NCBI RefSeq assembly: GCF_020921035.1 | Contig: NC_063157.1 | Coordinates: 24,445,015 to 24,509,014, forward strand | Origin: Rhodamnia argentea | Lineage: Eukaryota; Streptophyta; Magnoliopsida; Myrtales; Myrtaceae | Length of the DNA: 64,000 nt | Direction: 5' to 3' | Shown: one piece after another, positions 1 through 64,000 of the stretch | How positions within the stretch are numbered: the first letter of the stretch is position 1 | Layout: each line of letters begins with the position of its first letter | The notes under the pieces: model-generated | The model's database searches: none | Seen by the model: the letters and a program-made list of their open reading frames with translations, nothing else | Told to the model about the DNA's origin: nothing | Translations under genes and position numbers: made by a program

Positions 1-4
1 CTAA

Positions 5-439
5 GGGTGCGTATGGTAACGTTTCTGTTCCCGGAACAACTTTTGGAACATAAACACTTTTTTTCGTTTCTGTTCCCGGCTACGATTTTTAGGAACGTAA
101 ACGCGTTTGGTAACTTCAAAAAAAAAATGTGTTCAAAAGCTTTGATAAAAAGTCGTCGTCTTTGAAAGTGTGAAGGAGTAGTCCAGGAACAGAGGGTTGC
201 AAAAAGTGTTCCTCTTGCGTTATAAAATGTGTTCAAAAGCTTTGATAAAAGTGTTCCGGGAATAAAGAAACAAGTATTTTTTGCTTCTCGTTTCTGCTCC
301 AAAAGTGTTCCCATTTCTGAAAAGTGTTCCCGGAACACTTTGGGAACACTTTTTTACCATACGCGTTTCCGTTCCCAAAGTGTTCAGGGAACACTTTGGG
401 AACCGAAACACTTTTTCCGGAGCGTTACAATACGCACCC
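5..439. mobile_element. Tourist-like MITE (PIF/Harbinger type)
   Basis: The ends are inverted repeats: GGGTGCGTATGGTAACG on the left and its near complement CGTTACAATACGCACCC on the right. Both sides are flanked by the 3-bp direct repeat TAA (2-4 and 440-442). A TAA/TTA target duplication with a GGG-type terminus is characteristic of PIF/Harbinger elements. The interior is made of repeated GTTCCCGGAAC-like dyads and has no coding capacity. The short open frames across it are by-products of this repetition. Confidence 0.8.
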
Positions 440-442
440 TAA

Positions 443-1300
443 GTCAACAGACTCTAAGTCAACCTCAAGTCAGCGGATTGTGGTGGGCTCAGAAGTCGGC
501 GGATCTTCGTCGTCGTTTCTTATTTGATTCGGGCAAGAAGTCGTCGTTCGTTTCTCAGCTTTTTTTTTGGTGAACTTGACTTAAAAGGAGGAAGGAGCCG
601 AGAAGGCAACCTGCACGTCCCACGCTCCAACTTGGCATTCACGGCGGAAGAAGGATATAAGAAAAAATGGTTCAATAATCGGGCTCCGTTTGTTTCGCGG
701 GAGAATGAATCATTTGAAAAATATTTTCTTTAAAATAATAGCTTGAGTCACTTGAAATAATTGGTCGATTTACCATGTTCCCATTCTCCACAGCAATTTC
801 GTGGACGGCAAAATAATTTTTGTCCGTTCATTTTTTGTAAGTTATAGAAGCGATCATTTACGGAAAAATATTTTTCAAATCATTCATTTTCCGTCTCTCT
901 CACTCTCTCTCTCTCCCTCCATGCACTTGAAAGCTAAGAGAAGGAAATGAAAATGATTAAAAACTAGAAGCAAATCTAATGATTGTAGACAGAGCTGAAG
1001 CATGGTTACGAAGTTAAGGAAGCTTAATAACGATAATATCTTCAAATTAACTTCATTTGATTAACGAATTCCTAAAAGGTACACGATTGACTAAGGCTGC
1101 AGAAGCAGCTACAACTGGAAGAGAAACTCCATCCATTCTAAAAGGAATGAAGTGCTCCCGCCACCCATGCGTGCCCTGTTCGCCAACGTTCTTCCAAGAA
1201 CGCCGAAATGATGATCATCAGAAGATTAGCAAGTGATGAAGAAATTGGAAAACCCAAGACTAATGATGAAAAGCTGAGCTTTCCCGTCAATTTCTGCAGA
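443..1300. other. intergenic, 3' side of the LEA-2 gene
   Basis: This stretch is AT-rich with a pyrimidine-rich CT tract near 895-920. No conserved protein, RNA gene or complete repeat was recognised. The last part probably holds the 3' UTR of the minus-strand gene ending at 1301. Confidence 0.4.
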
Positions 1301-1939
1301 TTAAGCGAAGCCAGCCCTGCAATCCTTCCCTCCTTCTTTTAACTCCCCCGTTTGTGTCGACGGCGAAATCCCGATGGTCAAATGCCCGCATCCAACCTTC
1401 ACCGTTGCTTGCTTGCTCGGCCAATACCCGTGCATGAACTTGACCGTAACCTTCATCCTCACCAACATCACCGCCGACCCTTGAGTGAACTGATATAGCC
1501 TCTTCATTCTCCTTCCGCGGCCAGGCGGCAGGCCTGCTTCCGCCACGACCGTGAGGGCTCGGTGGCCCCTCTTGCTGATGTAATTTTCTGATGGTAATGT
1601 GTCGTTGTGGCTCGAGAGAGGGAGCCTGTGACCGTGTTGAAATAGCGCGACAAAGAGGTCGACGTCCTGGATGGCCAGGGCGAGTTTCTTGTTGGGGTTG
1701 GACGCGGTGAGCAGGATTCTGATGTGGAGTTTCAGAGGAGGGGACGAGATGTCGGAGGCGTTGGGGAGGCCGGAGAGGGAGAGGGAGTCGAGCCGGAACG
1801 TGGGAGGGTGAGGGTTCAGGACGAGCCACGCGATGGCGACGACCGCGCCCATCAAGACAACAAGGAGGACCAGCGACTGCATTGTACGGAAGATGATTTC
1901 GAAGGGTCCGGAGGAGGGGGCGGGGGCGGGGGCAGGGGA

Positions 1940-1977
<38 letters not shown>

Positions 1978-1984
1978 ACTCCAT
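1301..1984 (-). CDS. LEA-2 / NDR1-HIN1-like (NHL) membrane protein
   Basis: This intronless gene encodes about 227 aa. Residues 1-26 are an Ala tract (around a dozen Ala, from a GCC/GCG repeat) followed by Ala-Pro pairs. A single hydrophobic segment lies at about 37-57 (LVLLVVLMGAVVAIAWLVL). After it comes a lumenal or apoplastic LEA-2 (LEA14-like) beta-sandwich region with the typical RLDSLSLSGL and LLTASNPNKKLAL stretches. This is the architecture of plant NHL / LEA hydroxyproline-rich glycoprotein family proteins, which are plasma-membrane proteins linked to stress and pathogen responses. I chose the ATG at 1984 because the longer frame to 2053 starts at GTG and would run almost into a TATA box (2061-2067). 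The exact biochemical role is unknown. Confidence 0.85.
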
Positions 1985-2060
1985 TGGGAGAAAACGACTC
2001 TGGTGCCCGAAAGCGTTGAAGGAGGAGGCGATGGGGAAAGAAATTGGGTTCACGACATGG

Positions 2061-2067
2061 TTTTATA
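2061..2067 (-). promoter_or_regulatory. TATA box of the LEA-2 gene
   Basis: The minus strand reads TATAAAA about 77 bp upstream of the chosen ATG. This fits a transcription start near 2035 and a short 5' UTR. It also argues against using the GTG frame extension to 2053. Confidence 0.55.
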
Positions 2068-2069
2068 AC

Positions 2070-3017
2070 AAGGGTAAGGGAAATTAATGAACAAAGAAAA
2101 TTTTTTGACGAAGCCGCGTCTGGGCAGATTCGTGGCTTCTTAACATTGTACTTTCGGAGGAAACGAGGGAGGCGAGAGAACGCCGTAGCTGGCCACTGAC
2201 GCGTACGATTGAAGAGTAATATTCACATGGGATTTCTCCTCTTGGGGGAGTAATTCTAGAGTTTCGGATCATGCGTCCTGAACCGATACATAACGCGACC
2301 AGCTTTCGATTTTGCTTCACACTCGTCGCGAGCCTATTTTTTCGGAGTACGATCTAGCGACTTACCTTCTGTTCTTAGCTTCGTAACTTTAAAAGTTATT
2401 TTTTAGGATTTGAAGTTGTGAACTTTAATTGATGTTGGTAAGGATTTGCAGGACAGCTGTCGATTATTTTAAAAGATTGAGCAGATATACGAAGGTGCGA
2501 TTTAATATTTGAAATATCCTAACAAAGTCGAACGATTCGGAAATATTTTTTGACAATCGATAATTCTTGAAAATCAGAGGAATTTGGTTACACGCTGGTA
2601 AAGAGATTTATTATTCGTTTCACTAGGCCGAGTCATCACGTAAAAAAGCTAAAGTCCCCTCGTTTATGTGGAAGAAGCGAGTGGGTTGGACTCGGACGGT
2701 AATCTGTCCTCATTAAGGCACGAGACGAGAAAGTTCCATGCACACGTGCGTTGACTTCCTCTTACACTCGGCTCTTCGTCGCTTCACTCGCCATGTGGCT
2801 CTGACTTCGAGCCTATGTCAGCGGAGGGAGGGGGCGCGTTGCGTTTAGAATCTACTGGAAGGAGAGAATACTCGGCGCGTCTGTTGGCACATCACGTGGC
2901 TTACAGTCATCCTAGTCAGATCCACTAAAGGAGCGACACGTGAACGAAAAAACGAAAACTTAAAATCCGGCCGCATATTGTAGGCTGCAAAAGTCCGGAA
3001 CAGTAAAATCATTGCAT
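2070..3017. other. upstream intergenic region of the LEA-2 gene
   Basis: No gene is recognised. Apart from the TATA box and ACGT motifs annotated separately, the region is unremarkable single-copy-looking sequence and is more GC-rich between 2640 and 2960. Confidence 0.4.
2744..2942. promoter_or_regulatory. cluster of ACGT-core (G-box/ABRE-like) motifs
   Basis: Three ACGTG motifs lie 760-960 bp upstream of the LEA-2 ATG: CACACGTG (core 2744-2748), CACGTGG (2893-2899) and CACGTG (2937-2942). A TTGAC W-box core follows at 2751. In plants such cores bind bZIP/bHLH and WRKY factors and fit stress regulation. Their link to this gene is inferred from position only. Confidence 0.35.
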
Positions 3018-3345
3018 CGATCGATGCAAATTCAATCTTAAATCTTTTAATTTGATCAATTTAGCTTTAAAATTTTTACATCCGTATCAATTAAATTCAT
3101 CTGACCAACTTTAATCAGAAATCGCCGACATCGATACCGATTGTCCTATGTGGCGAGTCAAGACCGACTTTGATATATATATTTTTTACAGTTTTTAAAA
3201 AAAGTTAAAATTTTAATTATTTTTTCATTTTTACTTTTTCTTATTTTTTATAATTATTTAAAAAATTGAATTTTAAGTACTTTATTCTTCTTTTTACTTT
3301 TTTCTTAGTTTTTTAAATTTTTAATTTTTTTTCCTTGTAGCCCCA
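3018..3345. mobile_element. one arm of a foldback MITE
   Basis: The segment is clearly related to the left arm of the foldback element at 46257-47062. It has the same order: AAATTCAATC, then a GATCAATTTAG-type stretch, then a CATCTGACCAACTTTAATCAGAAATCG stretch (shown here in outline) and a GTGG segment. The right arm is missing and the copy stops at the hAT-like element that begins at 3348. Confidence 0.5.
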
Positions 3346-3347
3346 AT

Positions 3348-4350
3348 TAGGGGTGGGCAAAAAATTCGGAATCCACCCGAGCCGGACTGTACCAAGCCGA
3401 CTAGTTTTGGGTGATTAATATCAAGTACCGGTTCGATTCTTAGTTCTAATTCGCTAGAACCAACGAGTACGGTCCGATTTTTTATTTCAAGTGTGAACCA
3501 TCCACCCGGATCAATCGACTCGGACCTATCTATATAATATATCTCTTATGATCTGATGATTTGTTGGGCCCATGACAATCTAGTTAAAGGCGTATCCTCC
3601 AAGAGATAGCTACTGCATTGCTAAAAGCTGGGTGCACATAAATATGATGATGAATCTGTTGACGGAATGCTTCAAGATGAATTACATTTGTCATATACTA
3701 TGTCCATCGCTTTTTTGGGTTTACGTGTTTCCTTTTATGTGCTTCTTCTATCTTAATTAGAAGCATGACGGCAAAGAGACTGGCTTTTTGTTTGTGAGAG
3801 TTGATGGGGTCCATTTTAATAATTCGAGCAAAATGTTTTTAGTAAAGAGGTCATTATTACTTGATAGGACCAATTCCATAGACTCATCCAAGAACCGAAT
3901 TTGATCGGTGGTTTGGTTTTCGGATGGGTCCATGAAACAAGTGGGCAGTTCACGATTTTCCTTTTGCGAAACCGGTCCCTAGCAGGCGGTGCAAGGTTCT
4001 AGGATGGAAACCACCCATCCTAGAATTAGACATGGCCGGTTTGGCCGAACCACTGGTTCCAATTCAAGAAACGGCAGTTCCGGTTTCATGAAAAGGTGGA
4101 ACCGGTGGTTCCGGGCTGATTCTAGTTCCGGTTCGGAACCGTCAATTTCCCCAAGCCTCCCCCTTTTTTTGTTTTTTTTTCTTTGAAAAAAAGGGTTTCA
4201 ACCGGCGGTTCCGAGTTGGAACCGTGGGCCCGATCAACGGGCCGGTTCCGGGCCCCTGGTTCCGGATCGGAACCGTGGGCCCCATCAACAAGCCGGTTCC
4301 GGGCCCCACAGTTCCATTTGGCCATGTTTACCTAGAACCGATCACCCCTA
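3348..4350. mobile_element. hAT-like non-autonomous element
   Basis: The termini are TAGGGGTGGGCAA and the inverted GATCACCCCTA. The flanking 8-bp direct repeats match at 6 of 8 positions (GCCCCAAT, 3340-3347; ACTCCAAT, 4351-4358). An 8-bp target duplication with TAGGG-type ends is a hallmark of hAT transposons. The interior is rich in GGAACCG/CGGTTCC motifs and encodes no transposase. An inner dyad (ACATGGCC near 4032 and GGCCATGT near 4320) suggests a second nested or composite unit. Confidence 0.65.
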
Positions 4351-4358
4351 ACTCCAAT

Positions 4359-5109
4359 GGCTATGTGCGAGATAGCCCTCACCGGCCAAAATAAAATGAA
4401 AAAAAAGAAAAAAAAATTCGATTTAAAAAAATCATAGAAAATATCCACATCAACGTCGACCTTGTCATGTAGGACAACCGTCATCCACGTCAATCGATTT
4501 CCGGAGATGCTAGCGACTTTCCTGCACGACACAGGCACGACACTTGCACGGAGCTTAGAAATTTCTGACAAACAAGAAATGACTGGCTTCTTTCTCATCA
4601 GCACATATTGACACTTTGGGTAAGTTCCAGGAGAGAGTTTGCAAGCCTAATGGAAGTTTGTTTCTACTCGTTAATCTAAATCTAATAGTGACTGGGACCT
4701 TACTGTTTATGTCCTCTTCGTTTGGCAGCACAAAAGAAACATCATCCACCTGCATGTGACGATGAAACGTGGAGGTTGGTGAAGATTTCCAAAGATGGGA
4801 AATTACCCGCTAAACTGAATGAAGCAGGAATATACAAATGTTGCATATGCATGTCGGTATTCATATACAGTAAGAATTTTGGTCAATTTTATATCTAAAA
4901 TAAATCGAGGTGTCGTGAAGAACGAGATTGAAATGAAGAATTCTCATGTGGAGTCAGATTTATATGAATAAATTGATGGAACAGATTTGGTGCGTGGCAC
5001 TATTCGTAGTGTTAATGGATGGTAGAAAGGCAGTATTCCAAGCTAAAAGTGTATTTGTTTGAGTAAAAGAATTTTTTTCTTAGATAGTTTTTTGGATTTT
5101 TATGTGTAG
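4359..5109. other. intergenic, no gene recognised
   Basis: This is AT-rich sequence with poly-A/T runs. Small open frames here have no recognisable protein features. Confidence 0.35.
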
Positions 5110-6002
5110 AAGGACACTAAGAGTGCTAATATTTGTATACGGCAGTCACTTTAGTGTCAATATTTTTTTTTTTATCATTTAAGTGTCAATTTTTTTGAAA
5201 AACGGTTATTTCAGTGCCAACTTCGATGAGTTTCGCTGAAAATCTAATGTGGCATCTACTTGGCTCGATGGAGCTTCCAAGTCAGCAATAAAAAAAAAAG
5301 CCAAAAGTTAAAAAACTAAAAAAAAAGCTAAAAAAATTAAAAAAATTTTGTTTTGCAGCGGCTAAGGCTTGGAAGCCCCGGTTGCCGCCACCTACCATCG
5401 CCGCCGATGGCCCGCGAGGGTGGCGGATGGCCGGCGACCCTCGCCGGCCGCAAGCAAGGCCTCACCGGGGATGACTGGGCCTCAGCCTTGCCCTTCCCCT
5501 TGCAAACTGGGTGAGGTTGAGTCTCACCCCAAATTTGTGAGGGCGAGGCCCCATCGGCCAACTCCCACCCTCGCGGGGCATTGCCGGCTATGGTGGGTGG
5601 CGGCTGCAGCTCGGAAGCCCTCGTTGCTGCAATAGATCGGTTGATCTCTTTCTTTCTTTGTGAATTTTTTTTAGTTATTTAGCCAATTTTTAAATTTAAT
5701 TTAAATTTTAAAAATATTTTAGCTTATTTTGTAGAAAAATATTACATGTGGCATCTACGTGGACTGATTTTTTAAAAGAAATTTGCCACGTGGATGCCTC
5801 GTGGACAGAATTTTTAAAAAAAATTCCAAATAATATAAATAAATAATGCCACGTGCGTTGATTGATTGGAATTGACACTAAAGTGATCATTTTTGGCTGA
5901 AATTGGCACGTTTTTTCTTCGATTTGGCACTTAAGTGATCAAAAAAAATATTGACACTAAAGTGAGCGTCATACATAAATATTGGCACTCCTAGTGTCCT
6001 TT
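5110..6002. mobile_element. foldback MITE with long terminal inverted repeats
   Basis: The left end (AAGGACACTAAGAGTGC, then TATTTGTATAC and CACTTTAGTGTCAATATT) is repeated inverted at the right end (AATATTGACACTAAAGTGAG through CTCCTAGTGTCCTT). The arms are at least 60 bp. The middle holds a GC-rich insert (5355-5640) with no convincing gene. Its terminal ACACTAGNAGTGCC-like block resembles the element at 62673-63048, which suggests a related Mutator-type family. I found no clear target duplication here. Confidence 0.65.
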
Positions 6003-6412
6003 TACCATTTTCATATGTTTGATCTGCTCGAAATGATCAATCAATAGAAGATCATTTACAATCAAAGAAAATGTACATATTTCAAATTAAGAAAATATAT
6101 TCCCTAATCTGAAAAATGAAGTATATTAAAATTATTTTTCTTAGATAAATTCATCCTAATTATACGCAAGAAAAGCATTAAGTTCGAAATTGCTAGCTGG
6201 GCAGAGCCAAAAGAAAAGACAACCCCCCATCAGTCAATCCTAAAATTTGTCTTTGGCAATGACACTGGCCATATCAAAGACAAGGGCAGTGGCGTCATCG
6301 ACAATCTTAGTATCTTATTTCTTCCCCCCAATCATCTCCAAATCTCTCTCTCGATTTGCTCGACTCTTGTCAAAATCATGAATTACACCGTGCATTTGAG
6401 TTAATAGTTTAA

Positions 6413-7061
6413 GGATTAAGCTAGGCGGACCGTCCCACCAATTCGGACGGTATCAAATTTGGACCACAAATTTTTTTTTGGTGAAACCAGGCCGATCAGG
6501 TTTCATCAGTTTGACCGCCTCATTGTTTTTTTTTTAACTGTAAGCTAAAATTAGGAAATAAAATTATAAACGAGGAATTTTGATTAATAAGCATATCTGT
6601 TGAATATATGGTGCGTAATGTTAGACGTGGGATTTTGGTTGGCAAGCATATCATGCAGTTATGAGATGTGTACATGTTAGAAGTGGACTTTTAGCTGACA
6701 AACATATCACACGGATATATAGTGCGTACATGTTAGATTTGAACTTTATATCATACGAATATATGGTACGTACATATCATACGTGGACTTTTGGCTGACA
6801 AACATATCACGCAAATATATATGCGTATATATCAGACATAGACTTTTAGCCGACAAACATATCACATGAATATTTGATGCGCGTTGTTCCGTCTTTTTTA
6901 TCGTTGATTGTATGGGTTCTCTTATAATTTTATCTTTTAATTTTAGCATAAAATTGAAAAAAAAAATGAAAGTGAAAATGATGAAACACCAAAAGAAATT
7001 GAGGTCAGAATTGGACCATCCCACCGCCAGAATTGGTGGGACGGTCGTCGTAGCTTTTTCC
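6413..7061. mobile_element. Mutator-type MITE with perfect 9-bp target duplication
   Basis: The inverted ends are GGATTAAGCTAGGCGGACCG and GGAAAAAGCTACGACGACCG, continuing into TCCCACCAATTC. They are flanked by a perfect 9-bp direct repeat ATAGTTTAA (6404-6412 and 7062-7070). A 9-bp duplication with extended inverted repeats is typical of Mutator-like elements. Most of the interior is a decayed minisatellite. There is no transposase coding. Confidence 0.85.
6590..6885. repeat. degenerate ~60 bp tandem repeat inside the MITE
   Basis: About five imperfect copies carry the order: GGACTTTTAGCTGACAAACA, then TATCACACG, AATATATGGTGCGTACATGT and TAGA. Unit lengths vary (roughly 55-65 bp) and the copies have diverged. 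The array lies wholly between the inverted repeats of the surrounding element. Confidence 0.7.
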
Positions 7062-7070
7062 ATAGTTTAA

Positions 7071-8130
7071 TTAGTACGTGGTACGTGCATTAATGGCACA
7101 ATACAAATTCAATTTTTATTTATAGGATTTTTTTTTATTTATGTCATTCATTTGGATTTCGACCCGTGTCTTATACGACCAATTGTATCACAAAATATTT
7201 CCTAATTCTAATGTGGATATATCTAGGTAAGCTACCTCGTTATCGATGGATGATTTCGTCGACATCAATGTGAAACTCATGAATGGCACTCTCAGCAGAG
7301 GTTTTAATTTATGAAAAAAATGCTCAGATAAAAAGATGCATTTCGTTCGTCCGCTCTTGGGATTTGCACTGCGAAAACGGTCATGTCTTTTTGGACGAGG
7401 AATTTATGTTTAGCTCGAGATAGTCGTGTTTGATCAACGCAGGATGTATTGGATCCAAAGGGAGATCGGGCTCTCTACTCTTTTAAGCAATTCGAAATGC
7501 AGATTGCGACTTATAAAAAGATACATTTATAGATGATCAATTGTGAATTGTCATTATAAAGCCATTATGCATATGATTCGGGAGGAAGGAGCAGGTGCTT
7601 CGTGCAGCTCGAACAATATTCAGCTGTTCATTTTTCAAGTACATGTAGATAACCTTTTTTCAATAGTGTAACCACTGGTAAGTAGTAAATATCGAACTTT
7701 TATAGTTGTAAGTACCAACGCACACCGAATGTCATCTAACATAAGCTCCATTTATTTTGCAGAAAATACACACTTTGTGAAATATTTTTTCACAAACTGA
7801 TTGCTTATATCACTTAAAAACAATGTGTTAATGCAAAATACCTTTCATTATTAAATAACAACCTATGTTTAAATATTTTTCGTAAATAATAAAAATAGTA
7901 TGGACTTTTATAAGCGATATAAATGATTATTTATAAAAAAAATTATTGTCTAAATCATTCAATTTTTTTTTTTTCAAATTCGCATGGTCGAACATTCGCA
8001 TTTAGAGAATTGCAACATTTTTTTTTTTAGCCAATCGATGCAGGCATTACATGAGACGTATCCACTATATATCTTCACGAGCTGACGACAGCATCGGGAT
8101 GGGAGTGTGCCTGTCAGTCCCGCTCAACTC
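7071..8130. other. intergenic, distal promoter side of the first CLE gene
   Basis: AT-rich sequence with no recognised gene or complete repeat. The last 100 bases lead into the CLE promoter. Confidence 0.35.
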
Positions 8131-8133
8131 AAC

Positions 8134-8144
8134 GCGGCGCCGTC
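8134..8144 (+). promoter_or_regulatory. conserved GCGGCGCCGTC box upstream of CLE gene 1
   Basis: This 11-mer lies 252 bp before the ATG of the CLE gene at 8386. An identical 11-mer lies 263 bp before the ATG of the CLE gene at 12049 (11786-11796), and ten of its bases remain upstream of the dead copy (24684-24693). Matching sequence and distance in two diverged paralogues suggest a retained cis element. The binding factor is not known. Confidence 0.4.
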
Positions 8145-8266
8145 AGCAGAGCAGATAGGATCGACGGAGAGCCGAGCCAATCACTGTCGATAAGGGAGCG
8201 AGAAATGGCTGCACCTGCAATAATGCCTTATTCCTTAGCTGCACGTCGTCTTCTTCGTCGTCGCTC

Positions 8267-8273
8267 TATAAAA
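8267..8273 (+). promoter_or_regulatory. TATA box of CLE gene 1
   Basis: TATAAAA in a GC-richer context, 119 bp upstream of the ATG at 8386. This predicts transcription from about 8300 and a 5' UTR of roughly 85 nt. Confidence 0.6.
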
Positions 8274-8385
8274 CGGCGACCCTTCCCATCCACTTTCCCT
8301 ACCGACCCTCCAAAGCCAAAACAACCTCCACCTGGTCTCCGCGGCTTGCCTGAGCAGTTACTGGGTACAGAGCTTCAAAACGAGA

Positions 8386-8912
8386 ATGATGTCTCGGTCG
8401 TCGAAGCTTGCCTACGTTGTTGTCGCCGTGATCTGCTGCTTCATGGCGGTGAAGGAAGCGCTTGCTTCCGGTTGGTGACGTGGTTTTTCTTTTTTCTTTC
8501 TTAACTTAGTTGTTGTTTTGTTCAGCATTTTACCTGAAGAAGAAATCTTCTGGTCACTTCGTGGTCTCTGATCCTCGGGAACTTTTCTTCTTCGTTTTTT
8601 GAATTGTCAGATTGCACCGTGTCCTGGAACGTCAACGGGTGTCGGGCTGCTTCTCCGGCGGCACGACACCGAAAGGTTCATTTCATATAACATAGTAAAA
8701 GAGTATACGGTTCTTCCCATGGCGAGAGGCTGAGACTTTGCTATTGTCTGCTTCCTTTCCCTACATTTTCTCTACCGCAGGTGTTGGTGAGGAGTGCTGC
8801 TGCGGGGAAGGGAGAGACAGTCGCAGGGAGATGGAAGCTGAGAGAGGTTCCGTTGGGCCCCGATCCTCTGCATCACCATGGGAGCCCTCCCGAGAAACCT
8901 CGCACTCCATAG
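8386..8912 (+). CDS. CLV3-like: CLAVATA3-type CLE signalling peptide precursor, copy 1
   Basis: I assembled three exons: 8386-8470, 8611-8675 and 8781-8912. All introns are GT-AG with phases 1 and 0, giving 93 aa. Residues 1-28 are a signal peptide (hydrophobic core LAYVVVAVICCFMAV), so the product enters the secretory pathway. Exon 2 begins with DCTV and includes a second Cys. Exon 3 ends with the CLE box REVPLGPDPLHH, followed by HGSPPEKPRTP. Two introns and a Pro-rich tail after HHH are as in Arabidopsis CLV3 (core RTVPSGPDPLHHH). CLE peptides are processed to 12-13 residues, with hydroxyproline at positions 4 and 7, and are sensed by CLV1-family LRR kinases to limit WUSCHEL and meristem size. 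Leu at position 5, where Ser/Thr is usual, is odd. The 99-aa frame starting at 8205 overlaps exon 1 in another phase and is not the product. Confidence 0.88.
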
Positions 8913-9729
8913 CCAAAATGGCGCCCATGCAAAACCCTAATAGCTCTACTTCATACGCGTGCCTCTCTGTTTTCTCTTCCCATCTCGTTTGATGAGTCGG
9001 AAACCAAATCGTCTGTAAGTCACGCCCAGTTCTGCACTATAGGATGTGATGTGTAGGTGTCGGGTTGGTTTGTCCCTTTTTTGCGGGGTGTCTAAGGAAG
9101 GAGTCTTTCGCTCAGCTTCCTTATAGTTTCATCGATCGCGTAGACTGGTTTTTTGCCCGCAGTGTTGCAGGAGCGATAGCTATATACATAATCACGTTTC
9201 ACCTTGCTTCATTTTACGTGCATACACACGCATTATCATGTTCTTCTCAGTGTCACGCACTATACTTCACTGCGTAGAATCGGATCACAATGAACAAATG
9301 ATATGTGATGTGAAATGGAGCTAATTTGAGATTTGGACCTCTCCCGCATGCAAACCATACCTTGAGGATCACGATTCTATAACGTGCATACTTAATTTAC
9401 AAGATTTCTGTTCAGACAAAACGGTATAGAAAATGTAACATACCTATTGAATAGCTTGAACAAACAACGTCGGAAATGTTAAAACCCCTTTTAAAATAAG
9501 TCTGTCACGTAACATTTAGATGGACGTGTTCGGTGAAGATGAGAATGATTTTTGGTACGCAACAACTTTTGCAAACACATGTAAAAAGTGAAAATATCTG
9601 GTGCTGCTTCTGATCCAATAGTAGGTATCCATATCCCATTGTCGTTGGATTCCATCAACATGAGAGCAACGATATAGGTCCAGGTTCGCGAGTTTTCATT
9701 TACATAAAAACGACTGTTCAATATAATCT
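8913..9729. other. 3' flank of CLE gene 1
   Basis: The first part probably includes the 3' UTR. No further exon, gene or repeat is recognised up to the minisatellite. Confidence 0.35.
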
Positions 9730-10040
9730 ATGTGTTTCAAACCATGCAAACTGCCAATGGACGAAATTTTTTTCCAAACCTTGAGAAGTTCGAACGGACA
9801 AAACTTTTGTTCCAAACCTTGCGAATTACCAATGGACACAACTTTTGTTTCAACCTTGCCAAGTACGAATGGACACGTCTTTTGTTCCAAAGCTTGCGAA
9901 GTATCAATAGACACAACTTTTATTCCAAAAATTGCGAAATGTCAATGGACACAAATTTTGTTACGAACCTTGCAAAGTGCCCCATTGGGCAGGACTTTTT
10001 ATCCAAACTTGCCAAGTATCAATGGACACAACTTTTAGTC
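9730..10040. repeat. 37-38 bp minisatellite, about 8 units
   Basis: The consensus runs CCAATGGACACAACTTTTGT, TCCAAACCTTGCGAAGTA. The CAATGG word or its variants recur at 9755, 9792, 9830, 9867, 9905, 9943, 9983 and 10020, so the period is 37-40 bp. Because the period is close to, but not, a multiple of three and stops are rare, several overlapping open frames of up to 127 codons appear. These are artefacts and not genes. Confidence 0.85.
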
Positions 10041-11569
10041 CAGCGATATAAGAACAACACTACAGGTTCATCAATTTTCATATACAATGATAGATTCTTA
10101 CCGACTGGTCAATAAAATCTATGTATTCAATTGACTGTTTTACAATTCAATGGTTCAATTCCAGTTTAGTTAAGTTAGCACTTGACTATGGAAAATGAAA
10201 GAATATGAATGCTGCGCAATTAGAAGCTCTAATTAGAATGCAAAATTAGAGAGAATTTCTTTTTTCTTTTTTGTCTTTTATTTTTTATTTTTAAAGGGGC
10301 TCCTAATCATGGAAAACGCAAGGAGCTTATCACGAAGTCAGGCCGGGAAATCACCTTTTTTCCTGCAACAGCATCTTCTCCAGCCAACCACATGAGCATG
10401 TACAGAAGAAGATCCCATCACTCAATCACATTCCCAGGTGTCCTGTAAATAGCCATTCATTATCTCACAATCTTTATCTTCGATCCCACCTACGAAAAAA
10501 CAGTAAACAGTTCATAGCTTACATTTTGCGCATCTGACTCACAAAAATAAAACTTGATTGAAACGCAAATTATAAGTGAGTCATTTGCCTTTGTTGAGAT
10601 CCAATATATGAATGAAAGAAGCAATGCAATGTTTTACTAAACACTTCTTGGTAGCGAAACCACCCACAGAATTTAAAAAACTTAAAAGAGCATGAGTCAT
10701 ATATTCTGCGAGTAAATGGAATGTACAGAATTGTGATCGATCAAATATTGCAAAGTGCTGGTATCTATTATCGCTGATCAAGAAAAATTGGAAGAAAAAA
10801 TAGATACATTTGATAGAAATTCATTTTGCATCATATCTAAGGGATTCATTGGTTTGGGCCAAAAAAGCAATGTCACTCGATCTTTATTGCATCTTTCATT
10901 TTTCTTTTTATCTTATCCTTTCCTTCGAGTAGAGTGGACCTTCTATAAGAGAACTAAAAAAAAGAAAAAAAGAAAAAAAATGTCATTTGATGAATTCAAA
11001 AAGGAAAAAAGGCAACATAAAAACATTCCTTTGAAAACTAAAAAGAAGAATTTTTTCGAGAGGGGAAATCAAAGATATTTTGTTCCACCACTGAACCCAA
11101 GAGTTAAGAATAGCAAGTTCTTCATTACCCTGAATAAAATAACTACTTAAAATAATGAAATATTGCCCCTAATTTTTATGAAATACAAGATACTCATTGA
11201 ATGATAAGAAATATTATAGTTCGGTTAAAATAATTTTTTCTGCTACACAATCTTTCTTGATAAACTCAAATTCTAATAATTTTTTTGTAAATTTGCCGAA
11301 TTTCGAGATAAATTTGAAAAGCAAAGTTTTTTTTTTTTCGTAATATATGAGCTGTAATTGATTCCCTAAAACGGGAGTCTAGAAAAAACCTTTCTTGTCA
11401 AGTGTCTGAAGAGAGCTTCTTGCTCTGTTGAAAAGATCCTTTTACAACAAACGAGATCAAAGACCATCATTAGCAGCAGCTTCCCACTGTCAAAACAATA
11501 AAGGAGACGACAACCAAATCGGTAGCGCCAGGAAGATGTCACACCAAAGACATCACATTACCCTCCAAA
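10041..11569. other. intergenic between the CLE genes
   Basis: AT-rich, with poly-A and poly-T runs near 10260 and 11325. A Lys-rich open frame (10755-11150) has low-complexity composition and no recognisable domain. No gene is supported. Confidence 0.35.
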
Positions 11570-11785
11570 AATGGGATCGAATCACCGGTTGACTATCAAG
11601 TGCAAAAGTCATAGGATCGTACGGTCTGTATTTGACAACGAGCCGCCATCACATTCCATCCATCCCCTACCGACGTCATCACAGCATCTGTTCCCAGGTG
11701 GGTCTCACAGCTCGCCAAGCTGTACTTCAATGAGACCCCCCTGAGGAGAGTGACGTGGCGGTGACGGCAAGGCCAGTACTCGAAA

Positions 11786-11796
11786 GCGGCGCCGTC
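11786..11796 (+). promoter_or_regulatory. conserved GCGGCGCCGTC box upstream of CLE gene 2
   Basis: Identical to the 11-mer upstream of CLE gene 1 and at nearly the same distance from the ATG (263 versus 252 bp). It sits in a GC-rich stretch (11700-11820) within an otherwise AT-rich region. Confidence 0.4.
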
Positions 11797-11965
11797 GCCA
11801 CAGTGGCCACATCACAGCAAATTGCATGTCAACACAGTCAAATCTTCTCTCTCTCTCTCTCTCTCCAAATCTATGAGTTAAGCCAGTCTCAAATCATATC
11901 TCCAGAAATGGCTGCATGAGCAATCATTTGAGAGCATCTTGGGGCAAAGTTTGCCATAACTTCTC

Positions 11966-11972
11966 TATATAT
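11966..11972 (+). promoter_or_regulatory. TATA box of CLE gene 2
   Basis: TATATAT, 83 bp upstream of the ATG at 12049. A CT tract (11848-11867) precedes it. The equivalent sequence in block B (24857-24863) ends at the deletion that removed exon 1. Confidence 0.55.
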
Positions 11973-12048
11973 TGCAGAAGCATGTCTCCGCTCAACCACG
12001 CAGTTGCACCTTCCGATACTTCTGTGAGGGCCTTCCATTCTGGCGATC

Positions 12049-12484
12049 ATGGCTTCCAATTCTAAGCTTGGCCACGTAGTTGCTGTAGTCACCCTCTGCG
12101 TGCTCCTTCTAATGGCAGCTTCTGGTCAGTTATCAGTATTCTCTGTATGTGTGTGTGTGTTTTTGTGGGAACCGTTTTTCATCGTTAGTGTTCTTGCAGA
12201 TTGCGAAACAGGACATCGTGGGTGCGTAAGTGCAATGGCTGGGAGCATCCTGAAGAAAGACAGCAGAAAGGTGAGAGCTTTCCCGTGTTCAGGGTTGTTA
12301 CCGCTGGATGACCAAATCAGTAAAAATGCGAAGCGTAACGTGTTGGACTTTCTTACAGATACTGCGCACATTTAAGAAAGATGGAGGTAGCAAGATCGCC
12401 ACTGGAGAGTTGAGGGGGGTCCCTTCGGGCCCTGATCCAATGCACCACCATAAGGGCAGTCCTCAAAGGCCACAGACTCCATGA
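12049..12484 (+). CDS. CLV3-like: CLAVATA3-type CLE signalling peptide precursor, copy 2
   Basis: Three exons, 12049-12124, 12200-12270 and 12359-12484, have GT-AG introns in phases 1 and 0, as in copy 1. They encode 90 aa. Residues 1-26 are a signal peptide (VVAVVTLCVLLLMAASG). Exon 2 encodes DCETGHRGC and ends KKDSRK. Exon 3 carries the CLE box RGVPSGPDPMHH, then HKGSPQRPQTP to the stop. Relative to Arabidopsis CLV3 (RTVPSGPDPLHHH) it changes Thr2 to Gly and Leu10 to Met, and it keeps Pro4, Gly6, Pro7, Asp8, Pro9 and His11-12. The expected role is an apoplastic ligand for CLV1/BAM-type receptors that restrains stem-cell number. CLE40 is an alternative orthologue assignment, but the HHH plus Pro-rich tail favours CLV3. 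A gutted duplicate lies at 24.9 kb. Confidence 0.9.
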
Positions 12485-13382
12485 AAAACCATTAGCTTGC
12501 TCCTTGTATCAGCAGCACTTTCTTCGACTTTAGTACTTTTGAGATACTGGGGTGTCTGTTAGCTAGTGCTAAAATATAGCCTTAGCCTCAAATAGCTAAG
12601 AGATAATTTACGTAAGGTAACTTTTCTGTTTCGAGGAGAAGATGAAGTAGTTAAGTGTATCATGGGCTGTCTGTGGTTCCTTTGTGTTTTACCTTGTTTG
12701 CGAAAGCATGAACGTGTGCGGATGTTAGTACAAGATTTTGTTAAATTGTTTGCAGATGGGTATATCGTATATGGTGTATATTTTGGAGTTAATCCTTTTC
12801 AGGGAAGCCAGGATAAAAGGGTGACGTAAGCGTGTGAGTACTGCAATAACTAACCTTGAGCTGCCACAGAGAGAAGATAAGGAGAGAGATGTGACATTAA
12901 TGATTATGTAGATAGTGATAGGCTGTAATAACGACCGAAAGCACTCATTTCCAGCAGAGGATCGACAGATAATTTATCCGAGGGAAATTCACCTCTGCTT
13001 CTGGTTTACTTTTTGAAAAAAATGGTTCACTGGTACTCACTCCTGATTGAACATCTTGACTTGATGAGTGAAACTCGAGTACAACTGAGACTCGTCCTCT
13101 AAGCTAGGAACCATTTATGCAGTCCCAACCAATAAAATCACCATCCTTATCGGACAGAGACCTTTAACCATCAAAGGAGCGAATGTTATCAAATGAAGGA
13201 ACTGTATAGGACAGTTATTTTCACAGACATTGTCAAACCTCAAACAATTTGGTTGTTCCTTCCCGCTGCATATATATGTTTGCACTTTTGCATTACTTCA
13301 GTTCTACTTCAGTACCCAAGCAAATCTTGGAGAAGAATGCTACTCTATGGACTTGCATAGTTTGTACATTTTCATATAACAA
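12485..13382. other. 3' flank of CLE gene 2 and spacer to the PPR pseudogene
   Basis: The stretch after 12540 is conserved in block B from about 24960 on and probably holds the CLE 3' UTR. No other gene is seen. Confidence 0.45.
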
Positions 13383-14895
13383 TCAAAGATAAAAATCTCT
13401 GAAAATGATCGGAGGTGCATACCACACTTTCATTTCAGATGACAAAAGAACCAGCACTAGATATATGGACTCTGCCTCAGGATGCGATTTATTGCCAGCC
13501 ACGAATACATGATTGCTACAACCAATTTCAAACGAGCTAAATCCTGGTGTCTTTTGGATACCAAGCGTCTTCATTTTCCTCCTGATGTTATTCGCACCAT
13601 CCCAGCTTCTGTCTGCGGCATATATAATTGCGAGGAGGACATAATTCGAGTCTGCATCAGGGTCTGGATCGACTAGATACTTTGCCAACCTTTCAGCTAA
13701 CTTGACATGCTCGGGAGTCCTGCATGCAGCCAACAAAGATCCCAACACAATGTCGTTTGGTTTCATGGGCATGTTTTCTATGACATTTTGTGCATCCTCC
13801 AACCTGCCTGCCCGACTATAGAGATCCACCTAGCAACCATAGTTTTGGCTCAATTCTGTGAACATTCTCCATGGTATGGAAGTACCCTAGTCCTTCATCA
13901 ACTAAACCAGCATGACAACAAGCAGTGATCGCTCCTGTAAAAATAACTCCATCTGGCTTGAATCCTTCCTCGTGCACCCTGTTAAATAACTCGAGAGCCA
14001 TCTCAGCATGCCCATTGCCTGCCAACCCTGCAATTATAGTGTTCCATGACACAGGAGTTCTCTTTGGCATTTCATCAAATATGAGGTGAGCATTCTCAAT
14101 ACACCTGCACCTGGAATACACGCCTATTAAGGAGTTGCATACCCTTATATTGTCCTGGAAGTCTTGGTTCATGACAAACCTATGTATCCACAAGCCCAAT
14201 CCAAGCGTCGCCCAGTTGGCGCAAGCAGATATTGCACCTATAACTGCGACGAAATCAGGCCGCACCCGAGACAGTTGCATCTCCCGAAACAACTCCACTG
14301 CTTTGTCGAAATGACCAGTCTTGACAAACCCATTAATCAACACAATTCACGTTACAGCATCTCTGTGGGGCATTTTGTCGAACAGGTCTACTGCCTTCCG
14401 CATCTTGCCCTTCTTCACATAACCATCGATCATCGTATTCCAAGCAACAGAATTCCTCACCCCCATCCCATCAAAAACCATCCTGGCCAACTCCACCAGA
14501 TCCAGCTTCGCGTGCATGTTAAGGACAGCTGTGGCCACCATCACGTTTTCCACGACCAACTCCAGCTTCTGAGCATATCCGTGAAGCGAAGCTCCAAGGA
14601 ACTCGCTTCCGGACGGGAAACCAGCGTAACCTGAGAGAAGCATGGCAATTGTGATGTGGTTGGGCTGCACCCCAGACCGCACCATCTCGGAAAAGACTCC
14701 GACTGCTTCGGCCAATCAGCCATTTCGAGTGCAACGAGCCATGGAAGAAGTCCATAAGACGGTGGGGTCAAGGGATTGAATCGGCTTCATGAAGGAGAGG
14801 CCGTGTCTAGGGGCAGCCTGCGTTAGCTTTGGAGGCTGTGGCGGTTGATGGAGTTAAGTGGAAGTGGCGACGGCGGAGAAGGCGGGAAGGCTCAT
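13383..14895 (-). pseudogene. pseudogene of the CLB19-like PPR gene
   Basis: This is collinear with the intact 508-codon PPR gene at 25820-27346 but broken several times. An Arg codon became TGA at 14716-14718. A Trp codon became TGA at 14347-14349. A Leu codon became TAG at 13830-13832. An 8-nt net deletion shortly after (about 13841-13848) shifts the frame. The remaining pieces still read as PPR repeats and an E domain, so loss is fairly recent. The original ATG would be at 14895. Unless truncated products are made, this copy is non-functional. Confidence 0.9.
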
Positions 14896-14961
14896 GCTAA
14901 GTTCAAATTACCGTTAGAAGAAGAGAGGGCGTTGCTGGGTTCCGGCGGTGCTACACGCTAA

Positions 14962-16066
14962 GGGGCTGTTTAGTATCGTTTTTGTTGCAAAAATGTGATT
15001 CTGATTAGAATCAATGTTTTTAATTATGCTTCTTGGATGAGTTTTAGAGAATTATAACGCGTTTGGTAACTGTATAAAATTTCTGTTCCTGAAATAGAAA
15101 CGCGTTCGGTAATTACACAAAAATTTTATTTTATAAAATAATTTCTATTCCCAATTTATCATTTAAATCAAATAATTATGTAATCATATTTGATTACTTT
15201 TTTAAAACCCCATAGTTGTGATCCTATTGCACCATGACATCTTTTTGACCAAAATACAGATGTTTCATATTTATTCTTTGGAAGGATAATTCGCTAAAAT
15301 TGTTATTTTTCTATCTTCTCTTGAGGCGTTGCATATGTCAAGGAGAAAAGAGGTAATTGTGATTATCTTTTATTTCTCAAAACAAATAAATTCCATCTCT
15401 ACCATATAAATGGCTCAGGTTTACCTTTGGATACCATGCAGATAGTCATTGATGTAGTATGGTACTCCGACACCAAATTAGGCATGACTTAGGAAAAATC
15501 GGAAGGCAAAATTATAAAAAAAAACAGGACTAGCCAATTGAATGGGCCCATTTCTTAATTTTTGAAACTTTTCCGAACGATTTGCCCATGAGTTGTAAAA
15601 TCGTCATTTGGGAGAAATTGGAATGAAAAATCATCAAAAATAGGATCGGCCAGTTGAAATGACCCATCTCCTAATTTTTTATATTTTTTGGAATTTTTTT
15701 AATTTTTTCTTTTTTTTATATAATTTTTATGAATTTTCCATTTTTTTGATTTTTTAATCATTTTTTTGATTTTTTTATTTTTTATTAATTTATGAAAACT
15801 TGATTAAAAAAAAGTTATCCAGATCAGGTTGGGTGACCCGCGCCCGACAAAAGTGAGAGAAGACTATTGTTGCCTTTTTTATTCTCAAAAGTGTTCTTTT
15901 TTTGGAGGATCAAGTTTTTTTTTTTTTTTTGTTCTTATTTTTTATCCAAAAGTGTTTCCAGAATCAAAATTAGAATCAAAATCATTTACGTTACTGAAAG
16001 TGTTTCTGATTCTTTTTTGTTATGGATAACAAAATTAAAGGAACAAAAACGTTATCAAATAGGCAC
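14962..16066. mobile_element. Tourist-like element carrying an LTR fragment
   Basis: The ends GGGGCTGTTTAGTATCG and, inverted, GTGCCTATTTGATAACG both continue into TTTTTG. They are flanked by TAA (14959-14961 and 16067-16069), as in PIF/Harbinger elements. The interior (about 15480-15700) matches, in reverse orientation, the tandem-repeat part of the long LTR at 37967-41468. Shared words include AAAAATAGGATNGG and GACCCATCTCCTAATTTTT. The element is absent from the matching place in block B. Confidence 0.65.
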
Positions 16067-16800
16067 TAAGTCTCCTCGAATCTAGTCCGTTTAGAAACAT
16101 GGGTTGTTTCTAGGATTGCACATGTGACCTAGTTTTCTTTAAAAAAAAAGTCCTGGGTGTCGGACACGCTTGACACGTGTGTTGACAACATGTCCGGCGC
16201 GTTGATCGCATGTCAAACGTGAATTGGTGTCCGACACCGATGCGGCGACCTTCTTGACGTGTCGGTGCTTCCGTGACTACACGTCACTGTTCCATTTAGC
16301 TCTTTATAACGTTAGACTGAATCTTCTACTTTAGCTTATAATTTATTTATTGAATGAACACCACTTTTTTTATTTGGTAAGGAGATATATCTTTTGTCTT
16401 TTTCAATTTTCCCTTCCCTTTTATCTTTTCTACGAATTGTTTTATGATTGATTATAAAAATTTGAATCAAGTTAAGATATATCCTAACAAAAATATATTC
16501 ATGCAATGAAATTAATGTACATTTAAAACTGTGATTAATTTTTTATTCTTATAATGGAATGCATTTTTTTTATTTACTTTAGTTTTCAGTGAAATGGATC
16601 GTTGAAATTACCTATACTCATAACATACGTATTCATCGTGAAAAACATATTTTTAATGCTCACACAATTTTTGTTTCACAAGGCTAATTTTTCTTTAAAA
16701 AATCTAATCTGGATAAAAACTGTGCATACTTTGCTAAAAAAGAAAAACATTACGCAGGTTGCGTACGGACCAAGAAATACTTGACATCATCTCAATTGCT

Positions 16801-17440
16801 TAATCATCGCGTTGTCCAAAATCAATTTTTGTGCATGTACCACCCCTGCGTCACGATAAAAATGTCGGTTCCTTTTGCATCAATTTAAAATCTATACCAA
16901 TAACAACTGTTTTTCATGATCCTGTAAAGCAGCCTAAGAGTTTTGCTCTCCTAAGACAAGACTGAAGTTGTATTATATTAGAAAAAGTGGATGAAATAAA
17001 AGAAAGAGAAAAAAAATATGGAAAAGAGAACAAAGAAAAAAAAATGAAGTTCTTAAGTTTCTAAGGTTCTGTTTATTTTGAAAAAAATGAATAATTTAAA
17101 ATAAATTTTCCTAAAAATGATCGTTTGTAATGCTTAAAATAATTATCAAAAATGAAATATGTTTTCTTTTACAACAACAATTTATATTTGAACCTTTTTA
17201 TGACGATGAAAATATTTTTCGTTTATTTATTTTTGTGAGCGATATAAACAATTATTTATAAAAAATTAATATTTTAAAAGTTATTTATTTTCCACCAAAC
17301 AAACGAAACCTAAATTTAAACATCTATTCTACCTTTTTCGCGAGGGTGCTTCGGCGAATTTCACTTAATGACATCCCAAACGTGAATTGACGGTGAGCAC
17401 CCAGAACTTCCCAGGGATACCATGCCCACCCATGACCGTT
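16801..17440. other. intergenic before the S15a promoter
   Basis: AT-rich sequence, some of it resembling the 7740-7960 stretch (both have words such as ATATAAATNATTATTTATAAA). No gene is recognised. Confidence 0.35.
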
Positions 17441-17451
17441 TGGGGCCTCAA

Positions 17452-17521
17452 GGCCCATTTATTTTGAAATTGGGCCTCAAAGGCCGAATGAAATAGATAT
17501 TGGGCCTGAGTTCAAGGCCCA
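17452..17521 (+). promoter_or_regulatory. site II (TGGGCC) cluster of the S15a promoter
   Basis: Four TGGGCC/GGCCCA motifs occur in 70 bp: 17452-17457, 17471-17476, 17501-17506 and 17516-17521. Site II elements (TGGGCY), bound by TCP factors, are typical of plant ribosomal-protein and other growth-linked promoters. They lie 190-260 bp upstream of the S15a ATG. Confidence 0.7.
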
Positions 17522-17557
17522 AGAGGGCCAGTGCTCGGCCCGGTAATCGAATTTACG

Positions 17558-17698
17558 ATGGATGTGCTGAAGGTTCGTGAAATAATCCGAAGTGCCGCGT
17601 CTATGGTGGAGGCGAGAACGGAAACGCTCGCTGCTCGCCGCGAGTCTGCGACTGCGATTTCTTCCGCAGAGGTTCTGGTAAGCCTCGCTCGCTCGTGA
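17558..17698 (+). other. possible upstream ORF in the S15a leader
   Basis: A 46-codon frame (MDVLKVREIIRSAASMVEAR...) ends 15 bp before the S15a ATG. It could be an upstream ORF if transcription starts before 17558. A good splice donor (CTG|GTAAGC at about 17677) lies within it, so it may instead be leader sequence removed by splicing. Nothing shows that it is translated. Confidence 0.25.
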
Positions 17699-17713
17699 GA
17701 GAGAGCGAGAGAG

Positions 17714-19468
17714 ATGGGGCGAAGGATACTGAACGATGCGTTGAGGACGATGGTGAACGCGGAGAGGAGAGGGAAGGCGATGGTGGAGCTGCGACCCATT
17801 TCCAATGTGGTCTCTTCTTTTCTGAAGATCATGAAGGACCGAGGTTGAGTTCCTACTCCTTTTCTTTGCTCTTTGCTTATTTTTGGGATTTCTTGTCAAG
17901 TGGTGATTTTCTCTTCAATTGCCTCGCTGTACGATTTCCTTAATTCAATTACTTCATTGTGGACAATACACTCAAAATTCTATATTTCCGTGGAGTTTTG
18001 TCGTTGTCCTCATCGAGCAAGAATAAGCGGAGCGTGTTAAGAGTTTGCTCTGTGCGAGACTACTTCGTGTGTGTCCACTGAAAAGGAGAATGCATATTGC
18101 TTAGCATGGTCTTGTGCTGACAGAATATGTTGTTTGAGCCGCAGTTGATGATAACCGAACAACAGTTCTGCACTTAAATTTAGAGTGATTCGGCCTTCAC
18201 ATGTTTGTGACTTTGCGGTTGGACAATGAATAGGAAGTGACAGGAGAAGGGTTTTGCAAAAAATATGATTTTGAGAGATGATGGGCTCTTGGCTGCTACT
18301 TTGAACTTGGTCTGACTGACTTTACAGCAGTTTTATTTTGTAGATAAGACATGTTTCCGGAACTGGCCAACTTAAGGGACTAACTAGAGCTTGGAAGAAA
18401 TTGGCCATGTTGAGAACCATGGTCCACTCGAAAATGTCGGCGATATTACTTCAACTTTACCCAGCATTTTGTCATGCTTTTTAGCGAACACGACTTCAAC
18501 TTTATTCTTCTGTTTAATGTAATGTTAGTTGACTGTAGTATTAGTTTTGGGGATATAGGTTATTCTTTGCTTTGTGTGAAGAATGGGTTCTTTTGGTTGG
18601 AATTTATGGAGAGAGAGGATTCACTACTACAAAGGTATGTCAGTGAAGTGCTTTTAGGTGGGGTGGTAACATCAAATATTTCTATATGTTTGCGTAAAGG
18701 ACTACCGTAGATCGATCAGCTGTTCTTGTAAAGTTTTTCTTCGGGCTGAACGGTGGTAGGATTGAAGGTGGACCATTGGAGAAATTTAGGAGCTTATGAT
18801 TGAGTAAAGAAAGATGGGATGATTTTCATCTGTCTTTCTTTGAAGTGAAGCTTAATTGCGTGATCAGGTTTGTTAACTAATTCTATTGCTGGCTCACATA
18901 CCACTTTGATTCAGCTGACTTATTAATTATGAGAATCTGTTTGGGGTCAGATCCACTGAGAAAAAACTTTTATGTTGTGATTTTTTCGAAGGGCTGGTTG
19001 GTATATAAATGTTTTCCGTTTTGGTTTTGTTTCCTCAGGATATGTGAAGAGTTTCCAAGTTCATGATCCCCACAGGGTGGGGAGGATAACTGTTGAACTG
19101 CAAGGCCGAATAAAAGATTGCAAGGCTCTCACTTACCGGCAAGATATCAAGGCTAGAGATATTGAGCAGTATAGATTGAAAATACTTCCAACACGTCAGG
19201 TACTTGAAAATTTGACTTCTTGTCTGGTCTACTTCTTGATGCGTGCAAGTTTATTGATGGTAATGTCTTGGATGGTAGAAGCTATTTCATGTGCTAGGGT
19301 TCAGTTGACATGATTGTTTTTAGCTGAAAGACATCTTAGGTAATTGATTGTTTACTCTCTCTCTCTCAGTGGGGTTATGTTGTTATTACAACACCTGATG
19401 GCCTTCTGGACCATGAAGAAGCCACTAGAAGGAACGTGGGAGGCCAAGTGATTGGTCATTTTCATTAA
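17714..19468 (+). CDS. RPS15A: ribosomal protein S15a, type II (uS8)
   Basis: Three exons, 17714-17843, 19039-19199 and 19370-19468, have GT-AG introns and encode 129 aa, the normal family length. The protein begins MGRRILNDALRTMVNAERRG and contains FQVHDPHRVGRITVELQGR, CKALTYRQDIKA and WGYVVITTPDGLLDHEEA, ending GGQVIGHFH. It is a uS8-family small-subunit protein that binds 16S/18S rRNA helix 21. The divergent residues match the plant type II S15a group (Arabidopsis RPS15AB/E) better than cytosolic type I. That group is reported to replace the lost mitochondrial rps8. Mitochondrial function is therefore likely, though no cleavable presequence is visible. Intron 1 is long (1195 bp). Confidence 0.93.
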
Positions 19469-22400
19469 CCGTAATGTGCTCTCCAAATACAAGACGGATA
19501 ATGCTGTTGGGCTATAAGGCAACGATGTACAGTCTGTCTCCCTGCACTGATGAACTTTATTCAAGCTTCAAATTGCTTTTGTTGTATCAGTTTTAGATAC
19601 GACGGGTGGCAAATGACCATGGTTTCTCATTGTCTTAAAGGCATTTCACCCTTTCTTACAATTATTTGATTGGTTTGACATTTTTCGTAAGCAGGACTTG
19701 GTTCTCGATTCAGAAGAAGATTGATTTTTATGCAATCTATTCTGGAAGCGTGCACGAGTGAAATAGTAAGTCATGATTAATTATGTACTTGCTTTATGTG
19801 ACACCTTAGCTGAATTATTTACAACATGAAGCTAGAGGAAATTTGTTATGCATGGAATATTGGTAGCAAATGGATAGATTACAGCCATCTTCAAAAGTTC
19901 AGTCTAAAAGATGGAATTATATTGATCTGTCTGGGTAGTTAAGTTCAATGCTTCTGGAAACAAACCCAACATTAACAAGCTCTAAGGTTCTGGTTAGCTT
20001 TCTAGTTGAATTTAGAGATGGTATCACCATCGTAACTTAATTAAAACCTGCCTTTACAAGTGCAGCACATAGCCGTTCAGTGTCATTTCTGCTTACATTC
20101 TCTTAAATATTATCATTTGCCCACTTATTCCAAAGCGCAAAATATATGTACCGAAAATCTATTGGACCTGTCTTGTTTATCTATTTTAAAAATGACATCG
20201 TTATTCTGAATTTTTTCATTTTTCCTTAGAATATCGGCTCTGCATTAAAATGTAGCTGCTCTCTCTTATTTTTGCACATGTACAGATGATATGAGTGAGA
20301 TCTCTCTGTGACCCAGCAATACCTTTCTTTATCTTGGGTGAAGAGTTGCTAGAATTGCTTGTCTACTCCAGCTTTTAAATATCTTTGAACTTAGGTTGGG
20401 GATGGGGTGTGCAGGTTTCACAGTGGATAGGGTATTTGCCTTAATCCGGGAACCTACCTAATTGTTATGGGGTCCAAGTTTTCGGAACTTGAAAGCTACC
20501 TTATAGGCTCTTGGAATCACCTTATAACATAGGTTCCAGGATACCTTTTTTTATTCAGAAAATTGTATTTGATGGAAACAAAATTGTTGAGGTAGTTATT
20601 AGCGCATTGTACCCAAAACGTACAGATTACATGATAAAATACATCTTCAGGTATCATGGACACGTAGCCCTAAAACGATAATGACATCGACAGTAAAAGA
20701 CAAATAAATAAATTGTCGTCCATCCTTATAATCTTTGAGTTCACATGAATGCTTGTCTCAATGTATTGAGAGCATTTGAAATGTCTCCTTATAGACATAG
20801 CCAAGCACTCACAGAGAGGGAGGGCAGTATGGAGTTGGAGATTTGCTTCTTCTAATAGAATTGGGGATTGGGATCAACTAGAGCTTTCACACATACAAAT
20901 GTGAAAACTTTTCATGAAGGGAAAAAAAATACTCAGTAACAATAAAGTACACATATAGTTATTGGATAATTATTACCTACACTATTAGTGTAAGAATTTT
21001 CTTACACATCTACTGTTGGACATGTCACCCAAATGTCGTCTATGCAATAGTGAATGAGTAAAAAGTTCTTTGCACCGGCAATTTGCCCTGAACCTTTCAT
21101 CATCGTAACATGCACCTGATGTGCGATGCCTGGTGGTATGACTCAAAACTTTGGAATCTGCCTATACTTAGCGGTTCTGAAAATTTGGAATTTGGAACCT
21201 ACTTTGCAAGCTCTAGTAAACATCCTAAAACCTGCTCAACTGTGTCAGTTGTATAGGAGGGTCTGCAAGCTCCATAGTTTCTCCTACGCGCCCCTAGTTG
21301 GGGAGACTTGACAGAATTGTAGGGTTATGATCCTTAGCTATTTTGAACTTGTGATTTGTTTAAATCTGTTATAGGTCTAGAGAAACAGCATTGTGCATGG
21401 CCTTGAATAGAGACTATAGTACAATGTTCTTTTTCTTTTTCCTTTGGGTTCTTAAGAATATGTATCTCTAAAAGGTTCTTTTGAAACGACCAGTGAAAAA
21501 GGGTTGCTGGCTCCTTTGTAGCTATTACAACCTCTTACATCCATCACTGCTGGTGGGTTGCAGGGCAATGGACCCCCTTCAATCTAATTAAAGAGGCTCT
21601 ACTTGCTAATCTTTGATCCAATAAGAGATGCTCTTGCTTCCTGATTTTGTGGGGGTGGTGGGTCATTCTTCATTGCTCTGTTTTGTTAGATTTGGGAGCA
21701 TATCGACTTGCTTTTGTTTGGCTTATGAGCGAGAAAGGGTCATTCCAAATGAATTGCCAATTCCCTCCCCTCCAAAGGACTTTGCATTAACTTTCCTTTG
21801 ACAAAAGTACAAGAATTTATATGTTGGAAAGCATCATCATATTTTTTCCTCTGAAAGTAATTTTGCTTGCTTGTTTGATTTTAGAAGTAAAGTTATTTCC
21901 ATTTCTGTTTAATTTCTCTGTCATGATGAAATATAGGAACTGGAGTTCCCATTCCATTCTATTCCTTCGTTTATTGTATTTTCACCTTTGTGCTTACTAT
22001 CGTGCCGAACAAGTTTAGTGAATTCTTCCGAGTCGCCAAAGAGATCTTCTTCTTCTTCCTCTTTTTTGGGATTGTTGTGCCATGCCTTGTTCTTGAAGTG
22101 TCATGGTATTTATCTTTTGCTTTTATACGTTGGAGCTAATAACACCATAAAACTGTATGCATCTGTCCTCAGATGTTGACAGCTACTGGCCCGATTGCAG
22201 TTATGCTTATGCCAATGGAGCTACTAGAGTTTGGTGGCACCTTTTGTCATCATCCTAAATCAATAGATCTACCTTAAAGACGAGCAATATATGAGTCTAA
22301 ATCAGTGGATAAAGGACTTCAGTTTCCATCTTTTATTAGATAGTCGGATGTTATTCATCAAAGATGAAGAAGATAGTCAGCTTTAGCTCTTGGTTCCAGT

Positions 22401-24179
22401 AAAAGATAGTCATGGAAGGAGAAATCGTACCAAACTATACAAGTCGATGTTTGTCTACAACTGCACAGGTCACCATGCATGTTTTATTTGCTTCTTTTGA
22501 TTGCTTGATTTCGTTGAACCTTCTGATGTTAAGTTGGTGTCTGAACCAATTAATAGTATCTCGACATTCCCTTTTGGTTGTGCTGACTCTAGAGCAGAGC
22601 GGTTTACTTGCACAGAAAAACTCCAAACTTGATTATATGCATCTTTTTTTTTTCTTGATAATGTTCTTATCCAATGGGTCTGAGGAGTCTAGGTCTCATC
22701 CCTGATTTCCGCACCCGCCACTCTGCCTTTGCCCAGTGGAAATGCGTCGATGTAGCAAGCTCAGAAAATCTTCTCTCCAAAGTGTCCCACTGTCATTGCT
22801 TTTCTATCTGCAGATGCATATTATAGGTGTTAAAAACTAGTGTTGTTTAAGATCTGATTGCTTTGAGTAACGATGTTTGGCCTTTGTTGTTATTGCTCCT
22901 GTATAAGGAGGATTAATCGGATACTAACAAAGAGGAAAGACAAGGAAACTTAAACCTGTAATCAATCTACACAAATAGACAATTGTAAAAAGACAAGGAT
23001 GATTAATCTAATGAAGAACCCACAAGGGAGTTAAATCCAAACCCAGGAATCCAGCAAAAGTACTTGAACCAGGGAAAGTGACAAGACAACCTACCTCGAC
23101 TGATTTGTCTTTATTGGTTAAAAGAGCTCGTAGGAAAGAGGTGTACAAATATTGTGATACTTGCCTACTTGGGGCAGGCAGAGCAGAAAACCAGGAGCAA
23201 GACATGTACCTGTCTTAAAATTCAAACAGTGCGTGGGATCCGAGTTAAGTATTGTATTATTTAATTAAGCATGCTCTCAAGACAATAATCTATTTTTCTT
23301 TTTAGGTGGATATGATGTACAGAAAGGTCTTCCTTACCAATGAAGAGTGACATTTTCTATGGATGTTGGGCGCATTTCTTGAGTCCTACTCATACGCTTT
23401 ACCAATTTGAAATTAGCTTCTTTGCATTTTGTCTCGTTATCAAAGATAAATGAAATAACTTATTTATGATTCATTTAAGTTTGTTATTTATGATTCATTT
23501 AAGTTTGTTTTTAACTCGTAATGTAACTCATTGATGACCCCCACCATTGAGTATGGGTTAAAATATGGGTTGTAGACCCATTTTGCTACCTGTACCTAGG
23601 ATACTTTTGTTTCTCATTTTGGAACTCGTTTAGAAATTTTATTATCATTTTAGAGCAATGAGTTAAGGAGTATATGTGCAAGAGATATTCTGTTTATACT
23701 CCTTGGACCGCCTTCAATGTCGTTGAGTTTCATGAGCAACCCTCTTCCGATTACACCATGAATTTATGATTCCCCTCCATTTCCCATGATCTTAGTAACT
23801 TTCCGTGCCCCATCACACGATCGCGGATTGATTGATCTCACAAATTAGAGGCATACACCACAAGTGACTTCATTCTTTATGTAACATCCCCTACTCTTCC
23901 CTGATGATTGGCCAAAGCCAAGTCGAAAGTGGCGGTCAGGTTTCGAGTTTGAGAGACCCTTGCAAAGGCCAACGAGCATGTGATATTTCTCTTAACGAAT
24001 ATACATCAGCCTCTGCTTGTAATCTGATCACGTGATAAATAAATGGGACTTTCGAGCTGTCGGGCTTCACGGTGTGCTACGTAATTTGATCATTGAAATT
24101 AATACAAGGGAGTTGAGTTTCCAAAAGCATTGTACTTAATGGCAATTCTTCTGAACGCTTTGACTTCAGCTCGAGAAGT
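19469..24179. other. long gene-poor interval
   Basis: The first few hundred bases probably include the S15a 3' UTR. The remaining 4.5 kb has stop codons in all frames at short spacing and no recognised protein, RNA or complete transposon. The base composition is transcribed-like (T-rich with frequent TTTTG/CTTTT), so a non-coding transcript or decayed intronic sequence cannot be excluded. Confidence 0.35.
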
Positions 24180-24868
24180 GAAAAAACATGGGTGTGAACG
24201 ATGAGCTCTTAACAAAAATGTCACCAAGTTTGGGCCATGAAGAAACATGAAGAGTATATCCGAGCAAAAATAACCAAGCCGGCGAATGCACTGGCCTCTG
24301 GTCAGTGGCGGCCCGTCGGATCCGCCACTTCATCCTTCCAAGGCAATCAACGAGCGAGCCAACCAATGCGCACACAAGCGCGGGAGGAGGGGATCCACCC
24401 AAAGTCGCTGAAAAAGAAAGCGTGGGCTCGACTGGAGAGCAGCCCCTGCCACGTCGGTCGAGGCAAAGATACGCGCCGCGTAAGGGGGTTGACTGTAAAG
24501 TAAAAAGCAAAGTCATAGGATCGTACGGCCCCGTATTTGACGACGAGCCGCCATCACATTCCATCAGGGACGTCATCACAGCATCTGTTCCTAGGTGTGG
24601 GTCTCACAACTTGCCAAGCTGAACTCTAATGAAACCTCCCTGAGGAGTGACGTGGCTGTGACGAGAGGGCCAGTACTCTAAAACGGCGCCGTCGCCACAG
24701 TGGCCACATCACAGCACACAGCACGTCAACACAGTCAAATATACAGTCTCTCTCTCTCTCCAAATCTACGAGTTAAGCCAGTCTCAAATCATGTCTCCAC
24801 AAGTGGCTGCACGAGCAATCATGAGCATCTTGGGGCAAACTTTGCCATAACTTCTCTATATATTGCAG

Positions 24869-24961
24869 ATTGCGAAACAGGACATCATGGGTACCTAAAT
24901 GAAGTGGCCGGGAGTTTCCTGAAGAAGGACAGCAGAAAGGTGACAGCTTTTGAGCTACTGA
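24869..24961 (+). pseudogene. relic of a CLV3-type CLE gene (exon 2 only)
   Basis: The 71-nt exon-2 homologue (24869-24939) still reads DCETGHHGYLNEVAGS and ends KKDSRK followed by GT. However, exon 1, intron 1 and the start codon are gone: the TATA region runs straight into exon 2 at TATATATTGCAG|ATTGCG. Exon 3, including the whole CLE box, is also missing: GACAGCTTTTGAG joins intron 2 to the 3' flank. No signal peptide or ligand can be made. The promoter-like sequence upstream (24500-24868) remains similar to block A. Confidence 0.9.
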
Positions 24962-25819
24962 GGTACCTGTTAGCTAGTGCTAAAATATAGCCTTAGCCTC
25001 AAATAGCTAAGACATAATTTAGCTAAGGTAACTTTTCTGTTTGGAGGAGAAGATGCAGTAGTTAAGTGTATCATGGGCTGTCTGTGGTTCCTTTGTGTTT
25101 TACCTTGTTTGGAAAATAACGGGTGAATGCACTTGTTATCGATGATAAAAGAGCGATTACTTTATTTCTGAGATCAAAAAGGAGTATTTATAGACTTAGG
25201 GTTAAGCCTACTATAATCACATAAATAATCCAAACTTGCTAATATTCTAAAGTAATAAACCCAATAGCACTCACTTCAAATAGAAAATCAACAGAAAATT
25301 TACCCAAGTAAAATTAACCTTCGCTTCTAGTTTACTTTTAGAAAAAAATCGCTAACTGGTACTCATTTACCCAAGTAAAATTGACCTCCGCTTCCGATTT
25401 ACTTTTTGAAAAAATCGCTAATTGGTGATCGTTCTTGATTGAAAATCTTGACTTGATGAGTGAAACTTGAGAACAAACTGAGACTTGTCCTCTAAGCTAG
25501 GATTCATTTATGCTGTTCCAACCAATAAGCCACCATCCTTATCAGACACAAGGCTTTAATTATCCAGGTAGCCAATGTTATCAAATGACGAAACTGAGGA
25601 GGACAGTTGGTTTCACCAACATTGTCAAATCTCGAACAATTTGCCTGTTCCTTCCCGCTACATATAGATTTGTGCACGTTTGCAATACTTCAATTCTACT
25701 TCAGTACACAAGCAAATCGAGGAGAAGAACGCTACTCTATTGATTTGAATTATTTCTACATTTTTATACAACAATTAAAGATAAAAATCTGGTCTCCAAC
25801 AGAGTTAAAGAAACATTTA

Positions 25820-27346
25820 TCAATCATTCTCATATAATTCTTTTGAAATGATCGGAGGTGCATAACATACTTTCATTTCAGATGACAAAAGATCCAGCAT
25901 TCGGTATATGCCCTCTGCCTCAGGATTTGATTTATCGCCAGCCACGAATTCATGATTGTTACAACCAATCTCGATCGAGCTAAATCCTGGTGTCTTTTGG
26001 ATACCAAGATTCTTCATTTTCCTCCTGATCTTGTTCGCACCATCCCAGCTTCTATCTGCAGCATATATATTCGCAAGGAGCACATAATTTGAGTCAGAAT
26101 CAGGGTCTGGATCAACTACATACTTTGCCAACCTTTCAGCTAACTTGACATCCTCATGAGTCCTGCAAGCAGCCAACAAAGATCCCAACACAATGTCGTT
26201 TGGTTTCATGGGCATGTTTTCTACAACATTTAGCGCATCCTCCAACCTGCCTGCACGACTATAGAGATCCACCAAGCAACCATAGTGTTCAATTCTCGGC
26301 TCAATTCTGTAAACATTCTTCATGATATGGAAGTACTCGAGCCCTCCATCAACTAAACCAGCATGACTACAAGCAGTGATTGCTCCGGTAAAACTAACTC
26401 CATCAGGCTTGAATCCTTCCTCCTGCATCCTGTTGAATAACTCCAGAGCCATCTCGGCATGCCCATTGGCTGCGAACCCTGCAATTATAGTGTTCCATGA
26501 CACAAGAGTTCTCTGTGGCATTTTCTCAAATATAAGGTGAGCATACTCAATACACCCGCACCTGGAATACATGTCCATTAAGGAATTGCATACCCTTACA
26601 TTGTCCTTGAAGTCTTGCTTCATGACAAACTTATGTATCCACAAGCCCAATCCAAGCGTTGCCAAGTTGGAGCACGCGGATATTGCGCCTATAATTGCGA
26701 CGAAATCAGGCTGCACCCCAGACAGTTGCATCTCGCGAAACAACTCCAACGCTTTCTCAAAATGACCAGTCTTGACAAACCCATTAATCAACACTGTCCA
26801 CGTTACAGCATCTCTGTGGGGCATCCTGTCGAACAGGTCTATCGCCTCCCGCATCTCACCCTTCTTCACATAACCATCGATCATCGTATTCCAAGTAACA
26901 GAATTCCTCACCCCCATCCCGTCAAAAACCATTCTGGCCAACTCCACGCGATCCAGCTTCGCGTACATGTTAAGGACAGCCGTGGCCACCATCACGTTTT
27001 CCGCCACCAATCCCAGCTTCCGAGCATATCCGTGAAGCGAAGCTCCGAGGAACTCGCTTCCGGACGGGAAACCAGCGCAACCCGAGAGAAGCGTGACGAT
27101 CGTGATGTGGTTGGGCTGCACCCCAGACCGCATCATCTCGGAAAAGACTCCGACTGCTTCGGCCAATCGGCCATTTCGAGTGCAGCGAGCGATGGAAGAA
27201 GTCCATAAGACGGTGGGGTCAAGGGAGTGAGCGGGCTTGACGAAGGAGAGGCTGTGTCTAGTGGCGGCCTGCGTTAGCTTCGGAGGCTGTGGCGGTTGAT
27301 GGAGCTCAGTGGGAGTGGCGGCGGTGGGGAAGGCAGGAAGGCTCAT
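25820..27346 (-). CDS. CLB19: E-class pentatricopeptide repeat protein, probable plastid RNA-editing factor CLB19
   Basis: This intronless gene encodes 508 aa. The N-terminus (about 1-40) is rich in Ala, Pro, Thr and Gln with few acids and could be a plastid transit peptide. A PLS-type array of PPR repeats follows, with motifs such as VTWNTMIDGYVKKGEMREA, VTWTVLINGFVKTGHFEKA and LVSWNTIIAGFAANGHAE. The C-terminal E region has HYGCLVDLYSRAGRLEDA, GSLLAACRTHEDVKLAERL, NYVLLANIYAADRSWDGA and KTPGFSSIEI. There is no DYW domain. The last third closely resembles what I recall of Arabidopsis CLB19 (At1g05750), needed for editing plastid rpoA and clpP transcripts. That assignment is from memory. The PPR E-class call is secure. 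A TTTATAAA motif lies about 50 bp upstream of the ATG. Confidence 0.85.
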   Translation of the reverse strand: MSLPAFPTAATPTELHQPPQPPKLTQAATRHSLSFVKPAHSLDPTVLWTSSIARCTRNGRLAEAVGVFSEMMRSGVQPNHITIVTLLSGCAGFPSGSEFLGASLHGYARKLGLVAENVMVATAVLNMYAKLDRVELARMVFDGMGVRNSVTWNTMIDGYVKKGEMREAIDLFDRMPHRDAVTWTVLINGFVKTGHFEKALELFREMQLSGVQPDFVAIIGAISACSNLATLGLGLWIHKFVMKQDFKDNVRVCNSLMDMYSRCGCIEYAHLIFEKMPQRTLVSWNTIIAGFAANGHAEMALELFNRMQEEGFKPDGVSFTGAITACSHAGLVDGGLEYFHIMKNVYRIEPRIEHYGCLVDLYSRAGRLEDALNVVENMPMKPNDIVLGSLLAACRTHEDVKLAERLAKYVVDPDPDSDSNYVLLANIYAADRSWDGANKIRRKMKNLGIQKTPGFSSIEIGCNNHEFVAGDKSNPEAEGIYRMLDLLSSEMKVCYAPPIISKELYEND

Positions 27347-27720
27347 TGCTAAAGTTCAAATTACCGTTAGAAGAGGCCGTGTTTCATTTGGCTCTTTATA
27401 AACTTTTGTCTTTTTCAATTTTTCCTCTCCTTTCTCGAATTAAAAACTTGTACCGAATTAATATATATCCTAACAAAAATTTACCCATCTAATGAAATTA
27501 ATGTACACTTAAAACTATGATTAACTTATTTTTTTTTATAATGAATGCATTTTTTTCATTTACTTTAGTTTACAGTGAAATGGATAGTTTTTTTTTTTTT
27601 TACCTATGCTCATAACATACGCATTATTCATCGTGAAAAGCATATTTTTAATGTTCACAAGGTTGTAGGTTTGCTTGCACAAAGCTAATTTTGCTTAAAA
27701 AAGCTAATTTGGATAGATAC

Positions 27721-28313
27721 TAGGGGTGAGCAAGATGGCTGCCTGAACCAGTTAGTTTGGTCCGGTTCTCAAGGGTGCCGGTCCAATTCCCGATTTCATA
27801 AAGTCAGAGCTGGTGATTTTCGATCCGGTTTCCAATTTCAAGGAGGAATCGAATCGCTCGGACTAGACCGATGATTTTCCATTTACAAACCATGTGCTTC
27901 TTAATAAGATTGTCCCTTGCGGTGTATATCACAGCAATTTGAAGAATAGAACTCTGGAGCACCATTGATGCTTTTTCCCATTCCGAACTTTCATGCGGTG
28001 CGTACAAACTTCAAAAATTGGGACGAAGTGATTTTGAACCAACACCGCCAAAGGATGACGAGAAATCTGGAATCAAAAGATCGAGTCGCCTAACCCGAAA
28101 AATGTGGAGCTTAGTTGGATGTATGACCATTTCGGACATTTCTCCTCCATTGTATTGCACGAAAACATCATATGTATTACTAATGGACCGCCTAGGAACC
28201 GGACCGACCCGAGTCGGTCCGGTTCCCATCCCTACGAAATGGGAACCGATTCTTCCGATCTGATTCCCGATTCCAGGGAGGGACCAAATCGGATCGGGAA
28301 CCGATCACCCCTA
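27721..28313. mobile_element. hAT-like MITE with 8-bp target duplication and empty site
   Basis: The ends TAGGGGTGAGCAA and inverted GATCACCCCTA are flanked by ATAGATAC (27713-27720) and ATAAATAC (28314-28321), which match at 7 of 8 positions. Block A has the unoccupied site at about 16712: GGATAAAAACTGTGCAT. The insertion is therefore younger than the block duplication. The interior is GGNNCCGA-rich with no transposase. Confidence 0.88.
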
Positions 28314-28405
28314 ATAAATACTGTGCATAATTTGCTAAAAAATAAAAACTTTTACACGGGTTGTATGCGGACCAAGAAATACTTAACATCATCTCAATTG
28401 CTTAA

Positions 28406-29080
28406 TCTTTGTTAACGGATACTCGCTACACTGATAAAGCATTATCGACTAATAAAAGCATTAACAATGCGCAAATAGAAATGAATCCATAATTTACATC
28501 AAAGAAATCATCTTGTTTGCAAAGTAGCAAATTTTTTCTTCCCATTCACATAGACAAAAGGGACTCACTTACCAGCAAAATGAAGCATATGCCTCTTGGC
28601 CCGTTGTCTACAAGCAGGTCGAAAAAACAGGAGAGTATCATTCAACACCCTACAACATGTTCCTGATGCCGATAAATATTTAGACAAGATCATGCCATGT
28701 TCACGGATGAACAATCGATTTGAGGGCCGGCATCGAACTATTAGAACTTGGAAAGGCTGTTGGGACGGGGAGGGTCACGTCGAGAACGCGAATTGCGAAT
28801 TGCGGCGAAAAACCATCGGGAAAAACATTGAATGACAATGGCACTTCTTCAGACCTTTCCACCAAGTACAGATACTGCAACAGATTGAGGCTTAAAATGA
28901 CATAACTTCGACACAATAACAACATCGAAAAAGCATATTTGTAACGAATTGAATCGACGCGACACTGAGGAACCATTCTCAGAAGATGGAATTTAGCCGT
29001 AATCATCTGGTGACCAAGACCATGTATGGTAAGAGAACATATGAGAGAGTCCATCATTTACAGTAATCAAACCTAGTCAT
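28406..29080. other. 3' flank of the TMK gene
   Basis: Part of this probably forms the TMK 3' UTR (minus strand). The short frames seen on both strands have no recognised homology. Confidence 0.35.
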
Positions 29081-32000
29081 TCATCGCCCGTCGGCCGAAG
29101 TGAAGGACTCAGCAAACCCAGCGGGCTTAGTGGGGATGCTCCCCAAGCTGTCCCCGAGAGTTCCGATGCTCGACCCTTTGCTTTCCGCTTCCTGCCATAC
29201 CTTCAACAACTCGGGAAGTGGCACATTGTAATCGATTCCAGAAGAGTCCTCCAGCTCGTCGCTCATCGGCTTCCACCGGTCGACTAGCGGGACCAGCACG
29301 TTGACCACGTGGCTCATGTCGGGCCGATGGTGAGGCTCTCTGGCAGTGCAGTGTCCGGCAAGTTCGGCCACTATGGAGATGCTCTCGAGAGCTTCTTCGG
29401 TTTCCTTAGCTGCAGGGTCAAGGGCAGCTACGAACTTCTCTTTGCTCGATCTGATTCGCCAGAACCACTCCGCCAGATACCTGCTTTCCTCCGAGCGCTC
29501 CTCGTCCAGTGCTGTAAGTCCCGTCAGAAGCTCCATTAGTACCACACCGTAGCTGTAGACATCGACTTTTGTTGTGACCTTTCCCATAACTGAAACCAAA
29601 AAGAAGTTAAGAGTAAGCTCGGCTGTAAACAGTGTGCACCCATTACATGATTTTACATCAATCACATTGATTAACTTTGTAGCCAAGATTGTCATGAAAT
29701 GATTTCACATAAATTCAAGTGAACACCTTTCTCTGAGGCTATGTAAACAAGAATGAGAGATTCAAGTGATAGCTCCCTACCAGCATATTCAGGTGCAAGA
29801 TACCCGAAAGTCCCAGCGAGCTGCGTCGCAAAAGACCTCTCTCCATCGGGAGCGAGTTTAACCAATCCGAAATCCGAGACCTTCGCTCGGAGGTCATCGC
29901 CTACAAGAATATTTGAAGACTTCAGGTCTCTGTGTATGAACGTGTGCTGGGCCAGGCTGTGCAGATACTCTATCCCTCGGGCCACATCCAAAGCGATTAT
30001 AAATCTATTCCTCCATGTAAGAGGCTCCAATTGGTTTGCCTTCCACTGAAAAAGATGCCGACTAAGAGCTCCCTGCGGCATGTACTCGTACACCAGAAGC
30101 CTCTCGCTTCCTTCGGTAGAGTAACCCAAAAGAGACACCAAATGCCGATGCCGAAGTTTAGATAGCACGGCGATCTCGGATCGGAACTCGTCCAATGCTT
30201 TACTGCAGATTATATTTGATTCCATCCTCTTGACAGCAATTTTGGTCCCATCACATAGCTCTCCCTTATAAACTGTACCGAAGCCACCTCGTCCAAGTTC
30301 ATTTTCAGGCGCAAAATTCTTCGTCACCTTGCGCAGGTCTTGGACAGATATGCAGAGATTTCCAACCTCGATTGAACGTGAATTTTCCGTTCCGTTACTG
30401 AGTGTGCTCAAGGAGCTGGTCCCGGAATGAGTGAACAAACTTGTCTTGGTATTGTTAGAAAATTTAATCTTGACTTTAGTCACTGGACCTGAAGTGTCTC
30501 TAGGAGGAATGACAGTGGAACTCGGAGCCTCGGATACACCTTTCCTTCTCTTGCGGAAACAGATGTAGAGAATAATCATGAGGAGGACAAACGGGAGGAT
30601 TAGAGTAGGAACCAACAAAAGGACATTGTATCTTTTGGTTCTTTTGGGTCGAGACTGTGGTCGACTAGAGTTTGACCCGGCAACTGTGGAAGGTGAGATT
30701 TCAGGTTTCGGTGGAGCTGGCGAGTTTTCTGGCAATGGGCTGCTACTGGAAGGCGGTGACACAGTGGACGCAGTGTTATTGCGGACCAGGAGAGGGTTTC
30801 GATCAATGATGACCTTCACGCTACCGTGGAACATGGGCAATGGTGGCTCAAGATTGTTCCCGCTCAAGTCCAGCAACCTCAAAGACTTCAACTCAGTATA
30901 GTTTCCAGGGACTCCGCCATGTATGTTGTTGTCTCCGAGCCTAATTTCGAGCAACGAATCTAAGTATGCGAGGGAAGCACTCAGAGTGCCGTTGAGGTTA
31001 TGCCTCGGCAAGTTCAAAATGGATGCTTTCAACTTCGAATTGCAGCTTAATCCGAACCACGGCCCTTCACATGGAGTATTCCCAGACCACCGAGTAACAA
31101 GGTTCTCAGGATAATTGACACCGCCAAGAAAATCTAAGAGTGCATTAACTTCAGGGGCACATTGCATCCCAGGTTCAGGTAGACAAAAGAAATTGGAATC
31201 GTAAGTAACATTGCGTACCTTAAATTTTGGGATCGGACCCATGAACAGATTGTTGTTCAGGTCAAGTTTCTCCAGGTCCATACGGGCCAAGCTTTCGGGA
31301 ATTAGACCAACAAGTTTGTTCCTATTGAGATTGAGGTCCTTCAGAGAAGTCAGAGCTCCAATATTCTCCGGAACCATGCTGGCGAATTGGTTTCCGTGAA
31401 GCCACAACTGCGTGAGCGATGTCATGGAAGCAATCACATCTATGCCACCGCCAATTCCGCCACCATTTTGGTCGTTCAACCACAATATCTGCAGCATAGA
31501 TTGACCGAAACTCCCAGGAAGCTCACCAGAAAGACTGTTATATGAAAGCTTCAGCACCGTTAGGGACGGCATCGCACCTAAAAACTCTGGCACCGGGCTG
31601 ACCAAGTTGCAATTCATCAGGGAGAGATTCGTCAACTGAACGGATTTCGCCAATTCGACCGGCACAGACCATCCAGAGGTCTTATTTAAGGGGTTATAAT
31701 CCAAGGCCAGCACCTGCAAACTGGTCAGGCCATCAAAAAAATCCGGGGGGATCGCCTCAAAGCCGTTGTAATCCAAATACGCGTATTGCAGCTCCGTCAA
31801 TCCTCTAAAACTGGGCAATGCCCCAGACAAACTGTTCCTCTGGAGGCCTAAGTTGGAGAGCATTGAGAGCTGATTGAAACTCGGAGGCAATTTGCCTCGC
31901 AGACCCAATCCTTTGGCCTGAATTTGGGTGACTCTTTCACCAGAACAGTAGACATAAGGCCATTTGGGAGGGCCACAAGGGTCATCCCCATCAATTGGCC

Positions 32001-32139
32001 ACTCAAGGAGCTCTGGATTCTCCAACCCTTTTCTGAAATCATTGAGTACTTTGAGGTCGCTAGGGTCAGTGACGCCACAAGCCAGTGTAATCAGGCTCAG
32101 ATGCAAGGCAATGCACAGGTTTCTCCTAATGTCAACCAT
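29081..32139 (-). CDS. TMK-type leucine-rich repeat receptor kinase
   Basis: Two exons (32139-29781 and 29589-29081) have a GT-AG phase-1 intron and encode 955 aa. The layout is: signal peptide about 1-22; LRR block about 70-305; a non-LRR island with paired Cys (about 319-366, including FFCLPEPGMQC and CEGPWFGLSC); a second short LRR block about 370-440; a Pro/Ser-rich stalk; transmembrane helix 505-527; and a kinase domain from about 610. Kinase motifs are GRGGFG 616-621, Lys637, HRD 736-738 and DFG 756-758. The intron falls after EYA and the join reads EYAVMGKVTTKVDVYSYG. The C-terminus GFAESFTSADGR is the TMK family signature. TMKs are plasma-membrane kinases for auxin (ABP1-linked) and brassinosteroid-related signalling. 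Which TMK this is remains unclear. The frame extends upstream to 32454, but that part is low-complexity leader and the ATG at 32139 is followed by the signal peptide. Confidence 0.93.
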
Positions 32140-32502
32140 CTTCGCCGGCTGAAGAAAACCATCAAGAAACCAACAGAGACAGCATAACCACAATGCAACT
32201 TCCAAAAAGCACAAATGGGCTGAGACAGAACCCCCCAGAAAGAAAAAGAAACAGGAAAAGAAGGAAGAAAGCGACGAAGAAGTTCCGAAGCCGGGGAAGC
32301 ACCCTATGTAACAGAAAGGGGACAATTTTCTCGGGAAAATGTCTGAAAATCTGACTGTAGTAAAAGAAACCAGATAAAAAACAAAAACAAAACAAATGGG
32401 GTTTCCAAACAGTAGCTCAAGATCAATCTTTTCGCTTTGGAAGATTTTATCCATTTCTTGACACTCGACTCCCCCAAGTCAAGGGGAAACAGTCCTCCAT
32501 GA

Positions 32503-32507
<5 letters not shown>

Positions 32508-32533
<26 letters not shown>

Positions 32534-32534
32534 G
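32508..32534. repeat. (CT)n microsatellite upstream of TMK
   Basis: About 13 CT units lie 370-395 bp before the TMK ATG, on the transcribed side of its promoter or leader. On the coding (minus) strand it reads (GA)n. Confidence 0.8.
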
Positions 32535-33556
32535 AATTTCGAATTATTACTTTTTTCACGTGGAAGAATCACCACCCTTTTTTCACGTAAAGCTTTGATT
32601 AGCAGACCTGTGACCGACAGTGATGATGGGGAAGCAATCGTATGGTTTGGAAGCATGAGAGAGGACATGCTCTTCTTCTCTGGAGGGCCGAGAGTCCTAG
32701 TGGGGCACGCCTTGGAAAAAAATGTAATCTTGGGCACGAGATCAATTAATTTTTCTGAGGGGTCCCGACCAAAATGTTGGATGGCAAAAGTAGCTCTGAT
32801 GTCGGCTAATCAAGCGGAAGTTGGACATTCTGCGCTGATTTCGGTTGGGGGCGATACATAACACGTGGAAAATTTCATGTTTCTGCACATAAAACTTAAA
32901 AAAGTTTCCTTCTTTACAAAGCTCAGTTCATCAAGACCAGATCGAACCGAGTCGTTTCCTCCCCATTAGCACTCGTCTTGAACGGGCTAATCCATTTTTG
33001 TCGGATCGATACGTAGACGAAGGTGAGCACAAACACGATGGATTCCCGGACTTGTTAGATCCATGTCACGGCGCGAAGAAGAGTCGGCATAAACATTCGG
33101 ACCAACGTGTTAATCATCGATTCCTCTGTGCAAACCCATGTATGGACTGGACACTCGCATGTGGACTCATTTAAGAGATCTTGAGTTAGCTTCTGTATGT
33201 GGTGGCCAAAGATCTGAAAATAACCCACAACGCATGATGAATTATTGTATTTCCTGTGCAGTTGTAATGTCCACTTCAGTCTTGAAACCCGACGAAGTTT
33301 GGACTAATCGCCAGGAACAAAACACCAGTCACTGTTTCAACTCCAATGCCATGTCTGGACCCGCCCCCACCAAACCACCTCAACCTAAGGCTCTGTTTCA
33401 TTCGGTTATCTTTCCTAGCCTTAGCGAAAAGAAACAGTCGGCATTCACTTTCGTTAACCACCTGATAGCAGCCACCAAAAAAGTTGAACCAGAGAGGGAA
33501 CGGAAACATGTCACGCTAACATCACGTTCTGCTCTAGAAAGGCTTGGCATAAAATC

Positions 33557-33559
<3 letters not shown>

Positions 33560-33596
<37 letters not shown>
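33560..33596. repeat. (GA)n microsatellite
   Basis: An uninterrupted GA tract of about 18 units in intergenic sequence. Confidence 0.85.
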
Positions 33597-33598
<2 letters not shown>

Positions 33599-34136
33599 CA
33601 AGTGGCAACTTGCATATGCATGGGGTTAACAGCAACAGCAAGATTCATATCGGAACGCCTCTAGTAATCTAATCTGTTCCGGAATTAACAAAAGATCAAG
33701 AAGATAGCTTCTGCTATGTTTGAACAATGAAGTAACAATATAGAGTATATCTGACCAAAATCACAAAACCGACAAATGCATCGAAACGTTAAGTTCTGAG
33801 ATCTTATGTCATTTCACCCTTTCACTACAATATGGATAGGCCAAAAACCAGTGATTCTACTGGAAGACAATGATCTAACAATGTTTTCTGCTGGGAGGTT
33901 GCATACACAGTGTTTTACTCACCTTTCTCAATTATATAATTCATCCTCACACTTCTGATTTTTCGCCGATTAGTTGCTTTCCTTCCCCAAGTCATTTCTT
34001 CATCACGTCGCAACCAAACGAGGAATCGAGATACTCTTGTCGATCCATTCCGTCGTTAAAAGAAAAACAAGTACCACTAGATTATTAAGTTCCTGAAATG
34101 CTGTAATAGTACTGACAACCTAGATTCACAAATTCT

Positions 34137-35290
34137 AACCCAGAAAAGAAAATCTAGAAATCACTACTTTCTTCATATTACCATCTTCTATCTCAAATGA
34201 AGTCCTACCAAAACAAAATATTCAAACTAGATTTGGGAACACTGTACTGAGAAAGTGAAGTTATAGTGCAACATCTCCGTATCAATGTTCCTTGAAAAAA
34301 GGTACCTTATCTACAAGGTACCTTTTGATTGAGTCAACCACCTTCACAGGAAAAGTCTCATCTTCTGGGTAATAAGCAATTGGATCAGCTAACAATGGAT
34401 CTGGAAGATCAAGAATGCCTTCCAGTGTGGCGTGGAGACAATAAGCTGAGTAGGTAACATGATACCCACCTTCTTGGACAATGAGAATGCGCCCTCCACT
34501 GTGCCTATCCGTGAAGCTGCGAATTTGTCGACCAATTGCCCGATATCCATCCATTGTCAAGCATTGCCTTCCATTTGGATCGAACTATGGTGGCAAAGAC
34601 AATAATCATCACGTAAAACATTCTGGTAAAACAAAGACATGTAAAAGATTATCGTATAGACAAAAGTCCTTTTGGATCTATAGCAAAATATCTCAGTTCG
34701 TGTAGCTATCCACATAAATCTTATTGAAGAAAAGATTCTGTATTTTCAACTTTGGCTCATAGGGATGAACTGTCCAATATGCACATCCTGCTCCTTATTT
34801 TTGTACTTTCACAATTTGTGGATTGTGGGTCTAGCATAAAGATGGGGTGAACAATGCGCTCTTAACAAATCACAAACAAATATGTCACCAAGTTTGGCAA
34901 TTGCATGCACCTAAGCATCCGTAGTTTTCTGGACAATGTAGCTTTGCATTAATGGCCCTAAAGACGCTGTAAAGTTTAATTGCCTTATTGTGCTTCCTCT
35001 AGAAACTTAGACTGCAACAGTTTTCATGAAACGTAGAGGATGCTTATTTCACAGTCTTAAAAGTACCCTAAGTTCTCATCATGCTATACAAGCATTCTGG
35101 CTTGAAAGAGAGGAAAAAAACTCATCCTTGTCTGAGAAATGGTCTCTGCTCCAGGAAGATGTTGCTTTGAACTGATTAAGGTGCCATTCTCCTCAGTAAC
35201 AGCTTGTACAAGTAGAACATATCCCAAATCCCATGATCACGTGGCCATTACATTAACAACAGTAGTTCCAAATTCGTGCTCCAATTAAGG
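34137..35290. repeat. duplicated segment, HDA8 3' region and intron 2 (copy 1)
   Basis: Collinear with 58720-59740. It includes HDA8 exon 3 and most of intron 2, with shared landmarks such as AATATGCACATCCT, CACCAAGTTTGG, AGCTTTGC and CATATCCCAAATCCCA. The duplication continues at 37570-37966 and 41469-42880, which match 60030-61830. Confidence 0.8.
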
Positions 35291-37272
35291 CTAATTTTCT
35301 TCAAAAACATCTTGTCAGGGCAGTCATAGTAACGTCATAAGTATTTCTAAGCCTTCATCTTTTTGGTTATGATAAGCTTTCATCCTTACATGAGAAATAT
35401 AGCTCAGCCATTGTCCAAGATTGACATTACTATGAGATTACTATGGAAATGATTCTTGTTAGAATGAAGTAATTCTCTCCTGTAAGCAAGGCACAAGCCA
35501 CAGCATGTTGCCCCAAAAGCAAAATCCCACACTTAATTTGGAGAATCACCTAGTTTTCCTAAGAAAAGAGAGAGATTCTTTAACCACAAAGAAATTGATC
35601 TACATAAAAGGAGAAAATAGATTCTCACAAAGTGCCACTCTGTCGAAGGCATAGCTCAAGTTAAAAGTTAAGACATGTAACTGACTTGTTTGATAGTTCA
35701 ATGACTCACAACAGTATATTTCTATGCAATATACCAACCTAGGAAATCCAGTTCCACATCAATTACTGAAGAGAGTGTACCTGCATGTAATTGGTAAGGT
35801 ACAAAAGAGGATCTACTTACCGCACTAGAGTCTTGGCCAATAACAAGAACAACCATTTCGGGTTTGAAACTCTCCACGGCTGGCACAACCAGCTCAGTCA
35901 TGGCATACTCGTATCCCCTGTCTCCTGTTCCATTTGGCAAGGGAATGTTCATGTTATACCCATATCCTTCACCTTCACCGAGCTCATCGACAGATCCATT
36001 TTGCGGATGAGATGGACCCCACGACCCGTGATTCATGTGGAGAGAGATGGTAAGAACGTCGTTGGATTGGTAAAACCCCTCTGCTGTTCCATTTCCATAG
36101 TGCACATCTATATCAACCACGACAACCCTTTTGCACCCGGAGTCCAATGCCAATCGAACTGCTAGACCGGCATTGTTTAAGAAGCAATACCCATCGGCTT
36201 GAGAAGGCTGAGCATGGTGACCAGGTGGCCTCACTAGTGCGTATGCAATGTTCCCCTTACCATCGAGTACATGTTTCATAGCAGACAGTGTGTTACCGGC
36301 AGCAAGAAGCGCGGCACCCCATGACCCAGGGTTCAAGAAAGTTCCGCAGCAAAGAACTTTCCCTCCACTTTTATCGGCTTCCACTAGTTCTTTTATGTAT
36401 TCTGGAAGTTCAAAGATGAGAATCACATCCAATTTGAGGTGGTTTTCCACATTCAACTTATCACCAACCCAATGCGGCTGCCATGAAAGGAACACGTTCG
36501 ACAGCCTCACAAGTTAACTGTAACAACTCCGACTACTACACCAAAACTTCTGAGTGCAGACATTTTCCACTGCTAATCACGCGGCATGGTGTTTAACAGG
36601 TTAAATGCTGAAACAAACATATTCAGAGAGCCATTTTCTTTTCAGGAAGTCGGTTATCTCGAGTCCCTGAGGATACATTTCTCTCACAACTAAGAAGTAC
36701 CTTCCAATTCATTATCAAATGACACCAAACCTCAACTGGGCATAGCGAATTAATTAACTTCAGCACTACAAGAAAATCTGAGCTTGCACTTCCAATCCTC
36801 CAACACTACAGAAGACCAAGCAAAAGACCAAAATCTCTCTCTACCCTACAGCTCACCCACAATCACATGCAGCCTTTTACCCATCGAATCACTGTTCTCT
36901 CCATACGCATTCCAACCCAATCAAGCTTTCTCACACAACAACAAAGAACAAGAGAACAGAGTATGGTTACCAAGAGAGAGAATCAGAATCGTAGAAAGTA
37001 CCTGGAGAGTGAAAAGAAAGGAGTTGAGAGATGAGAGCAGGCGTTGCAGAATGCCAGGAGACGTAGGGAGAGATGGGTCCACGCTTGAGGATGGAGACCA
37101 TGTTTCGGACCCTGTCGGGGTTCTCCGGGTGCCTCTCGAGCACGTCCAAGAAACCCGGGTCGGAACCCGTGTCGAACACGCCCCGACCCGTGTCATGGTT
37201 CAGCATCCCGTCGTGCCAGAACGCGTCGACCCGGCCCGTCGAAGGAGGAGGAGAAGGAGAAGCAGCAGCCAT
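34282..37272 (-). CDS. HDA8: class II histone deacetylase, HDA8 type
   Basis: Three exons, 37272-37002, 36401-35821 and 34584-34282, have GT-AG introns and encode 384 aa (Arabidopsis HDA8 is about 377). The order is: RVDAFWHDGMLNHDTGRGVF near the start; RPPGHH at 148-153 with the catalytic His pair; QADGYCFLNNAGLAVRLAL; DIDVHYGNGTAEGFY at 187-201, where Asp189 and His191 are zinc ligands; and GQDSSA at 279-284, with Asp281 as the third ligand. Exon 3 starts FDPNGRQCLTMDGYRAIG and ends FFKEH. It should remove acetyl groups from lysines by Zn2+ catalysis. In plants HDA8 is a little-studied class II member, probably cytosolic and nuclear. All catalytic residues are present. A degraded copy of exon 3 lies at 58.9 kb. 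The last 20 aa are less conserved. Confidence 0.93.
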
Positions 37273-39281
37273 TAGAGAGCTGAATTGCGAAGCAGTCGAT
37301 GATGTCTCCGTCTTCTGGTCCTCAAAGCTTGGAATTACTCGGTACTAGCAAGTGTTTTGCCCGTTTATGCTTTTTGCCCGCAATTGTCTATATGTTCCTA
37401 GGCGGTTTTTGTTATAAATTATTCTTTATTTATGAGTTCGAGTTCGTTTCGAATCTTTTCGTCTCTTTCAATTTGCCATTCACCAATTTGCGAATCTTCC
37501 CACCATGAATGACCCACTTACCAAACACCCATGAGAATAAAATATCTAGTAGAGCCGAATGGGACTGCGGTGATGCTGATAAGATCTCCAAGGCAATGAA
37601 ATTTGAAAGAGAAGGAAAGCTAAAATAAATTCACAAACATGTGATGGTTAAGCAGAAGTTTTTTTCTTCCAACTTTTGACACAGGACTCTGCCATGATGT
37701 GTGTTCAGCAACATATAGGTGGCTATCATCATCATCCATTTTCGCCCGGTTGTCGCGATACATTCTAATTTCTACTTGAACTCTGCGATCGCCCTTCAAT
37801 GGTGATCGTATGGTGAGTTGTATCATCATTGAGAAGCGGCTGAAGTGTTTCTCCTAGTAGTCATGAAGTGGCTGGATGATTCCTTGGTGAATCATATGTC
37901 GATGCCCCAGCGGCCGCAATGCCTCGAGCTCCGTGCACTTAAAACGTGCCGGGGAAGGCGGTTCGTTGTTGACACTCGATTTTTAATCGGCCTTTTTCTC
38001 GTTTATTTTTGGAAAAACTCATAAAAAAAATTCATAAAAATTCAAAAAATTATAAAATCAATTTGGGGACCTTAGCCAAGCCCAGTGAACCATTTTTGAA
38101 CGAAAATTGATTTTTTGCATTTTTTTAAATATTTTTCGAAAATACGAAAATGCTTGAAAAAAAATCAAGAAAAATTAGCTTTCAAGGTCAAAAAATACAT
38201 AAAAATAGTCAATATTTTTATTTTAATCCCTTTTCATTTTGACCTTTCAAAAATTCAAAAATCAAGTTCAATTCTAAGTGTTTCTTCATTACTCATAGGG
38301 TTGAATTTGTTCAAAAATTGCAATTTGAGTCTTTTAATTTTCAATTTTCTCTTTCTTAGAGTCATGATATTCAATTTCAATATCCAGCACTTCAATTTTG
38401 TCCAATTGCCCCCTCAATTGTGTGAATTGCACGACTTGGACTCAATTGCATAAAAACTTTTCAATTTAGTCCCTAGATACTATTCAAAGTCAAATTACTT
38501 AAAATCTAGGGATTGCCATGGCAATGTAAGACCTCCTCCCTATGTTTTTTGATGTTTTGAATCGATCGGTGGGGGTCATTTGGATCGATTTGTCCATTTA
38601 GGGTTTCGATTTGACAGTTCCAATTCTCGAGTCAAAAAAACAAATTTGAGGTTTTTGTGAAATTCTTTGAAAACTTTTGCGGAAAATAGCATTTCTCGAT
38701 AGAATTGACGCCCCTGATTCCAATTATGTGATTTAATTTGATAAATTTTGAGAAATTTCAGGTCGATTTCAAGAAGCGACCGAATCTTTCGGGTCGGATC
38801 GGGTCCGACCCAGTGACCCGGTTGAACTCAACTTCCCCAAATCAAATTTCCCGCGCAAATGCTAGACTTGCAGACTGAAATTTGATCGAGAAATTGATGA
38901 TCCAATTGGCCCTAATCGGTGGAATTGATGGAGGGCTTTTGTTGGCCGGCGTGTCCTGCATCTATTGGGATCGGTCTGGGTCCGCTGAAGCAATGCCGAC
39001 GAGGCCAAAAAGTCCAATGGCCGTATTCAGTAGAACCTCAGACCAAATTCAGGCCAAATGGCCTTGAATTTGAGCTCGCCTGAATCTCATTAAGTTCACG
39101 AGACGTTCCCTGCCGCCGACGGACCATTTTGCATGGGTCTCCGACGACTGGCACGTGCGACCGTCCATCGACTTACTCCCTCCCGACGCGCCAAAATTGA
39201 AAAAAAAAAAGAAAGGGTTTTACTTAAACCTCATGCGTTTTCATTGGAGGAAAGGCTCATTCGGTTCGCACAACTTCAACA

Positions 39282-39284
<3 letters not shown>

Positions 39285-39331
<47 letters not shown>
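39285..39331. repeat. (GA)n microsatellite inside the LTR
   Basis: An uninterrupted GA tract of about 47 bp near the middle of the solo LTR, followed by GTGATCGTGAGC. In other LTRs such purine tracts can lie close to the transcription start, but no TATA box is obvious here. Confidence 0.85.
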
Positions 39332-39333
<2 letters not shown>

Positions 39334-40479
39334 GATCGTGAGCTTGCACGATCGCCATTGAAGCCGAACCTGTTCAGTGCTCGCTAGGCCATCTCCGGCG
39401 AAATCGAAGCTCGCGGTCGGCCATTCTTGGCTCCCGAAGCCCCAAGGAAGCTAACAAACCCGTCCAATCTGTTTGAAGACTTAGAAATAGGTGAGACTCT
39501 CCTTCGAACTCTCTCTCGGCCTCGCATGGTAACTCAAGTCCTAGTGCGTCATTTTGAGTCCTATGAATCACGATTTACTCTTTGAATCGAGCTGACCATT
39601 TCCGCACTGGTTTTGTGCATTTTTGTCACATAATTTCCCGAGTCGACCTCCATATCTCTCTGACTGGGCGCGAGCTCTCTAGCTCGATCTAGACTAAACC
39701 GAGCCGTCGCGAACCTCGGGTAAGTTCTCTCGACCTTCTATGATGCTGCCTGATTGATTGATTTAGATAAATCGCGCATAGAATGGCTAGGGCGACTTCT
39801 TCACTGAAGATTAACTTTTGGCCGGAATAGTGACTAGTGCATCTGTGATTCTAATGGAGTAAGCTTGGTATATGTTGTAAAAGATGTCAAACTAGTTCGA
39901 ACTGTGTTGGTTTCGGGTCATTTGGACCTCTATAGCCGTCAGAATAGGCTTTCGACGAGGCGTCGGCGAAGGAATGCCGACGCCAATCGTCTTCTCGGCC
40001 AGAGTTGACCAGGTCAACGTTTGTTGATCCGGTCAACGGTAACTTGGTGCCGACGTGACGCCACGTGGCATGCCACGTCAACTAGGCCGTTAGAGTTGTT
40101 ATAAAACCGTTAGGCGATTGGACGGCCCATAGGCAGCCACGTGGAAGCATTCCAGTCGTCCGATCAATAATTAGAATTTTTGGATATTCTGATAAATAGA
40201 TAAAAAATTTTCGAAATTAAAAAAAATATAATAACAAAAGCGATGCGGCATTGTTTTGGACTAGTAGGCGAGCGGGCCTAGGTCCAGGTCAAGGCTGGGC
40301 GCCTAGCCCATGTGGCCTAGGTCAACCCGGTCCATTGGGTCTTTCTTTTAAAAAAAAAATTATTTGAAAAAGAGTTGGAAAAAGAATTTCAAAAATTCTA
40401 AAAATGGTTTTAAAAATCCAAAAAAAAGGAAAAATTTGTAGAAAATTCCTAAAAAAATTTCAGAAATTCTAAAAAATTG

Positions 40480-40890
40480 AGGAATGACCATAGTCAACTG
40501 GCCAAGCCTATTTTTGAGATTTCTTTTCCCGATATTTCTGAAATGATACTTTTACCCTTTAGGGGTAATTTATCTCCAAAAATTCTCGTGAGTTTACGGA
40601 AAATGCCGAAAATTAGGAGATGGGTCAGTTTAGGTGACCAATCCTATTTTTGGTTTTCCAGTCCTCGTTTCCTTTGAAAAATGATGATTTTACCCCTCAA
40701 GGGTAGATCGCCCCAAAAAATTTCAGAAAATTTTGAAAAACGTCGAAAAAATAGGAAATCGCCACAATCAACTAGCCAATCCTATTTTCGACCCTGGGCT
40801 CCCGGTTCTTTCAAAAATGATAATTTTTCCCTTTTCGAAAAATTGTCCCTTGATTCTTTCAAATTACAATTTTTCCCATCATGGACAAAT
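40480..40890. repeat. three ~137 bp tandem repeats inside the LTR
   Basis: Units start near 40480, 40616 and 40753. Each has AGGANATNNNC, then CAACTNGCCAANCCTATTTT (or close), then a TTTACCC/TTTTCCC block. Divergence is moderate. Related sequence in reverse orientation is found inside the Tourist-like element at 15480-15700. Confidence 0.7.
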
Positions 40891-43243
40891 TGCTTCCAAA
40901 TCACTCATCTCCTCTCTTATGTTGTGTTTGACTTTTCTCTAAGCCAATAGGGCTTTAGTAGGAATGTCATGTTGATTTGATGTGATTTATCTGCCCATTT
41001 TGTTTCCTTGATTTGAGCATTTATTTTACTGGTTGTGATTGTTAGGGTAGTCATTCCTATCTGCATGAACTCCTAGATTTAGGATTCGTACCCCTACTCA
41101 TCTGCATGAAATTCTAACGTTAGAAAATTTAGACAACTTAGGTGCTGAAAGGGGGTCGATTACGATAATTGGCGTAACTAAGTCCCCGATTCACTTTTTT
41201 GGTTCTCGCAGAATCGAATAGAAGCTCCTAACTATTTGATAGGGTTTTTCCAATCATACCCTCCAAGAAATGATTGGTGGCGACTCCAAGGCATGCACAC
41301 ATAACACATGTCACTAGACCACATTGAAAGGTCGATCCGATTTTATCCTCCGTTGCGATTTGGGTAAAAGGCCTTGAGAGGGGCCCGCGTCCAAAATCCA
41401 CGGACAACTGGATCGAAAGACGACCCATTAACCCCCCTCGCTCTTCATCTTGTGAGAGGGTCGCGACATTCGTCAATGGCCTCAATGGCCGCAAGGTCGA
41501 TAAGCTGAGGAACGACGGCAGTAGCTGGTTTTATTTCCATGAGATCAGCACCTTCCCACCAGCGCAATTTTAGCAGCGACTTGGGTTCTTCGGAGGCTGC
41601 CTTGGCATTAGCTAGTTGGATACCAACCGACGTCAATGGTCGAGTCATTTTCGGAATGGCTGATGCTATTTCCCTCAAACAAATGCCAGACTCCAGAGAA
41701 ATCTTCATGGAGGGTTCTTGAATTTTCCCTTGAACATGAGCGGGCGCCTGGACACGTACTCGATCAGTCATTAATCATCAACATAAGCTCTAACCGAGTT
41801 CGTGGCCTATCGTAGGAACGATTTCTCTGGGAGATGGTAATACAATCCAAGACAACCACCGACATTTATGGTTCAAAGATTTATTGAGACTTGGTTTCTG
41901 CAAAGAGTTGCACCTAAATGAGATTAATAAGACTGCTGATTTTCGAAAACAATACTGGCAACGGACCCGGGTATCGGATTGAAGATAGCTATCAAGAACT
42001 TCAATCTTGTAGGTGCGCCGAAGAGTCAGTTCCAATTTTCAGATGATGCTCCCAGAGATGACGAAACCGGAATCGACCATGACATGGCTCCCATCTTGCC
42101 ACATTAGCCTGCAAAGAAATGAAATCAGGTTGACCTAAAATCTGATTCTGGAAGCAGAGATAAACAGCTTGTTTAATTACCAGCATCTCTTCATTGTCGT
42201 CGGGTGTCAACACAGATCGATACGCTTGAAGAGAAGATCTACTGTCTTCCTTGGATTGCGCATTATCTGATAGTATGAAGTGCTTATCTCCAAATCCTCT
42301 CAGGTAAGGCTTTTGTCAGTCCATCTTTGTTCCTTGAACGAAGCTCATTTCCGAGTAAGTTTTCGAATTTGACCAAAACCTTCTAGGAAAAACCCGAGTT
42401 TGTACATGTTTGCGGCGATCAGATCTTGAAGCTGTTCACTGCTCCAAACCGGGCAAATGCAGATGCACACTACGATGGTGATGCAACTCCTGAGAACAAT
42501 GGCCGAGACTCTTTGGAAGGTCATTGTGATTGCCTGATTCTCTCGATAACCGGATACGGATACCAAGCAGAAGGTCAGATTGAACACTATGAGCCCATAA
42601 TCGTGCCTCGCCTGCATTTCAGGAGGAAATCTTGTAAATGTCACCAGAGCAGCTTCATAAAACCAAAAACATTAGTTAAAATTCATCAGTAAGTGGTAGA
42701 CGGGGGCCAGTTTCTTCTTTAGCTAGAACAAACCTGTCATGAAGACAAAGAAAGCTAACAGTATTGGCTCCGCGGTTGTTGCTGAAAGAATCGTGACTAT
42801 GTGAGCTCCAATTCCTTAGAGCAGCACTTACATTTGCTGCTAACATTATGTTCAATCCTTTCCCAAGGGTTGCTCCTGAAAAAAAGTTGAACAACATCGA
42901 AGTATGTAAACTCCTTTCCCGACACATTGTGATAGTTACTGAACTGTCGAAGCTTATTACCAACAGAGAAATCGAACACGACCACAATCGTTAAGGCTGC
43001 CCAACTCGCTTTGATGCCAAAACCATTGCAGAGCGGTCGAAAGTAGTAGAACATGGAAACAAGTGTTAAAGCCAATCCGACTTTCAAAGAATGAATGATC
43101 TCTCTGGGATGATCCTGCCCTAGTTCCTTCGCTCTCACTGCGATGAAAATGACTTCCGTGCATATGTTCTTAGGCAAAGCCTCGACAGATTTGTACCCCC
43201 TCGTGAAAGGCCCCGCCTTCTCATTGTCTTGAATAGTCGCCAT

Positions 43244-45018
43244 TTCCGGTGTTTCTCACGCAATGTCCTCAGCAATTCTGCTCAGCAAAGCAAAAAAGCC
43301 GAGCAGTGTGTTGCAAAAAAAGGCCAGATCCTGCATTTATAGATTTGGCAAAAACAGGCTAGATCCTATCTTTATAGCGAAGCAGTTTTCGGGGTGGTGT
43401 TGAAGCGAAAAGAGGTATGCGTTTATAGATTTGGCAGAAGTCTGGCCGGGTATCATCTATCTCTTCACTTAGAAGGTGTTGACCAAACTTAATCTTGATG
43501 AAACTTTGATTAACAGTTATGATGTCCTATCACAATGTAAATGGAGTCGATCTCCTCTATGCTTAGCCTTAGCCTCTTAATGGATCAAAGACAGAAAGAT
43601 GGGGCAAATATGAAAGCCAAAAACACGGTAGCAACTGAGTGTCGAGCAGGCCTTCGTGCGTTCGCACCCGATTTGCGGCGCAATTACATGGAGATCTGAC
43701 GATAAATATAAGAACTTCCGTCCAAAATCTGGCCATTAACGCATGTATTTATTGCTGTACTTTACATGTGACGCTTAAGACTTTGGTTTAGACCAGAGAG
43801 TTTCACAAAAAGCCTAGCCTAGATCGAATGCAATGTGAGTTTCCTTTGTCTCTTTGTTTCAGAAATCAAGGAGGAGGTGATAGAACTCTGTTGTCTGGTT
43901 GCAATTCTAATGGGCTTGTCCTATTTTGGGAGCTTTGATCCATGAGATATTCCTCGGCCCAATAGACAACAATGGTCAAGACTAAGCCCAAGAGTGGGAT
44001 GACATAAACCCTAAATCTCATTTCGAGAGTGAATTAAAAATTTTCAATTTACCTTTCTTAATTAGATGAGACATCGACACATTTTTTTCTTTTACAAAAT
44101 GCTTAACATATTAATTACCTTTTTCAAATTGTAAAGACTTAAATCAATCGTAAGTACTAATGCAGTAGAAACGAGTGATAACACGAATCTAGAGGAAAAA
44201 AAAAATTACTAGATTTCCAAGCACAATTCGCACGTCGCGAACACGGAGACTTGCATAATGACCGATAAAAAATTTTCAGTTCATCACTTCACATCCAAAG
44301 AGCGAAGCTAAATTACAACGAAAACATAACCAATTTTTGGGTACAAATTCAAGGAAGCTGAAATACAAACAAGGAAGCTGAATTAAGAAAATACAAGCTA
44401 ATCTACCAAATTCAGTACTACTGAAATTAAATAGAAGCGCATGAGATATTAAGATATAACTCAAAACTCTAAGAAAACCCTAAATATGAGGAAAGTAATT
44501 CAAAGTTCTGTTTGCAATTGCGTCCACATTTTTGGATGGGATTGCAACTGCTGTGTGTGTATGTGCGATTGAGAAAGGGGATAGATTGAAGATGTTGCTT
44601 TATTTCATGAATGGAGATTAAAACTTGTACAACGTATCATCGTTGTATATTCTTTTGTGCATGAGTAACTTCATCAATTGCATTGCCATTCTTGAGTGTC
44701 AAATCACAGATTCACAAACGTGATTCCTCTAGACCGATTCAAAATCTTGTGCATGTGTTGGCGCAACAAAATAAAGGTGAGAAAGTCATTAATCCGACTA
44801 ATTTGTTGAGAGTTGGATCAATTCGATTGGCTTAATTTAAGTCCAAATATCAAAATGATATGCTAGCAAAAGTCATCTTCAGCAATTCAAAGTCGAGTGA
44901 TGATCAATCAAGTCCTTTTTAGGATCTAGACTAACTTTCATTTTATTTTCCATTATAAAGATTTGTTTTGTATAATTTTCTGATAAATCTGAAAAATTTT
45001 ATTGCAGTTGGCATGTCA
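43244..45018. other. intergenic, upstream of ALMT pseudogene 1
   Basis: A short local duplication occurs near 43320-43440 (TTTATAGATTTGGCA appears twice, followed by similar GGCTAGATCC / TGGCCGGGTA text). Otherwise no gene or element is recognised. Confidence 0.35.
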
Positions 45019-45535
45019 GGGCGCGCTTGATAACATTTCTAATTCTCTATTTTTCTGTTCTTTTGTTCTTCGGAACATAAAAAGAACATAAACCCATCTG
45101 GAAATGTACATTGATTTTTTTTTCAGGAATAGAAACAAGAAGTACAAAAAAAAAAAAGTAGCTTCTTTGTTCTCGGGAACAAAAAAATAAATAATGTAAT
45201 TTTAGAAAAATAAGCTCAACGTCACTTAATGCTCATCTTTACAATCACAAATCCACCGCCGTCGCGGGTGTTCGGTCGCCGATTGCCGCCGCCGATCACT
45301 AGTCGCCACCACGGTTGTCCGTCCCCGACATTTTTATAATTATATAAAAAAATTAGGAATATAAATTTCTAGAGTTTTATCAAACGTATGTTTTTTTTTC
45401 TATTCTGGGAATAGAAATTTTGTGCGATTATTAAAACATTCTTTTGCTTAGAAACTATTTTTGAGAACAAAATTAGAAAAAATTATTTTTTCCTCAGAAA
45501 TTATTCTTGGAAACATAAAAGTAGCCAAACGCACC
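45019..45535. mobile_element. Tourist-like MITE, diverged
   Basis: The ends GGGCGCGCTTGATAAC and inverted GGTGCGTTTGGCTAC have the same pattern as the MITE at 5-439. The interior also has inverted text built on TTCTATTTTTCTGTTC and GGAACAAAA. Flanking TCA and GTA do not match, so the target duplication is lost. Confidence 0.5.
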
Positions 45536-46256
45536 GTAAGAGATGGTAAGTTTCATAATTTTTGTGGTTTGTCAAGTGTTGTTAATCTTTTTTTTGTTCC
45601 GTACATCTATTAATTTTAAATTTGATCGGGCGCCATCAACATCTAACGATGTCAATGGCGGTATCGCATTTGTACTCTCCTTTGTTTCTATTTTTTTGAC
45701 TAATTTCCTTTGTGCTTGATCCAAGAATATATCATTCCCTTTCATGCCAACACACGAGCGCCCCACTAACAAAACTATGGTTATTAATTTAGAACTTCCG
45801 TGGCTAGTACGTCAAGATCCGAATATGGAATAATTTCTCAGACAAAGAGACCTAACCTCCCAACTTTTCTTTCATGTTAGTACATATGTTATGTTGCCAC
45901 CAAAGAACAACTCGTGACGAAGTGGTCCGAATAAGAATGATGATCTAAAGCTACCCACCATGCATCTTGTTTGTGCTTCCATTTTCTTATTTATTTTCAA
46001 TTTGCGTTTGCTCCATTCTGTTCTATAAAGGAGGCTTTGAGAAGTAATAAAGCAGGTGGCCTATGGGGTATTAGTCAAGAATCAAGATGCTTTTCGTTGA
46101 TATAGCCTTTTTTTTTTTATAAATTAAAGCACTCAAAAGAAAGAGAGGCCGGGTGAAGTGAATGCGAAGATTAAGTGCGCCATTTTGTTTTTGACTAAAA
46201 TATGAAGCTACACGAGGTAAATAAAAAAAGAAATTTAGATGACAATGGCGCAGCCA

Positions 46257-47062
46257 GGAAAAGTACCGAAAAAAAATTCTAAACCTATTGCATTGGTACA
46301 AATTCAATCCTAAACATTTCAACTAGATCAATTCAGTCATAAATCTTTTTATGTTAGTACCAATTTGAGTCCATCTAGTCAATTTTAACAGAAAATCGTT
46401 GATGTGGGCGCCGACCGTCCCGCGTGGTACGATCGGCACCGGCGTAGATATTTTAAGTAATACTTCGAATTTCTTTTATAATTTTTTTAGTTTTTTTCTT
46501 TTTCCTTTCTTTTCCATTCTTTTTTTTTTCTTATGGCCGAGGGCTGGATTAGGGTGAGGGCCGCAATCCCTCGCTACATCCGGGCAAGGTTGTGCAATCT
46601 AGGTGTCGCGACCCTTGCCTAAACCCGGTGATGGCCTTGATGCCCTCGCCTGGCCTAGATTTGGCAAGGGCATTACGGCCCTTGCTATGTTTGGGCGAGG
46701 GGCTAGCGAGGGCCATGATGCCCTTAACCGGGGTTGGCAAGGGTCATTGGCCCTCACCTGTGGCCGACGATGGTCGGGTGGTCGCCCTTGCAACCCCTAA
46801 AAAAAAGAAAAAGAAAGGAGCGAAAGAAAGAAAAAAAAAAAAAAATATTATTAATGTAATCCTTGAAAATTGTCCGCATCGGTGTAAGCATTCAACGTGG
46901 CAAGTTCTATGTCCACGTTAACGATTTTAGGTCAAAATTGATTAGATGAACTCAATTGGTACCAATACAAAAAAGCATATGATTAAATTTATTCAATTAA
47001 AATATCTATAACTGAATTAATATCAATATAAAAGGTTTAGAAATTTTTTAGTGTTTTTTCCC
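46257..47062. mobile_element. foldback MITE with ~140 bp inverted arms
   Basis: The left arm (46257-46395: AAATTCTAAACC, ATCAATTCAGTCATAAATC, TTAGTACCAATTTGAGTCC, ATCTAGTCAATTTTAACAG) is mirrored by the right arm (46925-47062). A GC-rich GGGCGAGGG/CCCTCGCC middle lies between. Open frames across the middle (46550-46920) are composition artefacts. No convincing target duplication was found. Confidence 0.75.
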
Positions 47063-49284
47063 GACATAGCTTAATGTTTTTGACAAACACTAGTGCCTTT
47101 GACATGGGGGCGTTGAAAACAGAGAAAAAAAAAATGCGAGGCTGTCATGTAATGCCGTAATGGTGTCCTTTTTTTTGTATGGTGTCCTTCAGCGGCCAAA
47201 AGAAAACGAAAAAACCAAATCTTGATAAGCGCATAGGAGGTCAAACCCTAGAAATGCTTAGGATTTGTTAGTGTATTAGGTAGGACACTACAGTAGCCCT
47301 TGATAAGTGGTGTAATTTATAAAATTCACAAATCACAATCCATCTTTCCAAAAAGCGGCTGCAGAGTTCTACAATCTTGGGAGAGCCAGGCAAATCGAAA
47401 GGTGCTTATCACATCATGTGGAGGATTTTCTGTAGTGGGAAACAGCTCAGACCCCACCAACCATTTGGCCCCCTTTATCGAGTTGCTTGCTTTCTCCCTT
47501 CACCTTTACCGAGTTGCTTGCAGTGCTTCACCACTTCTCAGTGCGGTGGTCGAGGACTCGTTTGCAGAAGAATGAAGAATTCTTCGTGCATATTCGGAAT
47601 AGTCAACTCGTTTTCACATCAATTGCCAGAAAAATGAGAGATTGTTTCGATGATAATCACTTGATAATCAGCTGTATTTTCATCAGGTGGGTGGCTCATT
47701 CGTGGTGCTTCTCCAACCTAGTGAACATACAAAAGAATGGACTTATTACAATTTTATAAGGTTATTCAAACTTGATGAACATGAGGGTGTTTAATGTTGT
47801 GCTTTTGTCGAATCGAGGTCGGTGTGAGTTGTCGGCCTATTTCTCTATTCGTACGTGAGAGACTCCCCGTAAAATTTAATACTAGGGGCTAGGTAGATTT
47901 CCATTCTGGACTGATGCACGAGTTGCAACTTATCTATCTAGGCCATAGATAAATGTTGTAATTATGATCATGCTGACACAATATTCTTGAGGGTTTTCAC
48001 AAAAAAAAAAAAAAAAAGTGATCAGAACAACATCGAATAATTTCTACACGTATGGTGAAGGATGCTTTGTTTGTATTGTTGCAAGTAGTTCTTGTCTAAT
48101 CAATGATAAATTTGACTGACTTGAATTCTCTAAGCATGCCAATATTGTTAGAGATTCATAAATAAGGTTTTGAATATGTTATTTATCGATCTCGATTTGG
48201 ATGGAAATTTGGATGGCAACCCGCTATGTGCAAAAAATTTTCTTTTCTTGAGTAGGATGCCGTGGACCGATCCTCCACCCCGCGGGTATTACAGTGTCTT
48301 TCGTATCTCGACCAATCTCAATCGCTAAGGTATACCAAATCAACATGCATCAACAGTCAGCGATTGTACGAGACACACCAACAAGAGCACCTTGCTGGAT
48401 ACGCCTTGCTTTGGATATTCGGATGCAAGAAAGTTTGGGAATGCATTAATATGCAAAGTGTAAAGACTGTAACTCTTGGCCAATCTTTGTAGACACTCTA
48501 TTACATCAATTGATCATGAGATTGGTCTATTGTCTCGTGGTCCCTAATTCAGTAATGTTGGTCGTACTATGTCTCGTGGTCCCTAATTCAGTGAAGTTGG
48601 TAGTACTACGCATCCTATGGCTTGCACTCGTCCTAATTTACCGCATTCTATTAGTATTGTGAGCCAGTGCCAGTGTGCGCATGGCTAATCATGGTTAAAA
48701 GTCGGAAAAAAATTATTCAAGTGAATTTGGCGATACTTTTTCTTAATGAATGTTTGAATTATGTTGGTACGTTTAAAGTTGAAATTTGATTGGTTATACT
48801 GATTCAAACTATCCATGAGATTTTGATAAAGTCTCTAGCGAAATTTTTTTTCCTAACGTTATTGGCGGATGCGCGAGTTAGTCTATGATACTAGCTTAAT
48901 CAACCCCAAAATTTGTTTAGTTAGTGAAACAAATTAACATAATGGTTTAATTGGCATATTCATTGCCACTCCATAAGTATAATATATGTTGATCCGTACC
49001 CTAATTTAGGAAAAGCAATCAAAAGAAAGAAAGAAAACCAGACAATGTGACCGACAAAATTATTTTCATTGAAGTAATTAGACAGACAGATTTAGTAAGC
49101 TTAGCATGAAGCTAATTTGAGAACTTTAGCAGCATCCTTGTCAAGCTCCTCATTTATCTTAATTATCTAAATAAAATATGGCTATGTATTAAGTAATTAA
49201 CTCCCTTGTACTAGAACTTTCTCTACTATCAGTAAAGTCCAGGTATCATGTACGTTATTGTTCGTATGTACAACGCCTAGATGT
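47063..49284. other. intergenic, 3' side of the intact ALMT gene
   Basis: No gene recognised. It contains poly-A near 48001 and a two-copy 39-bp tandem duplication at 48532-48609. Confidence 0.35.
48532..48609. repeat. two-copy 39-bp tandem duplication
   Basis: TGTCTCGTGGTCCCTAATTC followed by AGTNANGTTGGTNGTACTA occurs twice in direct succession with few differences. Confidence 0.75.
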
Positions 49285-51512
49285 CTACACCACCGGCGCT
49301 GGATCCAGTCTCCCTGGCGAAGTCCCATTTTCTGGTGAGACGGTCGCTTCGGGTGCGCTCACAGTTAGCACGACTTCTTTGCACTCGACATGCTTCTTCT
49401 CCTTCTCCGCGGTCTTGAAGTGGGCGAGGGAGGAGAGCTCGTCGATGGACTCGGCAATCTTGTCCGTGCAGTCGACCACCTCGATGAGGAGCGAGGTGAC
49501 GGTGGCGGCATGGACGATTGCGAGGAGGTCGGTGGCGTCCTTCCGGGAGGCCGTCTCAAGTAGCGACTTGAGGGCTTTCACGGCGGCTCGGGAATTCTCA
49601 AGGTGGGGAGTCGCGGAGGACGGCACGATCATAGCCTTGTGGGAAGATGAGAGTTGCCTCAAAGCTCTCGCGGCTTCCATGCTCATCTCCGCGCAGAGCT
49701 CCTTGAGTCTGATTTGAACTTGTGGCGGCGCCTGAAAATGACGAGAGTGAGCAATTTCGTTATTAGCGGAGTTAAAGAAAGAGAAAATTTCTAGCAACGT
49801 AGGGGTCAAGCACATGACACAACTATGTTTGAACACATATGTCATGATGAACATTCTCAAATCAACAAAAAATTCTTAGTCGCATTCATTGCATGTGAGC
49901 CTAACTCACATGTACCATTGAATGAGGTGGGACACACGTGAGACCCGCATAATCCAACAAAGTATATGAACTGTCAGGCCCAGTGCCCCTAAATACTTAA
50001 ATTCCTAGTTAATGAACTTAGACATCGACTTACATGGAACTTGGTGGTGAGGTAGCCATCAAGGGCTTCGATCCTATTGGCACACTGGCGAATCGAAGCT
50101 CCAATCTTTAGGTATTGCTTCCACGGATGACGGAAACCAAACCGGCCATGACGTGGTTCCCAACTGGCAAAATTCGCCTGACATAATCATCGTAAATCAG
50201 GTGTCATTATCATGCGAACCTAATTAAGTTGACAATTCAAAATGTGCGAATGTCGACTAGAGATTAGGGGAACAAACAAGAGAAGTTGCACACACCAGAG
50301 ATTCTTCGTTGCTCTTCGTTCCGAGAACGCTTTTGTATCCTCGAAAAAGCGACTCGTCTCGATTCGAGGCATCATCTTCTGATTCTCTCAAGTATTTATC
50401 GCCAAATCCTGAGGAAAAAAAAATATTATATATACTGCATTCATTTTTTTTGCCCCCTCTAATAATTTGTATTTTAGGGGTTGGTGGATTTTCTTTCGCA
50501 ATCTTCTTCACATGTTTTTATTTTGCAAGGATTTGTGTATACCTTCTAAGAAGTTGGCAAGCTTTTCCATGTTGAGAGCGATGTGGCGGTGGAGGTCTTC
50601 ACCGGCCCAGACGGGACACACGGCGATGGAGACGATCAGGCAGGCGGAGCCGCCGATGACGACGGTGGAAAGCCGCTTGTGTGCAAACTCCAGTATCTCC
50701 TCCTGTCGGAAGCCCGACACCGACACCAGCGCGAACGTCAGTATGAATATCAGCATCCCGTAGTCGTACTTCGCCTTGATCTGGGGGAAGAACCTCATGA
50801 ACGTCGAACCGGTGGCTGCATTTCGTAAACATTATATTAATCACGGATTCAGCTCGATCAGATCAAACCCTTTTATTCTTCATTTCTGTAGTGCTTGTCT
50901 GATTCTCTTCTTTAGGGTTTCCCTGATTTTTTTTTACCTTGAAGAAAGACGAAGAAACCAAGCATGATGGGCTCGCCGGTTTTTCCTGAGAGACTCGCCA
51001 AGTGATGAGCACCAACGCCAAGTGCACCGGCAAGAAATGTAGCAAGTCCTCTATTCAACCCTTTACTTAGAGTGGCCCCTGAAAACGTTCTCTAAGTTAG
51101 TTAATAAAAGCAATCGAATGTATATATGGTAGGATTTTAAACCGAATTCAGTCTATCGCGGTTCAGGAATTAGAGACCGGCGAAGCACTGACGGCGGGTT
51201 TGCAATAAACTTACCGACGGAGAATTCGAAGACGACCACCACGGTCATGACAGCCCACATTGCAGAGACGCCGAAGCTGTTGTAGAGCGGCTGGTAGTAA
51301 TAGATCAAGGACACTAAGGAAAGCGCGACTCCGACTTTGAGCGAATGAGTGATTCGTCTCGGGTCATCTTTCCCGAGATTCATCGCCTTCTTGGCTAGCT
51401 CGGCCACTTTTGCCATCGAGTTCTTGGGCAAGCCCATCAACTGCTGCCATGCGCGAGCGAGGGCTCCAGCTCTCTCCTGGCTCGTCGCAACACCCATTTC
51501 CAAGCTCTCCAT
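49285..51512 (-). CDS. aluminium-activated malate transporter (ALMT) family anion channel
   Basis: Six exons (51512-51215, 51078-50938, 50815-50543, 50408-50296, 50177-50034 and 49731-49285), all with GT-AG introns, encode 471 aa. The N-terminal half carries the family's membrane helices: [72 protein letters not shown] and [20 protein letters not shown]. The family WEP motif occurs as [18 protein letters not shown] at about 281. The C-terminal cytosolic domain is helical. ALMTs are plant anion channels (malate, chloride, sometimes GABA-regulated) of the plasma membrane or tonoplast. The sequence looks like the clade I group (Arabidopsis ALMT1/2/7/8/10), but substrate and membrane cannot be read from it. 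This is the only intact one of three copies in the window. The other two lie about 6 kb downstream and 9 kb upstream of it on the same strand. Confidence 0.93.
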
Positions 51513-51565
51513 GGCTCAAACTTGCATGCAAAAGAAGAAAGTGATCTTATCTCTTTTTTCTGGAA

Positions 51566-51569
<4 letters not shown>

Positions 51570-51602
<33 letters not shown>
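51570..51602. repeat. (GA)n tract in the ALMT leader
   Basis: About 16 GA units (CT on the transcribed strand) lie between the predicted TATA box and the ALMT ATG, so they are probably in the 5' UTR. Confidence 0.75.
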
Positions 51603-51607
<5 letters not shown>

Positions 51608-51671
51608 CTTGTGATGGGGGTGAAGTCTGAAAATTGCCGTGGATGTGAAGGTGGGGCTCTAAAGGGTTTCC

Positions 51672-51679
51672 TATTTATA
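51672..51679 (-). promoter_or_regulatory. TATA box of the intact ALMT gene
   Basis: TATAAATA on the minus strand, 160 bp upstream of the ATG at 51512, followed by GG. Transcription would start near 51645 and the leader would include the CT tract. Confidence 0.6.
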
Positions 51680-51976
51680 AAGAAGGAAAAGCAACGCAAC
51701 TACGTCAGCTTGGTCTTATAAGTTGTACGATGGAAGTACACAAGGTGGAAATTTTGAAGGAGGTGTAGTTAGACAATGCCAGATGGACCCGTGGGCCCGG
51801 AACCGCCCGTTGACCGTGGAACCGGCCTCAAGAGCCGGTTCCGGTTTCCTACCCGGTTTTAAAAAAAAAAAAAAAAAAATAGGTTTAAAAAAGGAAAAGC
51901 AACGGAACGGTGTCAAACTTGGTCTTTAAGTTGACTGGAACCGTCGAACCGGCGGTTCCGTCGAACCCCCCTTAGG

Positions 51977-52229
51977 TGTTGGGTTTCTCGGTTTCAAACC
52001 CGCTGTGGGGGGACTGTTTCCCATTGAGCGCAGCCCCAAGTTGCTCGAAAGAAGACAAATTTGCTCATGTGTGGTTTACATTCCTCGCCGGAAAAAAAAA
52101 AGCACAAGTGTCTTGCTGCTGAACGTAACCTTAATTTAAAGGTAAATCACAATAAAATTTTATACATCGATTTCTCTTTCTTGCTTTTACCCTTTTCTTC
52201 GATGTGATTGTGCGCCCCAACTCCTAACA
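51977..52229. mobile_element. probable LTR remnant (copia-like)
   Basis: It starts TGTTGGGTTTCTCGG and ends CTCCTAACA. The last 90 bases (GATTTCTCTTT..., TGTGATTGTGCGCCCCAACTCC in outline) match the end of the small LTR at 56565-56778. The flanking pentamers do not match, so the copy is old or its edges are misplaced. Confidence 0.45.
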
Positions 52230-53896
52230 AAATTGGAGTTTATTAAGTGTTTAGATGCACGCTCGAGTTGTGTTATATAAGTCCTATATCGAAGAATCGA
52301 TGTGATGTGAAATAGTTAATAAATCCTAATTGATTCATGCTCATTGACTTAAACTTTTGAATGGATGTGGATCCACCTATATATGCTGACCAGCTCGGAC
52401 TTTAGTTCTCTAAAAGAGATCTTCCCGTGTAATGATGCGCAACCAATGGCCCACCAATCTGTTCCGAGAAATCCCATGAATTGAAATAACCAATATGTTT
52501 TGAGATAAGTTGATGTAAAACGATATTGATTTTTGCTGAGCGCTCCCGACACTAAGACAAAATAAAAAGGTTTGATAAAGTTCCATCACCATCGTTTGTA
52601 ATCCCTCCACGGCTGTTTCTTCCCTGGCCTAAGGCAATTGAATTTTCTTGCCTCGCATATTTTCCTAACTTAAAATGACACGTGCGTCGTTGATGCCATA
52701 AGCGATGACGGTGGACAAAAGTCAAGGTTGTTTCTGTTTTTTTTTTTTTTCCTTCGGGATCATTGTCACATGAAAATAAATTTGGTGTCTGGTTCATAAA
52801 ATATTGGAAATGGTACCCACGTTTCGTGTTCTTGGAATTTTTTTAAAAATGAAGTAGAAAGAATAAAGATAATTTGATATGCATTCGTTGAGACAATGAG
52901 CAAGAGTAACCTTAGATTGTTTCGGCTTTCTTTTTACTCTAATACGTGTTTTAATTTTGATCGAATACCGGATTTTCTTGGTCGTGGAAGACTTTTAAAC
53001 TATGCTGGCTTATTATAAATTGATGCGCTCGAACTAAAATTAGCTATATTATGGAAAGACAAAGTTACGATAATCTAGTGCTCTTTCGATTTTGTGAGTC
53101 ATATTACATGATTTTGACATAATATATGTGGGTTAAGAGAAGTAGGTCAGGTGGTGCTTTTAATCTTGTCAATTTTGCCCTTGACGGTCCGAAGCGACGG
53201 AGATACTTTCACCAAACACCCTAGGTGATATGCATAATAATAAAAAATTGAACACTTCCTTCCAAAATTTCCAAATTTGAAATGTGTGGTCAGCGTGTCT
53301 CCGTTAGTTGACAATGCTGTCTTCCTAGCATGGCCCTTTTAACAAAAACATTTCAACTCTATAATGAATGATTTCTAGTCTAATTATTATGTGCCAACAA
53401 ATTTGGGTATGGTCTTCGAGAAATGTGTGGTCCGAACGCACGCGTAAACTATACCTGCTGCCACCCAAGACATCAAAAAGAGGGTGCTAAGCATAACGAT
53501 AATGTTCTTCAGGAAATATATATATTTTTAACATTAAACTAAGCTTATATCTACATATAAACTAATAAAGGGCTTGATTGGAGATCGCATTTCTAGAGAT
53601 TCATTCTTTCTAGATGCGACTAAACGAGTGAGAACAATCTAACATGTGTGTCTTATTCACATGACCTTCCGAACGTTCTGTCCATCGGGGCTCACATGCA
53701 ATGTTAGTTTAATGGCCATCTGGAACACATTCAATAAATTGTAGAGATTGTTAATGGATGATGATTGAAATTTTTGTCATTTGCCTTGACATTGTACGCG
53801 AATTCAAGGTCTGTGCATTTCGCTTTTTGCACGTTGGCTTGGACCACGGAATGTGAAACATATTTAATGTCGAGTTTGCTTAGCTAGAGTGTTTAG
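52230..53896. other. intergenic, no gene recognised
   Basis: AT-rich sequence. The small open frames on the minus strand near 52350-52800 have no recognisable domain. Confidence 0.35.
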
Positions 53897-54208
53897 TAGG
53901 GGTAAGCAAAAAGAACCAACCGAACCGGGAACCGCCCAAATAGGATTGAACCGGCCGGTTCTGTCTTGTTTTTGGGAGTGTCGATCCGATTCCCAATTCC
54001 ATTTTTTACGATGGAACTAGTAATTGTCGGTCTGGTTCCCGATTTCTTGAAAATCTTTAAAGGAACCAATTAAACTCTTAATTATTATGGATACTTCTAC
54101 ACATTTAAAATGTGAATATGTGTTTCAAGCACATCCAATTGGTTCCATGCATCTCCTATCCAATTCTGGATTCCGAGATGGGATTGGACCGTAAACCGAT
54201 CAACCCTA
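53897..54208. mobile_element. hAT-like MITE, diverged
   Basis: The ends TAGGGGTAAGCAA and inverted GATCAACCCTA, with a CCGAACCGGGAACCG interior, place it with the elements at 3348-4350 and 27721-28313. The 8-bp flanks (GTGTTTAG and GTGATCAA) match at only 5 of 8 positions. Confidence 0.55.
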
Positions 54209-54216
54209 GTGATCAA

Positions 54217-55599
54217 CAACTCCAATTGAGCACCGTGTGTATAAGTTAAAGTTTTGATTTTTGCCCTCAGACCCTCAAAACCAATGGGACCGATTTCCAG
54301 GATCATGAAATTTTATCTACATGGCGGGTCTTCCGTACACGGAATGCAAAAGTTTCGAAGAGTATTAGCCCGTCGAATCAACTCGGTCCACGGCGGATCG
54401 GATCGTGGGGTTTGGAACCATCCCAGCGGGTGCTAGACCAAGAGAAATCCACAGGTGTAAACGGTTATAATTAACTCGATCCGTTCTTGGATAGGATCTA
54501 GATAAGCACCCCATATGAAGTGGATTTTGAATAAGTATATGATAAGAGCTGTAGAGTGTAGTCGCTTAGTACTATATTGAAGTTTCTAATTGTGGAGGAT
54601 GTGGTCGTGATAAATTTAATAGAGTGGGGAGGAGCGCAAGCAGTCAATAAACAAATTAGACGTCAAAAATGAACCACTCTTGGGATAGCCTAAGATATTA
54701 TTTCACAATGAATTGGACCGACAGAAATCGTCAAAATAGTCAAAGGGTCAACTCCTTTCCTTTTTCTTTTTTTTTTCCTGGAAGAATAGAATGACTAAAT
54801 AGTGTATTTGACTCATTTTGGACATTAAAAAAAATCCAGAATGTTTTGCTCAAAATTGGCAGGATTTGAAGGGAATATGCTCTCTATTTTTCTATTGAGC
54901 ATAAAGGCTTTCCGTTTATAGTTTCAAAATATGAGCTATTCTCGACCTTTCTTTCTTTCGCCAAAAACAGGCAGAAAGCAATGATCAAATGCATCCGAAT
55001 CAAATGCATTGGAGCTCACAAGAGAGATCATATCAAACCGAATCAACGTGAATGTTGGTCTTAGTTTAAGGCTACACACTTTAGTACTTTCCCAAGAATA
55101 ATTTCATTCCCATTCCCTTATGAGTATATAATTTCGTCTTCTTGGTCCACGGAAAAATCGTCCATTAATCCCCAAAAGTACATCAGCTAGTGGTCCAAAA
55201 TAAAAATCCCATATTGATGTCGAGCTACTGTTGATAATAAGTTCTTTGTCACCAGCTTTCTGATTTTGATGGATAGGAGAGTTAGTGAACACAGCACCCT
55301 TCAACCAAAGAAAAAGATTTGAAGGAAAAAAAAAAAAAAACCACACACCATCCCACATGAAACACAAACCCTTTGGAATCATGTTCTCTTGTTGATTGAA
55401 TTATGTTTGATCAATTCGATTCTTTCTATGCACATTTAGTTACAGTACTTCTACTTGGTAAGCTACATCTGGCAATTGCTTTGCCAATGGCCTCCAAGCC
55501 ACCAAAGGACCTGTTGAAATAGTTTGTTATCGTGAAAAGATACGACTCTTGGTTATGGAAAAAGTGTTTTGGATATGAAAGGTGGTGAGGGGGGGAAAA
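54217..55599. other. intergenic, no gene recognised
   Basis: AT-rich sequence with poly-T and poly-A runs near 54765 and 55328. No gene or complete repeat is seen. Confidence 0.35.
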
Positions 55600-56880
55600 A
55601 GTACCTTATTCTCAAAAGATGTATCGATTGGTTGTCTATAAATAGCACTAAATCATACGTTGTTCACTACAACTATTCAAAACAACTTTTCCTTCTTCTC
55701 TTTCATATACGCAACTTTGATGACACATTTAAGGTGAAATTCCAAAAGAGAAATTGAGTTATTGTTGAACTTATTTTTCTATGGCTTTGGACAAATAACA
55801 CCTTAAAGACTGTGATCGTTATCACGCAACTAATGCATCAAACATTTATAACTATTGCTCCGTCTTCTTCAACAATTAAATTCCCCCAACAGTTTTCAGG
55901 TATTATATTCAATGAAGATGGATACGGTGGCTGCATCAAATACTCGATATTATTTCACAATGAATTGGACCGGCAGCAATCATCAAAATAGTCAAGATGG
56001 ACATTATGAATCCAAGAGGGAGCACAAAGCCACAAAAGTGCTAAGGCATAGAAAGCTTTTAACTGAATTTGTGTCAATTCATATGTGTGATAATTCAATT
56101 AACAAATGGAATCATGCTTCAAAGTTTTATCTACCATTGATTTCATTATTATAATTATTTACACTAATTGAAGGTTCAAATCTTAACAGATACCTTCTTG
56201 TATGTATGAATCTATGCACGTTAGCATAGATAACAAACTAAGTGAGTCTCTTGGGCATGAGAAGGGGCCACTTCTTCTTGTATTTATCTATTCCCTTTCC
56301 AATAAACTGAATCCCAATAGATGCGTTGATTGGTTATCTATAGATAGTTCCAAATCATACATTATTCATTACAATTGTTCAAAACAACTTCTTATTCATA
56401 ACTCTTTCTTCTTCTCTTTTCATATACACAAATTTGATAACATATTCAAGATGAAATTCCAAGAAAGAAATTGAGTGGTTGCCGAACTCATCTCACTGCG
56501 GCTTTGGTGTATCTAAAGGTATACTTATTCTAAACCTTGTAGCAATAATAGTAGGGGCAACTAATGTTGGGGTGTGGTTTATACTCCCCCGAACAGGAAA
56601 GCACGTAGGTCCCGCTCAAGTGAGTGATGTAACGATAGGTGTGAAGTGTTAATTATAGTGGAATTCTCTACTAGACGTAACCCTAGTTTGATGGTGAATC
56701 AAGATAAAATATCATGTCTCGATTTCTCTTTATCGCTTTACATTTTACTTCAATTTGATTGTGCGCCAAATTCTAACAATTAATACCTTATTAATAGTGA
56801 TCGTCATCGCGCACCAATGCATCAAATATCTATAACAAACTGTGCTATTTTCATCACCAATCAAATTCCCCCAGCCAGAC
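55600..56880. repeat. local direct duplication
   Basis: The segment 55600-55880 (GATTGGTT, AAATCATACNTTNTTCA, TTCAAAACAACTT, GAAATTCCAA, ATGCATCAAA, AATTCCCCCA) is repeated in the same order at 56310-56880. The second copy is longer because a small LTR (56565-56778) lies inside it. Short open frames in both copies (...FKVKFQKRN and ...FKMKFQERN) are similar to each other, but nothing shows they are genes. Confidence 0.75.
56565..56778. mobile_element. small solo LTR (copia-like)
   Basis: It starts TGTTGGGGTGTGG and ends AATTCTAACA (214 bp), between ACTAA (56560-56564) and ATTAA (56779-56783), which match at 4 of 5. It interrupts the second copy of the local duplication. The first copy (near 55795-55815) lacks it. 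Confidence 0.65.
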
Positions 56881-58719
56881 TTTGGGCAAAAGGATCAAAT
56901 TCTTTAGGAGAGTTTTAGGGAAATGCACTACATTTCCATGGTTCTCCAAAGTCGCTTATCCTAGCAGGTCCGTCGGAGCTTTGCACTTTACCATTTTCAA
57001 AATGTTAATGTACTTTGTTCTTGTAATTTTGCTCTTGCTAAACTTTCGAAATTTCGATGAGGCCAGATCCGATGGCCGGTGACCTTAGGTGAGGTTGGCC
57101 AATGCAGATCGGGTTCGTCAATGAAGCTTCAAGATTTTTTTCTCTATAAAAAAAAATAGTTAAATCCTTCACAAGCATAGTTTTTATTTAACCCCAAATT
57201 GCTTCTCAATACTCTTTTAAATTACATTTTACAAAGCACTATTCTCATTTAGAAAAAACCGTTTTACTCCTTTACATTTCCTCAAAGGCTTTTCTCAAAA
57301 GCCTTCCCAACAGCAGTGTGTAGGTCTTTATCTGTCCTCAATACAGACCTTACATAGAAGAGAGGAGAGGACCATCAATAGAAGCAACATAGATTCCACT
57401 TTTCAGGTTTTATCTCGAGCACGTGCTAAGACACAAGCAACCACTAAAAAAAAAAAAAAAAACAAACAAACAACTTTGGTTATTGGGCTAAACGAAATTA
57501 TCTTGTATTAGTCATTTATTGCCATGAGACTAAATTGGCATCTGAATCACTTACCTACTTAAAATCTGATTATCTAATCTGCAGCGATCGTAAAACTTGA
57601 ACTTGAGGATCACGATTACGGTAAAGCATCAAACTCGGTTAAGGTTTGTGCTTGCACTGACTAATCGGGCTTGGCAAGATGCCATTTCCAACTGTATGTT
57701 GGAGATAGATAACATTCGAATAATCGTAGGAAGCATCATTGTCCAACATCCTTAAGAAATCTTCCAAGCAGAAATCAATTGGATGCCATTTATCATGCCT
57801 CACGACATCGAATTACAATCTCCAAACTTAACACTTCAACATAGATGCCACAATTGGTTTCGAAGGTAGAATCAAGTTCTACCAACTGTAGGAAGCATCG
57901 CTAGGTGCTTTCCAAGTCCAAAGAACCCTTAACCCACCTTACTTTATAAAAATTTCCGAAATCTCTCTACTTTATATCGCTTTTAACCGTCTCTCCAGCA
58001 CGAACTTTTAAATTATCATCAACTTTGTAAAGAAACCTTTTGTCCCCCAATTTAAAAAGTGTTTTTACAGTGACTAGTATGCCTATATTTTCTTAAGGTG
58101 GAAGCGGAGGCTTCAATCGCGGGATCTTGAAGCCATTGAAGCCCCGGCCATTATAATTCAAATGTTCAATACTTTGGTTTCCCATTTGAACTATGGTAAG
58201 CACTGTAGGGGTGTAAAAAATCCTGAACCAATCCAACCCGACCTGTACCTTCAGTTCGGATTGCAACATACACGTACCCATATATTTCGACTCGGTTCGG
58301 ATATCACAAAAATCCGAACTTAGACGAATGATTGACCCCCTAATAAGCAGGTTAGGCCATCATAACTTGACCACACCCCACCTCAATGCTTAAGAAAATA
58401 CAGAATCTGTAGATGTGGGCTTGATCGCGGCATCCACTTGGAGTATAACTTATCTTTCTTTATCATTTCTTTCCTTCTATAAAAAGTTTCTTATTTCTAA
58501 TATGTTAATTCAGAGCATATGCCTCCTAATTTGACAAGCGCCACAACACCATTCTTTTGCCCTTTCTTTGCCAGGCACATGGTGCTCCTGTACATCTCAT
58601 TTAACAATGTGAGAGAAATTTGAGGAGGCTCTGTATTGTTGTACAAGCAGGAGTGTCCATTCAAAAAGAAAATCTCATTTAGCAATGCTGCATTAGTTCT
58701 GACAAACAAGATTCTGCTC
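56881..58719. other. intergenic, no gene recognised
   Basis: Poly-A near 57446. Possible hAT-type ends TAGGGGTGT (58206) and ACCCCCTA (about 58342) occur but without matching flanks. No gene is seen. Confidence 0.3.
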
Positions 58720-59740
58720 ACCCAGAAAAGAAAATCTGAGAATCAATACTTTCTTTTCATATTAGCTTCAAGTTCTATCTCAAATGAAGTCCTACAAAGA
58801 CAAATTGTACAAACTAGATTTGGAGACACTGTACCAATGAAGTGAAGTAAAAAGTGCATCATCTCCTATCAATGTTCCCTGATCAGAAGGTACCCACCAC
58901 CTTCACTGGAAAAGCCTCATCTTCTGGGTACTAAGCGATTGGATTAGCTACTAATAGGTCTGGAAGATCAAGAATGCCTTCCAGATTGGCGGGAAGGCAA
59001 AAAGTTGTGCCTTTCCATGAGGCTGCGAATTGTCCGACCAATCGTCTGATACCCGTCCATTGTCAAGCACTGCCTTCCATTTGGATCGAACTACAGTGGG
59101 GAAGACAATAATCATCAACATAAAAAAGGTTCTGATAAAACAATGACATGTACTTCTAAAGGCAAATACCACATGAAACTTAATCAAGATATGATTTTCT
59201 ATAATCACCTTTGGGGCATGAACTCTCCAATATGCACATCCTACTCATATTTGTACCTGCATTATTCGTGGATTGTGGGTCTAGTGAGAAGATGGGTGAA
59301 CAATGAGCTCCAACAATCACAAACAAAAATGCCACCAAGTTTGGGATTTGTTCACATCGAGGCGTCGCTGTTTTCTGGACGATGTAGCTTTGCTCTGATG
59401 CATCTGAGGACGCTATAAAGTTCCATTTCCTTATTATGATTCGACTAGGACTTATCCGACTGCTACAGTTTTCATGAAAACCAGTGGATACTTATCACGC
59501 CGTCCCATAAGCAACCTAAACTCTCATCAAGCTACACAAGCATTTCAGCTTGAATGAGAGAGACCAGCTCATTTTTTCATCTGAGAAATGGTCTTCGCTT
59601 CAGGAAGAAGTTGCTTTGACCTGATTAAGGAGCCATTCTTCTGAGCAACAGCCTGTACAATTAGACCATATCCCAAATCCCAAGGTCATGTGGCCCTTTG
59701 TACAACAACAACAGTAATTCCACTTTCGTGCTGCAATTAA
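58720..59740. repeat. duplicated segment, HDA8 3' region (copy 2)
   Basis: Collinear with 34137-35290. HDA8 exons 1 and 2 are missing. Their place (59750-60030) is taken by unrelated text that resembles a decayed retroelement (AAGCGTGAGGAGGGG...). Confidence 0.8.
58880..59094 (-). pseudogene. HDA8 exon 3 pseudogene
   Basis: The minus strand begins at the exon-3 splice site with TTCGATCCAAATGGAAGGCA as in HDA8, but then lacks roughly 85 bp that encode the GGRILIVQEGGYHVTYSAYC stretch. It also has further small indels toward the C-terminus. There is no exon 1 or 2, hence no catalytic centre. Confidence 0.85.
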
Positions 59741-60319
59741 TGCTAATCTTTTTTGGGGCTTTCATAGATTAAGAAAGTCCAACCGAAAAACTTAAACTTT
59801 TAAAACAGTTGGGAGTGATTCCACGAAATCTCACATAATATCAGAGTAGAGGTTCTGAGTTTAAATGTTCTAAGGCCCATTTTACCTCTGCAATTAAATG
59901 TGTTCACGCTTAGTACTAGGCAAAAATACCATATTAAGCGTGAGGAGGGGTGCTAGAGGAATTAATTATTAAATCACACCTCCACCTATCGGATGAAGCT
60001 TTCAGAACTGTTGGCAATGATCCTACAAAATCTCACAGAGGAGAATAAGATTGTGGTGATACTGAAAGATATCTAAGGCATATAATTTTGAAGAAAAAGG
60101 AACACACTCAGCATGTGTTGGATAAGCAGAAGGTTTTATTCCAATTTTAGATACAGAACTGTGCTATGATATGTGTTTAGCAACATATAGGTGAGCTTCA
60201 TCATCCATGTTCGCCCAGTTGTGGTGATACATGCTCATTTCTACTCGGACCCTAAGACAGCCCTTCGACGGTGATTGTATGACGACTTATATCCTCATCA
60301 AGAAGTGGCTGAAGATTTT

Positions 60320-61830
60320 TCATCCTCGACGTGAGAAAGTGGCTGGATGGTTCCTTGGTGAAGTATTTGTCGATGCCCCGGGTCCAGGCTCCGCAGACTT
60401 AAAAAGTGCCAGGGAGGCAAGTTTGTCAACAGCCTCAAAAATCTTTGGCAGGGATTCTGCAATGTCGATAGGCAGCGCAGCAACAGCAGTAGCTGGTATC
60501 ATTTTCAGGGGATCCGTGCCTTCCCACGAGCCCGAAATGAGCGGCTACTTAAGTTCTTTGGAAGCCGCCTTAGCGTTAGCTAGATGGGTACCGACCAAAG
60601 TCAATGGTTGAGTCATTTTCCGAATGGCTGATGCTATTTCATTCAAGCAATTGCCAGACTCCCCAGAATTATCTTCATGCAGGGTTCTTGAATTTTCCTT
60701 GAGATATTGGCCGGCACCTGTACATGTATTCGGCGAGTCATTTCATCGACATAGCTCAAACCGAGTTCATAGCCTATAATAGGGACGACTCATCTGGGAG
60801 ATGGGTATACAATCTAGGAGAACTACCAAAGTTTATGGTTCAAAGATTTAATCAAGTCAAGTGTCTGGTTTCTGCAAAGAGTTGCACATAAGACTGCTTC
60901 TTTTAGAGTACTATACTGGCAACGGACCCAGGCATTGGAGTGGAGATAGCCATCGAGAGCTTCAATCTTGTACGCGCACTGATGAGTTAGAGTTCCAATT
61001 TGTAGATGATGCTCCCAAGGATGACAAAACCGGAATTGACCATGACAAGGTTCCCATCTTGCTAAATTCGCCTGCAAAGAAGTGGAATCAGATTGGCCTT
61101 AAATCTGATCCAGGAAGTAGACATAAAGAACTTGTCTAATTACCGGCGTCTCTTCCTTGTCTATGGTCATCAACACAGTTTTGATATGCTTGAAGAGAAG
61201 ATCTGCCGTCGATGTCAGATCGCACATCATCTGATAGTCTGAATTACTTATCTCTAAATCCTGTAAGGTAAGGCTTTGCCGGTCCGTGTCTATTCCCCAG
61301 TGAAGCTCATTAGTGAGTAATTTTTCGAATTTAACTGAAACCGTCTAGGAAAAACCCGAGTTTGTCCATGTTCATGGCGATCAGATCGTGAAGCTGCTCG
61401 CTGCTCCAAACCAGGCAAATGCAGATGCAAACGACGATGGCGGGGCAACTGCTGAGAATGATTGTCGATACTCTTTGGAAGGTCGTAATGACCACCTGAT
61501 TCTCTTGATAACCGGATACAGATATCGAGCAGAAATTCGGATTGAACACTATGATGAGCCCATAATCGTGCCTTGCCTACATTTTAGGAAGAAATCTCGC
61601 AAATGGCGCCAGAGTAGCTTCACAACACCGAAAATATAACTTAATTGCCCTAGGATGTTGGGGACACGGCCAGTTTCTTCTTTAGCAAGACAAACCTATT
61701 TTGAAGACAAAGAATGCTAGCAGTATCGGCTCCATCGTTGCTCGTAATAGAATCGCGACAGCTCCAATTCCTACGACAGCTCCAATTCCTAGAGCAGCAG
61801 CTACACTAGTTGCTAACATGGTATTTATTG
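60320..61830 (-). pseudogene. ALMT pseudogene 3 (no first exon)
   Basis: Homologous to exons 2-6 of the ALMT genes. Exon 2 is about 61830-61696 (AAALGIGAVVGIGAVAILLR, then EPILLAFFVFK). Exon 3 is about 61600-61345 (FCSISVSGYQENQ, CLVWSSEQLHDLIAMNMDKLGFFLDG). Exon 4 is near 61260-61145, exon 5 near 61070-60930 (ANLARWEPCHGQFRFCHPWEHH) and exon 6 near 60720-60320. Exon 6 has an in-frame TAG (AAG-TAG at about 60547), and exon 5 frames are shifted. Sequence from 61855 on is a MITE, and exon 1 with the promoter is absent. It most resembles pseudogene 1, from which it was duplicated with part of HDA8. Confidence 0.85.
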
Positions 61831-61854
61831 CTGGCCTTTACACGTGACATTTAC

Positions 61855-62290
61855 GGTGCGAATGATAATCTATCTGCTTCTCTATTTTTCTATTCCCGAG
61901 AACAGGTTTGGAACATAAGTTTATTTGGTAAAACAATTTTACTTTTCTATTTTTGGGACAAATTTTTAGCCTAGAAATAAATTTGGAATAGAAATGAGAA
62001 TTTTTTACTTTTCTATTTCTGGAACAAAAACAGAAATAAGAATTTTTCTTATCAATTACTCCCCTCTCTCTCACATCCTCGGTCGCCGGCCATTAGCTGA
62101 TCTCAGGTCCTCCGGTATCCAATCACTAGCCACCATTCTCCAATCCTCGGCTGACAACCGTAGAAATTTTATACTGTTATCAAACGAATTTTTATTTCGA
62201 GAACATAAATTTTGTGTTGTTATCAAACATGTTTCTCTACTCAAAAACTCGTTCAAGGAATAAAAATTAGAAAATTATATTTATGGCCGA
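61855..62290. mobile_element. Tourist-like MITE, truncated
   Basis: The left end GGTGCGAATGATAATC, followed by TCTATTTTTCTATTCCCGAGAACA, resembles the inner and terminal text of the MITE at 45019-45535. The right end is not recognisable. It abuts the broken end of ALMT pseudogene 3. Confidence 0.4.
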
Positions 62291-62672
62291 AATAGCTTTC
62301 GGAAACAGAAGGTCTATCATTAATCCAATTCAAGCTCATCCTTTGACACAATGTGTTCGCAGCATTTAAGACCAAGAGCTCTTTTTTTTTTCCTTTCTTT
62401 TTTAAGGCAACCATTGTTGTCCTGTTGCAACACTGATGGACTTCTTCTATTTTCAAGGAATTTTGACCGACGAACTATGCCCCATCCCCAATTTCTAACA
62501 ATGGTTAATACTAACTAGCCGTGTTTAATTTTTACCCAAGATAGGATAAAGTCGGATAAAAAGGCTACGTTTGGTCGTCCAAATTTCTAGTTAGGATAGG
62601 ACTGAATATGATAGAATAAGAAATTCACATATTTTTCCATACTATATCTATTGTTTGGTGAACTACAGATTT

Positions 62673-63048
62673 GGGAAAAGTATACTAGAAGTGCCATAAT
62701 TTTTGTACGGCGTTCACTTGAGTGCCATAACTTTTAAAACGTTCACTTAAGTGCCATAACTTTCAAAAATCGTTCACTTGAGTATCATGTTGTCGTGGCA
62801 CGCCGGAAAGCTGACGTGGCACGCCGGAAAAGTTATTGTAGCACGCCGGAAAGCCGACATGGCATACCGGAAAGTTACTGTAGCATGCCGGAAAAGTTCT
62901 TGTAGTACTCAAGTGAACGATTTTACTTCGACATAGCACTCAAGTGAATGATTTTTGAAAGTTATGGCACTTAAGTGAACGTTTTGAAAGTTATGGTATT
63001 CAAATGAACGCCGTACACAAGTTGTGGCACTTCTAGTGTACTTTTCCC
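62673..63048. mobile_element. Mutator-type MITE with 9-bp target duplication
   Basis: The ends GGGAAAAGTATACTAGAAGT and inverted GGGAAAAGTACACTAGAAGT continue as arms of over 60 bp (GTACGGCGTTCACTTGAGTG). They are flanked by TACAGATTT (62664-62672) and TTCAGATTT (63049-63057), matching at 8 of 9. The centre has 3-5 short repeats of GTGGCACGCCGGAAAG. No coding. Confidence 0.85.
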
Positions 63049-63057
63049 TTCAGATTT

Positions 63058-64000
63058 AAAGTCGGATAACCAGAACAAGGCGCGGCTAAGAATGACTATA
63101 TTTTACTGAAACATTTGAATGCTTTAAAAATTATTCCATGATGAGTTATGATGAGTGAGCTATTATTGAGCAGAGGTTTGTGTCATCTAAATTCGAGCAC
63201 AACATTAATGGAGCAGACCCCATATAATCGAGGGTCTTGATTTGGAATCGAATCCTTTGAGAATGACCCGCTGACCTTGCTTGTTGTCTTATCGAGTGAG
63301 TAAACAAATGCTAATCAATTTAATTATTATGCCTTCTTTCTCAAGTTGAAGATGCACTCATGCAGCTTGTCCAATAGAGCCTCGAGATCCCTTTTGAAAT
63401 TCGATGATCAATCTCGAGTTCTTCATAACAGGTCAATGCCTCTTTTAAATGTTGAAAATATTCAAGTGGTTAAAGAACGGGGGACATGATCTAATATCAC
63501 ATCAAACAATCGATTAAAAAACAATGTCATAGAGATACCCAACTTTGCGATCGTAGACCCAGCTAGCATCGTCGGGGAGGCGGCCACACTTGATAGTCGC
63601 CACCACTGGAGAGGTAGCCCCACCGTTAGAGAGGCAGCCCGGTATGGCGGAGAGGCAACCAAATGCGGAGGAGAGGTAGTGGTTGTGAGAAAAACTCGAT
63701 TTTCCTTGTGTTTACTCTCTTTAGCAATTCTATTTTGGAATATCCCATCCCCGCTCCCGGGATTTTTTTTTATCCCGGCCATATCTCGTGTATCCTCCTT
63801 TTATCATGTCCTAGATAGCTGTCAAACACAAAATAGGATAAAACATATCAAATCCTGACTTATATCCCGACAACCATCAACCAAAGTATATATAGCCCAA
63901 ATGCAAATATTACATGAAGAAGGTGGGACGAATGTGGATAAAATTTCTTATATTCATGGCATAAAAGCTACTTTCCTCAAAAAAACAAATTCTTTAAATT
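63058..64000. other. right edge of the window, no gene recognised
   Basis: An open frame at 63462-63782 on the minus strand is Ala/Ser/Pro-biased and has no recognised domain. Text at 62540-62640 and 63780-63860 (TAGGATAAA, GGATAGGA) hints at a larger foldback element around the Mutator-type MITE, but its ends could not be set. Confidence 0.3.

Follow-up and report, generated by a model that had tools for sequence, protein, structure and literature searches.

An old pair of CLV3-type genes with different predicted ligands, and a decayed third copy, at one locus of Rhodamnia argentea

CLAVATA3 (CLV3) limits the number of stem cells in shoot tips, and in Arabidopsis it is a single gene. CLV3 redundancy shapes the response of meristem and fruit size to mutation. 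Two such genes at one locus raise the question of what they are, how old the pair is and whether both of its members have been kept. An earlier note on this DNA had described two complete three-exon CLE genes with the same intron positions and phases. In the 64-kb window (the whole stretch of DNA analysed), this was confirmed by the following gene models:

8386..8912, plus strand: g1, CLV3-type gene; exons 8386-8470, 8611-8675 and 8781-8912 (including the stop)
12049..12484, plus strand: g2, CLV3-type gene; exons 12049-12124, 12200-12270 and 12359-12484

All 4 introns of the two genes have GT-AG borders. In both genes intron 1 is in phase 1, inside the Asp codon of an S-D-C motif, and intron 2 is in phase 0, directly after the Lys of an RK motif. 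The products of 93 aa (g1) and 90 aa (g2) carry the predicted ligands REVPLGPDPLHH(H) and RGVPSGPDPMHH(H), respectively, and these 12-residue cores are the same as those previously proposed. The reported spacing of 3.7 kb between two intact genes also held, as both gene models are open and their ATGs lie 3,663 bp apart (3,136 bp from the g1 stop to the g2 ATG). Both N-termini are hydrophobic, with a strong stretch within residues 10-22 on the Kyte-Doolittle scale; the best 12-residue means are 3.23 for g1 and 3.32 for g2, so that a signal peptide is predicted in both as judged by hydropathy.

Both products contain an R-x-V-P-x-G-P-D-P-x-H-H core that includes Pro7 and is followed by His; LR stands before it and HHH at its end, and the two cores differ at positions 2, 5 and 10. 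By chance, a CLV3-type 13-mer is expected about 3e-10 times in 64 kb, for a motif picked after it had been seen. Outside the ligand, the similarity of the two precursors was matched by 0 of 500 shuffles. A Pfam search gave no accepted match for either gene, a search of solved structures with g1 found nothing, and neither the Rfam nor the tRNA scan of the window gave a match. A sub-threshold RING match of g2 in Pfam was taken as chance.

The two genes were compared with CLV3 and CLE40. Gene structure as a mark of a CLV3 orthologue was judged on the gene models and PMC5570945; most CLE genes of rapeseed and tomato have no introns. Pairwise alignment scores were obtained among six sequences, of which those of AtCLV3 and AtCLE40 are provisional. 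The C-terminal parts of g1 and g2 scored 88 and 80 against AtCLV3, and 53 and 49.5 against AtCLE40. The opposite pattern was found for L008, a two-intron CLE40-like gene on contig C6 with the core RQVPTGPDPLHH and intron phases 1 and 0, which scored 77 against AtCLE40 and 58 against AtCLV3. Among the six sequences, g1 scores best with g2 and g2 with g1 (full-length z 14.0), and the pairwise scores within this small set place both clearly nearer to CLV3 than to CLE40. A CLE40-like ligand with a short tail was found in neither gene, going by the scores against AtCLE40.

The ligand differences could also mean that the genes have split roles, one of them being the shoot CLV3 and the other, likelier g2, acting elsewhere, for instance in the root or in differentiating cells, as CLE40 does. 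In line with this, the g2 prepropeptide is nearer than that of g1 to AtCLE40 (shuffle z 3.8 versus 1.2) and to L008 (z 4.1 versus 2.5). However, L008 itself fits AtCLE40 much better, also over the prepropeptide (z 6.7), so that the CLE40 place seems taken. Together with a promoter element common to g1 and g2 (see below), this makes split roles unlikely. We regard L008 as a candidate for a separate CLE40 of this genome, so that neither g1 nor g2 needs to be CLE40. The Rcd1 gene, which we take to be the neighbour of CLE40 in Arabidopsis, was found by a genome search on C2 and C10 and not on C6; L008 is thus without neighbour support as CLE40.

The genome searches cover the best two or three candidates per query, and further CLE genes surely exist beyond these. 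Within this scope, g1 exon 3 matched, besides the two genes themselves, a single weak place on C6 (L003), and g2 exon 3 likewise matched both genes and a weak place on C1 (L022; E 1.48). L003 and L022 were rejected as CLE genes, as neither has a CLE motif on either strand. A fragment of Arabidopsis CLE40 gave, among the matches listed, L008 and L009, the latter an intronless CLE gene on C10 (RRVPTGSNPLHN). The C10 match of Rcd1 lies 47 kb from L009, an observation that is unexplained. Two qPCR primers for a guava beta-galactosidase (PMC8724366) also match, each with a single mismatch, in the expected order and at a distance of 290 bp, which favours, short of proof, an origin in Myrtaceae.

The surroundings of the pair were also compared with CLV3 loci. 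Close to g1 and g2 lie an HDAC gene and two ALMT genes, and a YABBY gene, one of six YABBY loci found, is 214 kb off on C8. Presumably ALMT and LEA/NHL-type genes adjoin Arabidopsis CLV3 (At2g27250), and we take HDAC, ALMT, LEA/NHL-type and YABBY2 genes to be the neighbours expected from the Arabidopsis and tomato loci. All four kinds were found here; the LEA/NHL-type and YAB2-type genes were assigned by eye. The LEA/NHL-type neighbour had no accepted match in Pfam. We also take CLV3 to be the far end of a 294-kb inversion in tomato. According to PMC4034497, this inversion breaks YAB2. The two introns, the ligand, the tail and the locus neighbours support the assignment of g1 and g2 as CLV3-type genes, as judged from the sequence. 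The earlier note stood in calling both genes CLV3-type and intact; it had overlooked a decayed third copy. Unlike the nearly identical pair of Solanum prinophyllum, g1 and g2 are not fresh duplicates.

At the synonymous sites, g1 and g2 differ by a dS of 1.83 (NG86) or 1.60 (YN00), with a 5-95% bootstrap range of 1.1-3.2 in 264 of 300 resamples. These values are near saturation, and the age of the pair is therefore loose. Over the 15 codons from LR to HHH, dN is 0.16 and dS 1.48; dN/dS of the whole precursor is not low (0.36 by NG86, 0.45 by YN00). Outside the ligand exon the two genes scarcely align. By these estimates, g1 and g2 are an old, diverged pair.

One gene alone might nevertheless be at work, the other being intact but silent or decaying like the third copy. 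Decayed CLV3 copies are known in Solanum, according to PMC11964936, and a copy of the g2 segment has already decayed at this locus. On the other hand, TATA-like boxes are found in both promoters, and the frame, splice sites and ligand have outlasted a synonymous divergence (dS) of about 1.6-1.8, hardly to be expected under neutral drift. In simulations of neutral substitution, with no indels modelled, distances d of 0.8, 0.5 and 0.3 per lineage left the frame, splice sites and start intact in 0 of 20000 cases, 0.075% and 0.7%, respectively. A single working gene is therefore improbable in our view.

The proximal promoters were compared as well:

8201..8224, plus strand: 24-bp element in the g1 proximal promoter, starting 66 bp before the TATA at 8267; 20 of 24 positions identical to 11904-11927
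11904..11927, plus strand: 24-bp element in the g2 proximal promoter, starting 62 bp before the TATA at 11966

The score of this element was reached by 0 of 1000 shuffles with 200-bp promoters and by 12 of 500 with 500-bp promoters. With these modest statistics, the element appears to be common to both proximal promoters, directly upstream of the TATA box. No common element was found in the 3′ regions of g1 and g2, whose best score was reached by 36 of 100 shuffles.

The g2 segment and its PPR neighbour were copied later to 24487-27721 (K2P about 0.10), where the following features were found, given here with the PPR gene beside g2:

13386..14901, minus strand: broken PPR gene beside g2, with in-frame stops, deduced from where the reading frames end, and an 8-bp deletion
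24487..24862, plus strand: promoter retained by the decayed third copy, a homologue of 11587-11971 that ends at the TATA box; K2P 0.101 over 351 sites
24869..24939, plus strand: exon 2 of the third copy, left as an orphan; compared with g2, 10 of 71 bases and 7 of 24 residues are changed
24947..25116, plus strand: 3′ flank retained by the third copy, a homologue of 12536-12705; K2P 0.068 over 170 sites
25823..27355, minus strand: intact PPR gene beside the decayed CLE copy, an open frame of 511 codons

In the decayed CLE copy (24487-25116) exons 1 and 3 are deleted, and with them the ligand is lost; the signal peptide is gone too. Judged by these reading frames, the loss is reciprocal, the CLE gene having decayed in the copy with the intact PPR gene and the PPR gene being broken beside the intact g2. 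Among the best two or three candidates, a DNA search with the g2 region found the relic only, and one with the g1 region found no further copy. Haplotypes joined end to end could in principle give such repeats, since haplotype duplication is a common fault of assemblies. However, all copies lie in one 29.9 Mb contig, the relic is about 10% divergent from g2, with large deletions besides, and g1 hardly aligns with g2 outside the ligand exon, so that an assembly artefact is very hard to credit.

We consider it quite probable, from the sequence, that this is a CLV3 locus at which an old local duplication would have given rise to two CLV3 genes, g1 and g2. Their precursors would be secreted, cut to a peptide of 12-13 residues and probably arabinosylated, and the peptides would be sensed by CLV1/BAM-type receptors and CLV2/CRN, holding WUS back. 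Later, a segmental duplication would have copied g2 and its PPR neighbour, after which the extra CLE copy would have lost its coding exons; the PPR gene beside g2 would have decayed meanwhile, and the extra CLE dose would not have been kept. We infer shoot-apex expression, processing, receptor binding and the action of both genes in one circuit. Computations on a Solanum CLV3 (PMC12661658) found ligand positions 2 and 5, at which g1 and g2 differ, to be tolerant, and both peptides are thus expected to be active, perhaps with unequal strength. More tentatively, the lineage may over a very long time have maintained two neighbouring CLV3 genes whose different ligands form a standing two-ligand system for shoot stem cells, next to a separate CLE40, neither gene being a mere spare and later extra copies being purged; this we hold to be possible but rather doubtful. 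Exact 12- and 11-mers of the ligands gave no match in the papers searched, mostly from outside the subscription journals, and none of the titles listed there reports a CLV3 pair in Myrtaceae.

Like g1 and g2, Arabidopsis CLV3 (At2g27250) has three exons, a VPSGPDPLHHH-type ligand and a Pro-rich tail; it is a single gene, whereas here two intact genes and a relic are found. Arabidopsis CLE40 and L008 have a related ligand, and L008 shares the two introns in phases 1 and 0. However, HHH with a long Pro-rich tail is present in g1 and g2 and absent from L008 and AtCLE40, and for ligand and tail both genes reach clearly lower scores with AtCLE40 than with AtCLV3. In tomato, SlCLE9 is reportedly on a chromosome other than that of SlCLV3, whereas g1 and g2 are adjacent. 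SlCLV3 and SlCLE9 are likewise two CLV3-clade ligands with different cores in one genome, and SlCLE9 partly makes up for the loss of CLV3 (PMC12661658, PMC11964936); the premise of the earlier note, compensation by a paralogue in tomato and its relatives, holds in these sources. Local CLV3 duplicates in Solanum likewise comprise two or more copies, intact beside decayed: according to PMC11964936, CLV3a/b of S. prinophyllum are intact, while S. aethiopicum, S. anguivi and S. linnaeanum have decayed copies. The intact Solanum pair is identical but for one 3′ UTR variant, whereas g1 and g2 approach synonymous saturation and have different cores, and the decayed copy alone is young. The published tandem CLV3 cases that we found are those of Solanum and are young; the present one is older, with two different ligands. 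With an old pair whose ligands have diverged and a copy that decayed recently, long retention and quick loss could be compared at one locus, outside the Solanaceae.

The genome searched comprised 346.66 Mb in 74 contigs, with the window on contig C8 (24,445,015-24,509,014). Two guava beta-galactosidase qPCR primers (PMC8724366) each matched this genome with a single mismatch, in the right order and 290 bp from one another, which makes a Myrtaceae source likely. The two CLE genes of the CLV3 type in the window, g1 and g2, were modelled as follows:

8386-8912, + strand: g1, 93 aa product
12049-12484, + strand: g2, 90 aa product

The gene models proposed in the earlier note were borne out. Both genes have open three-exon structures, and all four introns have GT-AG borders. 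Intron positions agree between g1 and g2: the first intron falls inside the Asp codon of S-D-C, the second directly after R-K. In each gene, LR stands before the predicted ligand core (REVPLGPDPLHH in g1, RGVPSGPDPMHH in g2), and after it come H and a Pro-rich tail with TP at its end. No other CLE core was found in a six-frame scan of the window and 10 kb to its left. A degenerate 38-bp tandem repeat of 5.6 copies is located between the genes (9767-9978).

When the precursors were aligned without the ligand, the alignment beat 500 of 500 shuffles, and g1 and g2 were each other's best match in pairwise comparison of six sequences. Plain DNA likeness hardly extends beyond the ligand exon and one short element in the promoter. 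Over 87 codons, dN and dS were 0.66 and 1.83 (NG86) or 0.72 and 1.60 (YN00); the bootstrap 5-95% range of dS was 1.1-3.2 in 264 resamples, the other 36 of 300 being saturated or failed. The 13 ligand codons showed six silent changes, three residue changes (positions 2, 5 and 10) and four identities. In neutral simulations without indels, frame, splice sites and start were retained in none of 20000 genes at d=0.8 per lineage, in 0.075% at d=0.5 and in 0.7% at d=0.3. Taken together, dS, the ligand-codon changes and the simulated survival indicate that selection has most likely acted on g1 and g2 ever since they arose by an old duplication.

The shared promoter element, AGAAATGGCTGCAnnnGCAATnAT, is found at 8201-8224 (g1) and 11904-11927 (g2), 66 and 62 bp upstream of the respective TATA boxes. 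Its score was matched in 0 of 1000 shuffle pairs of 200-bp promoters. The statistics alone are nevertheless modest, because 12 of 500 shuffles of 500-bp promoters reached the same score, and the corresponding position is the stronger argument. In one study, Arabidopsis and tomato CLV3 had no conserved noncoding sequence in common (PMC10911594), so an element present in both members of an old pair would offer a useful starting point. In the 1200 bp downstream of g1 and g2, no shared 3′ element stood out (36 of 100 shuffles equalled the best score).

Ligand plus tail scored 88 (g1) and 80 (g2) against AtCLV3, compared to 53 and 49.5 against AtCLE40, with provisional versions of both Arabidopsis sequences. 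The following neighbours were identified:

1304-2062, − strand: LEA/NHL-type gene, assigned by eye, without an accepted Pfam hit
35.7-37.3 kb, − strand: HDAC gene
near 43 kb and 49-51.5 kb, − strand: two ALMT genes
G000:C8:24671589-24674673, about 214 kb beyond g2: YABBY gene, exons YAB2-like by eye

Arabidopsis CLV3 has an ALMT gene on one side and an LEA/NHL gene on the other, and ALMT1, HDA8 and YAB2 occur in a related block. The neighbours of g1 and g2 fit the expected CLV3 locus. A genome search for YABBY exons gave at least 12 matches in at least six loci, one of them on C8; by our arithmetic, such closeness to g2 would have a chance of about 0.7%. The tomato fasciated inversion reportedly has one end at CLV3, and the YAB2-like gene, lying some 214 kb from g1 and g2, is reminiscent of this YAB2-CLV3 linkage. 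The inversion spans 294 kb and has a breakpoint inside YAB2 (PMC4034497). The window also holds an LRR receptor kinase gene with a TMK-type look by eye (29084-32478, − strand), and three collinear stretches in 34097-42846 (the HDAC/ALMT region) and 58684-61819 are alike at 71-78% identity.

Self-comparison of the window revealed that 11587-16721 has a counterpart at 24487-27721, broken into pieces that are 81-94% identical. The recurring segment includes a decayed third CLE copy derived from g2 (the relic) and a duplicated PPR gene:

24487-24862, + strand: relic promoter, g2 promoter retained as far as the TATA box
24869-24939, + strand: relic exon 2, retained
24947-25116, + strand: relic 3′ flank, where homology to the g2 flank picks up again
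13386-14901: PPR gene (E/E+ type) adjoining g2, reading frame disrupted (stops and an 8-bp deletion)
25823-27355: PPR duplicate (E/E+ type) adjoining the relic, intact, 511-codon open frame

The relic promoter retains most of the shared element. One deletion of 222 bp removed the 5′ UTR, exon 1 and almost all of intron 1, and another of 258 bp removed almost all of intron 2, the ligand-bearing exon 3 and some of the 3′ UTR. Short direct repeats (TTGCAG and CTTT) flank the two deletions, the pattern that microhomology-mediated deletion would leave. In exon 2, 10 of 71 bases differ from g2; seven of these change a residue, so there is no sign of constraint. K2P distances between the segments, calculated on 351 promoter, 71 exon 2, 170 3′-flank and 1345 PPR gene sites, were 0.10, 0.16, 0.07 and 0.10, respectively. 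Among the best candidates scored in a genome-wide DNA search, no further copies of g1, or of g2 beyond the relic, were found. Read from the sequence, this is a segmental duplication followed by reciprocal loss, with the CLE gene retained on one side and the PPR gene on the other. An additional CLV3 dose may have been neutral or unwelcome. The remaining promoter and TATA box could yield a ligand-less transcript.

By analogy with known CLV3 biology, each precursor would be secreted and cut to 12-13 residues; the peptides would carry arabinose on Pro7 and be perceived by CLV1-type receptors, thereby restraining WUS. Both predicted ligands should be active despite the changes at positions 2 and 5, because a computation on the CLV3 dodecapeptide of S. 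prinophyllum found these positions tolerant, in agreement with earlier Arabidopsis work cited in that study (PMC12661658). Position 10 also differs between g1 and g2 (Leu versus Met). Dose, unequal strength or split roles may describe the relation between the genes.

Split roles are addressed by a locus on contig C6, L008, which was matched by an Arabidopsis CLE40 fragment (E 0.0135):

L008 reverse strand 1042-1569, about G000:C6:22950623-22951150, − strand: CLE40 candidate, two-intron gene model

Its two GT-AG introns have phases 1 and 0, the same as in g1 and g2, and its core RQVPTGPDPLHH is followed by a seven-residue tail; for exon 3 two acceptors are possible, of which one was picked for the model. 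Compared with the same provisional Arabidopsis sequences, L008 reached 77 for AtCLE40 and 58 for AtCLV3; the prepropeptide z values were 6.7 and 2.7, respectively. Gene structure and scores thus point to a CLE40 candidate separate from the g1/g2 pair. Rcd1, a neighbour of CLE40 in Arabidopsis, was not found on C6. On C10, an Rcd1 match lies 47 kb from an intronless CLE gene:

G000:C10:18992130-18992186: L009, core RRVPTGSNPLHN

The separate candidate speaks against a division of roles between g1 and g2, which drops from improbable to very improbable. Our confidence in an old tandem CLV3 pair with both genes in one circuit restraining WUS, already good, rises slightly, and we consider this quite probable.

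The tandem CLV3 pair is real and old; the third copy beside it is young and decayed, and elsewhere in the genome there is a CLE40 candidate. A prior report of such a pair was not found in the open-access literature. In S. prinophyllum, losing either of two nearly identical local CLV3 copies has a weak effect, perhaps via dose, and losing both has a severe effect (PMC11964936, section 7). CLV3 duplicates of this kind are already known in Solanum; compared to these, and within the open-access literature, the novelty here lies in the age of the pair, in the difference between its ligands and in the reciprocal loss.
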